From assembly GCA_014802725.1 (NCBI GenBank), contig JAAVBS010000001.1, positions 1 to 64,000 on the forward strand: a stretch of DNA of 64,000 bases, read 5' to 3'. Below are positions 1 to 64,000 of this stretch, one piece after another. Under the pieces are notes generated by a model. The model ran no database searches, was not told where the DNA came from, and saw nothing but the letters and a program-made list of their open reading frames with translations. The stretch comes from a bacterium (GTDB lineage: Bacteria > Bacteroidota > Bacteroidia > Bacteroidales > P3). Numbering within the stretch: the stretch's first letter is position 1; every line of letters starts with the position of its first letter. The position numbers and the translations under genes were made by a program.

Positions 1-438
1 AACTTCTATCCCGACCACTTCATCGACCTGGCCAGCAACATGGAAATCGTGCCTGCGGTCAATCAGGTCGAGACGCACGTTTTCAACCAGCAGCGGGAGC
101 CGCAACGCATCATGGAGGAGTTCGGCACGCGCATCATGTCGTGGGGCCCGCTGGCCGAGGGGCGCAACGGATTTTTCACTAATCCGCTGCTGGCCGAGAT
201 CGGCGCCCGATACGGAAAAAGCGTGCCGCAAGTTGCGCTAAGGTGGCTTATTCAGTGCGGCGTCATCATCATCCCCAAATCGAGCCATATCGAGCGGATG
301 CGGCAGAACATCGACATCTTCGATTTCGCGCTCTCCGACGAAGATATGGCCGCTATCGCAACGCTCGACACGGGCCGTAGCCTTTTCTTCGACCACCACG
401 ACGCCGAAACCGCCCGTATGTTTATGGGGTGGAGGTAA
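1..438 (+). CDS. Aldo/keto reductase, C-terminal part (5' end outside window)
   Basis: Open from base 1 in frame with ORF 40..438; VPAVNQVETHVFNQQ, SWGPLAEG, VALRWLIQCGVIIIPKSSHIERMRQNIDIFDFALSDEDM are typical of the AKR family C-terminal half. Confidence 0.9.
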   Translation, partial: NFYPDHFIDLASNMEIVPAVNQVETHVFNQQREPQRIMEEFGTRIMSWGPLAEGRNGFFTNPLLAEIGARYGKSVPQVALRWLIQCGVIIIPKSSHIERMRQNIDIFDFALSDEDMAAIATLDTGRSLFFDHHDAETARMFMGWR

Positions 439-489
439 TGAATGCACGTCGTCGGAGAAGTCGTCAATGTTCTGGCTGACGAGTCGGTG

Positions 490-599
490 CTCGGCTCACA
501 AGGCCGAGTGGATATGGATATCTTCGGGCTATCTCAAAGATACGAATAAGTCGGGTACAAAACCAAATGAATTTGGTTTTGTTGAGCGAGCGTATCTTT
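490..599. repeat. Nested inverted-repeat element: CTCGGC/GCCGAG hairpin (490-508), outer arms AAAGATACG (536-544)/CGTATCTTT (591-599), inner perfect 12-bp arms ACAAAACCAAAT (557-568)/ATTTGGTTTTGT (571-582)
   Basis: Arms read directly from the sequence; lies in the 288-bp gap between the AKR gene and serC. Confidence 0.65.
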
Positions 600-614
600 T
601 ATCGGGGCTTTTCT

Positions 615-644
615 TTGAAAATTAGAAAATTTGGGCTAAGTTTG
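615..644 (+). promoter_or_regulatory. Bacteroidota-type promoter for serC: TTG (615-617), 19 nt, TAAGTTTG (637-644)
   Basis: Matches Bacteroidota sigma-ABfr consensus TTTG/TTG -33 and TAnnTTTG -7. Confidence 0.6.
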
Positions 645-726
645 CAGTGTTTATGCCGCGCGTACCGACCGTTCGGCGCGATGCTTGACTTTAAGGAGAA
701 TAATTAACCTTTAAATAACCATTGTT

Positions 727-1803
727 ATGAAAGTAGCACACAATTTCAACGCAGGTCCCTGCGTGTTGCCGAAGCCTGCCATCCAAGCCGGCATCGAAGC
801 ACTGAAAGATTTCGCCGGTACCGGCATGGGCGTGATCGAAGTATCGCACCGTAGCAAGGAATGGCAAGCCATTATGGACGAATCCGTAGCTTTGTGGAAA
901 GAGCTTTACAACATTCCCGACGGCTATCACGTTCTGTTCGTAGGCGGTGGCGCCAGCACGCAGTTCCTCTATGTGCCGTTCAACCTGTTGAACAAGAAAG
1001 CCGCTTATCTGGAAACGGGCGGTTGGGCTGCCAAGGCCGCGAAGGAAGCCAAATATTTCGGCGAAGTTGAAATCGTAGCTTCTTCCAAGGATACGACCTA
1101 CAACCATATTCCGAAGGGTTGGAAAATCCCGACGGATGTCGATTATTTCCACATCACGACGAACAACACGCTGTACGGTACCGAAATCAAGGAAGATATC
1201 GACAGCCCCGTTACGCTCGTGGCCGATATGTCGTCCGACTTCATGAGCCGTCCCGTTGACGTGAGCAAATACGGTCTGATTTACGGCGGCGCCCAAAAGA
1301 ACGTAGGCCCTGCGGGCTTGACCGTCGTTATCGTTCGCGAAGACATCCTCGGCAAGGTGGAACGTCCGCTGCCGACGATGGTGGACTACCGCACGCACAT
1401 CAAAGACGGTTCGATGTTCAACACGCCGCCGGTATTCCCGATCTTCATGATGTACGAAACCCTGAAGTGGGTCAAGAGCCTCGGTGGTCTGAAAGTCATC
1501 GAAAAAATGAACATCGAAAAGGCCGAAATGCTCTATAACGAAATCGACAACAACCCGATGTTCAAGGGTACGATCATCGACAAGGCCGACCGTTCCAGAA
1601 TGAACGTTTGCTTCGTGATGGAAGACAAATACAAAGACAAGGAAGCCGACTTCCTCGAATATGCCAAGGCCGCCGGTATGGTGGGCATCAAGGGTCACCG
1701 CTCCACGGGCGGTTTCCGCGCCTCCATCTACAACGCTTGCCCGAAGGAAAGCGTACAGGCGTTGATCAACTGCATGCAGGAATACGCCAAGAAGAACGCT
1801 TAA
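727..1803 (+). CDS. serC: 3-phosphoserine/phosphohydroxythreonine aminotransferase
   Basis: 358 aa; [15 protein letters not shown]-terminus, [32 protein letters not shown]-lysine region, [15 protein letters not shown]. Confidence 0.97.
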
Positions 1804-1822
1804 TCAATTGATTAAGACAAGT

Positions 1823-1855
1823 AAGGAGGGGGCATCATATGTTCCCTCCTTTGTT
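1823..1855 (+). terminator. Possible intrinsic terminator after serC: AAGGAGGG (1823-1830)/CCCTCCTT (1844-1851)
   Basis: 8-bp perfect stem followed by a T-rich stretch. Confidence 0.45.
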
Positions 1856-1915
1856 TAAACACAAAAAATAAAAAAACAGGTGCGTTAGACAACGTGCCGT
1901 AAAAACATCTTTAAA

Positions 1916-2836
1916 ATGAAAGTTTTAGTAGCGACCGAAAAACCTTTCGCCAAAGCCGCGGTTGACGGCATCCGCAAAATCGTGGAAGGCGCCGGCTTTG
2001 AACTGGCGCTTTGCGAAAAATACACCGATGTTCAACAATTCTATACGGCCGTTGCCGATGCCGACGCTTTGATCGTGCGTTCCGACAAAGTGACGAAAGA
2101 AGTGATCGACCACGCCAAGAACCTGAAAATCGTGGTTAGAGCCGGTGCCGGTTTCGATAACCTCGACTTGGCCGCTTGCACCGAACGCAAGATCGTGGCG
2201 ATGAACACGCCGGGCCAGAACTCCAACGCCGTAGCCGAATTGGCCGCCGGCTTGATGATTTACATGAACCGCAACCTCTTCAACCCGGGTACGGGTGCGG
2301 AACTGAAGGGCAAGAAACTGGGTATCCACGCTTACGGTAACGTAGGCCGCAATGTGGCGCGCGTGGCCAAGGGCCTGGGCATGGACATCTATGCTTTCGA
2401 CGCTTTCTGCCCGAAAGAAGTGATTGAAAAAGACGGCGTAAAGGCCGTAGGTTCGGCTGAAGAACTCTACAGCACCTGCGACGTGATTTCGTTGCACATC
2501 CCCGCCACGAAAGAAACCACCAACTCCATCAACTACGACTTGGTGAACCGTATGCCCAAGGGCGCCATGCTGGTGAACACCGCCCGCAAGGAAGTCATTC
2601 ACGAAGCCGACATGGTGCGTCTGTTGAACGACCGCCCCGACTTCCGTTATGTAACCGACATCAAGCCGGGCAACCACGACGAACTGGCCGAGAAATTCCC
2701 CACGCGCTATTTCTCCACGCCCAAAAAGATGGGTGCCGAAACGGCCGAAGCCAACATCAACGCCGGTTTGGCCGCCGCCAACCAGATTGTTGACTTCATC
2801 AAGAACGGTGTAACCAAATTTCAGGTAAACAAATAG
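1916..2836 (+). CDS. serA: D-3-phosphoglycerate dehydrogenase, short form without ACT domain
   Basis: 306 aa; LKIVVRAGAGFDNLDL, KLGIHAYGNVGRNVARVAKGLGM Rossmann region, NTARKEVI; directly follows serC. Confidence 0.93.
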   Translation: MKVLVATEKPFAKAAVDGIRKIVEGAGFELALCEKYTDVQQFYTAVADADALIVRSDKVTKEVIDHAKNLKIVVRAGAGFDNLDLAACTERKIVAMNTPGQNSNAVAELAAGLMIYMNRNLFNPGTGAELKGKKLGIHAYGNVGRNVARVAKGLGMDIYAFDAFCPKEVIEKDGVKAVGSAEELYSTCDVISLHIPATKETTNSINYDLVNRMPKGAMLVNTARKEVIHEADMVRLLNDRPDFRYVTDIKPGNHDELAEKFPTRYFSTPKKMGAETAEANINAGLAAANQIVDFIKNGVTKFQVNK

Positions 2837-2870
2837 GCTATGCCAAACGGTCTTTGTACCGTGATACAGG

Positions 2871-2905
2871 ATAGGGCTGTTCCTTGCGGAACGGCCCTAT
2901 TTTAT
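2871..2905 (+). terminator. Intrinsic terminator after serA: ATAGGGCTGTTCC/GGAACGGCCCTAT, TTGC loop, T-tail
   Basis: 13-bp stem with one G-U type pair, followed by TTTTAT. Confidence 0.65.
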
Positions 2906-2921
2906 AAGAAGACCCTGGTTT

Positions 2922-3599
2922 ATGCCGATAAAACGACTCCGCTTTCTGATTGCCGCGCTCTGCCTGACGGGCTTTTGCTGTCTGCCCGTATCGGAACTGC
3001 AGGCGCAATTGGGACAGAACGCCCCCGCGCAAAGCAAAAAGAACGCGGCCGGCAACGACTCGCGGCCGGAAACGCCGACCCCAACCGCCGACCCGACGAT
3101 GAGCCGCTTCCAGCAATTGCAGGATCAGACCGTCTATAAGAAAGGCTTTGACAAACGGCGTTTCTTTTTCGGGGGCGGCGTAGGGGCGCAATTCGGCACG
3201 CTGACCGCCGTGGAACTGTCGCCGACCGTAGGCTATACGTTCCACCGCATGTTCAAGATGGGGATTTCGTTCACGTTCGAATATTTCGCCTACAATTATC
3301 TGACGGCCGCGCAAACCGTTGAACGACGCCAATACTTTCTCTACGGCGGCAGCCTTTTCGCGCGTTTCTACCCCATCAAATACCTGTATCTGCACGCCGA
3401 AATCATGGGCATGAACCAACCGCGCGTGAGCAACGAAAAACGATATTGGATGGCCTATCCGCTTATCGGCTTCGGCTACAACCAACCCTTGGGCGAACAC
3501 GCCGCCCTGCAATTACAACTGCTTTGGAATCTGAATAACGCACCGGAGAGCATCATCGCCAACCCGGTGGTGTCGCTGGGATTCAATATCCGCCCCTAA
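2922..3599 (+). CDS. Outer-membrane beta-barrel-like hypothetical protein
   Basis: 225 aa; N-terminal signal sequence, then alternating aromatic strands (VGYTFHRMFKMGISFTFEYFAYNYL...SLGFNIRP) typical of Bacteroidota OMP-like proteins. Confidence 0.65.
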   Translation: MPIKRLRFLIAALCLTGFCCLPVSELQAQLGQNAPAQSKKNAAGNDSRPETPTPTADPTMSRFQQLQDQTVYKKGFDKRRFFFGGGVGAQFGTLTAVELSPTVGYTFHRMFKMGISFTFEYFAYNYLTAAQTVERRQYFLYGGSLFARFYPIKYLYLHAEIMGMNQPRVSNEKRYWMAYPLIGFGYNQPLGEHAALQLQLLWNLNNAPESIIANPVVSLGFNIRP

Positions 3600-4906
3600 C
3601 AGGCTTTCTCCACCTGACCGTATAAATCGTGGACTTCGGCTTCGGTAATGCGTACTTGGTAGAAACCGCCTATTTGCAACTTGCCCTCTTCCCGCAAAAC
3701 CAGCACCTCATCGTCCACTTCCGGCGAATCGTAGCGCGTGCGCCCGATATAATAGTCGCCCTCCTCGCGGTCGATGACCACCTCAAACACCTTGCCCACG
3801 CGGGCTTCGTTCAAACTTAACGATATGGTTTCCTGCAACCGCATGATTTCGTCGGCACGGCGTTCCTTCTCCTCGGCCGGCACCGCGTCCGGCAAGGCGG
3901 CCGCCGGTGTCCCCTCCTCTTCGGAATAAGTAAACACCCCCAAGCGGTCGAACCGGAATTCCGTCACAAACGCCTTCAATTCCGCAAAGGCCGCTTCGGT
4001 CTCCGTCGGGAAGCCGACAATCAGCGTGGTGCGGAACACGGCATCCGGCAAGGCCGCCTTGAGTTTGTGCAACAAGGCCGTCGTTTTTTCCCTGTCGGTG
4101 GCGCGTTGCATATCGTGCAACACCGATGTGGCGATATGTTGCAACGGGATGTCGATATAGGCGCACAACTTGGGTTCGGTGCGCATCAAGTCCAACAGGT
4201 CTTCCGGAAACGAATGCGGATAGAGATATTGCAGACGGATCCAACGCAACCCCTCTATCCGGGCCAACGCCCGCACCAAATCGGCGATGCGCTGTTTTCC
4301 GTATATATCCAAGCCGTAATAGGTCACATCCTGCGCCACCAATATCAGTTCCTTGACCCCTTGACGCGCCAAATCCTCCGCCTCTTTCAGCAGGCTCTCC
4401 ATGGGGCGGGATACATGCTTGCCCCTAATCAACGGGATGGCGCAAAACGCACACTGACGGTCGCACCCCTCCGAAATCTTGAGGTAGGCATAATGCGCGG
4501 GCGTGGTCAAGGTGCGCCGTTCGGGATTGAATCCCTCGGCCGCCGCCACGTCTTCGCCCACGATGGCCGCGATAACCTTTTCGGGCTCCCGCACGCCGAA
4601 CCAGGCATCCACTTCCGGTATCTCGGCAGCCAGTTCCTGCCCGTAGCGTTGCGCCAAACAGCCCATTACATACAGCTTCTGTATCCGCCGCTTGCTTTTC
4701 AACATGCAAGCGCGTAAAATCATATCGATGGATTCCTGTTTGGCATCGCCGATAAAGCCGCAGGTATTGATAAGCAAAACATCCGGGTGCTTCGCGCTGT
4801 CGGTCGGCAGCAACGTCCATTGCGCGGGCAACACATGCGCGAGCACGACTTCCGAATCGACGGTATTTTTTGAACAGCCTAAGCTGATGAGTTTGAGCGT
4901 GGCCAT
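3596..4906 (-). CDS. rimO: Ribosomal protein S12 methylthiotransferase RimO
   Basis: 436 aa; LISLGCSKNTVDSE, SEGCDRQCAFCAIPLIRGKHVSRP radical-SAM CxxxCxxC, TLIVGFPTET, C-terminal TRAM-like region. Confidence 0.97.
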   Translation of the reverse strand: MATLKLISLGCSKNTVDSEVVLAHVLPAQWTLLPTDSAKHPDVLLINTCGFIGDAKQESIDMILRACMLKSKRRIQKLYVMGCLAQRYGQELAAEIPEVDAWFGVREPEKVIAAIVGEDVAAAEGFNPERRTLTTPAHYAYLKISEGCDRQCAFCAIPLIRGKHVSRPMESLLKEAEDLARQGVKELILVAQDVTYYGLDIYGKQRIADLVRALARIEGLRWIRLQYLYPHSFPEDLLDLMRTEPKLCAYIDIPLQHIATSVLHDMQRATDREKTTALLHKLKAALPDAVFRTTLIVGFPTETEAAFAELKAFVTEFRFDRLGVFTYSEEEGTPAAALPDAVPAEEKERRADEIMRLQETISLSLNEARVGKVFEVVIDREEGDYYIGRTRYDSPEVDDEVLVLREEGKLQIGGFYQVRITEAEVHDLYGQVEKAC

Positions 4907-4914
4907 AAACGTTC

Positions 4915-5874
4915 TTACATGAACAACGATTGCACGAATTCGTGCTTGTCGAAAATGCGCAGGTCTTCCATTTTTTCTCCCACGCCTATATAGCGGATCG
5001 GCACCTGAAACTGGTCGGAAATCCCGATGGCGACACCGCCCTTGGCCGTACCGTCCAATTTGGTCAACGCCAAGGCCGTTACCTCCGTGGCGGCCGTAAA
5101 CTGCTTGGTCTGCTCAATGGCGTTCTGTCCCGTCGAAGCGTCCAATACCAACAACACCTCGTGCGGGGCGTCGGGCACCACTTTCTTCATGACCTGCTTG
5201 ATTTTGGACAGTTCGTTCATCAGATTGATTTTATTGTGCAGACGGCCGGCCGTATCGATGATGACGACATCGGCCTGCCTGGCCACGGCCGACTTGAGCG
5301 TATCGAAAGCCACCGAAGCCGGGTCGGCCCCCATGGCCTGCGCCACGACCGGCACACCGGCCCGCTCACCCCAAGCCTGCAATTGCTCCACGGCGGCCGC
5401 CCGGAACGTGTCGGCCGCGCCCAATACGACGGAGGCCCCGGCCTGCTTGAACCGATAGGCCAATTTGCCGATGGTCGTGGTCTTGCCCACGCCGTTGACC
5501 CCCACCACCATGATGACATAAGGCTTCCGCTCGGCCTTGGCGGCGAAATCCTGTGTCTCGCCGGCGGCCAACAGGGCTTCCACTTCCTCGCACAACACAC
5601 GGTTGAGTTCAGTGGCGTTCAGATAATGATCCTTGGCGATGCGGGCCTCCAAACGGTCGATAATCCGGATGGTGGTCTCCACACCGACATCCGACGTTAC
5701 CAAAGCCTCCTCAATGGCATCCAACACGGCATCGTCCACCTTGGACCGGCCGGCCACCGCCCGCGTGATTTTTTTGAAAACGCTCTCCTTGGTCTTGCTC
5801 AGCCCCGCTTCCAGATTCGCCGTATCCCGCCCGTCTTTCGAGCGTTCTTTGGAGAAAAAACTAAAGAATCCCAT
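4915..5874 (-). CDS. ftsY: Signal recognition particle receptor FtsY
   Basis: GVNGVGKTTTIGKLA, AADTFRAAAVEQL, VIIDTAGRLHNK, LTKLDGTAKGG; ORF track starts at GTG 5880 but ATG at 5874 (MGFFSFFSKE) is more likely. Confidence 0.97.
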   Translation of the reverse strand: MGFFSFFSKERSKDGRDTANLEAGLSKTKESVFKKITRAVAGRSKVDDAVLDAIEEALVTSDVGVETTIRIIDRLEARIAKDHYLNATELNRVLCEEVEALLAAGETQDFAAKAERKPYVIMVVGVNGVGKTTTIGKLAYRFKQAGASVVLGAADTFRAAAVEQLQAWGERAGVPVVAQAMGADPASVAFDTLKSAVARQADVVIIDTAGRLHNKINLMNELSKIKQVMKKVVPDAPHEVLLVLDASTGQNAIEQTKQFTAATEVTALALTKLDGTAKGGVAIGISDQFQVPIRYIGVGEKMEDLRIFDKHEFVQSLFM

Positions 5875-5880
5875 AAACAC

Positions 5881-5911
5881 AAAAAAGAGAGCCGCGCTAT
5901 GCGGCTCTCTT
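5881..5911 (-). terminator. Intrinsic terminator/attenuator-like hairpin between DUF4295 and ftsY: AAGAGAGCCGC/GCGGCTCTCTT
   Basis: Perfect 11-bp stem with 5-nt loop; T-run on the minus strand immediately before the ftsY start. Confidence 0.7.
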
Positions 5912-5947
5912 ACACATTAAACCCTTTATAATATAACAAGTTCTATC

Positions 5948-6103
5948 CTATTTCTGTGCGAAATATTCCTTAACCTTATCATTCGGTATAATCTCCTCCT
6001 TGAAAGCGTAAGCGCCCGTTTTCGGAGACTTGACCACTTTCACTACCTTGGCGAAATCCTTACCGGTAGACGTCTTCAGGGTTGCAACAACTTTCTTTGC
6101 CAT
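5948..6103 (-). CDS. DUF4295 family small protein (51 aa; below the ORF track cutoff)
   Basis: Manual translation MAKKVVATLKTSTGKDFAKVVKVVKSPKTGAYAFKEEIIPNDKVKEYFAQK; conserved Bacteroidota neighbour of rpmG. Confidence 0.93.
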   Translation of the reverse strand: MAKKVVATLKTSTGKDFAKVVKVVKSPKTGAYAFKEEIIPNDKVKEYFAQK

Positions 6104-6113
6104 GACGCTTCAA

Positions 6114-6302
6114 CTATTTAATTTCTCTGTGTACGGTTACTTTCTTCAGAATCGGATTGTATTTTTTCAACTCCAACCGATCCGGCGTGTTCTTCTTGTT
6201 CTTGGTGGTAATGTACCGCGACGTGCCGGGCATACCCGATGCCTTGTGCTCCGTGCATTCCAGAATAACCTGAACGCGAGCCTCTTTATTCTTCTTTGCC
6301 AT
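6114..6302 (-). CDS. rpmG: 50S ribosomal protein L33
   Basis: [62 protein letters not shown]. Confidence 0.97.
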
Positions 6303-6329
6303 AATTCTGACCTTTCAATTTAGGAAGCG

Positions 6330-6360
6330 CAAAAGTAGATAAAATTTGGGATAATTGCAA
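6330..6360 (-). promoter_or_regulatory. Promoter for rpmG-DUF4295: minus-strand TTG (6358-6360), 20 nt, TACTTTTG (6330-6337)
   Basis: Matches Bacteroidota -33/-7 consensus on the minus strand. Confidence 0.6.
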
Positions 6361-6388
6361 ATGCCTTCCCCATTTATTTTTCAAGCGG

Positions 6389-7207
6389 CTACCGCGGTTG
6401 GATGATGGACGCCCCCACCGTTGTCATTTCCAACGTATCCGGTTCGCCGATATAGAAAATCTTGCTTGCGCCGCGCGCTTCCGCCCACAGCCCATGGGTG
6501 GCATTGACCGTAGCGATGCTGGCCCCGCGTACCGAAACGGTCAACGAATCCACTTCCCAGGCTTCACCCTTGAAGACAGAAGACCCCACGAACGCGAGTT
6601 CCGCCAATTTGGCCTGCCCCGTCAACTCCACCGATGAAGCGCCCGTAACCTCCGACTCCACGCGGTTCGCATCCAAATAAGCCAATTGCAGCGAAGACGC
6701 ACCGACAACCGTTACCTGCAACCTGTCCTCGACCGCCACCGCGCCGCTCAGCACGGACGCGCCGTACAACGCGATTTCAAGATCCGGGCTCCGCAACGTA
6801 TCCACGAGCGTCAGCATGACGGCCCCCGTACACATCAACTCTTTCAAGTCCGTATAAGTGACATCGACATCGATCCGCATATTCCGGTTCAACAACTGGG
6901 CATAGCCTTCCTCGTCGTCCACGCCTATCCACAGACGGCCACGACGGCTCGACACGCCCAACAGCGGCAAAACCGCCTCATCGGCCTTGATGGTCAGGGC
7001 CGCCGTATCACCGTGATGCAACGTTACATACATGTAAGAAGACAGGTGTAGTTCCGCAAAGTCCTTCACTTCGTACGTTTTTTCGACCACGACACCGGTT
7101 CCCCGGTTAACGCCATCGCCGACAACGTTGTGCTGCCGGCAAGCCGACAGCCCGAAACACAGAACCGCCGCCACCGGCAGCCAGTTCAGAAGTCGCAGTT
7201 CTTTCAT
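6389..7207 (-). CDS. Head GIN domain (DUF2807) putative lipoprotein
   Basis: 272 aa; lipobox GLSAC; repeated GAS/GSS turns (VVGASSLQL, VTGASSVELTG, VRGASIATVN, ARGASKIFY) of a DUF2807 beta-helix. Confidence 0.88.
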   Translation of the reverse strand: MKELRLLNWLPVAAVLCFGLSACRQHNVVGDGVNRGTGVVVEKTYEVKDFAELHLSSYMYVTLHHGDTAALTIKADEAVLPLLGVSSRRGRLWIGVDDEEGYAQLLNRNMRIDVDVTYTDLKELMCTGAVMLTLVDTLRSPDLEIALYGASVLSGAVAVEDRLQVTVVGASSLQLAYLDANRVESEVTGASSVELTGQAKLAELAFVGSSVFKGEAWEVDSLTVSVRGASIATVNATHGLWAEARGASKIFYIGEPDTLEMTTVGASIIQPR

Positions 7208-7265
7208 ATTTACTTATTCTTTTTCAATCGTTTATAAACATCGGTCACTTAACCGAATCCTTACA

Positions 7266-7295
7266 CAAATATACAGAGTTTTCCATGAATTGCAA
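7266..7295 (-). promoter_or_regulatory. Promoter for the DUF2807 gene: minus-strand TTG (7293-7295), 19 nt, TATATTTG (7266-7273)
   Basis: Matches Bacteroidota -33/-7 consensus. Confidence 0.5.
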
Positions 7296-7412
7296 CCATA
7301 TCTCCACCACATATCAACCTTCTCAACAGCGGCCTGTCGATAACATTTCAAAAACGGCGCAATCCCTAAGGCTTCAAACGCTAATTTTGCATCCGCTAAA
7401 TTATAGTTGGCC

Positions 7413-8126
7413 ATGACAAGCCCGACGATTCTGCTGTTGGAGAGCTCTACAGACACGCTTTCCGTCGCTTTGTGCCGCAATGGAAAGGTAGCGGCCGCCC
7501 GAGAAAAGGCGGCCACGCGCGACCATGCCGCCCTGTTGCTCACGTTTGTGGATGAAGTGATGCGGGACAGCGGCCTGCGGCCGGCCGGCGTGGATGCCGT
7601 TGCCGTCAGCAAAGGCCCCGGCTCCTATACCGGCCTGCGCATCGGTGTTTCTTCCGCCAAAGGGCTGTGTTACGCGTTGGACAAACCGCTGATTGCCGTA
7701 AGTCCGTTGCAAGCCTTGGCCATGGAAGCCGCCCGCAGTTTTGACACGGACACGGCGGCGCGGGCCTTGTTCTGCCCCATGACCGACGCCGGCCGCATGG
7801 AAGTCTATGCCGGCCTCTATACGGGCACGGGCGACATCGTGCGCGATGTGCAGGCCGACATCGTTACACCCGAATCCTATGCGGAATATCTCGTTTCGCC
7901 GGGACAGAAACTCTATTTCTTGGGTAACGGCGCTGAAAAATGCCGTGCGGTGCTGGGGCAACGCCCCGATATGCTGTTCCTGCCCGGTTGGGAGCCGAAC
8001 GCCCGCTACATGGCCGTCCCCGCAACGCGGGCCTATCTGGACGGGACGTTTGAAGACACGGCTTATTTCGTACCTTTTTATCTCAAAGACTTCGTAGCCG
8101 GGAAACCGCACGTCAAAGGCTTATGA
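7413..8126 (+). CDS. tsaB: tRNA threonylcarbamoyladenosine biosynthesis protein TsaB
   Basis: ILLLESSTDTLSVAL, SKGPGSYTGLRIGVSSAKGLCYAL; ATG at 7413 preferred over TTG 7407. Confidence 0.95.
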   Translation: MTSPTILLLESSTDTLSVALCRNGKVAAAREKAATRDHAALLLTFVDEVMRDSGLRPAGVDAVAVSKGPGSYTGLRIGVSSAKGLCYALDKPLIAVSPLQALAMEAARSFDTDTAARALFCPMTDAGRMEVYAGLYTGTGDIVRDVQADIVTPESYAEYLVSPGQKLYFLGNGAEKCRAVLGQRPDMLFLPGWEPNARYMAVPATRAYLDGTFEDTAYFVPFYLKDFVAGKPHVKGL

Positions 8127-9190
8127 GCATCGCTTTCCCCTACCGCATCATCGGCATGATGTCCGGCAGTTCGCTGGACGGCCTCGACTTGGTTTCCGTG
8201 GTTTTTGAAACGGCCGACGGCCTGAAATTCCACATCGAGGCGGCTGAAAGCCAACCGTATCCCGATGCCTGGCGCCAACGCCTGGCGGGGGCGCATCTGC
8301 TTTCCGGATTGGAATTGAGTTTGTTGGATGTGGAATACGGCCGTTTTGTAGGCGAGTGCATCCGCGATTTCATAAAGACACACGACCTTGCGCCACAGGC
8401 CGTGGCCATGCACGGCCACACGGTTTTTCACGAACCGCACCGGGGGCTGACATTGCAAATCGGCAGCGGGGCGGCCGTGGCGGCGGCCTGCGGTCTGCCC
8501 GTGGTTTGCAAGTTCCGCGACAAAGACGTGGCTTTGGGCGGGGAAGGCGCCCCCTTGGTCCCGATCGGAGACCGGTTGCTGTTCGGCCGATACACCTATT
8601 GTCTCAACTTAGGCGGCATCGCCAATATCTCGTATGAGGAGAACGGCCGCCGCATCGCGTTCGACATCACCACCTGCAACATGGTATTGAACGCGTTGGC
8701 TCAACGCATAGGACTGGCATTCGACCGCAACGGCGAATGCGCCGCCGCCGGCCAAAACATCGCCGCGCTCCGCACGAAACTCGACGCCCTGGATTTTTAT
8801 CGGCAGGCACCGCCCAAATCGTTGGGCAGGGAATGGTTCGAGCGCGTCCAACAACCGCTCTACCTTAATTATATAGAACAAGGATATTCCGAAACCGACC
8901 TGCTCCGCACGTTCGTGGAACATATCGCGGCGCAAACCGGCCGGGTTTGCCGGCAGGAAGGCCGCATGCTCATAACGGGCGGCGGCGCGTTCAACCGCTT
9001 TCTTGTGGAACGCATCCGCGCGGCCTGCCCGCAACTGGTTTGCGAAGCCGACCAACCGCAACTCATCGAATACAAGGAAGCGTTGATTTTCGCGTTCCTC
9101 GGCTTACTCCGCCTGCAAAACCGCGTCAACTGTCTGCACAGCGTCACCGGTGCCGTCTCCGACAACATCGGCGGCTGTATCTTCCTCTAA
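8123..9190 (+). CDS. anmK: Anhydro-N-acetylmuramic acid kinase
   Basis: 355 aa; IGMMSGSSLDGLDL, HGHTVFHEP, LNLGGIANISY, ITGGGAFN; overlaps tsaB by 4 nt. Confidence 0.96.
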   Translation: MSIAFPYRIIGMMSGSSLDGLDLVSVVFETADGLKFHIEAAESQPYPDAWRQRLAGAHLLSGLELSLLDVEYGRFVGECIRDFIKTHDLAPQAVAMHGHTVFHEPHRGLTLQIGSGAAVAAACGLPVVCKFRDKDVALGGEGAPLVPIGDRLLFGRYTYCLNLGGIANISYEENGRRIAFDITTCNMVLNALAQRIGLAFDRNGECAAAGQNIAALRTKLDALDFYRQAPPKSLGREWFERVQQPLYLNYIEQGYSETDLLRTFVEHIAAQTGRVCRQEGRMLITGGGAFNRFLVERIRAACPQLVCEADQPQLIEYKEALIFAFLGLLRLQNRVNCLHSVTGAVSDNIGGCIFL

Positions 9191-12100
9191 AACCGATTCA
9201 TCTTCAAGCCGGTTCTCCGGCAGATTCCGCCACAGGCCATAGACATACTCCTGTATGTCGGTCCGTATGCTCAACCTCAGCAACAGATTGGGCGAGGGAT
9301 AAGGATGCACGCGGTTGGACAGGAACACATAGACGATTTCCTTTTCCGGATCGACCCAAAAATAGGTGCCCGTAAAACCGCTGTGTCCGAAACTCGCCGC
9401 CGAAGCCGACAAGGCACAGGGCGAAGGCGCGTCCGCCTCCAAAGGCCGCTTGTCGAAGCCGCCGCCGCGCCGGTTCTTGGCCGAAGAAAAGGCCGAACTG
9501 CCGAACAAGGCCACCGTGGCGCTGTCAATGTAGCGGTATCCGCCGTATTGTCCGTTCCACAACAGCATCTGCGCCATAACGGCCACATCGTGCGCCGTAC
9601 CGAACAAGCCGGCCGATCCCCCCGCCCCGCCGAACAAGGCCACCATAGGGTCGTGCACATAGCCGCGGATTGTGCGGTGCCGCCAGGCCGTATCGTTCTC
9701 TGTGGGCACGAGACGCGTCATCGGAAACTTTTCCAAAGGGCGGTAGGTCAAACGGGTCAGACCCAAGCTATCGTAAAAATGCCGCTGCACGTAGTTTTCC
9801 AAATCTTCGTCCGTCATAAAGCGGAAAGCCTCGTAGAGATACTGGAAGCCCAAATCGCTGTATTGGTAAGTGGGGCGTCCCAACGGCATCTTGTCCATTT
9901 CTTCCCGCAGTTCGCGCCGTGCGCGCCGGTGCAGGTAGAGGCTGTCGGCCACGGGCCATATATAGTCTTCGTTCCGTTCTTCACTCAGATAGTCGCGCTT
10001 GGGATAGCTGTCGGGCTGTGACGTCAGCAGGCTCGGCTTCAAACCCGACTCATGCGCCAACAGCCGCCTGAACGTAAGGTTCCGCTTGTCGGTCCGCAGC
10101 AGGCGCGGCACGGCGCGCGAAATCGCCTGATCCAAACGATAGACGCCGCGGTCGTAAAGCTGCATATAAGCCACCGTCGTGGCCAACACCTTGGTCAGCG
10201 AGGCGAGGTCGTAGAGATCGCCGTCACCCACCCGTTGTTTACGCTCGTAGGTAAAATGTCCGAAATTCTTGTCGTAAACGACCTTGCCCTTATAGGCCAC
10301 CAGCACCTGACAGCCCGGATAGGCCCCCGTGTCGATGCCGTGTTGCACCAAAGAGTCGATGACACGGAAATCCGCACTGCAGAATCCGACCTGCTCCGGC
10401 AAACCGTAAGAGAGTGACGTCACCCCGGTCGTCAAACCCGTACCGGCCGGATAACGCGTGCCGACGCTGACCGGCAGACGGCCTTGCGCCGCGATGCCGC
10501 CGAACAGCAGCTGCGCCATGGCGGTCCGCGCGGCCGGCACATCCTGATAGCCGCATACCACAGCCGAGAACGTCAAGGAGTCGAACAAGGCCAACGCATA
10601 GGGCGGCGCAAACGACGCCAAAACCGTTTCGCCCGGCAGATGCTGCAACCGTCCCAGCAGCTGCAACGTGGCGTCTGTAATGCCATAGCGGCGGTTCAGA
10701 TAAGGGCTGGTGCCGCCCAAGTCAATCAGAACCAAATCGTAACCGCGCCAGTGTTCCAACAAGGCCTGCAGGCTGTCGGCCGACGTTTGGCGGTTGATGT
10801 AATAATGGTCGAAATCGGCATAGCGCGCCAACATACGGCCGAAACCGTCCGACGGCAACGCGCCCGTGGCCTGGCGCGTCTCCGCGGCTTCGGCATAATC
10901 GCCGATATGGAGGCAAGCCTTGGACGGATAGCGGACAGACTGCAACGGCAACAGGCCGCAGGCATCCGAAACCACCGTCAGGGCCTTGGCATAGAGTTCG
11001 TTCTGCAAAGCCTGTATCTGCGGGTTGTTCAACGCCTGCAACAAGGCCGCCGAATCGCCGTAAGCCATGGGGCGGAAGCCGCCCGTGTCGGCCGACCGGA
11101 GCGCAAACGCCCCCAATGTCTCCGCCTTGAGTTTAAGGATGCGATAAACCGCGGTGTCTATCGTCGCCAACGGGATACGCCCGTTGCGCACCGCCCGCGA
11201 GACGGCCTTGATGGCGGCTTCCGGAGCGGCCGGCAACAGCAAGACGTCTTCGCCGGCCTCCACCGCCCGCACCTCCACTTCGCCGCTCCCCCACTTAACG
11301 CCGTCGGCCACGCCCTTCATCTCCAGGCCGTCGGTCACGGTTAGCCCGTGGAAGCCCATGCGGCGGCGCAGGTAATCTTTAAGCCAGATTTTGGATAGGG
11401 AGGCCGGCCCTTTGGCATCGACGGCCGGCACGCGCAGGTGTCCGACCATGACGGCCTCGGCCCCCTCCGCCATCAGCGCGCGGAACGGCAACAGATCCAC
11501 ACTGTCGATATAGGCCGTATCGTGCTTGATTTCAGGCAACGTATAATGGGAATCCTTTTCGGTGTCACCGTGTCCGGGAAAATGTTTGAGCGAGCCCACC
11601 ACGCCCTGCGACCGCATACCGCGCGCATAAGCCGCGCCGTGAGCGGCCACCCAACGCGGGTCTTCGCCGAACGAACGCATATTGATAACGGGGTTGAGCG
11701 GATTGGAATTGACATCCAGCACCGGGATAAAGTTCCACGAAATACCCAGTTCCCGACATTGCCAACCGACGGCTTCCCCCATACGGCTTATCCAAGCCGT
11801 ATCCTGTATGGCGCCCAACGTCTGCTGCATCGGGAAAGTGGCCACGTCCGTGAGCCGCATGGCAGGCCCCCATTCGCCGTCTATACTGATCCAAAGCGGT
11901 ATCTTGGCGATGGTCTGATAGGCCCGCACGGCACGATATATATCCCATGCGTTACCCTTGAAAAAACAGAGCCCGCCGTAACCGTAACGCCCTATTTTGA
12001 CCTGCATGTCCTTCACCGTGGCGGGATCGTAGCCACTGCCGCAACGCACCACCATCATCTGGGCGATTTTTTCTTCCAGCGTCATCTGCGCCAACAGACT

Positions 12101-12220
12101 GTCGGGATTGAAAAGCGGCTGTGCCGGCACCGGTCCGGCGGCCATGCCCAAAAACAAACAAAAACCGGCCCAAACGTAGCGCCGTTTCAAATGTATCTTC
12201 ATCCTGCTGAACAACCTCAT
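9104..12220 (-). CDS. Bifunctional glycoside hydrolase family 3 (NagZ-like) + serine hydrolase (beta-lactamase family) fusion
   Basis: 1038 aa; KHFPGHGDTEKDSHYTLPEI and VTDGLEMKGV (GH3/NagZ), then DLASLTKVLATT (SxxK), YQYSDLGF and HSGFTG (serine hydrolase). Confidence 0.94.
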   Translation of the reverse strand: MRLFSRMKIHLKRRYVWAGFCLFLGMAAGPVPAQPLFNPDSLLAQMTLEEKIAQMMVVRCGSGYDPATVKDMQVKIGRYGYGGLCFFKGNAWDIYRAVRAYQTIAKIPLWISIDGEWGPAMRLTDVATFPMQQTLGAIQDTAWISRMGEAVGWQCRELGISWNFIPVLDVNSNPLNPVINMRSFGEDPRWVAAHGAAYARGMRSQGVVGSLKHFPGHGDTEKDSHYTLPEIKHDTAYIDSVDLLPFRALMAEGAEAVMVGHLRVPAVDAKGPASLSKIWLKDYLRRRMGFHGLTVTDGLEMKGVADGVKWGSGEVEVRAVEAGEDVLLLPAAPEAAIKAVSRAVRNGRIPLATIDTAVYRILKLKAETLGAFALRSADTGGFRPMAYGDSAALLQALNNPQIQALQNELYAKALTVVSDACGLLPLQSVRYPSKACLHIGDYAEAAETRQATGALPSDGFGRMLARYADFDHYYINRQTSADSLQALLEHWRGYDLVLIDLGGTSPYLNRRYGITDATLQLLGRLQHLPGETVLASFAPPYALALFDSLTFSAVVCGYQDVPAARTAMAQLLFGGIAAQGRLPVSVGTRYPAGTGLTTGVTSLSYGLPEQVGFCSADFRVIDSLVQHGIDTGAYPGCQVLVAYKGKVVYDKNFGHFTYERKQRVGDGDLYDLASLTKVLATTVAYMQLYDRGVYRLDQAISRAVPRLLRTDKRNLTFRRLLAHESGLKPSLLTSQPDSYPKRDYLSEERNEDYIWPVADSLYLHRRARRELREEMDKMPLGRPTYQYSDLGFQYLYEAFRFMTDEDLENYVQRHFYDSLGLTRLTYRPLEKFPMTRLVPTENDTAWRHRTIRGYVHDPMVALFGGAGGSAGLFGTAHDVAVMAQMLLWNGQYGGYRYIDSATVALFGSSAFSSAKNRRGGGFDKRPLEADAPSPCALSASAASFGHSGFTGTYFWVDPEKEIVYVFLSNRVHPYPSPNLLLRLSIRTDIQEYVYGLWRNLPENRLEDESVLEEDTAADVVGDGTGDAVQTVDAVLQAE

Positions 12221-12235
12221 ACCTTCTGCCCGCTT

Positions 12236-12934
12236 TTAAAATCCCAATACATCGGCCATGCCGTACCAACCGCTACGCCCGCTGAGCCATTCGGCCGCAA
12301 CGACGGCGCCCAGCGCGAAGCCCGCCCTCGACTTGGCCTCATGCCGTATCTCGACGATATCCTGTTCCGACTCGAAAAACAATTCATGGATGCCGACCAC
12401 CTCGCCACGCCGTTCGGAGGCGATGGGCACGGCCGGATAGCCGCCTTGCGCCAGGGCCGCGTTCATGCTCACGGCCGTACCGCTGGGCGCATCCAACTTA
12501 TGGATGTGGTGGGTTTCGACCATCCGCCCCGCGTACTGCGGCTGTTGACGGAACAACTCGCCCGAACGTTTGACCAATTGCAAAAAGATATTGACCCCGA
12601 CACTGAAATTGGCGGCCGCGACCACCGCCCCGCCCGATGCCGTACACTGCGCCCGCAGACGCGTTTCCTCGTGTTGCCAGGCCGTGGTGCCGACCACAAC
12701 GGGCTTGGCCGCCGCAAGACAGCGTTCGATATGGGAAACGACCGCCGCCGGCACCGAGAACTCAATGGCCATGTCGGCACGATGCCAAGCTTCGGCCTGC
12801 GTGTCAAAATCCTGCTCCGAATCTATCTTGCAAACGATTTCATGCCCACGCGCCAACGCCACTTTTTCAATTTCCCGCCCCATGCGGCCATAACCCAATA
12901 ACGCGATACGCAAAGGTTTTCCCGTATTTTCCAT
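12236..12934 (-). CDS. dapB: 4-hydroxy-tetrahydrodipicolinate reductase
   Basis: 232 aa; LLGYGRMGREIEKVA, VVGTTAW, ETHHIHKLDAPSGTA. Confidence 0.96.
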   Translation of the reverse strand: MENTGKPLRIALLGYGRMGREIEKVALARGHEIVCKIDSEQDFDTQAEAWHRADMAIEFSVPAAVVSHIERCLAAAKPVVVGTTAWQHEETRLRAQCTASGGAVVAAANFSVGVNIFLQLVKRSGELFRQQPQYAGRMVETHHIHKLDAPSGTAVSMNAALAQGGYPAVPIASERRGEVVGIHELFFESEQDIVEIRHEAKSRAGFALGAVVAAEWLSGRSGWYGMADVLGF

Positions 12935-12943
12935 AACAACGCC

Positions 12944-13756
12944 CTAAAATTTCATACAAAGCCTGAACCCCATATCCCACGGGGTGGAACGCGCCAAACC
13001 TTCCGAAACCGGAGCGGCATAGGGCTCCACACGCATGGCCAGATTGGGCGAAACGTTGAAATCGAACAAATGCGCGTACACCACCGCATCGACGATATTC
13101 AAGAGATACACGACGCCGGCTATAATCAGCGTCAGTTCAAAATTTTGCTCGTAGTAATTCCGCAAACGCAACAACTCATCGTAAGTGGTACCGGCCAAAT
13201 CAGGATTGCAGACGCTGGCGTCCGCCTGATAATAGCGTTTGTCTATTTCGCGCTCGTAAATCTTTTTCTCTTTCAGATTGTAATCGACGAAATAAGCGAT
13301 GACGGCAGCCCCGGCATAGATAACGGGCGGCTTATACCACTGTGCGTTATAGCATTGTCCCAAGCCCGGCACCACCGCCGAACAAAGCGCCGCGATGCCC
13401 GGCGAACGGACGCCGCCGTGCTTCCGGCTACGGAACGCGCCACTGTTGCGCTCGGCAAACGTCATGGCCTTGCGCGCCTCTTTGGCCGACAACGTGTTCT
13501 TGGGCCGGGGCAACGTATCGACCGGTTGTTTCGTCTTCGGGCCCGCCCAAGCGCAAACCTCCCCGTAATACCCGAGATCGACGCCGTCGGATATGGGCGT
13601 CTCGCTCCGTTCGAAAGCCGTATGTTGTAAAGAGAGATAATCGTTGCCGCGCCAGGCTTCCTGCCAATCGACGGTATAGCGGTCCTGCGCGCCCAAAGAG
13701 GCGCACGCCACCGTCCATACCAAGCCCGCCGCCAACAACCGGAATCCGTTATGCAT
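12944..13756 (-). CDS. DUF5683 domain-containing protein
   Basis: 270 aa; SPGIAALCSAVVPGLGQCYNAQWYKPPVIYAGAAVIAYFVDYN; conserved downstream of parAB in Bacteroidota. Confidence 0.88.
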   Translation of the reverse strand: MHNGFRLLAAGLVWTVACASLGAQDRYTVDWQEAWRGNDYLSLQHTAFERSETPISDGVDLGYYGEVCAWAGPKTKQPVDTLPRPKNTLSAKEARKAMTFAERNSGAFRSRKHGGVRSPGIAALCSAVVPGLGQCYNAQWYKPPVIYAGAAVIAYFVDYNLKEKKIYEREIDKRYYQADASVCNPDLAGTTYDELLRLRNYYEQNFELTLIIAGVVYLLNIVDAVVYAHLFDFNVSPNLAMRVEPYAAPVSEGLARSTPWDMGFRLCMKF

Positions 13757-14702
13757 TGAGCCGGTTCAATATCTGCCGCAGTTCCTTTTCGGAAGAGAAA
13801 TGAATCTGCAGGCTGCCTTTTCCACCTTTCTGTTTACGCACTTCCACCGCCGTTTCCAACTTTTCGGACAACTTCCGGCTGTCTTCCACACACCATTCCG
13901 GCAAAACCGGCTTGGCCTCGGCCCCCGCCTTGCGGGCGGGCTTATCCTGACGCAAGCCCTGCTCCACGGCGCGTACCGAAAGGCCTTTTTCTTTGATGCG
14001 GCGCACCCAATCCACCTGTTTCTTCGGGTTTTCCTCCGCCAACAGGGCGCGGGCGTGCCCCATGCTGATTTCGTTGTTCTTCAACGCCAGCTGCACTTCG
14101 GCCGGCAGTTTCAACAGACGCATATAGTTGGTGACGGTGCTTCGGTCTTTGCCCACCCGCTTGCTCACCTCGTCCTGACTGTACTGATAGGCGTCGGCCA
14201 AGGCTTGGTACGACAGCGCGATGTCCATCGCGTTCAATTCCTCGCGCTGGATGTTCTCCACCAACCCCATCTCCAGCATCTCGTTCTCGTTGGCCATGCG
14301 GATATAGACCGGCACTTCGGCCAGCCCCGCCCGCTTGGAAGCGCGCAACCGCCGTTCGCCCGAAATCAGCTGGTAGCGTTTGCCGTGCTTGCGCACCGTA
14401 AGCGGCTGGATAATGCCGTGTTCCTTGATGGAGTCGGACAACTCCTGCAAGGCCTGTTCGTCGAACTGTGTCCGCGGCTGTTGCGGATTGACGTCTATGA
14501 GGTCGATGTCGATGGCCGCTATCGCGCCTATTACGCTCTGTTCGGCTTCTTCGTAGGCATGGCGCAGGGTTTGCCGGTCATCTTTCTGCGGCACCACCGG
14601 ATTGTCGGCCGCCATCTCGGGCGCATTGATACCGAAACCGCTGTCGCCCAACAGCGCGTCCAAACCGCGTCCCAACGCATTTCTCTTAGTCTTTCCGCTC
14701 AT
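13749..14702 (-). CDS. parB: Chromosome partitioning protein ParB
   Basis: MSGKTKRNALGRGLDALLG start; QQPRTQFDEQALQELSDSIKEHGIIQPLTVR, GERRLRASKRAGL, VENIQREELNAMD. The ORF track extension to 15374 is antisense/shadow sequence. Confidence 0.96.
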   Translation of the reverse strand: MSGKTKRNALGRGLDALLGDSGFGINAPEMAADNPVVPQKDDRQTLRHAYEEAEQSVIGAIAAIDIDLIDVNPQQPRTQFDEQALQELSDSIKEHGIIQPLTVRKHGKRYQLISGERRLRASKRAGLAEVPVYIRMANENEMLEMGLVENIQREELNAMDIALSYQALADAYQYSQDEVSKRVGKDRSTVTNYMRLLKLPAEVQLALKNNEISMGHARALLAEENPKKQVDWVRRIKEKGLSVRAVEQGLRQDKPARKAGAEAKPVLPEWCVEDSRKLSEKLETAVEVRKQKGGKGSLQIHFSSEKELRQILNRLNA

Positions 14703-14704
14703 AT

Positions 14705-15517
14705 CTATTCTCCCTGTTTTTGCGCGGCCGCCGCTTCCGCCGCCGCTTGTTTCTCTTCTTCCCGCCGCAGGATTTCCTTGGCTAAATTCAAATAGTTGAC
14801 CGCGCCCGCGCTGTTGATGTCGTAGGCCAAAATGTTCTCGCGGTGGCTGGGGGCCTCGGCCAGTTTCGTATTGTTGTGTATCAAGGTTTCGAACACCAGC
14901 TGATGGAAATGCGAACGCACCTCCTCCACCACCTGCTTGGACAGGCGCGTGCGCGAATCGTACATCGTCAACAGCAGGCCCTCTAACTGCAGCCCCGGAT
15001 TGAAACGGCTCTGGATGATACGGATCGTATTGAGCAACTTCGTCAGGCCTTCCAAAGCGTAATACTGGCACTGCACGGGTACGATAACCGAATCGGAGGC
15101 CGTCAGCACGTTGGTCGTGATGAGCCCCAACGAGGGCGAGCAATCCACAACGATGAAATCGTAATCGTCCCGTACGGGCTCTAAGCAACGCCGCAAAATC
15201 GTTTCGCGCTGCGGCAAGCCCACGAGTTCCAGTTCCGCCCCCACCAAATCGATATGCGACGGCAACAGATACAAATCCTTGGTCGGTGTTTTGAGAATCA
15301 ATTTCTTGGGATCGGCCTGTTCGACCAAACAATCGTAAACGCTTTCCCGTATCGAATCGGGATTGAAGCCGCAACCCGACGTGGCGTTGGCCTGCGGGTC
15401 CGCATCGATGAGCAACGTTTTCTTTTCCAAAGCCGCCAGAGCCGCGCTCAGGTTGATGGCGGTCGTCGTCTTGCCCACGCCGCCTTTCTGATTGGCGATG
15501 GCTATGATTTTTCCCAT
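14705..15517 (-). CDS. parA: Chromosome partitioning ATPase ParA/Soj
   Basis: MGKIIAIANQKGGVGKTTTAINLSAALA deviant Walker A; VDCSPSLGLIT. Confidence 0.97.
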   Translation of the reverse strand: MGKIIAIANQKGGVGKTTTAINLSAALAALEKKTLLIDADPQANATSGCGFNPDSIRESVYDCLVEQADPKKLILKTPTKDLYLLPSHIDLVGAELELVGLPQRETILRRCLEPVRDDYDFIVVDCSPSLGLITTNVLTASDSVIVPVQCQYYALEGLTKLLNTIRIIQSRFNPGLQLEGLLLTMYDSRTRLSKQVVEEVRSHFHQLVFETLIHNNTKLAEAPSHRENILAYDINSAGAVNYLNLAKEILRREEEKQAAAEAAAAQKQGE

Positions 15518-15623
15518 GGTTTTCCTTTCTGTCATGCTTGTTTCCGACGGCACCTTAGCGGCGGGTCGCGCCCCGGATCGCCTGTTCCGGGCCGGCCGTC
15601 CGAACAACCCTTCTTAAAACGAC

Positions 15624-15651
15624 AAAAGCCGTCCTTTCGCCAAGGACAGCT
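15624..15651 (-). terminator. Intrinsic terminator after the PUR-family gene: minus strand AGCTGTCCTT/AAGGACGGCT + TTTTG
   Basis: 10-bp stem with one wobble pair, 5-nt loop, T-run on minus strand. Confidence 0.6.
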
Positions 15652-15672
15652 CGTCTGGTTATGCCCCAACGG

Positions 15673-16011
15673 CTAACCCAACGTTTCCGAAAAATCCGCA
15701 CCGGGTTCCGTCCATTCCGCGGACCGGCCGGCTCCGTCCTCCGTCCGTTCCGGATATTCACCGGTTTCCACGAAGCGGATCGCCTGATCCAAACCCTTCC
15801 GGAAATTATCGAAATCCTCCCGATACAGAAAGATTTTGTGCTTTTCATAGACGAAACGCCCCGTTCCCTCGTCGAAATGACGTTTGCTTTCCGTTACGGT
15901 GATATAACGGTCGCCGCCCTTGGTCTCTTTCACGTCCATGAAATAAGTCCGCTTGCCGGCCCGTACCGCCTCACTGTAAACTTCCTCTTTTCCAGTTCCG
16001 AAATCTTCCAT
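15673..16011 (-). CDS. DUF3276/PUR family nucleic-acid-binding protein
   Basis: MEDFGTGKEEVYSEAVRAGKRTYFMDVKETKGGDRYITVTESKR...KHKIFLYREDFDNFRKGLDQAIRF; ORF track start at 16170 is upstream of the likely ATG. Confidence 0.88.
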   Translation of the reverse strand: MEDFGTGKEEVYSEAVRAGKRTYFMDVKETKGGDRYITVTESKRHFDEGTGRFVYEKHKIFLYREDFDNFRKGLDQAIRFVETGEYPERTEDGAGRSAEWTEPGADFSETLG

Positions 16012-16088
16012 TCCGCTTAGTTTTATCTCTTCGGTCGTTCCCGAAAAATTTGCAAGCAAAGGTAGTAAAAAAAAACAAATTTTTAATG

Positions 16089-16096
16089 TATCTTTG
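16089..16096 (+). promoter_or_regulatory. -7 element TATCTTTG upstream of pdxS
   Basis: Exact TAnnTTTG; no convincing -33 TTG at the expected distance. Confidence 0.45.
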
Positions 16097-16222
16097 CACG
16101 TTTTTTGGCTAACGCCTTCTGCCTGACGGCACCACCGCGCACAAGCCCATGGCCGCCGGTTGAAAGGCAAGATTATAGTATTGATAAATAACAGATTACA
16201 TTAACCGTAATAAACTTTTAAC

Positions 16223-17116
16223 ATGAACCAAGCAACTAAAGCGCAGAATTGGAAGATCAAGCTCGGTTTGGCCGAGATGTTGAAGAACGGCGTCATCATG
16301 GACGTCACGAATCCCGAACAGGCCAAGATTGCCGAAGACGCCGGCGCCATCGCCGTCATGGCTTTGGAACGCGTGCCGTCCGACATCCGCGCCCAAGGGG
16401 GTGTAGCGCGCATGAGCGATCCGAAAATGATTAAGGAAATCAAGGCTTGCGTCAGCATTCCCGTTATGGCCAAATGCCGTATCGGCCACTTCGCCGAAGC
16501 ACAGATCCTCGAATCCTTAGGCATCGACTTTATCGACGAGAGCGAGGTTCTAACCCCGGCCGACGAAGACTTCCACATCTACAAACACGATTTCAAGATT
16601 CCGTTCGTCTGCGGTTGCCGCAACTTGGGCGAAGCCCTGCGCCGCATCGGCGAAGGCGCCGCGTTGATCCGCACGAAAGGTGAAGCCGGTACCGGCAATA
16701 TCGTAGAGGCGGTCCGCCACATGCGCGCGCTGATGCAGGGCATCCGCCGTCTGCAAGTGCTGCCTAAAGAAGAATTGATGACGGAAGCCAAAAACCTGCA
16801 GGCGCCGTACGAACTCGTATGCGAGGTAGCCGAAACCGGCAAGTTGCCCGTTCCCAACTTCTCCGCGGGCGGTGTGGCCACGCCGGCCGATGCGGCCCTG
16901 ATGCGTCAGATGGGCGCCGAATCCGTATTCGTAGGTTCCGGTATCTTCAAGTCGAGCAACCCCGCCAAGGTGGCCAAAGCGATTGTGGAAGCCACGACGC
17001 ACTACAACGACCCCGACAAATTGGCCGTATTGTCCGAAGACTTGGGCGAACCCATGCACGGCATCGACGTACGCCAATTGGATGAAAAACAATTATTCGC
17101 CACGAGAGGTTGGTAA
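16223..17116 (+). CDS. pdxS: Pyridoxal 5'-phosphate synthase lyase subunit PdxS
   Basis: 297 aa; [69 protein letters not shown]-like segment. Confidence 0.98.
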
Positions 17117-17152
17117 GACCTCCGCGGCTTTGGTTCAGTTACGAGAAAGAAG

Positions 17153-17719
17153 ATGAGAACAATCGGTGTTTTGGGCATTCAAGGTGCCATCGAAGAACAC
17201 GTCCGCATGGTGCAGGCCTTGGGGCATGAGGCCCTTTGGGTCAAGGACGAGGAGACGCTCAACCGTGTGGAAGGTCTGATTTTACCCGGCGGCGAAAGCA
17301 CGAGCATGGGCAAACAATTGGAATGGTTCAATCTTCTTTCTCCGCTGCGCCGCAAGATTACGGAAGACAAACTGCCCGTTTTCGGCACCTGCGCCGGCAT
17401 GATCCTGCTGGCGAAGGACATTGAGAACAGCGACCAGTTGCGCATCGGCGCGATGGACATCAAGGTGAAACGCAACGCCTACGGTTCGCAAATCAACAGT
17501 TTCGTAACCGACATAGACGTCAAGGGCATCGACCATCCGGTGCCGGCCGTCTTCATCCGCGCCCCGCGCATCGAATGCGCCTCGCCGGAAGTGGAGACGC
17601 TTGCCGTTTACGAAGGTCATCCCATTTTCGTGAGACAAGGCCATATGTGGGCGGCCAGTTTCCACCCCGAATTGACCGACAGCGCCGACATTCACGCACA
17701 CTTCATCCAATCCATCTAA
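17153..17719 (+). CDS. pdxT: Pyridoxal 5'-phosphate synthase glutaminase subunit PdxT
   Basis: 188 aa; GVLGIQGAIEEHVRM, LILPGGESTSMGK, FGTCAGMILLAK, AASFHPELT. Confidence 0.98.
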   Translation: MRTIGVLGIQGAIEEHVRMVQALGHEALWVKDEETLNRVEGLILPGGESTSMGKQLEWFNLLSPLRRKITEDKLPVFGTCAGMILLAKDIENSDQLRIGAMDIKVKRNAYGSQINSFVTDIDVKGIDHPVPAVFIRAPRIECASPEVETLAVYEGHPIFVRQGHMWAASFHPELTDSADIHAHFIQSI

Positions 17720-17729
17720 ACTAAACGGT

Positions 17730-18674
17730 ATGTTCAACAGACGTTTCATACGGGAAAAAGTCATCCAGTCGCTCTATGCGTTTTATCAGGGCGGCACGGA
17801 AAACGGCCGGGTCTGTGAAAAGAACATGCTGTTTCACCTGCAACAGATTTACGAGCTTTACATCTACCATCTCGCGTGCCTGAACGCCTTGGCCGACTAT
17901 TTCCACGAACGCGCGGAACTGGCCCGCAAGCAGTTCATCCCGATGCCCGATGCATTGACGCCCGTTGATCTGTCGCAAAACGAAGTCATCCGGCAAATTG
18001 CCGCCTGCCCGCGCTTTACGCTCCCCAACGAAGCGTTCAAGTTCAACTGGAGCCAACAGGAAAGCCTGTTCAAGACCCTGTACGACGAGGTGCTGGCCGC
18101 GCCTTTCTATCAAGAATACGTGTCCGCTTCCCCTTCGTTCGAAAACGACCGCACTTTTTTACAGAAACTCTATAAAAAGAAAGTCGTGCCCAATGCCGTT
18201 TTCCGCTCGCTCTGCGACGACCGTTCGATTATATGGGCGGCCGACTACGACAGCGTGGCTTATTGGGTATATACTTCTATCAAAAAAGCCGAAGCCGGCG
18301 ACGACAGCTGGATTCCGGACAACTTCGCCCGAACGGGTGAGGATGAAAGCGCGGAAATCACGTTCGGCAAACAATTGTTGGAAAAAACGCTGCTGCACGG
18401 CAGCGAATACGAGCCCCTCATCGTGGAACAGACCGAGAATTGGGAGGCCGACCGCATCGCCGTCATGGAACTCATCATCCTCAAGACGGCCGTGGCCGAA
18501 TTCGTCAATTTCCCGTCCATCCCGCTCAAAGTGACGCTCAACGAATACATCGAGATTTCGAAACGCTTTTGTTCCGAAAAAAGTCGTATATTTGTCAATG
18601 GATTGCTGCACAAGTTAAGTGCGGAACTCCAAAACCGCCAAATGATCAAAAAGACCGGGCGCGGTTTGATATAA
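17730..18674 (+). CDS. nusB: Transcription antitermination factor NusB (Bacteroidota form with N-terminal extension)
   Basis: 314 aa; NRRFIREKVIQSLYAFYQ N-terminus and ADRIAVMELIILKTAVAEFVNFPSIPLKVTLNEYIEISKRFCSEKSRIFVNGLLHKL NusB core. Confidence 0.93.
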   Translation: MFNRRFIREKVIQSLYAFYQGGTENGRVCEKNMLFHLQQIYELYIYHLACLNALADYFHERAELARKQFIPMPDALTPVDLSQNEVIRQIAACPRFTLPNEAFKFNWSQQESLFKTLYDEVLAAPFYQEYVSASPSFENDRTFLQKLYKKKVVPNAVFRSLCDDRSIIWAADYDSVAYWVYTSIKKAEAGDDSWIPDNFARTGEDESAEITFGKQLLEKTLLHGSEYEPLIVEQTENWEADRIAVMELIILKTAVAEFVNFPSIPLKVTLNEYIEISKRFCSEKSRIFVNGLLHKLSAELQNRQMIKKTGRGLI

Positions 18675-18715
18675 GGCGGTAACGTATAATTTACAAACCC
18701 TAAAATCCCTTCATC

Positions 18716-19042
18716 ATGAACCTTTCAACGATTTTACTGCAAGCGGCGGCCGCGCCGAAAGCGGGCTTATGGCAGAACCTTTTCCTGATTCTGATTATCA
18801 TCGTCATCTTCTATTTCTTCCTGATCCGTCCGCAAATGAAACGGAACAAAGAACAACAGCAATTCCGCAACAGCCTGCAAAAAGGCCAAAAGGTGGTGAC
18901 GATCGGCGGCTTGCACGGTCGTATCGCTGAAATTCAGGACAACACGGTGACGTTGGAAGTCGATAACGTCAAGATGAAATTCGAGAAATCGGCCATCGCT
19001 TCCAGCATCAACGACCAGCTGAACGCAGAGACCAACAAATAA
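18716..19042 (+). CDS. yajC: Preprotein translocase subunit YajC
   Basis: 108 aa; single TM then FFLIRPQMKRNKEQQQFRNSLQKGQKVVTIGGLHGRI. Confidence 0.97.
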   Translation: MNLSTILLQAAAAPKAGLWQNLFLILIIIVIFYFFLIRPQMKRNKEQQQFRNSLQKGQKVVTIGGLHGRIAEIQDNTVTLEVDNVKMKFEKSAIASSINDQLNAETNK

Positions 19043-19051
19043 TAGACCTTA

Positions 19052-19666
19052 GTGATACGCGTAGGCCTGACCGGCGGTATCGGAAGCGGCAAAAGTACGG
19101 TAGCCCGTATTTTTGCCGCTTTAGGTATTCCCGTGTACGGGGCCGACACGGCTTCCAAACGGATTTTAGCGCGCGCGGACGTGCGGGCGCAGGTTCTATC
19201 TTTATTCCCTGAAATTGAATCCGATCCGGATTTTTCCCCCGATTCCTTTCTTTCTTTCAAACAAGCGTTGGCCCGTATCGTCTTTCCGGCTCCGGAAAAA
19301 CTGGCGGCCTTGAACGGCCTGTTGCACCCGCTAGTCTTTGCCGACTGTGAGGCTTGGCTGGCAAAACAGGCGCAAGGCGACGGCACGTCCCCCTGCCCGC
19401 CCTATGCGGTCGTGGAAGCGGCCATTTTGATAGAAAGCGGCCTCCACGAACGGATGGACCGCATCATCAGTGTGGAATGCCCCGTTGAGATACAGATTCA
19501 ACGCGCCTGCCGGCGGGACGGGGTAACGGAAGATATGGTCAAGGCGCGGCTCGCACGCCAATGGTCGGCCGAACAACGGCGGCCTTATGCCGACTTCGTG
19601 ATTGAAAACGACGGCCGGCAGAGTGTATTGGCGGCCGTACTCGATATCGACCGCCAATTACACTAA
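19052..19666 (+). CDS. coaE: Dephospho-CoA kinase (GTG start)
   Basis: VGLTGGIGSGKSTVARIFAALGIPVYGAD, HPLVFADCEAWL. Confidence 0.96.
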   Translation: MIRVGLTGGIGSGKSTVARIFAALGIPVYGADTASKRILARADVRAQVLSLFPEIESDPDFSPDSFLSFKQALARIVFPAPEKLAALNGLLHPLVFADCEAWLAKQAQGDGTSPCPPYAVVEAAILIESGLHERMDRIISVECPVEIQIQRACRRDGVTEDMVKARLARQWSAEQRRPYADFVIENDGRQSVLAAVLDIDRQLH

Positions 19667-19673
19667 GCTTTCT

Positions 19674-22600
19674 TTAAAACCATTTTACCAGACGGATGTC
19701 CTGACGGTGCACCAAGCCCGGATGTTTGGGATAGACGCGGAACGCATAGTCGTACACGCCGGAGACATCCACGGGCCAAACGCCGCTGTAATACACTTCG
19801 TCCGGATTGTCGAAACGCGCGTCGGTAGGCGTCAGGGGTTGCGTAAACAGAATCTTCCGCACCACATCGTTTTCCTTGCTGCCGAAAATGACTTCCACGC
19901 CGATATCTTCGGGCTTGAGACCGCCCAAATCCAGACGGATGCCGAAGTTGGCGTCCTCGCCCAAAGCCAGCGGTCCCTGTGAGGTTTCCGGCAATTGGAC
20001 ATCCACGCAACGCACGCTGTCCCAGCGGTTGATGACATTGAGCCGCCACAGGGCCAGCGACGCCGCTTCCCGGTAATGGTTCTGCGACAACAACCGGTTG
20101 CGTTCGGCCAAAGCATGGTAATACCGGTTGTAATAATCGTCCAACTGACGGCGCATGGTGAAATGCGGCGCGATTTGGGCGATGTTGTTCTTGATGTACT
20201 GTATCCAAGGCTGGCTCATGCCGCCGTTTTCGGCGTAGTAGGCCGGCACAATCTCGTTTTCGATGAGATCGTAAATCGTTTCGGCATCGAGCTGGTTCTG
20301 ATAAACGGGATTTTCGTAGGTCTGCTCCTCCTTCAACGCCCAGCCGGCGCCGGGACGGTACCCTTCCGCCCACCAACCGTCCAACACGCTCAGGTTCAGC
20401 ACGCCGTTCATGATGGCTTTCTCGCCGCTCGTACCGGAGGCTTCCAACGGCCGTGTCGGCGTGTTGATCCACACGTCCACGCCCTGTACGAGATAGCGGG
20501 CCACGTCCATGTCGTAGTTCTCGATAAAGATGATTTTACCACGAAACTCCGGACGGCGCGAAACCTCGATAATCTGTTTGATCAAATCCTGCCCCGCCTT
20601 GTCGGCCGGATGTGCCTTGCCCGCGAAGATGAACTGCACGGGACGTCCCGTCTGCCCGACAATCTTGGCCAGACGGTCGAGATTGCTCAACAACAGATAG
20701 GCGCGTTTATAGGTGGCGAAACGCCGCGCGAAACCGAACGTCAAGGCCGACGGGTCGAGCGATGACAACACTTTGACCATTTCCTGTGGGGTGTCGCCAC
20801 GCGAAGGCATCTCAGCCTGCAGACGTTCCTTGACAAAGGCGATGAGACGCGCGCGCAACTGCGTCCGGATCCGCCATATCTCCTCGTCCGGCACGTTTTG
20901 AATATGCGCCCAGCAATCGGCATTGGAAACATCCTTGCCGAACTCCGCCCCGAAATGCTTTTCGTAAAGCTGTTGCCAAAACGGATGAGCCCACGTGCGA
21001 TAGTGGACACCGTTGGTTACATAACCGATGTTTTCCAGTTCTTCCGGATAATAGCCCGGATACATGGGGGCGAAGATTTCGCGGCTAACCCGACCGTGAA
21101 TCCGGCTCACGCCGTTGATTTCCTCCGAAAGATTGGCGGCCAGAAAACTCATCGAAAATTTGTCGCCCGCGCTTTCGTCGTCTTTCTGCCCCAAGGCCAT
21201 GAACTGTTCCCACTCTATCTTGAGACGCCCCGGGAAAGACGACATATAGGTACGCATGATGTCTTCCGAAAACGCATCGTGTCCGGCCGGTACCGGCGTA
21301 TGGGTCGTGAACAGGGCCGAACCCCGCACGAGTTCTTCGGCTTGCAGGAACGGCAGGTTTTCGTCTTCCACATATTCCCGCAAACGTTCCAAGCCCATGA
21401 ACGCGCCGTGGCCTTCGTTGCAATGATAAACCTCCGGATTCAGCCCCAGGTTCCGCAATACCCGGATGCCGCCCACACCGAGCAACAGTTCCTGTTTAAA
21501 ACGGTTCTCCCAATCGCCGCCGTACAATTGATGCGTGATGCTGCGGTCGGCCGGCGTGTTCTCCTCCATATCGGTATCCAACAGGTAGAGCGGCACCCTA
21601 CCTACGTTTACCAACCATATTTTGGCCAGCAGCTTGCGCCCCGGCAACGAAATCGTAACGGTCCGCCAAAGGCCGTCTTCATCGCGCACCGGTTGAATCG
21701 GCAGCTTGGAAAACGCCTGCGGGATGTAATCGGCCTGTTGTTCGCCGGCCGCATTGAGCCGCTGTTGGAAATAGCCATAACGGTAAAGCAAGCCTATGCC
21801 TATCATATCCACATTCTTGTCGCTGGCCGATTTGAGATAATCGCCGGCCAGAATGCCCAAACCGCCCGAATATATCTTCAGACTTTCGTGCAAGCCGAAC
21901 TCCATCGAGAAATACGCGACCTTGGGGCCCGTCTTATGCGCGGCGGCAGCCATATAGGCCTCGAAATCCGCATAGACCTTGGCCAAACGCGCCATAAACT
22001 CCGTATCGCCCACAAGGGCTTTGATGCGCGAGGAAGAAAGCCCGTCCAACAAGGCCACCGGATTATGGCCGCAGGCCTCCCAACGGCCGGGATCCACCGA
22101 CTCAAACAGTGCCGTGGCCTCCGGCTGCCACGACCACCACAGGTTGCCCGCCAAACGCTCCAAGGTTGACAGCGCGTCCGGCAACACGCCCCGTATCATG
22201 AGTTTACGCCATTGCGGCAGAATGGGACGGACGGCCGAAAGTTTCTGCAACGTAAACGGCAGTTCCTTGTTCAACAGCGTGGCGTCCTTGTTCCATTTGT
22301 CGGCGGCCATGTCGTAGGCCGCCGCGTATTCTTCCACCAAATTTTCCCACAGGGCCAAACGCGAAACGTCGTAGGCCTGCTTGCGGCACTCGGCCATAGC
22401 GGCGGCCGGCATGGCCGTCCAGCGGCAGAGTTGTTCCACCATCCGCGCAACGACTTCCGGGTCGTTGCTGTCGTTGCGGTCCACCACCACAACACCCTGT
22501 TGGGGTTCGCGCACGCTTTCCTGCACCCACAGCCCGAAGCCGGCCACCGAGGTGGTCATCGTGGGCAACGAGAAGGCCGCGCTTTCCAAAGGCGTATAGC

Positions 22601-23927
22601 CCCACGGCTCGTAATACGACGGGAAAACCGAGGCATCGAAACCGGTCAGGAAATCGTAATAGGGCAGATTGAAAATGCCGTCGGCGCCATCCAAATAACA
22701 GGGTACGAATATTACCTTGACCTTGTCTTCGGTCCGGTTGTGCAAATCGTCCAGACGGAGCCGGTTCAACACCGGGTCATGCTCGCTGTCGCTCAGGTAA
22801 TGCGTGCTGAAATCGTCGGTATGCGCTTCGCCCACCACGGTCATGCCCTCCTGCTGCAACCGCTGTCTCAAATCCTCGCGGGCGCCGGCATGGCCGGAGG
22901 GCACGGCGATAAACGCAATGACCTGACGGTTCAGGTCGGTGTGGCGGTTGAGTTGCGCCAAAGCGTCTATATAGAGGTCTATGCCCTTGTTCTTGAATTC
23001 GTAACGGCCGCTGTTGAGCACAAAGAACGCATCTTCCGCCACCGGCACGTTCAACAGGGCCTCGCTGACGCGGCGCAGCACCTGACGGGCCTCCCGCCGC
23101 TTGGCGGCATAGGCCTCGCCCTGCGGCACAAAACGGTCTTCAAACCCGTTGGGCGTTACCTTATCGACCCCCTTGCCGAAAAACTGCAGGCATTCGCGGT
23201 CGGTAATGCGGCTTACGGTCGTAAACGCATCGGCATGCACGGCCGACAGTTTCTCCATCGAGAATTTGGCGCGGACCCCGAATTTGTGCGAAAGTTCCTC
23301 GCCGTTGTAGGTCTGCAACGCGCCGTAAAGCGGCAGCGCGTTACCCGCGATGCAACGGCCCAATACGGTGGCGTGCGTCGTAAAGACCGTCGCCACGGCC
23401 GGCAACTGTTTTTTGAGATAGAGTACGCCGGAGCCCGTCATCCATTCGTGGAAATGGGCATAGACCTTTTCTTGCGGAGACACCGTGTAATTATAGAAAG
23501 ATTCCACCACGCGCGCGGCCGCATAACCGAACAACACCGGTTCGATATAATCCCATTGGCCGGACAGCGAATCCAACTGAAAATCGTTCCAAAAATCGGA
23601 CAGAATCGTGTCTTTTTTGGCAATGAGCGACATAAAATCGACAAGCACGACCACCGGTTTACCCTCGGTATTCCAACGGCCGACACGGAATGAAACGCCC
23701 ATACTTTCGGCATAGGCACGCCAACCGGCCAACAACGCCCTGTCTTCTATAAATTCACGGTTATCGCGGTCTTTCCACACATCGGGACCAATCAAAAAAT
23801 AGCGGTCACCGAACAACTGCTGCATACTGCCGACCTTGGTCGAAATAACAGTATATATACCGCCTACTTTATTGCAGACTTCCCACGAAGTCTCGAACAG
23901 ATAACTGTCCGCTTTCTTTGTCATCAT
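19674..23927 (-). CDS. Fused glycogen synthase (GT3-type) + alpha-glucan family phosphorylase (GT35, DUF3417-containing)
   Basis: 1417 aa in one frame; LFETSWEVCNKVGGIYTVISTK (GT3), then LAGNLWWSWQPEATALF, VAYFSMEFGLHESLKIYSGGLGILAGDYLKSASD and NTPTRPLEASGTSGEKAIMNGVLNLSVLDGWW (GT35 PLP site). Confidence 0.93.
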   Translation of the reverse strand: MMTKKADSYLFETSWEVCNKVGGIYTVISTKVGSMQQLFGDRYFLIGPDVWKDRDNREFIEDRALLAGWRAYAESMGVSFRVGRWNTEGKPVVVLVDFMSLIAKKDTILSDFWNDFQLDSLSGQWDYIEPVLFGYAAARVVESFYNYTVSPQEKVYAHFHEWMTGSGVLYLKKQLPAVATVFTTHATVLGRCIAGNALPLYGALQTYNGEELSHKFGVRAKFSMEKLSAVHADAFTTVSRITDRECLQFFGKGVDKVTPNGFEDRFVPQGEAYAAKRREARQVLRRVSEALLNVPVAEDAFFVLNSGRYEFKNKGIDLYIDALAQLNRHTDLNRQVIAFIAVPSGHAGAREDLRQRLQQEGMTVVGEAHTDDFSTHYLSDSEHDPVLNRLRLDDLHNRTEDKVKVIFVPCYLDGADGIFNLPYYDFLTGFDASVFPSYYEPWGYTPLESAAFSLPTMTTSVAGFGLWVQESVREPQQGVVVVDRNDSNDPEVVARMVEQLCRWTAMPAAAMAECRKQAYDVSRLALWENLVEEYAAAYDMAADKWNKDATLLNKELPFTLQKLSAVRPILPQWRKLMIRGVLPDALSTLERLAGNLWWSWQPEATALFESVDPGRWEACGHNPVALLDGLSSSRIKALVGDTEFMARLAKVYADFEAYMAAAAHKTGPKVAYFSMEFGLHESLKIYSGGLGILAGDYLKSASDKNVDMIGIGLLYRYGYFQQRLNAAGEQQADYIPQAFSKLPIQPVRDEDGLWRTVTISLPGRKLLAKIWLVNVGRVPLYLLDTDMEENTPADRSITHQLYGGDWENRFKQELLLGVGGIRVLRNLGLNPEVYHCNEGHGAFMGLERLREYVEDENLPFLQAEELVRGSALFTTHTPVPAGHDAFSEDIMRTYMSSFPGRLKIEWEQFMALGQKDDESAGDKFSMSFLAANLSEEINGVSRIHGRVSREIFAPMYPGYYPEELENIGYVTNGVHYRTWAHPFWQQLYEKHFGAEFGKDVSNADCWAHIQNVPDEEIWRIRTQLRARLIAFVKERLQAEMPSRGDTPQEMVKVLSSLDPSALTFGFARRFATYKRAYLLLSNLDRLAKIVGQTGRPVQFIFAGKAHPADKAGQDLIKQIIEVSRRPEFRGKIIFIENYDMDVARYLVQGVDVWINTPTRPLEASGTSGEKAIMNGVLNLSVLDGWWAEGYRPGAGWALKEEQTYENPVYQNQLDAETIYDLIENEIVPAYYAENGGMSQPWIQYIKNNIAQIAPHFTMRRQLDDYYNRYYHALAERNRLLSQNHYREAASLALWRLNVINRWDSVRCVDVQLPETSQGPLALGEDANFGIRLDLGGLKPEDIGVEVIFGSKENDVVRKILFTQPLTPTDARFDNPDEVYYSGVWPVDVSGVYDYAFRVYPKHPGLVHRQDIRLVKWF

Positions 23928-23957
23928 AAATTCTTACTATGCTTGTTTAATGCTTTT

Positions 23958-25133
23958 CTAATCCAATCCGAGACGCTGCGAGAGGTCGGACAAAACGTTC
24001 ATATAATTGATATAGCCATCGTAAGGGCTGTCGTACGGCCGGAGATAACGCGGCGAAGGCGTATCGGAAAACCATTTCGTACTCATGTAATGCAAATGGT
24101 CGGAACCCGTCAGATACATGAAATCCTTGACGATTTCCTTGTCTTTGGTTTTTTCGACGGCCGCCCACATCCGCTTCAGGTTGGCCACGGCGTCACGCTG
24201 CATATCGTTGCCGTAACAAGCCGTAAGGTCGCGTTCCTCGTCCACGCAAGAAACGGGCGTCGGCACGTGCAAATCGCCCACGGGCGTCTGTTTGCAGAGT
24301 TGCGAAGGCGTTACGAACGCATAGTCCTTGCGTTGCGCCACCTGGTCTATGAGCGCGGAGAAGAACGCGAAGATACCGCTTTCCTCCGGCTGGAATTCGC
24401 CCAACACGGCATAGTCGATGCAGAGTACGATTTGCGTATCGCCCGCTTCGGCATCCACGGCCTGCAGGAATTTCTCTACGGTGTAGGGCCACTGGTCCCA
24501 GTTCCGGTCGGAAAAGCGCAGCGAAAGATTTTCGCTCAGCGCCGGGTCACGCAACAACAGCGGCAACCCCGTTTCGGGCTGGGCATAGAGATAATGCGCG
24601 CTCTTCCAACCCAAAATATGGCGCGCCCCCTCGGCCACCATGCCCTTGAACTTCATTTCGGATGCCCATTGCCCGATTTCATCGCTGTATATCAAATCGG
24701 TATTCAAAAGCACCGAAGGGGTTTTCTTGAAGACCGCCCGCAATTTCTTGCGGTGCGCTTCCACCTGCGAACAAAAGAAATTACGCGAAATCAGCGAGCC
24801 CAACGAGCAGGAATAGGGTTCCGCCAAAAATTCGACTTCCTTATGGGCGGCCAAGGCCTGAAAGTCGGCCAGCAATTCGGGCGCATACCACTGCATCTGA
24901 TCCATGGCCGTACCCGAAAACGCGAACGAGAACGCGAATTGCTTGGGATAACGCGCCAGTGCGTCTTTCATCAAGGCGTTGGCCTTGTCGTAGGATTGCT
25001 CGGTAAAACGCTTCAGCGCGTATTTATTTTGGTAGTCATCGTAATAGTCGTGGTTCTCGCCTATGTCGAAAAAACGGTATTTCCGCAGGCGGAACGGCTG
25101 ATGCACTTTAAATATCAAGGCTATTTTCTTCAT
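23958..25133 (-). CDS. Glycoside hydrolase family 57 alpha-amylase-like protein
   Basis: 391 aa; IALIFKVHQPFRLR, CIDYAVLGEFQPEESGIFAFF, FMYLTGSDHLHYMSTKW; glycogen gene context. Confidence 0.88.
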   Translation of the reverse strand: MKKIALIFKVHQPFRLRKYRFFDIGENHDYYDDYQNKYALKRFTEQSYDKANALMKDALARYPKQFAFSFAFSGTAMDQMQWYAPELLADFQALAAHKEVEFLAEPYSCSLGSLISRNFFCSQVEAHRKKLRAVFKKTPSVLLNTDLIYSDEIGQWASEMKFKGMVAEGARHILGWKSAHYLYAQPETGLPLLLRDPALSENLSLRFSDRNWDQWPYTVEKFLQAVDAEAGDTQIVLCIDYAVLGEFQPEESGIFAFFSALIDQVAQRKDYAFVTPSQLCKQTPVGDLHVPTPVSCVDEERDLTACYGNDMQRDAVANLKRMWAAVEKTKDKEIVKDFMYLTGSDHLHYMSTKWFSDTPSPRYLRPYDSPYDGYINYMNVLSDLSQRLGLD

Positions 25134-25195
25134 AATCTTCTGCTTTTATCTGGTCTTTTTTATGAACCGACACAGCCCTACGGCCATGTCCGCGT

Positions 25196-26518
25196 TTATC
25201 TGTCATTCACGGCCGCTTCGTAAACCTGCAAGAGATGCTTGGCGGCGTTTTCCCATTTGAGCCGATCCACTTCTTCGGCACCGTAACGGCGGAACATGGT
25301 CGAAAGCGGCGGATAGTGCAACAACCCGTAGATGGCGTCGGCCATGGCGTCCACATCCCAAAAGTCGATTTTGAGCGCGTGTTCGAGTATCTCGGAAACG
25401 CCCGACTGCTTGGATATGACGACCGGCACGTTGGAGCGCATGGCTTCCAAGGGTGAGATACCGAACGGTTCCGACACCGAAGGCATGACATAAACGTCGC
25501 TCATGCGGAACATCCGGTCCACCTCCGGACCTTTGAGAAAACCCGCGAAATGGAAATGCGAACCGAGTTGCAGGGCGGCCACCCGTTCCACGATGCGGTT
25601 GAACATATCGCCCGAACCAGCCATAACGAAATGGACGCTCGGGTCACGCTGCAGAATCAGACGCGCGGCCTCCACGAAGTACTCCGGTCCTTTTTGATAG
25701 GTGACGCGGCCAAGGAACGTGACGATCTTGCGCTTGGGCACGGCCTTGCCGCGTTTGGCACGGGTGGCCGCCACCGGTTGCGCCTCAACCGCGGGTTCGA
25801 CCGCCGAGGGTTCCACGGCATTATAGACCGTATGCACCTTTTCGGCCGGGATGCCGTAACGGTGGATGACAATGTCGCGCGTATAGTTGCTGACCGTGAT
25901 GATGCGGTCGGCCGCCAGCATCCCGCGCCGTTCGATATCGAACACGCGCGTGTTGACGTTCTCGCCCGTACGGTCGAATTCGGTGGCATGTACGTGGATA
26001 ACCAACGGTTTTCCGCTCACGCGTTTGGCCGCGATACCGGCCATATAGGTAAGCCAGTCGTGGGCATGGATGACGTCGAACTGCTGTTGGGAAGCCACCG
26101 TGGAAGCCACCATCGCGTAGCGTTCCACCTCTTCCATCAGGTTCTGTTTATACTGACCCGAAAACGTGAACCGGCGCTTGGCGGACACTTCGCCCGACTG
26201 CCAACTGCCGCTTTCCGAGCGGTTGTGCAACGAAAAATAGTCGTCCAAACCGACATACGGAATGAGGTTGGCGCCGATTTGGATATAGGTCAGATTTTTC
26301 CACCACGATTCGTACATCGGATGGCGCAAATCCACTTCCACCTGATCGGCCGACACCATGCGCGCCACCCCTTGGTCTTCGTCCCCGTAAAGTTTGGGGG
26401 CCGTGAAGATGACCTCCACGCCTTGCGCCAATAAACCACGGCACATGCCGTAACACGCCGTTCCCAAACCGCCCGTGATATGGGGCGGGAATTCCCACCC
26501 GAACATCAATACTCTCAT
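25196..26518 (-). CDS. Glycosyltransferase, GT4/GT5-like (glycogen synthase-type)
   Basis: 440 aa; LMFGWEFPPHITGGLGTACYGM, VIHAHDWLTYMAG, TFLGRVTYQKGPEYFVEAARL, MPSVSEPFGISPLEAM. Confidence 0.92.
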   Translation of the reverse strand: MRVLMFGWEFPPHITGGLGTACYGMCRGLLAQGVEVIFTAPKLYGDEDQGVARMVSADQVEVDLRHPMYESWWKNLTYIQIGANLIPYVGLDDYFSLHNRSESGSWQSGEVSAKRRFTFSGQYKQNLMEEVERYAMVASTVASQQQFDVIHAHDWLTYMAGIAAKRVSGKPLVIHVHATEFDRTGENVNTRVFDIERRGMLAADRIITVSNYTRDIVIHRYGIPAEKVHTVYNAVEPSAVEPAVEAQPVAATRAKRGKAVPKRKIVTFLGRVTYQKGPEYFVEAARLILQRDPSVHFVMAGSGDMFNRIVERVAALQLGSHFHFAGFLKGPEVDRMFRMSDVYVMPSVSEPFGISPLEAMRSNVPVVISKQSGVSEILEHALKIDFWDVDAMADAIYGLLHYPPLSTMFRRYGAEEVDRLKWENAAKHLLQVYEAAVNDR

Positions 26519-28488
26519 GACTGCAACATTTCATTGATTCGTAAAAGGGCGGCCACGCTCCACGCCTGCGAAACGGCGCCGCGCGGCGCGTGCGGCGGAT
26601 TGCCGTCATATATCTCGGACACGGAGCCCATGCAGAGTTCGCCCAAAGCCGGCTCGAACTGCGTCCATATCTTTTCCAACATCGGCCGCGCCTGCCCGCC
26701 GTAAACGGCCACACAAGCCTCGGCAAACGGTTCCAACAGCCACGGCCAAACGATGCCCTGGTGATAACAGGCGTCACGCGTGGCCTGGTCGCCTTCGTAA
26801 ACGCCTTCAAACCGGCCGTCCATCGGCGCCAGCGTCCGCAAGCCGCGCGGCGTGAGCAATACCTGCCGGACGCGCTCCAATACCAATTGGCAGATTTTAT
26901 TGCTGATGGCCTTGTAGGGCAAGGCGGCCGCGATAATTTGATTGGGGCGGAGCGAAAAGTCGCCATGGCCGTCGGCAACGACATCGGCCAGATAGCCGTG
27001 TTGTTTGCTCCAGAATGCGGCCTTGAAACGATCGGGGAATTCGGCTATCGGCTGCTGCCAACGTGCCGAGAACGCGGCCGCGCCCGCCGCGTCGTATCGC
27101 TCAAGGCTGTCGGCGATAAAACAGAGTGCGTTGTACCAAAGCGCGTTGATTTCGACCGGCGCACCGGCGCGCGGCGTTACCGGACAGCCGTTTACCACCG
27201 CATCCATCCAAGTCAACGCCTTGCCTGGCTGGGCGGCATAAACCAAGCCGTCTTGCCCCAGCCCGATGCCCGCATGGTGCCCGGAAGCGAATCCTTCCAC
27301 CACGGCCATGACCGCCGCACCGTACTTTTGCCAAATGCGCGGCCGTTCCTTTTCTTCTACGGCCATCATGTAGCGTTGCACGGCATGGACAAACCACAAG
27401 GGTGCGTCCACCGAGTTGTAGGCGGCCTCGTCGCCCGTGCCCACATTGGGAAACAACGCGCCTTGACGGTCGGCCAACATGCCGTCCAATACGGCTTCGG
27501 CGGTATCGAACCGCTTGGTGGACAAGGTTAAGCCCGGCAACGCGATAAACGTATCGCGCCCCCACGGGCCGAACCACGGATAGCCCGCCATAATCTGCGT
27601 CCGCCCCTGCCGTTGCACGATAAGGTCGGCCGCCGCATTTTCGAGACAATGCAACGCGCTGTCGGCCGGCCTCGCCTGCCGTTTGCCTTCTTCAAAAGCC
27701 TCGGCGAAATCCTGCAACGCGGGCTGTTCGCCGAACGACGCGACACCGGCCGTCACATACACCGTTTCGCCAATCCGTATCGGCATCCGGAACAAACCGG
27801 GCGTGAACCAGTCTTCCCTGGCTTCGTAGCCGCGCTGTTCTTCCTGCCAATACGTAATATCGTAATACCAGTCCGGCTTTTCTTCGAAGCCAAGGCCGTG
27901 CAGGCCTTCGATAAACAAATCGGAATAACCTTCGTAGAGCCGCAATTTGATGCCGGACGGCAGAATCTGCACCTGTTCGCAGGCGTTAGCCGACCGCCAC
28001 GACACCCCGTGCTGACGGCGGAACACGCAGAACGGCCGCAATTCCAAGATGGTGGGCGAATGCGCCTCTTCCAACGTATAGGCGATGAAAAGCCGGTTCA
28101 GCCGCTTGTGTAATAGAAGTTCCTTGCGAAGCAACACGCCGCCCACGCGATACCACCAACACGGATGCGGCATCAACGCGAATTTTTCCAGATATTTATG
28201 TCCCTTGGGTTCGTAAATATCGTCGTTGTAGCGCGTTACACCTAGATGGAACGCCTTGCCGTGCTGACGGACGGTTTCCTGCATCTGCGCGAGCAACACG
28301 TAATTGTCCTGTCCCAGATTAGGTTGCGGCGCCACATACAGGCCATGGTACTTGCGCGTATGGCAACCCGCCACCGTGGAGGAAGCGTAGCAACCGTTTT
28401 CGCCCGTACAAAGCCACTCCCGCTGCAGGGAGTCGGACAGATTGGCCAACTGTATTTTATCCAAAGACAAATCGAAATGCTGTTTCAT
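26515..28488 (-). CDS. Amylo-alpha-1,6-glucosidase / glycogen debranching enzyme (GH133)
   Basis: 657 aa; ENGCYASSTVAGCHTRKYHGLYVA, MAGYPWFGPWGRDTFIALPGL, NVGTGDEAAYNSVDAPLWFVHAV, GIVWPWLLEPF. Confidence 0.95.
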   Translation of the reverse strand: MKQHFDLSLDKIQLANLSDSLQREWLCTGENGCYASSTVAGCHTRKYHGLYVAPQPNLGQDNYVLLAQMQETVRQHGKAFHLGVTRYNDDIYEPKGHKYLEKFALMPHPCWWYRVGGVLLRKELLLHKRLNRLFIAYTLEEAHSPTILELRPFCVFRRQHGVSWRSANACEQVQILPSGIKLRLYEGYSDLFIEGLHGLGFEEKPDWYYDITYWQEEQRGYEAREDWFTPGLFRMPIRIGETVYVTAGVASFGEQPALQDFAEAFEEGKRQARPADSALHCLENAAADLIVQRQGRTQIMAGYPWFGPWGRDTFIALPGLTLSTKRFDTAEAVLDGMLADRQGALFPNVGTGDEAAYNSVDAPLWFVHAVQRYMMAVEEKERPRIWQKYGAAVMAVVEGFASGHHAGIGLGQDGLVYAAQPGKALTWMDAVVNGCPVTPRAGAPVEINALWYNALCFIADSLERYDAAGAAAFSARWQQPIAEFPDRFKAAFWSKQHGYLADVVADGHGDFSLRPNQIIAAALPYKAISNKICQLVLERVRQVLLTPRGLRTLAPMDGRFEGVYEGDQATRDACYHQGIVWPWLLEPFAEACVAVYGGQARPMLEKIWTQFEPALGELCMGSVSEIYDGNPPHAPRGAVSQAWSVAALLRINEMLQS

Positions 28489-28530
28489 ATTTTCTGTGTT
28501 TTATCTCTACAACGGTTCTTTTTATACTAA

Positions 28531-29214
28531 TTAAAAAGCCTCTTCTTTAATCCGGCCGTCCGCGCACATAAGGATGCGGGACGGGAACTTGCTAATCATC
28601 AAAAAATCGTGCGTGGCCAACAGGACGGCGCAACCGCCCTTGCTGATTTCCACAAGCAGCCGCATGATTTCCTCCGACGTACCGGGGTCCAAATTACCCG
28701 TAGGCTCATCGGCCAAAATCAACTCCGGCTCGTTGAGCAACGCCCGCGCGATGGCCACCCGTTGCTGCTCGCCGCCCGACAACCGGTACGGCATCTTGTA
28801 AGCCTGTGTCTTGAGCCCGACCTTGTCCAGCACCTCTTCGATACGCTGTTCCATCGCGTCCTTGTCTTTCCAAGCCGTAGCCTTGAGTACGAACATCAGG
28901 TTGTCGTGTATGTTGCGGTCCATGAGCAACTGGAAATCCTGAAACACGATGCCGATTCGACGCCGCAGATACGGAATTTCCTTGTCGCGCAGGCCATTCA
29001 AGCCATAGCCGCAAACCTCCACCTCGCCCGCCTGTACCGGCAGGTCGGCGTAAAGCGTGCGCAACAGCGAACTCTTGCCCGTACCGGTTTTGCCGATGAG
29101 ATAGACGAATTCGCCGCGCCGCATCGACAGGTTGACCTGCGACAGAATCAGGTAATCTTTCTGATAGACGTCCAACTGGCGGACATCGATAACGGTATCG
29201 GGTGCGTTTTCCAT
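28531..29214 (-). CDS. ftsE: FtsE-like ABC transporter ATP-binding protein
   Basis: 227 aa; LIGKTGTGKSSLLRTLYADL, RRRIGIVFQDFQLL, LSGGEQQRVAIARALLNEPELILADEPTGNLDP. Confidence 0.88.
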   Translation of the reverse strand: MENAPDTVIDVRQLDVYQKDYLILSQVNLSMRRGEFVYLIGKTGTGKSSLLRTLYADLPVQAGEVEVCGYGLNGLRDKEIPYLRRRIGIVFQDFQLLMDRNIHDNLMFVLKATAWKDKDAMEQRIEEVLDKVGLKTQAYKMPYRLSGGEQQRVAIARALLNEPELILADEPTGNLDPGTSEEIMRLLVEISKGGCAVLLATHDFLMISKFPSRILMCADGRIKEEAF

Positions 29215-29238
29215 AAGTGTCTGCTTAGCTATATCGGG

Positions 29239-31779
29239 TTATTCGCCCATCCCCATGGCGGCCTTGACGGCCTGTATATCGGCCTTCAAGGATTCCATTT
29301 CGGTTTTCAGTCTATCGATTTCGGCGGCCTGCGTTTCAACGGTCTGTTCCAACCGCTGCGTATATTGCCACAACACGGGCAACAGGCCGATATAATTAAG
29401 GCTTTTCAATCCCTTGCCGTCGGTTTGTACGAGGTGCGGGAAATAGACCTCCACCTCCTGTGCGATAAAACCGAACTGCAACGTCTGCTTTTCATCGGCC
29501 TTGAAACGGTAACGTACGGGTTGCAAAGCCTGCAAGACCGAATAATCGGCGTCCAACGGTTGGATATCGGTTTTAAGCGTGCGGTCGGAATAGGTGCCGG
29601 TACCATTGCAATAGACGGTACCCGGAACCCGAAGTTCGCCTCTTTCCGAAAGTTCCAATGCATTGCTGCGGGCGCTTTCCGCCGTTCCCACACCCACCAC
29701 CAAGGCGGCCGGACTGCCGTCATTGAAATTCGCCACCGCATTGAACCGTCCCAACACCACGCCGGTATTGTCCGTTGCCTTCAAGCTATAACCGAGCAAC
29801 ATCGCCCCCCAGGTTCTATAGGAGGATGCATTCCACGTTACTGAATTGTCACTTCCTATGCACAGGGCCCTATTGGAAGCAAGCCCCATGGTAATCGTAT
29901 TGGCACGCCCGATGGCGATACACCGGCTCGCCTTCGTTATGGTATTCTCATATCCCAAACTGATATCCGATTCCCCATCGGCAATCGACAAGGCGCGCCC
30001 CATCTGCACATTGTCCCGGACGCGGGTTCTATCGCTGGAACCCGTTGTCTTATTGTTTGCGCCAATGGTGATGTTATATCCCCCTTCCCCTGACGTTTCG
30101 GCAGACTGACGCTGGTTATTACTCGTTCCCAACACGATGCTGTTGGGTTCGAGGGTTGAAAGATTAGTGCTTTGCCCTATAACAATGGCATTATTGGCCT
30201 CATTCATAACATCATACCCCATGCCGATACCATACGCGCCGCCCACGTTGAATGATGCAGCTCCGAGATCCGCCGCGTGACCGGAACCGATTCCGATGGC
30301 ATTCTGACCGGAAACTTTAATCTGCGTACCCAAAGCCAAAGCCGTAATACCGTCCGCCCGCGCGGTTTGGCCGAAAACCATCGCCCCCTGGTCCATCGCC
30401 TCCGCCGCTTTACCGATGGCTACATTATCCGCTTGCCGCGCTTTGGCATCCGTCCCCAACGCGATGGACCCTTCCGCCAAATCGGCCCATATACTGGAAG
30501 CATCCTCCAGTTTGCCCATACGTAAGGCACCTTTACCGCTATGCCAATAGAAATGATTGCCGGCCGTCCAATTGACATCTTCAACCGCTTCTCCTTCCGC
30601 TTCGGACAACAGGAACGACCCGCCCTGCATATGGAAACGGGTTTTAGGCGCACCGCCGGTACCGACCCCCACCCGCAAACTTTTTCCAGGCGCGTCTTCG
30701 GCTTCATTGGTATATACATAATAAGCTCCCGCATCCGACCGGGCTTGCCAAACACCGCCGCCAAAATTCAATACCGGGGTAGGACCGTCATAGTTTATGC
30801 TCACGCCACTCCCCAACACATGCGGTTGGCTCTTGCCATTGGCATCGCCGACCCAAACGTTACGCTGCGGCAAAGTATTGTACTGAAGGTTATTGTCGCC
30901 CGACACGGTGGCGTTAACCACCACGGTGCCTTCCAAGCGCGTGGCTTCCTCGCTGACGAGTTCGTCTTCCACAACCACCCCGCCGGTTTGGTCATCATAG
31001 TGCATACCGGCCGTCCGCAAAGCCCCGAGTTTGCTATTGGCCGTCGCATCCCAATAAACGAACTTCAAATCGTCGCAATCCGCACAATCCGTACCGCCTC
31101 CGCCACCGCCGCCGGCTCCCCATTCCAACGTGCCCTTATCGTCTGTCAGTATCAACACTTCGCCCTTCTTGCCCCGTGTGGCCGGAAACGTATATTCATC
31201 GCCGTTTTCAAACGTGAACGTGATTTTATCATTGAACTGGACGATACCCGAGTTGACCAAACCGCCCCGTTCCCCGCTGTATTTGGGCAGGTAGCCGTCG
31301 TTTAAATCGAAGCCCACCCCGGCATCGCCGGCATAGAGCGCATAAGGCACCGAAAGCAGTTCGGAAGCCCCCATCATCGTATAGCCGTTGTTGTCGGACT
31401 GTATTTCCACCTGGGCGTAAATCGGGCTGTTTTTCCACGGCACCTCCGACAAACTGGCGCATCCCGCATGCGAAACATCACCGCGGCCTATTTCCAACAA
31501 CAGCAGGCCGAACGGATCGGTTGCCAAATCCGTATGCGTTTCCTGATACAGAATCGTGCCGGCCGGCGTTCCCTGCCGCAACGTAATCCGCACGGCCAAG
31601 CCCGTCCGTTCCGACATCGGTTCGCCTTCCACATCGCGCAACACCGCCTGATATTTGATAACGGGCGGCACACCCTCCGCCCGCAAGCCACCGTTCATCA
31701 TAACCGACAGGCTCAACAATCCGGCACACATCCACCTCAGCCAATTTCTTCCTGATCGTTTCTCCATTTCCGTATTCAC
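29239..31779 (-). CDS. Large surface/tail-fibre-like protein: N-terminal Bacteroidota domain, Gly-rich hinge, YadA-like head repeats, C-terminal S74 (chaperone of endosialidase) domain and coiled coil
   Basis: 846 aa; IKYQAVLRDVEGEPM, GAGGGGGGG, repeated NVAIGKAAEAMDQGAMVFGQTARADGITALALGTQ units, YSDRTLKTDIQPLDADYSVLQALQPVRYRFK...FGFIAQEVEVYFPHLV. Confidence 0.88.
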   Translation of the reverse strand: MNTEMEKRSGRNWLRWMCAGLLSLSVMMNGGLRAEGVPPVIKYQAVLRDVEGEPMSERTGLAVRITLRQGTPAGTILYQETHTDLATDPFGLLLLEIGRGDVSHAGCASLSEVPWKNSPIYAQVEIQSDNNGYTMMGASELLSVPYALYAGDAGVGFDLNDGYLPKYSGERGGLVNSGIVQFNDKITFTFENGDEYTFPATRGKKGEVLILTDDKGTLEWGAGGGGGGGTDCADCDDLKFVYWDATANSKLGALRTAGMHYDDQTGGVVVEDELVSEEATRLEGTVVVNATVSGDNNLQYNTLPQRNVWVGDANGKSQPHVLGSGVSINYDGPTPVLNFGGGVWQARSDAGAYYVYTNEAEDAPGKSLRVGVGTGGAPKTRFHMQGGSFLLSEAEGEAVEDVNWTAGNHFYWHSGKGALRMGKLEDASSIWADLAEGSIALGTDAKARQADNVAIGKAAEAMDQGAMVFGQTARADGITALALGTQIKVSGQNAIGIGSGHAADLGAASFNVGGAYGIGMGYDVMNEANNAIVIGQSTNLSTLEPNSIVLGTSNNQRQSAETSGEGGYNITIGANNKTTGSSDRTRVRDNVQMGRALSIADGESDISLGYENTITKASRCIAIGRANTITMGLASNRALCIGSDNSVTWNASSYRTWGAMLLGYSLKATDNTGVVLGRFNAVANFNDGSPAALVVGVGTAESARSNALELSERGELRVPGTVYCNGTGTYSDRTLKTDIQPLDADYSVLQALQPVRYRFKADEKQTLQFGFIAQEVEVYFPHLVQTDGKGLKSLNYIGLLPVLWQYTQRLEQTVETQAAEIDRLKTEMESLKADIQAVKAAMGMGE

Positions 31780-31803
31780 CGTTAAGATTGAGAAAATATC
31801 GCT

Positions 31804-32442
31804 TTAGTTTTTGATAATCTTGTAAGTTTTGACGCGGACCGCCTCCGGACGGCGCGCGGCCTCATCCGCGTTCAACCGCAACGTCAGCCGCAACAGATAC
31901 GTACCGCCCGGGTAGGCCGACAGATCCAAGGTTTCCTGCCAAGGCAAGCGACCGACCGAAGCGTGCTGCAGCCGCCGGCCGTGCAAATCCGTCAATACGG
32001 CTTCGGCCACCATACCGTCCGTCCCCAGCGGATTGAGCACCACCTGCAACGGCCCGTGCGTCGGGTTCGGATAGCAGCGGATTTCCACCAACCGCTCCGT
32101 CTCCACGCCCAAAGGCCCCCATATCGAATCCGCGTCCATATCCGCATTCATTCCGATGGTATCGAGGATAAATCCTTCGCCCTGCAAAAAGCCCTGACTC
32201 AGGATTTTCTTGGAGTTCGTGTAGGTTTCACCCATGGGTTCGCCTATCGACCAAGTTATCAGGCACGGTTCTCCTCCCGTACCCAGCGTCTGCCGCTCTT
32301 CCGCACCGCCGGAAGCCAATACTTCCCGCCCTATCGTCTGGGCGGAAAGCAGACCGCAGGAGCCACCGAGCCCCAGAAAGACCGCCAGCGTCAACAGACG
32401 TCCGATACGCCCCCGAACATGCTGTCCGTATTGTTTTTCCAT
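31804..32442 (-). CDS. Small secreted protein with T9SS type A sorting-like C-terminal domain
   Basis: 212 aa; signal region, CYPNPTHGPLQVVLNPL...AVLTDLHGRRL...LDLSAYPGGTYLLRL...VKTYKIIKN resembles the T9SS CTD. Confidence 0.82.
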   Translation of the reverse strand: MEKQYGQHVRGRIGRLLTLAVFLGLGGSCGLLSAQTIGREVLASGGAEERQTLGTGGEPCLITWSIGEPMGETYTNSKKILSQGFLQGEGFILDTIGMNADMDADSIWGPLGVETERLVEIRCYPNPTHGPLQVVLNPLGTDGMVAEAVLTDLHGRRLQHASVGRLPWQETLDLSAYPGGTYLLRLTLRLNADEAARRPEAVRVKTYKIIKN

Positions 32443-32491
32443 ACCTACAGAATAATCTGCGAATTTAAGTTTTTTTTAGCAAAACGACAAA

Positions 32492-32521
32492 TTGTATTTC
32501 CGCAAAATTTTCGTACTTTTG
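32492..32521 (+). promoter_or_regulatory. Promoter for tig-clpP: TTG (32492-32494), 19 nt, TACTTTTG (32514-32521)
   Basis: Matches Bacteroidota -33/-7 consensus; tig ATG 29 nt downstream. Confidence 0.65.
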
Positions 32522-32549
32522 CCCCCTTGATTGCAAAATTAGGTTTCAC

Positions 32550-33926
32550 ATGAATATCAGCAGAGAAAACGCAACGCAACACAACGCTTACATCAAAATC
32601 GAACTGGAGCCGGCCGATTATCAGACGGCTGTGGCCGATGAACTCAAAGCGTACCGCAAAAAAGTACAACTGAACGGTTTCCGCGCGGGCATGGTACCGG
32701 CCGGATTGGTCAAGAAAATGTACGGCAAAGCCATTTTGGCCGAAGAAGTCAACAAGATTATTTCCAACAAATTGCAGCAATACATCGCGGACGAGAAATT
32801 GGAAATTTTGGGGCAGCCCATCTCCGCCAAAGACGAAGAGACGGTGGCGGATTTCGAAAACCCCGACAAATTCGTGTTCTGGTTTGAAATCGGCCTCGCG
32901 CCCGAATTCGAACTGAACCTCGGCAAACTGACGGCCACACGCTATCAGATTAAAATCGACGACGAGATGGTGAACAAGTATGCGGACGACATCCGTCGCC
33001 GCTACGGTCAGTTGACAAGCCCCGAAAAGGCGGCCGAAGAAGACCTGTTGGGCGGGGAACTCGTACAGCTCGGCGAAGACGGCAACATGAAGGAAGGCGG
33101 CTTGAACACCAAGACGTCGATTGCCATCAACACGCTCGGCCTGAAGACGATTCAGAAGAAATTTATCGGCAAAAAGGTGGGCGACGCCGTGGATTTCCCG
33201 ATTCAGAAGGCATTCAAGAACGCGACCGACCTGGCCGCCATGTTGCATATTTCGAAAGAAGAGGCCGAGAAACTGGAGGGCGACTTCCGCTTTACGATTG
33301 AGAGCGTCAGCCATATTGAACCGGCCGAACTGAACGAAGATCTGTACAAAAAGGTTTATCCGTCGGCCGACATCAAGGACGAAGCCGGTTTTAAGGAAGC
33401 CATCCGCAACGAGGCCAAGCAGTTCTACAGCCGCGACACCGACCGCAAGTTCATGAACGACGTCATTGACCTGCTCGTGGAGAAAACGAAAATGGACTTG
33501 CCCGAAGAATTCCTGAAACGCTGGATTATGCAAGGCGACACGAACCGCAAGCCGGGCGAGGCCGCCCTGACACCGGAAATCGTGGACAAGGAATTCCCGA
33601 TGTATGCCAACTCCATCAAATGGCAGTTGATTGAAAGCCGCTTGATTAAAGACAACAACATCGATATCAAACCGGAAGACCTGCGGACGTTCTACCGCGA
33701 ACGCGTGCTTTCGCAATATTTCCCGGTACAGACGCAGGACGAGGAAACGAACAAGCGCATTGACCGCGTTATCGACAGCATGATGCAGAACCAAGAGGAA
33801 ATCAAGCGCGTTTACGACGCCATGATGGACGAAAAGATGATTGCGCTCTTCCTCGAAAAGGTTAAACAGAACGACAAGGCGGTTTCGTATGACGAATTCG
33901 TTGCGTTGTTGAACCCCGGCAAATAA
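32550..33926 (+). CDS. tig: Trigger factor
   Basis: 458 aa; [37 protein letters not shown]-terminal SurA-like region, adjacent to clpP. Confidence 0.93.
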
Positions 33927-33928
33927 TT

Positions 33929-34615
33929 ATGGATTACAACGAATTTAGAAAATACGCCATCGGCCACCGCGGCATCAACAGCACCACGTTCGATGCCGTG
34001 ACGGCCGCACAGGCCAAAGCCTATTACGTTTCGCCGACCATTATTGAGGAACGTCAGTTGAATGTGGCGCAAATGGACGTTTTTTCGCGCCTGATGATGG
34101 ACCGCATCATTTTCCTCGGCGTGCCCATCGACGACCAGGTGGCCAACATCATCCAGGCCCAGTTGCTGTTTTTGGATTCGGTGGACCAACACAAAGACAT
34201 CCAGATTTACCTGAATACGCCGGGCGGCTCGGTATATGCGGGTCTGGGCATTTACGACACGATGCAGTACGTTGCGCCGGACGTGGCCACGATTTGCACG
34301 GGCATGGCGGCCTCCATGGGCGCGGTATTGCTCTGCGCCGGCCAAAAAGGCAAACGCACGGCCCTGCCGCACGCCCGCGTCCTGATTCATCAGCCGATGG
34401 GCGGTGCCGAAGGCCAGGCCTCGGATATTGAAATCACGGCGCGCGAAATCCTGAAACTTAAAAAGGAGCTGTACGATATTTTGGCGCAGCACAGCGGTCA
34501 GACTTACGAGAAGATTTATCAGGACGCCGACCGCGATTACTGGATGACGGCGCAGGAAGCCCTGGCCTACGGCATGATTGACGAAGTGCTGGGCAAATCG
34601 GACAAGAAAGCCTAA
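33929..34615 (+). CDS. clpP: ATP-dependent Clp protease proteolytic subunit
   Basis: 228 aa; [72 protein letters not shown]. Confidence 0.97.
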
Positions 34616-36141
34616 TGGTTATGCTTGGCCTGATTCTGTCGCTCGTTATCTACAAAGCCTTGCTGGCCGTCAGTTTATGGGCGGCTTTCAAAGACGGCGG
34701 ACGCACCCCCTATTGGCTGTTCGTGCCGTTCTACGCCGAATGGCTTTGGATTAAGATAACGGGGCGGAGATGGTATCTCTATTATCCGTTCCTGCTTTTA
34801 CCCTTCCTCGACTGTTTTGTATTTTGGGTGCTCTGCATAGAGACGGCTTACGGCTACAAACGCCATCGGCTTCTCGATTGCTTTTTGGCGGCCGCCGTGC
34901 CGTTCGTCTATTTCCCTTATTTAGCCTACAAACGGCATCTGCACTTTGAGAACCCCGCGCTGTTGCCGCCTTTTGCCAAGACCCCGACGCGGGAATGGAT
35001 AGACACGCTCTGCTTTGCCCTGGCGGTGGCCTTGATTGTACACGGCTTTTACTTCAAAGGCTATGTTATTCCGTCCTCCTCGATGGAAAAGAGCCTTCAG
35101 GTGGGCGACTTCCTGTTTGTCAGCAAGATTCACTACGGGCCGCGGCTGCCCATAACCCCCGTCGCGTTTCCTTTCGTATTGCATACGATGCCGCTGACCA
35201 AAGACAAGCCGTCGTTCGTATCCGGCATACAGTTGCCGTATTACCGCTTTCCTGGCTTTACCGAGGTTAAGCGCAACGACGTCATCGTGTTCAACTTTCC
35301 GGACGGCGACACCGTATCAACGGTCTATCAGAGCAACGTCAGCTATTATACGTTGGTAAAACAGGTGGGGCGCGAGGCGGTTTGGCGCGACAAGAACCGT
35401 TTCGGCCGCATCGTATATCGGCCGGTGGACCGCCGCGAAAGCTTTGTGAAACGTTGTATCGGCCTGCCCGGCGACACGGTGGAACTGCGCGACGGCCAAA
35501 CCTATGTAAACGGACAACGCGCCGAAGACCCGGCTCAAATGGAACAGAATTACCGCATTCTGCCGCAGCCGTGGCTGCTTCCGCGTCAGGAATGGCTCAA
35601 ACTCGGTGTTTCGGGCGATGATCTCAAGCAACTTTTCAACCCGAATTACGACCGCGTACCGTTGACACGCCAGATGGCGGCGGCCCTTGAGGCGGACGGA
35701 CGGCTGACCGCCGAAATGGACATTACGCCGGCCGACCTGATCGACCGCCAGTTGTTTCCATTCGACCCGGCGCGCTTTGCCTGGAATATTGATCAATACG
35801 GCCCGGTTTACGTGCCGCGCAAGGGTGATTCGGTTCTACTGACGGCGGATAACATCGCGCTTTACCGACGGATTATCACGACCTACGAAGGCCATACGCT
35901 GACCGAAAAGGACGGCCGCTTTTATGTGGACGGACAGTTGTGCAACCGCTATGTCTTTGGCATGAATTACTACTGGGCGATGGGCGACAACCGACACAAC
36001 TCGGCCGACTCGCGCTATTGGGGATTCGTGCCCGAAGACCACATCGTGGGCAAAGCGTTTTGGGTATGGATGTCGTGGAACAAAGACGGCAAGGGTTTCA
36101 AGAAAATCCGCTGGAACCGCATCGGCCGAACGATCCGGTAG
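34615..36141 (+). CDS. lepB: Signal peptidase I (S26 family), long Bacteroidota form
   Basis: 508 aa; VIPSSSMEKSLQVGDFLFVSK catalytic Ser, RRESFVKRCIGLPGDTVELRDG catalytic Lys, MGDNRHNSADSRYWGFVPEDHIVGKA; start overlaps clpP stop (TAATG). Confidence 0.94.
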   Translation: MVMLGLILSLVIYKALLAVSLWAAFKDGGRTPYWLFVPFYAEWLWIKITGRRWYLYYPFLLLPFLDCFVFWVLCIETAYGYKRHRLLDCFLAAAVPFVYFPYLAYKRHLHFENPALLPPFAKTPTREWIDTLCFALAVALIVHGFYFKGYVIPSSSMEKSLQVGDFLFVSKIHYGPRLPITPVAFPFVLHTMPLTKDKPSFVSGIQLPYYRFPGFTEVKRNDVIVFNFPDGDTVSTVYQSNVSYYTLVKQVGREAVWRDKNRFGRIVYRPVDRRESFVKRCIGLPGDTVELRDGQTYVNGQRAEDPAQMEQNYRILPQPWLLPRQEWLKLGVSGDDLKQLFNPNYDRVPLTRQMAAALEADGRLTAEMDITPADLIDRQLFPFDPARFAWNIDQYGPVYVPRKGDSVLLTADNIALYRRIITTYEGHTLTEKDGRFYVDGQLCNRYVFGMNYYWAMGDNRHNSADSRYWGFVPEDHIVGKAFWVWMSWNKDGKGFKKIRWNRIGRTIR

Positions 36142-36154
36142 GCTCTCCGCTTCT

Positions 36155-39100
36155 TTATTTTTTCTCCGCCTGTTTGCGCGCTTTCCGTTCTTGACGCCGT
36201 TTTACGCGCTCTTCTTTCGTGGGGCCGATGCGAGAGAACAATTCCTTGCCCGTGTTGAAATCGCGGCGGAAGATAACGCCCAAACCCTGCGTATAGGTAT
36301 TGTCGGGCTGGTTCAGGCTCTTTTCGTTAGAACGGTTGAATGCCTTGAGGCGTAACTGCTCCGTGAATTTCCATTCGATATTGACATCGCCCACCACCGA
36401 TGCGGCGGCCTTGGCCTCCACTTCCGAAACGCCGATATTGCCGTCTATCGACAGGCGGTCATCGAACAACTGCCCCGACAGCATAACCTGCAACTCGGAC
36501 TCGTTCATCTCACTGGCCGGGGTGTAATTCATACCCACATTGAAATTCGTCGATAGGCGGGAAAGGAAATTATTAAACTGATTGAACAACAATTCCGAAG
36601 AAGACACCAGCGCATTGTTGCCCGCCATCGCGCCCCCCTGATCGTTACCGACGGACATAAAACTGTTGAACATGAGCAGCGAGAACGTCTGCCGTATCAT
36701 CTCGTCTTCGTCTTCCTTGTTGACATAGCTGAAGAACAAATCCTGAATATCCGCCTCCACATTCGGTAGGTTGATGTCGAAATGGATATCCGGATTCAAC
36801 AGGTTGCCGTCCAAGTCTATGATGCTTTCCACACCGACTTTCTTGCGCAGGTTGCTTTCATCTATCAACGAGGAGCCGGCCGAGGCCAAAACCGGATAAA
36901 GGCTTGTCCGCGCCGTATAGACCGCCTCCACATCCACGCGGGCGTCCGTTACCGGTCCCGTCCAGACGATGCTGCCGCCTTCCTTGAGTTTAAACCGTTT
37001 GTTGATCAAATCCATCATCGAAAAATCGAACATCCCGGCCAAAATACGGTAGGTACCGAACAATTGGGTGCCGCGCGAATCGACGAGCAGACGCAGGTTG
37101 CCCTCGCCCGTCGCGTCCAAAAGGCCGTTAATCGTCGTATTGCGGATATCGAGCCCCACCTCCAAATCGGGGGTGACTTCCAAGGCCAATTCCACCGTCA
37201 GATGCCCGCCGCGTTGCCTTTCTTTCTGCCGATGCCGTGCATAGAACGCCTTTAACGGGTCTATATCCACGGGGCGCTCCGATTCGAAACGGACGAAATT
37301 GGAAGAAGAGGCACCGGAGGTGGAAGAAAGGTCGAAATCGATATGGGAATCTTCCTCCGTCCGTCCCTTGACGGCGATGGAGAGTTCGTTCGTAGGCCCG
37401 GTGATATCCACCCGACCGGTGGCGAAAACACGGCCGGAATAGAGCATTTCTTTGCTCGGCTTGGTGTTCAACACCAAGAAATTCTCGAAATCCAACCGCA
37501 ATTCCAACGCCATGTCTTTGAAATAACGATGGCGGATGAGCCCGCCCATACGTCCCTGCGTGCCATATTGTATATCCCGCATCCGGGAGTTGCTGAACCG
37601 GATTTCGTTTTCCGTCAACCGCAATGCGAAATTACTGAACTGATAACGCGTCTGCAGGATTTTAACCGTCATCGCGATGTTGCGGCTCTCGCCCTGCAAG
37701 TCCCATTTCATTTGCTTGGCCGGCCCCGAAATACGCAACGTGCCGTCCATATCACCCGCCAAATCCGAGGCGAAACTCCGCAAATAACCGCTCAGGAAAT
37801 GCACGGGCAACTTCTTCATCTTACCCTTGAAGTCCATCGATTTGTTGGCCAAATCATAATAGCCGCTCACACTCAGCAACGGATAGGGCACCGTATCGGG
37901 GCCTACGGTCAACTGACCGTTGATCCGACGGCTTTCGCGATTGAAAACGGCCTTCAATTGCCCTTTGCCATAAGCCCCGCCATTGAGCGCAAGCCCCTCT
38001 AACGCGATATCCGACATTAAATTGAAACTCTGCTTAGGGTCGCGTACCTGCAACGAGCCGTTGATGGTGCCGGCCACCTCCATGCCGGCCTGCCGCGTAA
38101 ACGGCGACAGATAGGCCATATCGAACGAACGGAACGCCAAATTGAGCGTAGCCGCCGTATCGGCCGCCCAACGGCCGTTCAGCAAAACGGACTCGGCCGT
38201 CTGCAAGGCACGGAGGCCGATGTTCTCAAACCGCATTTCGCCTTTGCGCCAAAGCCACGAAGCGTCCGGATAGATTTGCCAAGGATGCCCCGCGAATACG
38301 AAATACGAACTATCGAAACGCATCCGCAACACCTGCATATCGGACAAATCCACGGTGGCCGCCCAATAGCCGGAGGACCTGGCATGGCCAAGGCTGTCGG
38401 GGGCGTTCAACCAACCGAGCCGCCAATCGATGCGGCGGCCACTGTCCAACGCCACCTCCGTTTGGAAATTATGGAGCGAAAGGCTGTCGTTCAGGTAGAT
38501 GGTGGAGGCCGTTACGGAAGCCGACATCCGCGTGTGGGTGACCGCATCCGTCTTGAGACGGACGCTACCGTCGGTAAAGAGGATATTCTTAAAACCGATG
38601 TAACGGCTATCCAGCCGCAGGTCGCAAGCCGGCGCGTCCGCATCATAATGCAGACTCAGACGCGTGTTGTCGTCCAGCTGCAGGGCGGGAACGAACAATT
38701 CCAACAAACGGTTGATGCCGTAAACCTGGCCGTCGTAACGATAGGCGGACAAGACCAAATTTAAATCGAACGCCTGGGCGTCTTGCGCCGGACGGGCCGA
38801 CTTGGCGGTCAAGCCGGGCAGATAGGCGTGCAACACGTCTTTGTACAGGGAGGGCAAACGGCTGATGGTGTAATGTCCACCGAGGGTCAATTGCAGGAAA
38901 TCGGACGTGACTTCGGTGGTTTTATGCAGCGAATCCGTCTCATGCGTGGTCAACCGCAGGCCCGGCAGGTAAAACGTATAGCCGTGCCGTTCCACTTGCA
39001 GTCGCTGCACGTCGAAATTGCCCAGCAAATCGTCCAAACCATGCCCCACATAGTCGGTGGAAACCTCACCGCTCAAAGTAAACGGCTGTTTGTCCGCAAC

Positions 39101-40702
39101 AAATCCCAAAGCCTGCAGGTCTATTTTACGGGCTTCCAAAGCGTAGCGGGAAACCGGCTCTTCCTGTTCGTAATCCAACAAGCCGTCGAAAGTGAAATCG
39201 AGCGCCGAATCCGTGCCGATGACCGAACCGTGGAAATAATTTTTCCGAAGCTGACCGTTCAGCAAAACGGTATCCATCGGCCGTCCTTTCAGACTCAGGT
39301 TGAACAAACGGCCGTCCAACGCGTAACGCATCTCGTCGATATGCGTCCCCATGACCTCCACCTGCAAATCGGCATCCACGGTGCCGAACATATCCGAACG
39401 CCCCGTCAACAGCCCTACATTGAGTTCGGAAGCCGTTACCGTACCTTTCATCTGCGAGGCTGACGAATCCTGCGAACGGACATCCACGGTAACATCGCCC
39501 AGATTGGTACGGAGGGCCAAACGGGTGGTGAATTTGACCAAGTTGCCCTTAAAATCGCCCTGCAAGGCGGCCTGTTCCAAATCCGCCAAGGCCGATGGCA
39601 ACGACAGGCGGCCCGTAGCGAAATCTTCTATGCCGAGCAGGTCTTGACGCGTAACGTTGAGATCCTTCAGTTTCAAATCGATATCGCCGCTATCCCGCAG
39701 CATCGGGAATCCGCGCCAATGGATATCGGCCGAAAGCCGGCCGGTTTGTCCGAAACGCACGTTCAAATCGCGAACGCATATATCTTTAAGCGGACCGTTC
39801 ACCCGTCCAGAGAGCATGACGGTTTGCCGATAGGCCTGCAACGGCGTGGCGAAATAGCCCAAGTCCTGCGTAGCCAAACGCGACCCTTTGGCCACGTTGG
39901 CCGAAATCGCGACCGATTCGGCAAAATGGCGGAACGCCCGCGGATGACCATACCCGAATTGCAACTGACCCTTGATATGGGAGTATACCGTTTCCAAATC
40001 CAAATCCCGCACTACCAAGCGGTCGGGGAAAAAGCCGACCCAGCCGGTCAAATGCCGCACGTCCAAACCGCATTTTTCCCGTGCCGACAGCGACTGTACA
40101 CGGGCACAGATATGCTGATTGAAAATATGCAGGTTGCGGATATGCGCATTGAAAACGGGCACTTCGATGTGTTTGAAGTCGATGCGGCCATCGGCGCGCA
40201 CCGGCACGGCCCGGTTGTCGTAAACGAACAAACCCTCTTCCACGCGCAAACGCCGGATGGAGGTAACGCTCCGCTTATCCTTATTCTTTTTGAGCGTGCC
40301 CAATTGTTGAAGCAAGGCCTTGAAATCCGACACGCTGTCGGCCGACGGGCGGATGATATGGATGCGTGGCCGCCGCACGGAAAGCACCGCGATGTCAACG
40401 CCCTTGAACACATAATTGGAAAAAGCGAGATAGACCGATTCGGCTTCGACCATCGGCTGGCCTTTGGTATCCGATACACGGAAATCGCAAACCCTGACCG
40501 CCTTTTTGAACAGACTGAACTGCAACTGCCCCACCTGCACGTCCAAGCCCGACCAACGGCTACAGAAATCGCCCGCATAACGCCCCGCGGCCGATTGAAA
40601 CCACACGGAATGCAGAAGTCCGGAAAGCAACAGCACGAATATCAACAGGAACCCGCCGATGCGTTTGAGCCAGACGCCCCCATATTTTAATATTCTTTTC
40701 AA
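36155..40702 (-). CDS. tamB: TamB-like translocation/assembly module protein (DUF490)
   Basis: 1515 aa; N-terminal TM, AsmA/TamB-like beta-rich body, C-terminal NPDIHFDINLPNVEADIQDLFFSYVN...EVEAKAAASVVGDVNIEWKFTEQLRLKAFNR...YTQGLGVIFRRDFNTG. Confidence 0.9.
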   Translation of the reverse strand: MKRILKYGGVWLKRIGGFLLIFVLLLSGLLHSVWFQSAAGRYAGDFCSRWSGLDVQVGQLQFSLFKKAVRVCDFRVSDTKGQPMVEAESVYLAFSNYVFKGVDIAVLSVRRPRIHIIRPSADSVSDFKALLQQLGTLKKNKDKRSVTSIRRLRVEEGLFVYDNRAVPVRADGRIDFKHIEVPVFNAHIRNLHIFNQHICARVQSLSAREKCGLDVRHLTGWVGFFPDRLVVRDLDLETVYSHIKGQLQFGYGHPRAFRHFAESVAISANVAKGSRLATQDLGYFATPLQAYRQTVMLSGRVNGPLKDICVRDLNVRFGQTGRLSADIHWRGFPMLRDSGDIDLKLKDLNVTRQDLLGIEDFATGRLSLPSALADLEQAALQGDFKGNLVKFTTRLALRTNLGDVTVDVRSQDSSASQMKGTVTASELNVGLLTGRSDMFGTVDADLQVEVMGTHIDEMRYALDGRLFNLSLKGRPMDTVLLNGQLRKNYFHGSVIGTDSALDFTFDGLLDYEQEEPVSRYALEARKIDLQALGFVADKQPFTLSGEVSTDYVGHGLDDLLGNFDVQRLQVERHGYTFYLPGLRLTTHETDSLHKTTEVTSDFLQLTLGGHYTISRLPSLYKDVLHAYLPGLTAKSARPAQDAQAFDLNLVLSAYRYDGQVYGINRLLELFVPALQLDDNTRLSLHYDADAPACDLRLDSRYIGFKNILFTDGSVRLKTDAVTHTRMSASVTASTIYLNDSLSLHNFQTEVALDSGRRIDWRLGWLNAPDSLGHARSSGYWAATVDLSDMQVLRMRFDSSYFVFAGHPWQIYPDASWLWRKGEMRFENIGLRALQTAESVLLNGRWAADTAATLNLAFRSFDMAYLSPFTRQAGMEVAGTINGSLQVRDPKQSFNLMSDIALEGLALNGGAYGKGQLKAVFNRESRRINGQLTVGPDTVPYPLLSVSGYYDLANKSMDFKGKMKKLPVHFLSGYLRSFASDLAGDMDGTLRISGPAKQMKWDLQGESRNIAMTVKILQTRYQFSNFALRLTENEIRFSNSRMRDIQYGTQGRMGGLIRHRYFKDMALELRLDFENFLVLNTKPSKEMLYSGRVFATGRVDITGPTNELSIAVKGRTEEDSHIDFDLSSTSGASSSNFVRFESERPVDIDPLKAFYARHRQKERQRGGHLTVELALEVTPDLEVGLDIRNTTINGLLDATGEGNLRLLVDSRGTQLFGTYRILAGMFDFSMMDLINKRFKLKEGGSIVWTGPVTDARVDVEAVYTARTSLYPVLASAGSSLIDESNLRKKVGVESIIDLDGNLLNPDIHFDINLPNVEADIQDLFFSYVNKEDEDEMIRQTFSLLMFNSFMSVGNDQGGAMAGNNALVSSSELLFNQFNNFLSRLSTNFNVGMNYTPASEMNESELQVMLSGQLFDDRLSIDGNIGVSEVEAKAAASVVGDVNIEWKFTEQLRLKAFNRSNEKSLNQPDNTYTQGLGVIFRRDFNTGKELFSRIGPTKEERVKRRQERKARKQAEKK

Positions 40703-40708
40703 TTTCCT

Positions 40709-40716
40709 TACCTTTG
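40709..40716 (+). promoter_or_regulatory. -7 element TACCTTTG upstream of tsaD
   Basis: TAnnTTTG match; weak -33. Confidence 0.4.
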
Positions 40717-40740
40717 CAATCCTTGTTTGACCTAAGTTTA

Positions 40741-40748
40741 CAAAGATA
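40741..40748 (-). promoter_or_regulatory. -7 element TATCTTTG (minus strand) upstream of the tamB-like gene
   Basis: TAnnTTTG on minus strand; weak -33. Confidence 0.45.
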
Positions 40749-40766
40749 CGAGTTTTTTAGATAACC

Positions 40767-41783
40767 ATGGCCCTTATCCTTGCCATAGAATCTTCTTGCG
40801 ACGATACGTCGGCGGCCGTTTTGGAGAACGACTGCGTGCTTTCCAACCTGATTGCGGGGCAGAAAGTGCATGAGATGTATGGCGGCGTGGTGCCGGAACT
40901 GGCTTCCCGGGCCCATCAGGAAAATATCGTACCGGTGGTGGACGGCGCCCTGAAATCGGCCGGCGTCAAGGCTTCGGCCTTGGACGCCATCGCGTTTACG
41001 AACGGGCCCGGCCTGTTGGGGTCATTGCTCGTGGGCGTTTCGTTTGCCAAGAGCATGGCTTGGGCTTTGGGCTGTCCGATGGTGGCGGTCAATCATTTGG
41101 AAGCGCACGTGCTGGCGCATTTCCTCCAACAGCCCGGCGAACGGAAAGCCGTGCCGGAATTTCCGTATCTCTGTCTGTTGGTCTCCGGCGGGCACACGCA
41201 GATTTTAAAGGTTTGCAGCCCGAGCCACTTCGAGATTTTGGGCACGACGATTGACGACGCGGCCGGTGAAACCATCGACAAGGCGGCCAAAATCATGGGG
41301 CTGCCCTATCCCGGCGGCCCGGTCATCGACCGTTTGGCACAACAAGGCAACCCCAAGGCGTTCCGTCTGGCCAAGCCGCGCATTGCGGATCTCAACTACA
41401 GTTTCAGCGGGCTCAAGACCTCGTTCCTTTATCTGGTGCGCGACCATTTGGCCAAAAATCCGAATTTCATCGCCGAGAACCAGGCCGACCTATGCGCCTG
41501 CATCCAACAGGCCGTGGTCGATACGCTTATGGACAAACTCGTTAAGGCCGCCGAACGGCACAACATCAAAGACATTGCGATTGGCGGCGGGGTTTCGGCC
41601 AATTCGTTGCTACGGAGCCGCATCGAAGCCTGCGGGCGCGAACATGGTTGGCGCACGTTTCTGCCGCCGTTTTCTTATACGACCGACAATGCCGCCATGG
41701 TGGGCATGGCCGGTTATTTCAAATGGGAACGAAAGGATTTCTGCGCGTTGGACACCGTACCCTATACGCGACAGGCCCGTTAG
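40767..41783 (+). CDS. tsaD: tRNA N6-adenosine threonylcarbamoyltransferase TsaD
   Basis: 338 aa; ILAIESSCDDTSAAVLEN, HQENIVPVVDGAL, NHLEAHVLAHFL, VSGGHTQIL, IGGGVSANSLLR. Confidence 0.98.
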   Translation: MALILAIESSCDDTSAAVLENDCVLSNLIAGQKVHEMYGGVVPELASRAHQENIVPVVDGALKSAGVKASALDAIAFTNGPGLLGSLLVGVSFAKSMAWALGCPMVAVNHLEAHVLAHFLQQPGERKAVPEFPYLCLLVSGGHTQILKVCSPSHFEILGTTIDDAAGETIDKAAKIMGLPYPGGPVIDRLAQQGNPKAFRLAKPRIADLNYSFSGLKTSFLYLVRDHLAKNPNFIAENQADLCACIQQAVVDTLMDKLVKAAERHNIKDIAIGGGVSANSLLRSRIEACGREHGWRTFLPPFSYTTDNAAMVGMAGYFKWERKDFCALDTVPYTRQAR

Positions 41784-42403
41784 GATTTCTTCCAGATATA
41801 CATCTTGCTTTCCTCGCCTTTCAACAGACGGCCGATGTTCTTGCGGTGCGTTATGATAATCAACAGCGGTACGAGTATCGCAAAGATCATCAGCACGATA
41901 TGTTCCTGATGAAATACGAAAATGTCTAAAATCGGAAAGACGACGGCGGCCAGGATGGAAGCCAGCGAGACATAGTGCGTCAGCAGGAAAACGAGCATAA
42001 AGACGGCGAACGCGCCGAGAAAGGCCTCGGGATACAAAGCGAGGACGATACCCACCATCGTGGCCACGCCCTTGCCGCCCTTGAAGCCCGTAAACAACGG
42101 GAAAATATGGCCGAGCAAGACACTGACGGCCAATAAAACATCGTAATACTCCTGCCATCCGGCATAGCATTCCGGCATCAGGCCATCGCCGATATGGATG
42201 GCCAACCAGCCCTTGAACGCATCCAACAGCAAGACGAACAGGCCCGGTTTCCAACCCAACACCCGGATCGTATTCGTCGTACCCGCATTGCCGCTGCCGT
42301 GTTCCCGCACATCGACCTTATAGAAAATACGGCCGATCCATACCGCAAACGAGATACTGCCCAAAAGGTAGGCGATAGCGACACCCAAGATCATATACCA
42401 CAT
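41780..42403 (-). CDS. plsY: Glycerol-3-phosphate 1-O-acyltransferase PlsY
   Basis: 207 aa membrane protein; AYLLGSISFAVWIGRIFYKVDVREHGSGNAGTTNTIRVLGWKPG, LLGHIFPLFTGFKGGKGVAT. Confidence 0.97.
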   Translation of the reverse strand: MWYMILGVAIAYLLGSISFAVWIGRIFYKVDVREHGSGNAGTTNTIRVLGWKPGLFVLLLDAFKGWLAIHIGDGLMPECYAGWQEYYDVLLAVSVLLGHIFPLFTGFKGGKGVATMVGIVLALYPEAFLGAFAVFMLVFLLTHYVSLASILAAVVFPILDIFVFHQEHIVLMIFAILVPLLIIITHRKNIGRLLKGEESKMYIWKKS

Positions 42404-42427
42404 AGGTCGTTGTTTTACTTATCGTTA

Positions 42428-45400
42428 TTATTCATCGTAATCTTCGTAATCTTCGTAACCTTCATCCTCCCAATAGCCCTCGTCTTCGTCCGGGTCAACG
42501 TCTTCTTCAGACGATTCCGCCGCGTCTTCCACGGCCGATACCTCCGCCCCTTCTTCCGTTTCCTCTGTATCGTCCCCTTCATCCGTCCAGTCTTCGTAGC
42601 CGCCGTAACCGTCGTAATCCCCGCCGGCCGCCTCATCCAAGCCCGTTTCGGTTTCATCCGCCGCAACGTCCGGCTCGTCATAGCCTCCCCCGTAATCTTC
42701 AAATTCCGCTACAAAGATATTCTTTTTTCGCATTGTTGACAGCGTGTACTGGAATTTTCCCTTACGCCGCTTGCCCGGCTTGATTTTTTCTATCGCGTCG
42801 TTAAAGTCTTTGTCGGATGAAAGCACCTGTAAAATATGGTCGGCATAATTAAAGTAATACCAATTATAACGCGAGCCCTCTATGTATATATTTATCACAT
42901 CTCCCCTGCGACCGCGGCTTATTTGGGCATAGACTTTCATTTTTTTGTCAATGCGGTGCGGCCCCACCGTCAGCAATTCGCCCGTGCCGGTGGAACGGTA
43001 GGAAGACGTCCGCGGATCCCATTCAAAGCCGAGATTGGTAAACACCAAACCTTTCTGCCAAGCGGACGGGATGCGGTTGATACCGCCGTAGGCCTGCAAT
43101 TCGTTCCGCATGGCCTGGGCCTCCTGCTTCGACATCGTTTCCTGTATAAAGACGTCGAACATCGGGTTGTCGGCCAAATTGCCCGCCGTCAGATTCGTAT
43201 TCTTGTTGAGTTCGTCGGCCATCCGCTTGAACAAAGCGGGATTGAAAAAGAAATCCAACTTCCAGACCACCTGCATGAACAAATCGTCCGCGGACGCGCC
43301 TTCTTGGAACAACTGCCCGTAGAACGACGTTTGCAACGCATCGGTCCGCAAATCCAACCGCAACTCGCCCGTGGCCGACGACTCGCCCTCGGTCAAATCG
43401 TAAGCCAACACCTCGTTGTCGTTGCTGTCCAAAATCAGATAGGCCTTGTCTTCGGGAGAATAACACAAAAAGCCCTCGGCATCGGCAATGGGTTTTTCGT
43501 TAGACAACAGCGGTTCCATAAATACGAAATGCGGCCGCCCGTCCGAAGCGGAGAAGAAGCCCGCCCGCATGGCGCGGCCGCGCCCGTTCTTGGTACGCTC
43601 CGTAACCGGTATCCGGATGGATTCCGGATTCAAATAAGCCTGGAACTTAAAAGCCGAGGTAAGCCAATCGGTTTCTTCCGCGTCAGCGGCATCCGTCTCA
43701 TCCAACAACCGGTAACGCAAACCGGCCATGCCATCGAAATACAGATCTGCGTTCCCCCGCTCGGCGGCCGCCTTGCCCGAGGCCGTTACCTTGCCCGAAA
43801 ACTCAAAACCTTCGTCCAAGAACAGATATTCTTCGTCCACGGTGGCGACGGCCTCGGACGTACTGTCGGCGTTACGCACGTGGATGCGGTCGAAATGAAC
43901 GGGTTGCGGCTCCAAACCGGGGACTTCGTAGGTAAACCACCCGTCGGCTTCATAACGCCAGGCCGATTCTATCTGCCCGTTGACCTGTTGGAACGCATAA
44001 GCCGGGTCTTCTCCTGAAAAATACAGCACCGCATCTTCAAACGGCGCCAGGCGGCCGTTCGGTTGAACGCTCACGCGGTTTTCGGCCGGCACCCAGTAGG
44101 CGTCGGCCACCGGCAGGCCAAAGACCCCCTCGCAGACCATCAACGTGTCTTTATAGTAGAGCGTGGAATGCAAGGCATTGAATTTCAAATCAGCTTGCGA
44201 CTTGGCCGTGGCGTGCAACGTCAATCCCGTTGAATCGACCTCATCCTCAGACGCCAACTGATGCTCCAAATACAGCTGTTCATCCGCCCATGTCCATTGC
44301 AAATAATAGGCTTCGGCCTCGTAGGCCTGCACGGGCATACGGACGGAGATGGGCTCGTCGGGCACGTCCGAACCGGAGGCCAACATCTGCAAGGTTTTGG
44401 CTTCCACATCGCCGGCTATTCCAACGCCTTTCGCTATCAGGTACGCATCCCGGCCGCCGGCGCGACCGCCCAACTGGAAATCGGCCTCATCGGCCTCGAA
44501 CCGGCTTCCTTCCCAACGCCAATCGGCCGACTTGATCCGTGCATCCGGCCCGAAGACCATTTCGCCATCGGCCTCCGTGCCGCCGGCAAAGAGCGCATAA
44601 GTACCGTCGAACCGCCAAGGTTCATAATAGGGGTACAGCGAATGCCGGTTGGTGGAGGTCAAGCGCAGCTGCGCCGTTTTCCCGTCAAAAAAGCCCCGCA
44701 CGCTGTCGGCCCGCAAGTCCGGATAGGTTGCGCCGTCTGACACCGGATATTTAGCCATGTCCTGTTCAAAGCGTTCCGCTACCATATCCATGTCATCGGG
44801 ACGGAAATAGAACGCGCGCGAATGGGTTTGCGAAGCTAAGAAATCGAAACGGCCATTGCCCACCAAACCTTTCTTATCCAAACTCAAACTGTCGGTAAAA
44901 CGGGCCCGGTTACCGTAAACCGGCCAACCGTCCTCCGGCGAAACGGTCTTGAAACCCAAAGAAAAATCGGGCATCACGACCAAACGTTCGTTTATATCTG
45001 GAAATATCCCGGCCGAAACCAACGTACCGTCGAAATGGATACTGTCGATGGAGAACGTATTGAGCCGCAACAAACGGAACGGATCGACACGGAAATAAAA
45101 ACTATCGGCGAGATAGGCGCCACGTTGTATATACGCATCGTCATAATAGACATACGATGGAATCGTACTCTCGAAAATAGGATAGTCCGGACAATCCAAA
45201 CGCCCGCCCTTGTTGACGTTGCTATCTATATACAGCAATCCCGACAGACTGTGGATCAATGTGCTGACCTTAACTTCCTGCCGCATCCCGTATTCATCCG
45301 CCTTGCCCGGCACCGAGAACAATAACGAATCGACCAAACCGATTTCAACCGTAAAATCCTCGTAAGAGAAACGCGCGTCCTGCACATCGAAATCGAATGT

Positions 45401-47212
45401 GCCGGCATGCAGAATGCCATCGAAATACAGCGAACGGTTGCGTCCTATCGATAATCCGCCGCCATTTGGGCGGAAATAAACCCGCTGCTTAGGGCTCAAA
45501 ATCACTTCTTTGACTTCCTTTATCGCCAACATCAGGCTGTCTTCGGTCTGCATTTCGGCCTTGACCCAAGCCTTGCCCGATGCCAATATCTCGATACGGT
45601 CGAAATCGGATTTATTAGCCGAAACCGCCAGATACAGATAGAGTTTAGGCAACAATTCGATTTCCTTTTCCTCGGCCCGGTATGTCAGGAAGCCGAAAGA
45701 GGAAAGCCGCAACATCCATTGGGACAGCATCGTTTGGTCCATGCCCCAGTCCGAAGCCAGATTGTCGAGCCCGATGCGGTCGGACCCGTAATAGTCGGCG
45801 GCCTTTTTGAGCCGATACAGCGGATTGAAAGACATCCCCTGCATAATTTCCTCCAACTCAGCCTCTTCGTAGGCCTGCAAAGACGTTATGCGCACCACGC
45901 CCTCCCGTTCCGGCACGGGCAGAATGCCAAACGTTACACGTCCCTGCTGCGGAAACCACTGCATATGTTCGTAGGCCAAGTCTATTTGGTGATAGGTGCT
46001 CAGGGCCGGAATCTCGAAAGCGAACAGTTTGGAATGCGCGAAGGTAAACACCTGTTGCGCAATATCGTAACGCATCTCACTGGTTTGATGATACAGCGAA
46101 TCGTTTTCACCCAGATAAATCCGCCACGAAACCATGGAAGACTGCAACTTCTCGTCCTTATAAACGATGCGGGCCGCCTCCACCACACCGGCTACCTTTT
46201 CCGCCTTGCGGACCGTAAGCCGCGCCGGCTGCTCGTCGGTGCCGAACACCATACGCGCGCCCTGCTGCACATAGGGGGCTTCGATGTCCAAGTCGGGGAA
46301 GAAATCGGGCAACAGTAAGCGTTCCCCGCCCGACAGGAACTGCGGATAGGTGGCCGCTTCCGGAGCCGTCAACACCGAGAGTTTTTCGACCAAACGCCCC
46401 GGAATGGGATCGGGGTAAAGTTCCGTATGATAAAAGATGGCCGAATCGGTTTCGTAACGGTTGGAATTAAGGTTGAGGCGGTAATTATAGATGTTAGCGT
46501 ATATCCTTCCGCCGGACGGCCCTATCCGCCGCCAATCGACCGTACCGGCCTCGCCGAGGAACGTTTGGGCCAAGGGGTCGTAATCGCCGCTTGCCGAATA
46601 GATAACGCTGCTGTCGTTGTAGGCCGTGCATCGGAGCGTGAGGTCATCGTAATGGAAAACGCCGCGCGTGCCCGCCTCCGCGTCCCAAACGGGGCGGCCC
46701 GCCAAGACCATCCAGGTGGCGCGCGTGGAAGCGGCCAACTGCCGTTCGCTCAAAAGCGCCAGCGTCCGCTCCGTCAAGCGTGAGAAATCACGGATTTTAT
46801 GCTGCTCCAACGTCTGTGCCACCGAACCGAGCCAGTCGCCGTTCCAAGCGTAAAGCGCCGTATCGATAAACCACTGGGCCTTCAAGAATATATATACATC
46901 CGGGTAAAACCGGAATTGTTGCGCCTGCGCCAACGCGCAAATCCGCCCGACCTGCGCGGCCGTTTCCGAACCCATCTTGGGGGCATACAGGGCGTAACCG
47001 GCAACAAAGGCCGCCATGTCACGCTTTACGTCCTTGGATAGGTTGGGGTCGGCATCCACCCATTTCTGTAGCGCGGCGGCCGTCTCGGTTTCCGACGAAA
47101 AGTCAATGGAAGCGATGGCCGTCCGCTGGGCCCGCGCCGTGGAAAAACCAGCGGGAATACCCAAAAGCAATCCCCACAACCCGCATATACAGAAAATAAG
47201 TTTTGTCTTCAT
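42428..47212 (-). CDS. Very large (~1594 aa) uncharacterised exported protein with acidic, aromatic-rich C-terminal tail
   Basis: Single long ORF with signal peptide MKTKLIFCICGLWGLLLGIPAGFSTARA (ATG 47212; ORF track start 47254 is upstream); beta-rich body; C-terminus EEDVDPDEDEGYWEDEGYEDYEDYDE; no family recognised. Confidence 0.85.
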   Translation of the reverse strand: MKTKLIFCICGLWGLLLGIPAGFSTARAQRTAIASIDFSSETETAAALQKWVDADPNLSKDVKRDMAAFVAGYALYAPKMGSETAAQVGRICALAQAQQFRFYPDVYIFLKAQWFIDTALYAWNGDWLGSVAQTLEQHKIRDFSRLTERTLALLSERQLAASTRATWMVLAGRPVWDAEAGTRGVFHYDDLTLRCTAYNDSSVIYSASGDYDPLAQTFLGEAGTVDWRRIGPSGGRIYANIYNYRLNLNSNRYETDSAIFYHTELYPDPIPGRLVEKLSVLTAPEAATYPQFLSGGERLLLPDFFPDLDIEAPYVQQGARMVFGTDEQPARLTVRKAEKVAGVVEAARIVYKDEKLQSSMVSWRIYLGENDSLYHQTSEMRYDIAQQVFTFAHSKLFAFEIPALSTYHQIDLAYEHMQWFPQQGRVTFGILPVPEREGVVRITSLQAYEEAELEEIMQGMSFNPLYRLKKAADYYGSDRIGLDNLASDWGMDQTMLSQWMLRLSSFGFLTYRAEEKEIELLPKLYLYLAVSANKSDFDRIEILASGKAWVKAEMQTEDSLMLAIKEVKEVILSPKQRVYFRPNGGGLSIGRNRSLYFDGILHAGTFDFDVQDARFSYEDFTVEIGLVDSLLFSVPGKADEYGMRQEVKVSTLIHSLSGLLYIDSNVNKGGRLDCPDYPIFESTIPSYVYYDDAYIQRGAYLADSFYFRVDPFRLLRLNTFSIDSIHFDGTLVSAGIFPDINERLVVMPDFSLGFKTVSPEDGWPVYGNRARFTDSLSLDKKGLVGNGRFDFLASQTHSRAFYFRPDDMDMVAERFEQDMAKYPVSDGATYPDLRADSVRGFFDGKTAQLRLTSTNRHSLYPYYEPWRFDGTYALFAGGTEADGEMVFGPDARIKSADWRWEGSRFEADEADFQLGGRAGGRDAYLIAKGVGIAGDVEAKTLQMLASGSDVPDEPISVRMPVQAYEAEAYYLQWTWADEQLYLEHQLASEDEVDSTGLTLHATAKSQADLKFNALHSTLYYKDTLMVCEGVFGLPVADAYWVPAENRVSVQPNGRLAPFEDAVLYFSGEDPAYAFQQVNGQIESAWRYEADGWFTYEVPGLEPQPVHFDRIHVRNADSTSEAVATVDEEYLFLDEGFEFSGKVTASGKAAAERGNADLYFDGMAGLRYRLLDETDAADAEETDWLTSAFKFQAYLNPESIRIPVTERTKNGRGRAMRAGFFSASDGRPHFVFMEPLLSNEKPIADAEGFLCYSPEDKAYLILDSNDNEVLAYDLTEGESSATGELRLDLRTDALQTSFYGQLFQEGASADDLFMQVVWKLDFFFNPALFKRMADELNKNTNLTAGNLADNPMFDVFIQETMSKQEAQAMRNELQAYGGINRIPSAWQKGLVFTNLGFEWDPRTSSYRSTGTGELLTVGPHRIDKKMKVYAQISRGRRGDVINIYIEGSRYNWYYFNYADHILQVLSSDKDFNDAIEKIKPGKRRKGKFQYTLSTMRKKNIFVAEFEDYGGGYDEPDVAADETETGLDEAAGGDYDGYGGYEDWTDEGDDTEETEEGAEVSAVEDAAESSEEDVDPDEDEGYWEDEGYEDYEDYDE

Positions 47213-47223
47213 GCCGTTATCGG

Positions 47224-48066
47224 TTATCGGTACTGAAATGCCAAGGCCGTCCACGCCTCACGTGTCTTCATGGCTTGGAACGTAAAGCCCAGAGCCTCGG
47301 CCCGCTCACGCAAAACGGGTACATCGCTCTCGTAAAACCCGCTCAGGAACAACCGCCCGCCCGGCCGCAAGGCCTCGGCATAGGCCGGCAGATGGTCCAA
47401 CAGGATGTTGCGGTTGATATTGGCCAAAATGGCATCCACGCGGCGGCCGGCCAACTGCTCGCCGCTGCCCTGCGTTACCGTGATGCGGTCGGAAAGATGG
47501 TTTCGCGCCACATTCTCCCGCGCGTTGGCACAGGCCCAGTCGTCGTAGTCGATGGCCGAGACGGCCGCCGCGCCTTCCTTGGCGGCCAGCAATCCCAAAA
47601 TGCCCGTACCGCACCCCATATCCACCACTTGCCGACCCTCCCAATCGTTTTCGGCGATAAATTCTATCATCAGGGCCGTGGTGGGATGGTGCGCCGTACC
47701 GAACGACATCTTGGGCTCTATCTCCACAAAATGCTTGACGGCCGGCCGTTGGGTATGAAAGGGGGCGTGCACGAAACAGAAATCGCCGATTTGTACCGGC
47801 GCGTAATGGCTTTCCCAAGCCTGATTCCAATTGACATCCGGCATCTTTTCCCATCCGCCCGCCTGCACGTGCCCGTATTGCGCCATCACGTCCGCGATGG
47901 CCGCGTCCGCCTCATCCGGTTTGCCGGCCGTTTCCGGCCAATAACCGATCAGTGCGCCCGCTTCCTGCTCAAAGCTCTCAAAACCCAAATCGCCCAAATC
48001 GGATACGAACAAATCCGATTCGGGCGAAACGAGCGTATGTGTGAATACCCTTTTATAGTAACCCAT
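47224..48066 (-). CDS. prmA: Ribosomal protein L11 methyltransferase
   Basis: 280 aa; MSFGTAHHPTTALMIEFI, VVDMGCGTGILGLLAAKEGAAAVSAIDYDDWA, ILANINRNILLDHLP. Confidence 0.96.
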   Translation of the reverse strand: MGYYKRVFTHTLVSPESDLFVSDLGDLGFESFEQEAGALIGYWPETAGKPDEADAAIADVMAQYGHVQAGGWEKMPDVNWNQAWESHYAPVQIGDFCFVHAPFHTQRPAVKHFVEIEPKMSFGTAHHPTTALMIEFIAENDWEGRQVVDMGCGTGILGLLAAKEGAAAVSAIDYDDWACANARENVARNHLSDRITVTQGSGEQLAGRRVDAILANINRNILLDHLPAYAEALRPGGRLFLSGFYESDVPVLRERAEALGFTFQAMKTREAWTALAFQYR

Positions 48067-48069
48067 ACA

Positions 48070-48846
48070 TTATTTGAACGAGTTGATAATCGTAACGAAA
48101 TCTTCGGCTTTCAAGGCCGCGCCGCCAATCAGACCGCCATCCACGTCGTTTTGCGCAAAGAGTTCGGCCGCATTCTTGGCATTGCAACTGCCGCCATAGA
48201 GTATCGACAGGTTGCGCGCCACTTCCTTGCCGTATTTCCCTTCCACAAGACCGCGGATAAACGCATGAATCTCCTGCGCCTGCTCCGGCGTGGCCGTCTT
48301 GCCCGTGCCGATGGCCCAAACCGGTTCGTAGGCGATGATGACCTTGACGAAATCCAATTGCGGCAAGCCGAACAGGCCCTTTTCCACCTGCGTGCGGATA
48401 ACGTCGAAATGCCGGCCGGCCTCGCGTTCCTCCAGCGATTCGCCCACGCAGACAATCGGCGTGATACCCTCGGCAAGGAGTTTTTCCACCTTGGCGGCCA
48501 CCTGCCCGTCGGTTTCCTTAAAATATTTGCGGCGTTCGGAATGCCCCACAATGCAGTATTCCACGCCCATCGAACTCAGCATATCGGCCGAAATCTCGCC
48601 CGTATAAGCGCCCTGCCCGTGTTCGCTCACATCCTGCGCGCCAACGCCGAACAGACGTTCATCCTCCTCGGTGTGCGACAAATCCAACGCCATTTCGGTA
48701 TAAAGGCTGGGCGGACAAACGATGACTTCCACTTTGGAAGACTTCTGCCCCTTTTCTATCTGTTCCGACAATTCGTCCAACAATTCTTCCGCATCCTGAA
48801 AGTTCTTGTTCATCTTCCAGTTGCCGGCCACTATTTTCTTGCGCAT
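48070..48846 (-). CDS. tpiA: Triosephosphate isomerase
   Basis: 258 aa; IVAGNWKMNKN, YCIVGHSERRKYF, IIAYEPVWAIGTGKTATPEQAQEIH, ILYGGSCNAKNA. Confidence 0.98.
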   Translation of the reverse strand: MRKKIVAGNWKMNKNFQDAEELLDELSEQIEKGQKSSKVEVIVCPPSLYTEMALDLSHTEEDERLFGVGAQDVSEHGQGAYTGEISADMLSSMGVEYCIVGHSERRKYFKETDGQVAAKVEKLLAEGITPIVCVGESLEEREAGRHFDVIRTQVEKGLFGLPQLDFVKVIIAYEPVWAIGTGKTATPEQAQEIHAFIRGLVEGKYGKEVARNLSILYGGSCNAKNAAELFAQNDVDGGLIGGAALKAEDFVTIINSFK

Positions 48847-48874
48847 AATCGTGATGTTTTTAGTTTCGTAATGT

Positions 48875-50152
48875 TTATTCGGGTTTGATGCTTTTCAAAT
48901 CGGGAAAATCGCGGCCGTTCCAACGTTTGACCACCACCGGGCCGTTCATGAGGATGACGCCGGGATTGGCGCGTATCATGCTCTTGAGCCCCGTATCGTC
49001 GCCGAAATAATAGGCCACTTCCGCATCGTTCATCTTTTCCTTGAACGCTTCCATATCGCTGACGGGCGTTTCGGAATCCGTGGCCACGAGCAGGTCGTAG
49101 CCGTAGCCCAAGGCTCCGGCGTCGGCCAACTTATCCCAAATATGCGCCAACGTCTTTCCGGACGCCTTCTCCCAATCATAGACCACCACCAGAAAATGCA
49201 ACCCTTCGCGGCCGATGACCGCATCGGTCACGTCGTAGCCGCCGTCCTCGTCGTCCATACGTTCCAAGAGGCTGACCTCGATGATGCGCGGATTGGGGTC
49301 TTCATCGCGGCGCGAAACGAATTCCCAGCGGTTGTTCCACGCGGTGTCGGAGAACGGGATGTCCTTGTCGCAGTATTCCTGCACCGCACCGGTCTCCTTA
49401 TCGCGGTAAGTCAGATAATAGCGGATCGGCTCGGGGTTTTCCACCAGCATCCGGCGGCCGTCTTTCCACCCCAGGAAATTGGAGATGGGCAGGTGACGGT
49501 AGTTGTAAATTTCAAAGCCCAAGAACAGCAACACGATGCCGGCCGCCAAGCCCGCCTGCACCTTGCAGCAGAAGCCCTTGCCCAACTTCGGCAACGCGAA
49601 AACCAGCGCAAGCACCAATGCATCCAACACCAGGTTTTTGTAGAACGTCTGCCAGTTGGTCAGGATCAAGGCCTCGCCGAAGCAACCGCAGTCGGGCACC
49701 GGATTGGCGATGGCGTCGAAAAACGTCACGACCGTAAAGAACGCCATCATCAGCGCGGCGAGATACGTGGTCCATTTCGTCCATACGTTGAGCACCAACA
49801 GCATACCGACGCAGAACTCCACAAGGTTGAGCAGGAACGACAGCGGCAACGCCAACGAAACGAGCCACGGCATTTGATAGGCTTCCAGATAGTCGTGGAT
49901 GATGAAATGCGTGCCGAGCGGGTCCACGCCTTTTACATAACCGGAAAAGACGAATACACAGCCGACCAGCGTCCGCACGATGGCGCCGCTCGTGGCGCCG
50001 AAGCCCTGCCGGTTGATGGCAATCAACAGGATATTCAAAGCCAATAACCCCAAAAACACCGGGCTGTATCCCAAAACGCCGGCGATGCAACCGGCCAATA
50101 CCAACGAGCAGCCGATACCCGCATACGCCCAAATATTCTCTTTCATTTTCAT
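48875..50152 (-). CDS. DoxX-like membrane protein with C-terminal soluble (thioredoxin-like?) domain
   Basis: MKMKENIWAYAG start at 50152; IVRTLVGCVFVFSGYVKGVDPLGTHFIIHDYLEAY, VWTKWTTYLAALMMAFFTVVTFFDAIANPVPDCGCFGEALILTNWQTFYKNLVLD; ORF track start 50362 overlaps DUF1599 and is too early. Confidence 0.85.
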   Translation of the reverse strand: MKMKENIWAYAGIGCSLVLAGCIAGVLGYSPVFLGLLALNILLIAINRQGFGATSGAIVRTLVGCVFVFSGYVKGVDPLGTHFIIHDYLEAYQMPWLVSLALPLSFLLNLVEFCVGMLLVLNVWTKWTTYLAALMMAFFTVVTFFDAIANPVPDCGCFGEALILTNWQTFYKNLVLDALVLALVFALPKLGKGFCCKVQAGLAAGIVLLFLGFEIYNYRHLPISNFLGWKDGRRMLVENPEPIRYYLTYRDKETGAVQEYCDKDIPFSDTAWNNRWEFVSRRDEDPNPRIIEVSLLERMDDEDGGYDVTDAVIGREGLHFLVVVYDWEKASGKTLAHIWDKLADAGALGYGYDLLVATDSETPVSDMEAFKEKMNDAEVAYYFGDDTGLKSMIRANPGVILMNGPVVVKRWNGRDFPDLKSIKPE

Positions 50153-50712
50153 GCCACAGCCTCCTCCGCCATTGTAATCAGCGCGAAAATCGCATAATTC
50201 ATCATATCCATATAGTTGGCCTCCAAGCCCTCGGACACGCAGGTTTTGCCAGCATTGTCCTCGATTTGCTTGACGCGCATCAATTTCATCAAAATGATGT
50301 CGGTAATCGAATCGACGCGCATCGCACGCCAGGCCTCGCCGTAATCGTGGTTCTTGTCGCACATGAGCCGGTACGTGGCTTCCGTATAGTGGTCATAACG
50401 TTCCAACGCCTGCTCCACGCTCATGTCTATGGTGTCGCTCCAACCGAGTTCCAACTGTATCATACTGATGATGGCGTAGTTGATGATGCCGATAAACTCT
50501 TCCCGAATGCCGTCCGCCACCTTTTGGTCTTTTTCGGTCTGTATGGTCCGGATGCGGCGCGCCTTGATGAGAATCTGGTCGGTCAGCGAAGACGGCCGCA
50601 AGATGCGCCAAGCCGGCCCATAGTCTTTCATTTTGGCCGCATAGAGCCGCCGGCACTCGGCCATGATTTCCCGATAGGCTTTTTCCGTATCGGACTTCCC
50701 CTGCTTCCCCAT
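50149..50712 (-). CDS. DUF1599 domain-containing protein
   Basis: 187 aa; two related segments, MKDYGPAWRILRPSSLTDQILIKARRIRTIQ and KNHDYGEAWRAMRVDSITDIILMKLMRVKQIEDN, as in DUF1599. Confidence 0.92.
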   Translation of the reverse strand: MGKQGKSDTEKAYREIMAECRRLYAAKMKDYGPAWRILRPSSLTDQILIKARRIRTIQTEKDQKVADGIREEFIGIINYAIISMIQLELGWSDTIDMSVEQALERYDHYTEATYRLMCDKNHDYGEAWRAMRVDSITDIILMKLMRVKQIEDNAGKTCVSEGLEANYMDMMNYAIFALITMAEEAVA

Positions 50713-50729
50713 TTTATTGCATTTTTACC

Positions 50730-50763
50730 TTGCAAAAGTACGTAAATAATACTAAGTTTGCAA
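50730..50763. promoter_or_regulatory. Interlocked bidirectional promoter for DUF1599 (-) and folP (+): plus TTG 50730-50732/TAAGTTTG 50753-50760; minus TTG 50761-50763/TACTTTTG 50733-50740
   Basis: Both strands match Bacteroidota consensus with 20- and 20-nt spacers; -33 of each abuts -7 of the other. Confidence 0.65.
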
Positions 50764-50787
50764 CTTACAAAAATCGCTTTACTGACT

Positions 50788-51639
50788 ATGCCCTACACTC
50801 TGACTATCAGCGGAAAAGTATATCCCTTACAACCGCAGAAAGTCATGGGCATCCTTAACCTCACGCCCGACTCTTTTTTTGCGGACAGCCGTTGTACGGG
50901 CACCGCCGGAACCGCTATCGCGGACGAAGCCTTGCGCCGTGTGGATCGGATGCTGGCCGACGGCCTGGACATCCTTGACCTCGGCGCCGTTTCCACGCGT
51001 CCCGGTTCGCAAGCCCCGTCGGCGGAGGAAGAATGGCGGCGGTTGGAAGCTCCCCTGCGCCTCATCGCGCGGCATTTTCCCGACCTGCCGGTTTCCATCG
51101 ACACCTACCGCGCCGACATCGCCCGCCGCTGCGTGGAAAACGGCGCGCATATCATCAACGACATTTCGGGCGGGCTGTTCGACGAACGCATGTTTGAAAC
51201 CGTCGGCCACCTGCAGGTGCCTTACGTGCTTATGCACACGTCCGACCGCCCCGACCGCATGCAAAACGCCCCGCAATACGCCGACGTCACGGCCGACCTC
51301 ATCCGCTTCTTTTCCGAGCGGACGGCGTTGGCGCGACAGGCCGGCATTCACGACCTGATCATTGACCCGGGCTTCGGCTTCGGCAAAACGGTGGAACACA
51401 ACTACCAATTGTTGGCGCAACTGAGCCGTTTCAAGGTATTGGATTGCCCCGTTTTGGCCGGCCTGTCGCGCAAGTCCATGCTGTGGAAGCCGCTGCAGTC
51501 CTCGCCCGAACAAATGCTCAACGCCACCACCTGCGTCAACACGCTCGCGCTTGTGCAGGGGGCCGATATCCTGCGCGTGCACGATGTGAAAGCCGCCTCG
51601 GAAGCCATCCGGCTTTTCAATTTATATAACGCCTATTAA
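50788..51639 (+). CDS. folP: Dihydropteroate synthase
   Basis: KVMGILNLTPDSFFADS, DILDLGAVSTRPGSQ, INDISGG, DLIIDPGFGFGKTVEHN; ATG 50788 (upstream TTG lies in the promoter). Confidence 0.97.
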   Translation: MPYTLTISGKVYPLQPQKVMGILNLTPDSFFADSRCTGTAGTAIADEALRRVDRMLADGLDILDLGAVSTRPGSQAPSAEEEWRRLEAPLRLIARHFPDLPVSIDTYRADIARRCVENGAHIINDISGGLFDERMFETVGHLQVPYVLMHTSDRPDRMQNAPQYADVTADLIRFFSERTALARQAGIHDLIIDPGFGFGKTVEHNYQLLAQLSRFKVLDCPVLAGLSRKSMLWKPLQSSPEQMLNATTCVNTLALVQGADILRVHDVKAASEAIRLFNLYNAY

Positions 51640-51650
51640 CCCCTTTCGCC

Positions 51651-52481
51651 ATGAACCTGTTCCTCAACTGGATTGAAAACTTTACCTGGAACCAAGCCTT
51701 AGACCTCGCCATCATCCTGTTTTTGGCCTACGAACTCTTCCGACTGGTAAGGGGCACCTCGGCGCTCAATATCCTGTTGAGCATCATCGGCGTGTATGTC
51801 TGCTGGCAAATCGCGCTCGCCTTGGAGATGCCGGTGGTGTCCGGCCTGCTTGACCGCGTCATCAGCATGGGGTTGTTGGGCATCGTCGTCATTTTCCAAC
51901 CCGAATTGCGGCGGTTCCTGTTTATGCTCAGCACCGGCGCCATCCGCAAGCAACGCGAGCAGAAACTGCTCAAGCGCGTCTTTATGAAAACCTGGGGCAA
52001 GCGGCCGTTGCACATCACGCAAATCATCCAGGCCTGCATCCACATGTCGCTGAGCCGTACGGGCGCGTTGATTATCCTGACCCAACAGAACAAACTGCCG
52101 GCCGTCATCAGCACGGGGGAACGCATGGACGCTATGATTTCCAGTTCCCTTATCGAAAACATCTTCTTCAAGAACAGCCCGCTGCACGACGGGGCGATGA
52201 TTATCGAAAACAACAAGATTATAGCCGCCCGCTGCATCCTGCCGGTAACGGCCAACAAAGAAGTATCGGCCAATTTGGGATTGCGCCACCGCAGCGCCAT
52301 CGGCGTTACCGAACAATCGGACGCCCTGGCCATCATCGTGTCGGAAGAAACGGGTTCCGTATCCTACTGCCAGTTCGGTGAAATCACCTACGACGTATCG
52401 CCCTCCCAACTACGGGCGGAAATAGAGAAGTTCTTTGCCGAAGCTGAAGAAGAGATGCAGACGCACCATCAGAAACATTAG
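51651..52481 (+). CDS. dacA: Diadenylate cyclase (CdaA/DacA family)
   Basis: 276 aa; three N-terminal TM segments, IFQPELRRFLFMLS, NSPLHDGAMIIENNKIIAARCILPVT, GLRHRSAIGVTEQSDALAIIVSEETG. Confidence 0.96.
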   Translation: MNLFLNWIENFTWNQALDLAIILFLAYELFRLVRGTSALNILLSIIGVYVCWQIALALEMPVVSGLLDRVISMGLLGIVVIFQPELRRFLFMLSTGAIRKQREQKLLKRVFMKTWGKRPLHITQIIQACIHMSLSRTGALIILTQQNKLPAVISTGERMDAMISSSLIENIFFKNSPLHDGAMIIENNKIIAARCILPVTANKEVSANLGLRHRSAIGVTEQSDALAIIVSEETGSVSYCQFGEITYDVSPSQLRAEIEKFFAEAEEEMQTHHQKH

Positions 52482-52503
52482 CCCCGACCGGACATCGCCG
52501 GGT

Positions 52504-53607
52504 TTATACGTTGAACCTGAAATGCAGGATGTCGCCGTCCTGCACGACATAATCTTTCCCCTCCACGCCCAACCGGCCGGCTTCCTTGCAGGCCGCTTCC
52601 GAGCGCAGATGCACATAGTCGTCGTACTTGATAACCTCGGCGCGGATAAAGCCCTTTTCGAAATCGCTGTGGATGATGCCGGCCGCCTGCGGGGCTTTCG
52701 TGCCGCGGACAAACGTCCAGGCGCGGCTCTCGTCGGGTCCCGTCGTAAAATACGTCTGTAAATCGAGCAAGGCATAAGCAGCCTTGATCAAACGCGCCAC
52801 GCCCGATTCCTTCAAGCCTAATTCCGACAGGAACAGTTCCTTTTCTTCGTAGGTCTCCAATTCGGCGATTTCGGATTCAATCTTGGCCGCCACCACGAGA
52901 CACTGCGCGTTCTCTCCCGCCACGGCCGCCTTGACCGCTTCCACGTAATGGTTGCCCGTTACGGCCGAAGCCTCGTCCACATTGCAGACATACAGCACCG
53001 GCTTGTCGGTAAGCAGGAACAGTTCGCGCGCCAACCGCCGGTCGTCTTTGCTGTCGAGTTCCACCGTGCGCGCGCTCTTGCCTTGCAACAGCACCTCTTG
53101 ATAGCGTTTGAGGATTTCCAACAGCCGTTTCGCGTTTTTGTCGCCGCCCGACTGCGCCTGTTTCTCCACCTTACCCAAACGCGATTCGATGGTTTCAAGG
53201 TCTTTGAGTTGCAACTCGGTGTCGATGATTTCCTTATCGCGGATCGGATCGACCGAACCGTCCACATGCGTGATGTTGCCGTCGTCGAAGCACCGCAGCA
53301 CATGGATAATGGCATCCGTTTCCCGGATATGCGACAGGAATTTGTTGCCCAAGCCCTCGCCCTTGCTGGCGCCCTTGACCAAACCCGCGATGTCGGCGAT
53401 TTCCATCGTGGCCGGTATCACCCGCTTGGGCCGGTCTATTTCGGCCAGCTGTTGCAAGCGTTCATCCGGCACCGTAATCATGCCGACATTCGGCTCAATC
53501 GTACAAAACGGGAAATTCGCCGCCTGCGCCTTGGCGCTCGACAGGCAATTGAACAACGTGGACTTGCCGACATTGGGCAATCCGACTATACCGCACTTCA
53601 ACGACAT
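52504..53607 (-). CDS. ychF: Redox-regulated ATPase YchF
   Basis: 367 aa; CGIVGLPNVGKSTLFNCLS, NFPFCTIEPNVGMITVPDERL, DIAGLVKGASKGEGLGNKFL, FVRGTKAPQAAGIIHSDFEKGFIRAEV. Confidence 0.98.
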   Translation of the reverse strand: MSLKCGIVGLPNVGKSTLFNCLSSAKAQAANFPFCTIEPNVGMITVPDERLQQLAEIDRPKRVIPATMEIADIAGLVKGASKGEGLGNKFLSHIRETDAIIHVLRCFDDGNITHVDGSVDPIRDKEIIDTELQLKDLETIESRLGKVEKQAQSGGDKNAKRLLEILKRYQEVLLQGKSARTVELDSKDDRRLARELFLLTDKPVLYVCNVDEASAVTGNHYVEAVKAAVAGENAQCLVVAAKIESEIAELETYEEKELFLSELGLKESGVARLIKAAYALLDLQTYFTTGPDESRAWTFVRGTKAPQAAGIIHSDFEKGFIRAEVIKYDDYVHLRSEAACKEAGRLGVEGKDYVVQDGDILHFRFNV

Positions 53608-53637
53608 AATAAATAATAGGTAGTATGGTTAACTCAC

Positions 53638-53677
53638 AAAAAAGCCCTTCCCCCTGCGTTGAGACAAGGCGAAGGGC
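53638..53677 (-). terminator. Intrinsic terminator after gcvH: GCCCTTC (53644-53650)/GAAGGGC (53671-53677)
   Basis: Perfect 7-bp outer stem with GC-rich interior; T-run on the minus strand. Confidence 0.55.
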
Positions 53678-53703
53678 CATTGGTACCGGATTTTCCGGCG
53701 GGA

Positions 53704-54081
53704 TTAGGCACCGATATGCGCCTTGTACTGTTCGGCCGTCATCAGACCGTTAACCGCAGCGGGATCGGCTACTTTGATTTTGACAATCCAGCTGGCATAG
53801 GCATCGCGGTTGATCGCGGCGGGGTCGTCTTCCAACGCGCTGTTGAATTCCAGAATTTCGCCCTTGACCGGCAACAGCAGTTCGGCTACCGTCTTGACGG
53901 CTTCGATGCTACCGAAGCGTTCGCCGCCTTCAATCGTTTCGCCGACGGTATCGATATCTACGAATACCATGTCGCCCAATTCTTTCTGAGCGAAGTCGGT
54001 AATACCAACATAGGCTACGTCGCCGTCCACCTTGATCCATTCGGAGTCTTCCGTGTACTTGAGATTTTCAGGAAAATTCAT
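53704..54081 (-). CDS. gcvH: Glycine cleavage system H protein
   Basis: 125 aa; LKYTEDSEWIKVDGDVAYVGITDFAQKELGDMVFVD, GSIEAVKTVAELLLPVKGEILEFN lipoyl-lysine site. Confidence 0.98.
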   Translation of the reverse strand: MNFPENLKYTEDSEWIKVDGDVAYVGITDFAQKELGDMVFVDIDTVGETIEGGERFGSIEAVKTVAELLLPVKGEILEFNSALEDDPAAINRDAYASWIVKIKVADPAAVNGLMTAEQYKAHIGA

Positions 54082-54174
54082 AATATTTTAATATTTAATT
54101 TGTTATAATCCAATCTTCGTTTTTATCCCGCGATGCCCCACGGCACCTATCGCGTCAAAGGTACGATTTTTCGT

Positions 54175-57100
54175 TTAATTCACCAACTTATAAATGATGC
54201 TGATACCGCCCTTGCCCGTATGGTTGTAGAACAAGTTGGCGATATGCGGTTTATTGATCGTCATATCGTAGAACACTTTCGCCGACAGTTGCTTGGTGAG
54301 TTCATACTCGGCGTAAATGTTGATGGACGTGACCAACGAACCGGCCGATGGCGTGCTGACGTTTTGGTCGATGCGCCGCAACACCGTTTTGGTGTCGCGT
54401 ACGGAAACATCGGCCTTCAACACGATGTCGCTCGTAATCTTCCGCTTGGACGAACCGCCGGAATTGACCTTGAAACCGACGTTCTTGATGCGGTAGCCCG
54501 CGCCCGCCACCCACGCGCTGCTGCTCACCTCCGTAATTTGGTTGTTGACGAAGCTCAAACCGATTTGACGGCTCTGACGGTACTCGAAATTGAAACTGAG
54601 ATCGTTCTTCAACGTAAAGGCCACCTTGATCAAGGGCGCGAACTGCTCGCTCAGCACCACCCCGTCGAAGACATACTGCGAGATAAAGTTCATGTTGTCG
54701 TCCAGGCGGCTCGGATGGTCCATCGAGAGGTCGTACAGCACGTTGTTGGTATAGGAACCCACGCTGTAAGAGGAGGTATAGGCATGGGAAAGCGTAAAGT
54801 TCTTGAAGATTTTACGCATGGCCTTGATTTTGGTAAGACCGCTGTAAGACAGCGACCAGTTGGGCAACGGGAAACGGCTGAGCGTGGACAACGACATCTT
54901 GTAGGGGTCGGCGCCCGTATAGGCGGCCAACAGGGCGGTCAGCATGACGTCCTGCGAATTGGATTTGTAGCCATACGGATAATAAGCGCCCGCCACGCTG
55001 TCCCATACATCGGGCCGGCCGGCGGCGTTGGGGTTCCCGTCCGCAAGACGGCCGGCCATAATCCGGCGGTATTCCAAAAAGCGGTCGTAGGTCTCGTTGT
55101 TGTGCTGGTCGTCCGTCCGCTTGAAGGCCGTCTTGATGAGAACGGTCGTTACGTTCATGTTGCCGTTCTGCAACGGGTTCGTGTTGCGGAACGCGCCGGA
55201 GACCGCATCGTAGGTATAATAGCCCGAATTGTTTTCGGAGCGGCTGTAGCCCATCGTCAGCGAGATACGGAAATCGGGGAAGGGCTCTATTGTGGCCTGC
55301 CCGCTGAACGTCTGCGTAAACTGGTTGTAATAAGGCGACGTAAGCAAACTGTCGGTCGATAGCCAGCCCTGGGCCGCCGCTTTTTCCAGGATGTCGCCTT
55401 GGGCGCCGAACAGCGCAAAGGCCGCGCCCGGCGCCTGATGCTTGAGGTTAACGCCGAAGATATCCGGCTCCAGCATAAAGCCCGGTATCGTCGTCCCCTC
55501 GTTGCGCGACCACGTCACACTCGCGTCCCGCACCATCATCAAAAAGCGCAACGCCCCCTTGTAGGTCGTTTCCCAAACCGTGGCCTTATCCACCTTAACG
55601 CGGTTGTCGTCACCGCTCCCCATGGCCGAATTGCTCCGCGTGGTACGGCGCGACCGGTTGCGGCTCGGCTGGTTGATTTTTTTGAGGAACGGCACCTTGT
55701 TGTAGAGGCCCACGAAATTGACGTTGCCCGTGGCGTTGAGGTTCATGTTGTTGGCAATCGTATTGCCCAAACGGTCTTGGATGGCCAACGCGCCGGCTTC
55801 CCAACGGTAGGTGGTCGCATAACCGAAATTGGCGTTTATCCAATCCAAGAACGGAATCTTGTTGATCGGCAATTTATACGTAATATTGACGGCCTGGTCG
55901 AAATTACGCAACTTGCCGCCCGTCAAGAAACTGCGCCAAATGGAATCCTTTTTGTCGCGCGTGTCGATAAGCCCGAGCGGCTCTTCCAAAAACGCGTTGG
56001 CGTTGGCCGAATACTTCAGCGAGATGGACTTGGTGATGTCGTAGCCGAACGTGTAATAACGGTTCCAGTTGAATTGCTTATAGTAGGTGGGATTCAACAG
56101 GATATCCCATTCGGGTGTCTTGTTGCGCAATTTGGTGGCCGTAAAGTCGCGCTGCAAATCCATACCGAACGAGAACTGGTTGGGCACGTAGTTGAAATTG
56201 AAATCCGTCAGAAGCGCCAAGCCTTTTTTCTGCGCCAATTTGGTTTTGGCAAAAGGCTCGAAGAACTTGGAAGACGTGGAATAGTTATAGCCGATGCTCC
56301 CTTTGTGGATGAACTGGTTGTCGTATTCCATGTCCTCGTTGCGGCGCAACGTGCTCGAATAGGCATACGAGATATTGAAATTCTCGATATCCCAAAACAT
56401 CGGCGCCTTGTCCGAATTCGTCCGCTCTTTGCGCACGTTCATGAAATTGATGTTCTGCCGCAACGTATAATCCTGAACCTGATGTTTGAACGCCTTTTTA
56501 TCCGCCGCGCTGTAGTTGGCCAACACGTGTTTGGTCTTGACATCCGGATCCAGCGGGTTGTATTCCGGATTGCTGATGATGGACGACAGGTCGTAGTGTA
56601 CCGGCAATTTCAAGCCGGCTTTTTCCGGCACGAACTTGCCCAACTCCAAATTGACGGATATGTCGTAGGAGCCGATGTTTTCTTGCGGTAATTCGGAGAT
56701 TTTCTGTTCGATGGAGCCGAAGTTGGCCGTCGAATAACTGCCGCCCACGCTGATATTGCCCAAATCTCCCAGATTGGCTTGCGCCCGTGCAGTGGCCGCC
56801 ACGCCGCTCTTTTTACTGAACTCATTTAAGCTCAACTCATTGACCCAAACATTGACGGAACGCGGCATGCCGTCATCATTGTCGCCTATATATTGCTTCT
56901 GCGGATTGCGGACCCCGATGAGAATCGACTTGACGCTGTTGATGGCCGGCGTACCCTTGACCGTATAGCGTCCCTTGCCGACAACCTCGGCATAGGGCAC
57001 GGTTTGCAGAATGCCCGGCACACCGTCGCGGATGGCCGCGTCGCGATGCTCCTTGACCGATACCAACGCTGACAAATCGATTTCCACCTTGTTGGCATCC

Positions 57101-60100
57101 GGCCACACCAATTCCCGCGCGCTCTCGTACCAACCCGTATATGACAGCGGGATTTCGTACTCGTAGTAGTTGTCCTGAAAGTCCGACCCCACGCGGACGA
57201 ACAGCCGCACGTCGCCGTCCACCTCGCGGTCGTATTCGTTCACTTTCTCCAAGTGGACATACATTTCCACCTTTTTGAACTGGCGGAAATCGTAATTCGT
57301 CGTTTTATAGATACCGCGGGCATCGCCATCGGCCAAATTCAATACCGTCATGCTCAAGGCCTGCTCGTTCATGCGGCGGTTGTTTTGGTCGGCCGGATCG
57401 GTCACGCGCTCGATGCCCGGCGGCAACACATAGCGCACGGGCGTCCGGTTGCCGTTTTCCTCGATGTTGACGACCGAAATGTCGAATTCCGTATTGGCCG
57501 TACCCGCCGAAACGTGCATGTCGTTTTCCAACAGCGGCTGGTCGTATTTGCGCCAATCGGACTTGACGAGGTCCAAGGCCGCGAAACGCAGGACAACCGG
57601 TTGCGAGAACTTGGCCAAAAACATACGGATAAAACGGATGGATTGGAAATTCTGAATCTGACCGACCGTGCGCGTCGGGGTCTGGATCGGAATCTTGAAA
57701 TGATACCAATTGACATCTGTTTCCTCGTTGTTGGCCAAGGTGACGTGCGAACGCTGGATATCGACGATGTAGTTCCGTCCCACCTGCATCTCGTCGGGAT
57801 GCAACGGCACCTCGTATTGGAAATAGTTTTCGGCCTCGCTCAACGTATTGTCGGCGTTGATGTCTTCCGTATTCGGGTAGTTGGTCTGCTGGGTGGGGTA
57901 ATCTTCCGGATTGTTGGCCGATGACGGCGAGTTGCCGGCCGGGTTGTTGAAATACTTGTAACGGTCCTCTATTTTGGTGGGCGAAAACGCCACGGTGTCC
58001 CAACGGCTACTGCTCCGGAAATAGACATAGTCGTCCTGCGCGGGGTCGTCGTATAGGCGTTGATAGGCACTGTTCGTCGTGCCCAACAGCGCGGCCACGG
58101 CCGTAAGGTAATCGCGGTAAAACGACCGCTCGTCCTCGTCATTCAAGCCGTTGAGTCCGATATCCTGGAACGGGCGCGTGGCCGGGTCGTTGTCGAACGT
58201 CTGTACAAGCGACTGTATCTTGGGAACGCGGCCCCACTGCGTGGTATCCACATCCACCACCGTGGCCGAAATCGGCATCCCGTTCTCGAAACTCTTGCGG
58301 CCGTCGCGCAGAATGTCTTCCGAAATGTCGCCGAGATTGAAAAACAGCGAACCGCCCGCATGCTTCGGCCGCCCTTCGAGACCATCCATGCCGATGAACG
58401 GGTCCATGACCCAAAATTCGATATACTCCACGTTCGAAGCCTCGAAGTTCGTGTTGTCGATTTTACGCATGATACCGCCCCAACGGCTGGCCGGATCCCG
58501 CAACAAACCCTCCGCCGTCATACCGGCGGAAATGCCCGGTACGGCATCCACGTCGAAGTTGTAAGGCCCTTTCTCCGACGGATAATACGCCAAGTTCAGC
58601 ACCGACAGATAGTCGGCCTGGTTGGTGGCCTGTTCGCGGTTGGGAAACACCTCGGTAACGCGGATTCGGCGCACGTATGGCAACGAAATATCGTCTTTGG
58701 TGATGTTGCGCGGCCGGTTGTTGCCGTAGAAAATGGGATCGACCGTGTACCACGCCAGTTTGGCGCGGTTGAAACCGCTCGCCCGGCTCTCCGCCAAATA
58801 GTCGGCCGATTCAGGGAACAGATCCTGCTGCTTCTGCGGCGTACTGGCCAACTGCCACGAATAGGCTTCCTTGAGGTTGATCGTGCTCTTGGCGCCTTCG
58901 AAATCGTCAATGTAGGTAATCCCCTCTTTGGTAATGGCCTTGGAGTGCCCCGGAATGAAATGGGCGAACTCGCCGTAGAGATTCAACGAGGCCGGCATCT
59001 TGGACGATTGGAAGGGCAACATTGCGTCCACGGCCTTGGTCAGCCAGCGCGACTCATTGGAATACGAGAAGTCGAAACCGTACAACGTGTTGGAAATAGG
59101 TTCCTCGCCGTAATTGACCTTATAGGTCAGCGGCGATTGGTGCAGGTTCAACAGCGTGGCGCCCACATAAAAATCCTTGTTGAAGAAATGTTCCACCCGC
59201 AAACCCAGCATCCGCTTGGTCAGCATACCGCCGGCCGTATTGCTCTCGGTGGAGATGTTGATGGGTACGCCCGAATTGAGTACCCCCTCGTTGATGATTT
59301 GAACGATACCGGCCGTATAATTGACCGTATAGTCGGAACCTTCCTGCAAGACCGTATTGCCGGCCGTCACCTTGACGGAACCTTGCGGCAGGTTATAGAC
59401 ACCGAGCGAAATCTCGCTGCCCTGCGCCGACTTGTACGTACCGCCCATGTAGTACTTGTTCTTGTCGGGGTACTGCTGGGCCTCGGTCTTCGTATAACGG
59501 TACAGTTCATTGTACGCGTATTTCTTGGCCATCGCGCTGTCGCCGCCGAAAATGGCCGCGAGGTCGGCGCCGAACGGTTCCACATACGGGAAATAGATCA
59601 AACCTTTGTTCGACTGGATATAACCGGCCCCCGTGGCCGCATTGTCGAGAAAGTCGAACACGCCGTCCGGATTCCGGTTCATCTGATAATCCAGATTATC
59701 CATGCCGAACACCTGTATCAACGGTATGCCGCTCAACGGCCCTTCCGTAAAATAGCCGGCCGGCACGCTCTGCCCCTCGCCCGTGTACATGATGTTGAAA
59801 CGGAAGTTCTCCGGACTGATTTGGTAACTCTTGAGCGCATAGACGTTTTTCATCATCAGGTCCCACAGCGGGCTCTCGGTATTGAGCGTGGTGGCCTTCA
59901 ACAATTTGACGACAAGCACCTGCGGGTCGTTGATGCCTTGGTCCGACAATTCGCCCACCTGATAAACGGTGGTGTCGCCCACAATCTGGTATTGATAGGC
60001 CACGGCCAGCACCTGGTCGCTTCCGAGCGGCTGGCTCAGCGAGATGAAACCCAACTGCGGGTTGAACGTATATTCGGTGGCCGCCAAACGCCGCGCGCTC

Positions 60101-61377
60101 TCCACCTTTTCGAACTCGCGGCCGCCCGTGTAGCCGATGCCGTTCAAATACTGGCTCACACTGTTGATGTTGCGCAGGTTGGCGGGGCTGACAACGCCGG
60201 TCAACAGATTGTTCGTGTAGTTGGAGGGATAAGGCACGGGCGACATTGGCCACACATTGGATGCCATCGGTTCGGTTTCGCCCAGGTCGGTGAACGCGAC
60301 GATATTGCGGTTATTTTCAACGGGAGAGCCGACGTTCGTGACCCAAACTTCCAATTTCGTGATTTTGATACGGCTGTTGACCAACGGCAATTCGGCCAAA
60401 GCCTCGTGGTAGTGGTCGCGGAAATACTGCCCCAAGAAATAGTGCTTGTTTTCGTCGTATTCGTCGGCCTTGAACTCGAACTTGGACGTTTGCGCGCCGC
60501 CTTCCACCTGTATCGACTTGCTCTCGGAACGCTGTTCGGAAAAGACACCCGTCACATAGGTGTTGCCGAATTGCAACCGCGCCTTGACACCGAACAATTC
60601 CTGCACGCCGGAAATCAGCGTCGTGTTCAACGGGAAACTGATGTTACCGGCCTCTATCGACTTGATGATGTCGTCTTCCTTGCCCTCGTATTGTAGTTTG
60701 AGTTTGTTGTCGAAATTGAACAACGCCTCGGTGTTGTAGTTGATGTCGAAATTGATCCGGTCTCCGATTTTGGCATTGAGGTTGATGTCGATTTTGGCGT
60801 CGAAGTCGAAATTGAAATTCTTGCGGTGCCGCACGTCCAAAGCCGGGTCATCGCGGCGCGTGCCCACAAAAGCGAAAATGAGTTCAACGGAACCGTTCAG
60901 GTCGAATTTGATGAAATCCTTGCCGAACACATTGTCGAGGAAGCCCATGTCAATGTTCAAACCCGGAATCAGGCCGCCCAAGCCCGAAGAGGCCGATGGC
61001 GTATAGGCCGCCTTGGTCTTCCAGTATTCGCGCATGGAACGCTCCATGTCGTATTGCATGAACTCCGCGCGGTCCATGTCGCGCGAACTGAGCACCATGC
61101 CGCCCATGCTCGTGGTCACCGTATAGGTATTGTCCTTGGCGTTGAAACGCACCTCCTCCTTGGCGGGTGCCTTGAAATAAATATCCTTGGCGGGCGGCAG
61201 CTCTCCGCCGTAATCGGGCTTGGGAACCGGAAAATGCAAAGTCGTGTCGGCCGCGGCCAAGGGCGATGGTTCCGCCATAAACGACGAAGGGGCGGCACAC
61301 ACCTCCCCCATGGCCGTTCCAAAGCAGAAGACCAATCCCACGATGACTTGCCGCATCCGGCGGCGACGCACTTTCAT
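54175..61377 (-). CDS. sprA: Type IX secretion translocon protein SprA (Sov)
   Basis: 2400 aa; ANISFPLNTTLISGVQELFGVKARLQFG, AYTSSYSVGSYTNN, repeated SprA signatures; ruvA and gcvH neighbours. Confidence 0.96.
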   Translation of the reverse strand: MKVRRRRMRQVIVGLVFCFGTAMGEVCAAPSSFMAEPSPLAAADTTLHFPVPKPDYGGELPPAKDIYFKAPAKEEVRFNAKDNTYTVTTSMGGMVLSSRDMDRAEFMQYDMERSMREYWKTKAAYTPSASSGLGGLIPGLNIDMGFLDNVFGKDFIKFDLNGSVELIFAFVGTRRDDPALDVRHRKNFNFDFDAKIDINLNAKIGDRINFDINYNTEALFNFDNKLKLQYEGKEDDIIKSIEAGNISFPLNTTLISGVQELFGVKARLQFGNTYVTGVFSEQRSESKSIQVEGGAQTSKFEFKADEYDENKHYFLGQYFRDHYHEALAELPLVNSRIKITKLEVWVTNVGSPVENNRNIVAFTDLGETEPMASNVWPMSPVPYPSNYTNNLLTGVVSPANLRNINSVSQYLNGIGYTGGREFEKVESARRLAATEYTFNPQLGFISLSQPLGSDQVLAVAYQYQIVGDTTVYQVGELSDQGINDPQVLVVKLLKATTLNTESPLWDLMMKNVYALKSYQISPENFRFNIMYTGEGQSVPAGYFTEGPLSGIPLIQVFGMDNLDYQMNRNPDGVFDFLDNAATGAGYIQSNKGLIYFPYVEPFGADLAAIFGGDSAMAKKYAYNELYRYTKTEAQQYPDKNKYYMGGTYKSAQGSEISLGVYNLPQGSVKVTAGNTVLQEGSDYTVNYTAGIVQIINEGVLNSGVPINISTESNTAGGMLTKRMLGLRVEHFFNKDFYVGATLLNLHQSPLTYKVNYGEEPISNTLYGFDFSYSNESRWLTKAVDAMLPFQSSKMPASLNLYGEFAHFIPGHSKAITKEGITYIDDFEGAKSTINLKEAYSWQLASTPQKQQDLFPESADYLAESRASGFNRAKLAWYTVDPIFYGNNRPRNITKDDISLPYVRRIRVTEVFPNREQATNQADYLSVLNLAYYPSEKGPYNFDVDAVPGISAGMTAEGLLRDPASRWGGIMRKIDNTNFEASNVEYIEFWVMDPFIGMDGLEGRPKHAGGSLFFNLGDISEDILRDGRKSFENGMPISATVVDVDTTQWGRVPKIQSLVQTFDNDPATRPFQDIGLNGLNDEDERSFYRDYLTAVAALLGTTNSAYQRLYDDPAQDDYVYFRSSSRWDTVAFSPTKIEDRYKYFNNPAGNSPSSANNPEDYPTQQTNYPNTEDINADNTLSEAENYFQYEVPLHPDEMQVGRNYIVDIQRSHVTLANNEETDVNWYHFKIPIQTPTRTVGQIQNFQSIRFIRMFLAKFSQPVVLRFAALDLVKSDWRKYDQPLLENDMHVSAGTANTEFDISVVNIEENGNRTPVRYVLPPGIERVTDPADQNNRRMNEQALSMTVLNLADGDARGIYKTTNYDFRQFKKVEMYVHLEKVNEYDREVDGDVRLFVRVGSDFQDNYYEYEIPLSYTGWYESARELVWPDANKVEIDLSALVSVKEHRDAAIRDGVPGILQTVPYAEVVGKGRYTVKGTPAINSVKSILIGVRNPQKQYIGDNDDGMPRSVNVWVNELSLNEFSKKSGVAATARAQANLGDLGNISVGGSYSTANFGSIEQKISELPQENIGSYDISVNLELGKFVPEKAGLKLPVHYDLSSIISNPEYNPLDPDVKTKHVLANYSAADKKAFKHQVQDYTLRQNINFMNVRKERTNSDKAPMFWDIENFNISYAYSSTLRRNEDMEYDNQFIHKGSIGYNYSTSSKFFEPFAKTKLAQKKGLALLTDFNFNYVPNQFSFGMDLQRDFTATKLRNKTPEWDILLNPTYYKQFNWNRYYTFGYDITKSISLKYSANANAFLEEPLGLIDTRDKKDSIWRSFLTGGKLRNFDQAVNITYKLPINKIPFLDWINANFGYATTYRWEAGALAIQDRLGNTIANNMNLNATGNVNFVGLYNKVPFLKKINQPSRNRSRRTTRSNSAMGSGDDNRVKVDKATVWETTYKGALRFLMMVRDASVTWSRNEGTTIPGFMLEPDIFGVNLKHQAPGAAFALFGAQGDILEKAAAQGWLSTDSLLTSPYYNQFTQTFSGQATIEPFPDFRISLTMGYSRSENNSGYYTYDAVSGAFRNTNPLQNGNMNVTTVLIKTAFKRTDDQHNNETYDRFLEYRRIMAGRLADGNPNAAGRPDVWDSVAGAYYPYGYKSNSQDVMLTALLAAYTGADPYKMSLSTLSRFPLPNWSLSYSGLTKIKAMRKIFKNFTLSHAYTSSYSVGSYTNNVLYDLSMDHPSRLDDNMNFISQYVFDGVVLSEQFAPLIKVAFTLKNDLSFNFEYRQSRQIGLSFVNNQITEVSSSAWVAGAGYRIKNVGFKVNSGGSSKRKITSDIVLKADVSVRDTKTVLRRIDQNVSTPSAGSLVTSINIYAEYELTKQLSAKVFYDMTINKPHIANLFYNHTGKGGISIIYKLVN

Positions 61378-61407
61378 TATACCCTTGATGAAGACAAGCG
61401 TATTTTT

Positions 61408-62001
61408 CTACAACATCTGCAATGCCTGCTTGATTACACTTTCGATATCCGCCGATGGATTGGCAGACAAAACCTTGTCCAAAACCTTTTCCGACGCGCT
61501 TTTAGCATAGCCCAACATGACGAGCGCACTCAAAGCCGTTTCCCGTTGCGGATAAGCCTGGGCCGAAACGCCGCCGGCCTCCGGTGCGTCTCCTGCTTCC
61601 ACCTTGCCGACCTTGTCTTTGAGATCCACGATAATCCGCTGGGCCGTTTTGGCCCCTATTCCCTTTACCGCCTGAATTTTACGCGTATCTTCCTGCTGAA
61701 TGGCCCGGATGGTCTCGGCCGGCGACATGGCCGACAGAATCATGCAGGCCGTATTCGCACCTACGCCCGAAACGGAGACCAACAGTTGGAACAACTGCTT
61801 TTCCACGGCCGTATGGAAGCCGAACAACTGCTGCGCGTCTTCGCGGTAAATGGGCTGAACGAGCAACTTGGCCTGCGGCAGGTCCTTGATTTGGGAATAG
61901 GTATGGAGCGATATGCGGATTTCATATCCTACACCGCCGCAATCCAATACGGCGCATACGGGATTGAGTTCGGCCACCCGCCCCTCGATATAAGCGAACA
62001 T
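61408..62001 (-). CDS. ruvA: Holliday junction branch migration protein RuvA
   Basis: MFAYIEGRVAELNPVCAVLDCGGVGYEIRISL, LFQLLVSVSGVGANTACMILS, IQAVKGIGAKTAQRIIVDLKDK. Confidence 0.97.
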   Translation of the reverse strand: MFAYIEGRVAELNPVCAVLDCGGVGYEIRISLHTYSQIKDLPQAKLLVQPIYREDAQQLFGFHTAVEKQLFQLLVSVSGVGANTACMILSAMSPAETIRAIQQEDTRKIQAVKGIGAKTAQRIIVDLKDKVGKVEAGDAPEAGGVSAQAYPQRETALSALVMLGYAKSASEKVLDKVLSANPSADIESVIKQALQML

Positions 62002-62024
62002 CCTTTTGCTATATAATATTATAC

Positions 62025-62060
62025 TTTGCAAAGATAGGCTTTTTTTCCTACCTTTGCAAA
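62025..62060. promoter_or_regulatory. Interlocked palindromic bidirectional promoter for ruvA (-) and dnaX (+): TTTGCAAAGATAGG (62025-62038) / CCTACCTTTGCAAA (62047-62060)
   Basis: 14-bp inverted repeat with one mismatch; plus TTG 62026-62028 + 20 nt + TACCTTTG 62049-62056; minus TTG 62057-62059 + 20 nt + TATCTTTG 62029-62036. Confidence 0.75.
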
Positions 62061-62156
62061 CAAGAGCCATGTGCCGATTCGACGCTTCGGTCGATTCGGC
62101 GGCGCGGCGCGGCCGGCAACCTGTGTCGGCCTGTTTTTCAGTATAAAGAGATTTTT

Positions 62157-63956
62157 ATGGATCAATTCGTAGTTTCCGCCCGCAAATACAGGCCGGACAC
62201 GTTCGAATCCGTCGTAGGGCAGGAGGCCATCACGACCACGCTCAAAAACGCGATTCGAAGCGGGCATATCGCCCAGTCCTTTCTGTTCTGCGGCCCGCGC
62301 GGCGTAGGCAAGACCACCTGTGCCCGCATCCTGGCCAAGACCATCAACTGCATGAACCCGACGCCCGACATGGAGGCCTGCGGGGAATGCGAGTCGTGCC
62401 GCGGCTTTCAGGAAAACGCTTCCCAAAACATTTACGAACTCGACGCGGCCTCCAACCGTTCGGTCGAAGCCATGCGCAGCCTCATCGAGCAGGTGCGCAT
62501 ACCGCCGCAAGTGGGACGCTATAAGGTATATATCATCGACGAAGTCCACATGCTGACGACCGAGGCCTTCAACGCGTTTCTGAAAACGTTGGAGGAACCG
62601 CCCGCGTACGCCAAGTTTATCCTAGCCACGACCGAACGCCACAAGATCCTGCCGACGATTCTGTCGCGCTGCCAGATTTCGGATTTCAAGCGCATCAACA
62701 CGGAAGACATCGTCAAGCACCTGCAGAAAATCGCAACGGCGGAGGGGCTCACGGCCGAAGAGGAAGCCCTGCGCATCATAGCCCAGAAAGCCGACGGCGG
62801 TCTGCGCGACGCGCTCTCGATGTTTGACCAACTCGTCAGTTTTTCAAACGGACAAGTAACGTACAATCAGGTTATTTCCCTACTCAACATCCTCGATTAC
62901 GACTATTATTTCCGCTTTACGGATCTGTTTTTGAAGGGAGACCACACGCAAATGCTGTTGCTGTTCAACCAAGTGTTGGATCAAGGCTTTGACGCCCAGC
63001 ATTTCGTCAACGGCCTGAACCAACATTTCCGTAGCCTGTTGCTTTCGCAGGACGCGCCCACACGGCCGCTATTGGAAATGTCGCCGGCCCTGCAGGAACG
63101 CTACGGCCAACAGAGCGCGCAATGCCCGCCGCAAACGCTACTCGACGGCATGACGCTCTGCACGCGTTGCGATTTGGACTACCGCGCCAGCAATAACAAA
63201 CGCCTGCTTGTGGAGATGCTGCTGTTGCAAATCTGCGCGCTGTTCGGGCAATCGGTTTTTCCCTCCGTTGTCTCCAATCCGACGGAAGTAGAAGGTAAGC
63301 CTTCGAAGGAGACAACGGCCGAAGCTCCGTCGGCCCCCCAACCCGCCGCGCCGCAAGCGGCCACCTCCGCCGCACCGCAGGTAGCGCCCCCGCCCGTAAC
63401 GCCACAAGCGGCAGTAACGGCGGCCGCCCCGAAACCGGCCCCGGCGATGGCGCCCCAACCCGCGGCACCGGCCGCATCCGACACGCCGCCGAACGCCGTG
63501 CGCCGCGCCCCGCTTTCCATCAAGCACATCCAAAAGAACCTCGCGTCGTTGCAAGCGGCCGCCCCCGCCGTGACGGCCGCCGACACCGCCCGCCCGATAG
63601 ATTTTTCTGAATTGCCGGCCATTTGGAACGCCTATGCCGACAGTTTCCAGGCCAAGTCGCCGGGCAAATACGACATCCTCAAACACGCGCAAATCAAGGC
63701 CGAAGACCATACGGTTGAACTGACCGTGGGCAACACGGTACAGGCCGATATGCTGGAAGAGGACAAGGCGGATATCTGCGCCGCCCTGCGGCAGGCCCTG
63801 AATGCGGACGCACTTTCGCTGAACATCCGCATCGACGAGCAGATCAAACAGGATATAAAAGTATATACAGCACACGAGAAATACAAAAGTATGCTCGAAC
63901 AGAACGCCGAACTGCGCAACTTCAAAGACGCGCTGCAGTTGGATATCGAATTATAG
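62157..63956 (+). CDS. dnaX: DNA polymerase III subunit gamma/tau
   Basis: 599 aa; RKYRPDTFESVVGQEAITTTLKNAI, FCGPRGVGKTTCARILAKTINC, CGECESC zinc site, YIIDEVHMLTTEAFNAFLKTLEEPP; Ala/Pro-rich linker. Confidence 0.98.
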   Translation: MDQFVVSARKYRPDTFESVVGQEAITTTLKNAIRSGHIAQSFLFCGPRGVGKTTCARILAKTINCMNPTPDMEACGECESCRGFQENASQNIYELDAASNRSVEAMRSLIEQVRIPPQVGRYKVYIIDEVHMLTTEAFNAFLKTLEEPPAYAKFILATTERHKILPTILSRCQISDFKRINTEDIVKHLQKIATAEGLTAEEEALRIIAQKADGGLRDALSMFDQLVSFSNGQVTYNQVISLLNILDYDYYFRFTDLFLKGDHTQMLLLFNQVLDQGFDAQHFVNGLNQHFRSLLLSQDAPTRPLLEMSPALQERYGQQSAQCPPQTLLDGMTLCTRCDLDYRASNNKRLLVEMLLLQICALFGQSVFPSVVSNPTEVEGKPSKETTAEAPSAPQPAAPQAATSAAPQVAPPPVTPQAAVTAAAPKPAPAMAPQPAAPAASDTPPNAVRRAPLSIKHIQKNLASLQAAAPAVTAADTARPIDFSELPAIWNAYADSFQAKSPGKYDILKHAQIKAEDHTVELTVGNTVQADMLEEDKADICAALRQALNADALSLNIRIDEQIKQDIKVYTAHEKYKSMLEQNAELRNFKDALQLDIEL

Positions 63957-63969
63957 CGAATTGAACGAC

Positions 63970-64000
63970 ATGAGAAAGATTGCATTATGGTTGGCCGGCC
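63970..64000 (+). CDS. Start of a further gene truncated by the window end (MRKIALWLAG...)
   Basis: ATG 14 nt after dnaX stop with a signal-peptide-like beginning. Confidence 0.5.
   Translation, partial: MRKIALWLAG

Follow-up and report, generated by a model that had tools for sequence, protein, structure and literature searches.

A predicted modular surface fibre with a MAT-like N-terminal domain and its small T9SS-sorted gene partner in Bacteroidota

Introduction

The closest described counterparts of the fibre reported here are the mosaic adhesive trimer (MAT) fibres of Bdellovibrio bacteriovorus, which are displayed on the cell surface and whose crystallised tips are trimeric. One of them was shown to cleave itself at its S74 serine, and the surface element bound by the conserved MAT N-terminal domain was left open by that work (PMC10769870). 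S74 domains act through catalytic dyads such as S911/K916 of endoNF and S587/K592 of MyRF, the latter protein being cleaved directly before its serine (PMC8326128). Among T9SS-dependent adhesins, those of type B pair with PorP/SprF shuttles (PMC12618676, PMC9143113). A search of the open-access literature returned no paper describing MAT-like fibres in Bacteroidota, which does not disprove that one exists elsewhere, and nothing on T9SS export in trans.

Here, a stretch of 64,000 nucleotides from a member of the Bacteroidales (the window: contig JAAVBS010000001.1 of assembly GCA_014802725.1, positions 1 to 64,000) carries on its minus strand a small gene that probably encodes a T9SS substrate, followed after 24 nt by the gene of a long fibre. 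Both open reading frames have the coordinates, strand, lengths and spacing given in the initial annotation. That annotation had missed three features of the locus: the homology of the fibre N-terminal domain to that of MAT fibres, the interchangeable nature of the fibre tip and the link to an ftsE-like gene within one family of genomes.

The fibre protein

29239..31779, minus strand: fibre protein P0001, 846 aa (842 with an ATG start); open reading frame
31675..31779, minus strand: predicted signal peptide, aa 1-35, without a lipobox Cys; from the sequence and a predicted helix at 9-28
31330..31674, minus strand: N-terminal domain (NTD), aa 36-150, remote homologue of the Bdellovibrio MAT N-terminal domain; from NF053851 and pLDDT
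31069..31119, minus strand: Gly-rich linker with a genus-specific Cys pair, aa 221-237; from the alignment
29692..30465, minus strand: YadA-head-like repeat shaft, 17 repeats, aa 439-696; from NF033478, 1P9H and the list of repeats
29377..29589, minus strand: S74 intramolecular chaperone/protease, aa 731-801, predicted cut Y730/S731, dyad S731-K736; from PF13884 and 6F45
29254..29367, minus strand: C-terminal coiled coil, aa 805-842; from heptad-like sequence and weak matches to coiled-coil families

The annotated start of the fibre gene is a GTG, and the near invariance of Met5 suggests that the true start is the ATG 12 nt downstream. The NTD of the window matches NF053851, the model of the MAT N-terminal domain, with an E-value of 5.1e-5 and 23.1 bits against a curated cut-off of 60, and is thus called MAT-like rather than a member of that family. 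Its relatives match the same model in 12/12 and 77/77 cases (E<=1e-3, the best at 3.4e-13), and control genomes gave no match anywhere. AlphaFold models the domain with confidence (pLDDT >90 across most of aa 41-140). A fold search of this model against the PDB returned no match at E<=0.001, a sequence search of the NTD against the PDB returned none, and its viral matches were generic beta-sandwiches. Further along the chain, what had been taken for a poly-Gly/Cys hinge is only partly a general feature, its Gly run being shared widely and its Cys pair being confined to the genus; a functional hinge formed by the Cys pair was rejected on this ground.

The shaft matches the YadA model NF033478 (7.3e-6) and, over aa 442-572, the solved YadA head 1P9H (4.9e-5), in line with the head repeats recognised initially, and many glycines of its repeats are invariant among 11 aligned long fibres of the family. 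Like the YadA-type trimeric autotransporters, the fibre has YadA-head-like repeats; unlike them, it gives no match to a YadA membrane anchor and ends in S74 and a coiled coil, and its assignment as a classical YadA autotransporter was therefore rejected. Peptidase_S74 (PF13884) is found at aa 731-784 with an E-value of 1.1e-14 and 54.9 bits against a cut-off of 22, and aa 710-833 match the structure of a phage long tail fibre (6F45, 3.9e-6). The YSDRTLK motif, initially described as intact, is so: within SDRTLK the residues S731, D732 and K736 are invariant in 11/11 aligned long fibres of the family, and SDxxxK is kept in every S74 domain of NTD fibres, both in the phylum draw with the family (37/37) and in the named genomes (35/35). 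The spacing of +5 between S731 and K736 is that of the endoNF and MyRF dyads. The presence of an S74 chaperone with an intact dyad on the fibre is firm, and a trimeric, self-trimmed fibre is likely, judged by homology. The resemblance to the S74 domains of phage tail fibres and MyRF, which covers the PF13884 score above cut-off, the Ser-Lys spacing and the C-terminal coiled coil, comes with the difference that the S74 domain of the window sits on a chromosomally encoded, secreted bacterial protein whose self-cleavage is predicted from sequence.

The tip is not constant. Of 77 NTD fibres, 28 have S74, 15 collagen, three Fib_succ_major, three YadA_head and two Peptidase_G2. Mapped on a tree of the NTD that was built from few columns, changes of the S74 tip number at least four on well-supported branches and 23 by parsimony. 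Fibres of the window type have the MAT layout, in which a signal peptide and the conserved domain are followed by a shaft and a variable tip.

The small protein

31804..32442, minus strand: small T9SS-sorted protein P0002, 212 aa, 24 nt upstream of the fibre; open reading frame, copies in relatives
32338..32442, minus strand: predicted signal peptide, aa 1-35, ending LLSAQ; from the sequence, Q35 invariant in alignment A5 and a predicted helix at 3-31
32149..32337, minus strand: head domain, aa 36-98, SxGG ... W-x-IGE ... QGFxQ; from invariant glycines
31807..32094, minus strand: predicted T9SS type A CTD, aa 117-212, YPNP ... GxYxL ... YKIIK; from profiles, relatives and a model

Two genomes of the same genus have copies of the small protein that are 71-74% identical to it and likewise lie upstream of the fibre. 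The T9SS CTD claimed for it initially is detectable in the protein itself, by Por_Secre_tail (PF18962; 5.1e-4, 20.7 of 27 bits) and TIGR04183 (1.2e-3, 18.7 of 23 bits), in both cases under the curated cut-off; it is made secure by relatives. Among 47 relatives encoded next to NTD fibres, 39 match TIGR04183 (type A, E<=1e-3) and five match TIGR04131 (type B), so that 44/47 combine the same head with a CTD of one or the other model, which indicates that the T9SS address is kept while the type of CTD changes. The family profile also matches the solved translocon-bound CTDs 8GLK/8GLJ, and AlphaFold models the CTD of the small protein as a confident beta-sandwich. With a signal peptide, a CTD at the extreme C-terminus and a T9SS in the genome all present, the identification of the small protein as a T9SS substrate is firm through its relatives and weaker from its own scores. 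It resembles T9SS type A substrates (TIGR04183) in its signal peptide and C-terminal Ig-like CTD, and differs from them in scoring under the cut-off and in that its presumed cargo, the fibre, is without a CTD.

The head domain has three glycines (G46, G67 and G84) that are invariant in the 47 relatives. Modelled alone by AlphaFold it gave low confidence, which would fit a head that needs a partner, but a shallow alignment gives the same result. Six loci (L225, L231, L241, L255, L260 and L262) have a type B-like CTD behind the head in place of the type A one, with no recognisable PorP/SprF-like gene alongside.

Recurrence and gene neighbourhood

A draw of 396 Bacteroidota genomes was searched with one profile of the NTD (A1) and one of the small protein (A2). 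The NTD was found in 78 of these genomes, with up to 12 matches in a single genome (G114, G143 and G148). In the loci fetched from this draw and from the family of the window, the small gene lies upstream of 74/98 NTD fibres, 66 of them within 60 nt. It lies upstream of 49/93 fibres in 80 named loci, which were picked by NTD similarity and are biased towards the NTD of the window itself. The two sets overlap; taken as distinct complete NTD fibres across Bacteroidota, 100/158 have the small gene, mostly within 30 nt. The remaining 37% have no small gene directly upstream, some standing in tandem arrays or near contig ends and others being truly solitary. Named carriers of the pair include Leeuwenhoekiella, Winogradskyella, Reichenbachiella, metagenome-assembled genomes labelled Chitinophaga pinensis and uncultured Bacteroidales. 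Recurrence had been set beforehand as the observation on which the pairing should stand or fall, and it proved far wider than expected. SprA is present in 78/78 genomes with the NTD as against 305/396 overall (hypergeometric 1e-10, not corrected for phylogeny). In the window, sprA lies at 54175-61377 (TIGR04189, 2477.8 bits); it is indeed there, as the initial annotation had pointed out, at a distance of about 22 kb from the pair and not linked to it.

No NTD fibre carries a C-terminal CTD of its own (0/98 and 0/99 in overlapping sets of about 160 fibres, that of the window included), which bears out what had been proposed for the window fibre. The same CTD profile, as a positive control, finds a CTD on about 30/40 S74 proteins that lack the NTD and come from the family of the window, and the fibre was rejected as a direct T9SS substrate. 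These other S74 proteins form a second class of about 320-540 aa, without the MAT-like NTD, in which a T9SS CTD follows S74 and SDxxxK is kept (L003, L062, L069, L070, L072-L075, L077, L078, L080-L088 and others); self-cleavage in this class would part the N-terminal portion from the T9SS signal. Elsewhere, S74 proteins of 247 and 316 aa without a CTD (L065:2940-3683 and L067:7349-8299) adjoin proteins of about 590 aa with a CTD-like tail, which may reflect the same split of roles in a different family.

28531..29214, minus strand: ftsE-like ABC ATPase, the next gene, 24 nt past the fibre, a conserved neighbour within the family only; TIGR02673

Other genomes of the family repeat the arrangement of the window, in which the long fibre lies between an upstream small gene and a downstream ftsE-like gene (TIGR02673, 1.9e-71, 240.2 of 264.85 bits in the window), the flank beyond the small gene being variable. 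The ftsE-like gene stands beside the long fibre in 9/9 further loci of the family for which that side is sequenced. It follows the fibre directly (28531-29241 in the window; L051-L060) and in some genomes, such as L052 and L058, overlaps it by a few bases, which suggests translational coupling. Loci of other families have no ftsE-like ORF, and its status as a third gene of the module was rejected because it adjoins the fibre in this family only. Promoter and terminator scans gave no more than shuffles did. Elsewhere in the window, two large minus-strand ORFs, 36155-40702 (1515 aa) and 42428-47254 (1608 aa), have no NCBIfam match at 1e-5.

Discussion

The Bacteroidota fibres share with the MAT fibres of Bdellovibrio (NF053851; PMC10769870) a signal peptide, a homologous N-terminal beta domain of about 110-130 aa, a long shaft, interchangeable tips, an S74 tip with SDxxxK and many copies in some genomes, the largest number of NTD matches in one genome calling to mind the repertoire of the Bdellovibrio MAT set. 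They differ in adjoining a T9SS-sorted small protein, in their YadA-type or collagen shafts and in the lack of a predation context. With the T9SS type B adhesins and their PorP/SprF partners the locus has in common a conserved gene pair and surface adhesins that use the T9SS, the latter being proposed for the window. There, however, the adhesin bears the CTD and its partner is a PorP/SprF-like outer-membrane protein, whereas here it is the partner that bears the CTD.

Recurrence of the pair across Bacteroidota, together with a fibre that is never tagged, makes the small protein a good candidate for the export or anchoring partner of the fibre, and it is probably the fibre's surface partner. 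We lean towards reading the pair as a MAT-like modular trimeric surface adhesin, partnered and anchored by the T9SS-exported small protein. The fibre would be made with a Sec signal peptide and would form trimers by way of the YadA-like shaft and the S74 chaperone at its C-terminus. After folding of the trimer, S74 would cut the chain at Ser731, shedding about 116 residues and exposing the tip of the shaft, with the N-terminal domain facing the producing cell. The small protein, addressed to the T9SS by its CTD, would be exported by that system and then held at the surface, where its head would bind the NTD and so anchor the fibre, and possibly carry it out. The trimer, its cleavage, the contact of head and NTD, the anchoring, the export route and the adhesive role are what we infer. 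A stronger form of the same reading, a phylum-wide T9SS route in trans in which the small CTD protein binds the NTD, delivers the untagged fibre to the SprA translocon or takes it through, and anchors it, is put forward tentatively and is in our judgement rather less probable than its being false. Shedding of its own C-terminus would deprive the fibre of any C-terminal T9SS signal, and this would account for the presence of the signal on a separate polypeptide.

It is conceivable, and we think somewhat unlikely, that the small protein serves purely as a receptor at the surface, with the fibre crossing the outer membrane independently of the T9SS and then docking on the T9SS-displayed head. The MAT fibres of Bdellovibrio, which have an N-terminal domain of this kind, do arrive at the surface (PMC10769870), and some NTD fibres are solitary; yet SprA is present in all 78 NTD genomes of the draw, and outside the family the surroundings of the pair showed no linked gene for an alternative exporter. 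The reading that we favour has against it the 37% of fibres with no small gene directly upstream, the low confidence of the head model and, to our knowledge, the absence of a T9SS from Bdellovibrio, which uses this kind of N-terminal domain too. Nor need the two proteins touch at all: they could be two surface proteins with independent functions whose genes co-regulation keeps side by side. Distances of NTD and head correlate with an r of 0.645, a value that only 0.1% of the re-pairings made within genomes with several pairs attain, but the CTD passes the same test (p 0.005). The test thus shows that the pair is inherited as a unit; it does not show contact, which adjacency and co-inheritance alone cannot demonstrate. 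Against independence, the adjacency outlasts many families, changing tips and a changing CTD type, more than co-regulation usually preserves, and no NTD fibre has a CTD of its own; we regard independence as improbable. Far less credible still is a captured phage tail fibre or prophage remnant without a surface role of its own. Phage fibres are the best-known setting of an S74 tip (6F45), and within the family S74 genes do occur in phage-like surroundings (L059, L061). The fibre, however, has a Sec signal peptide and an invariant dyad, no phage genes lie nearby, and ftsE, trigger factor and clpP-like genes flank the pair at the same place in several genera; prophage origin was rejected on the neighbours, the signal peptide and the conserved position.

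With the pair read as a fibre and its T9SS-exported partner, the small protein becomes a concrete candidate for what the MAT-type N-terminal domain binds at the surface. Export in trans, if true, would leave the C-terminus of the fibre free to be a self-shedding chaperone, and if the small protein carries the fibre out, the T9SS would accept cargo whose signal resides on another polypeptide. The module also provides a large set of swappable, predicted surface fibres in Bacteroidota.
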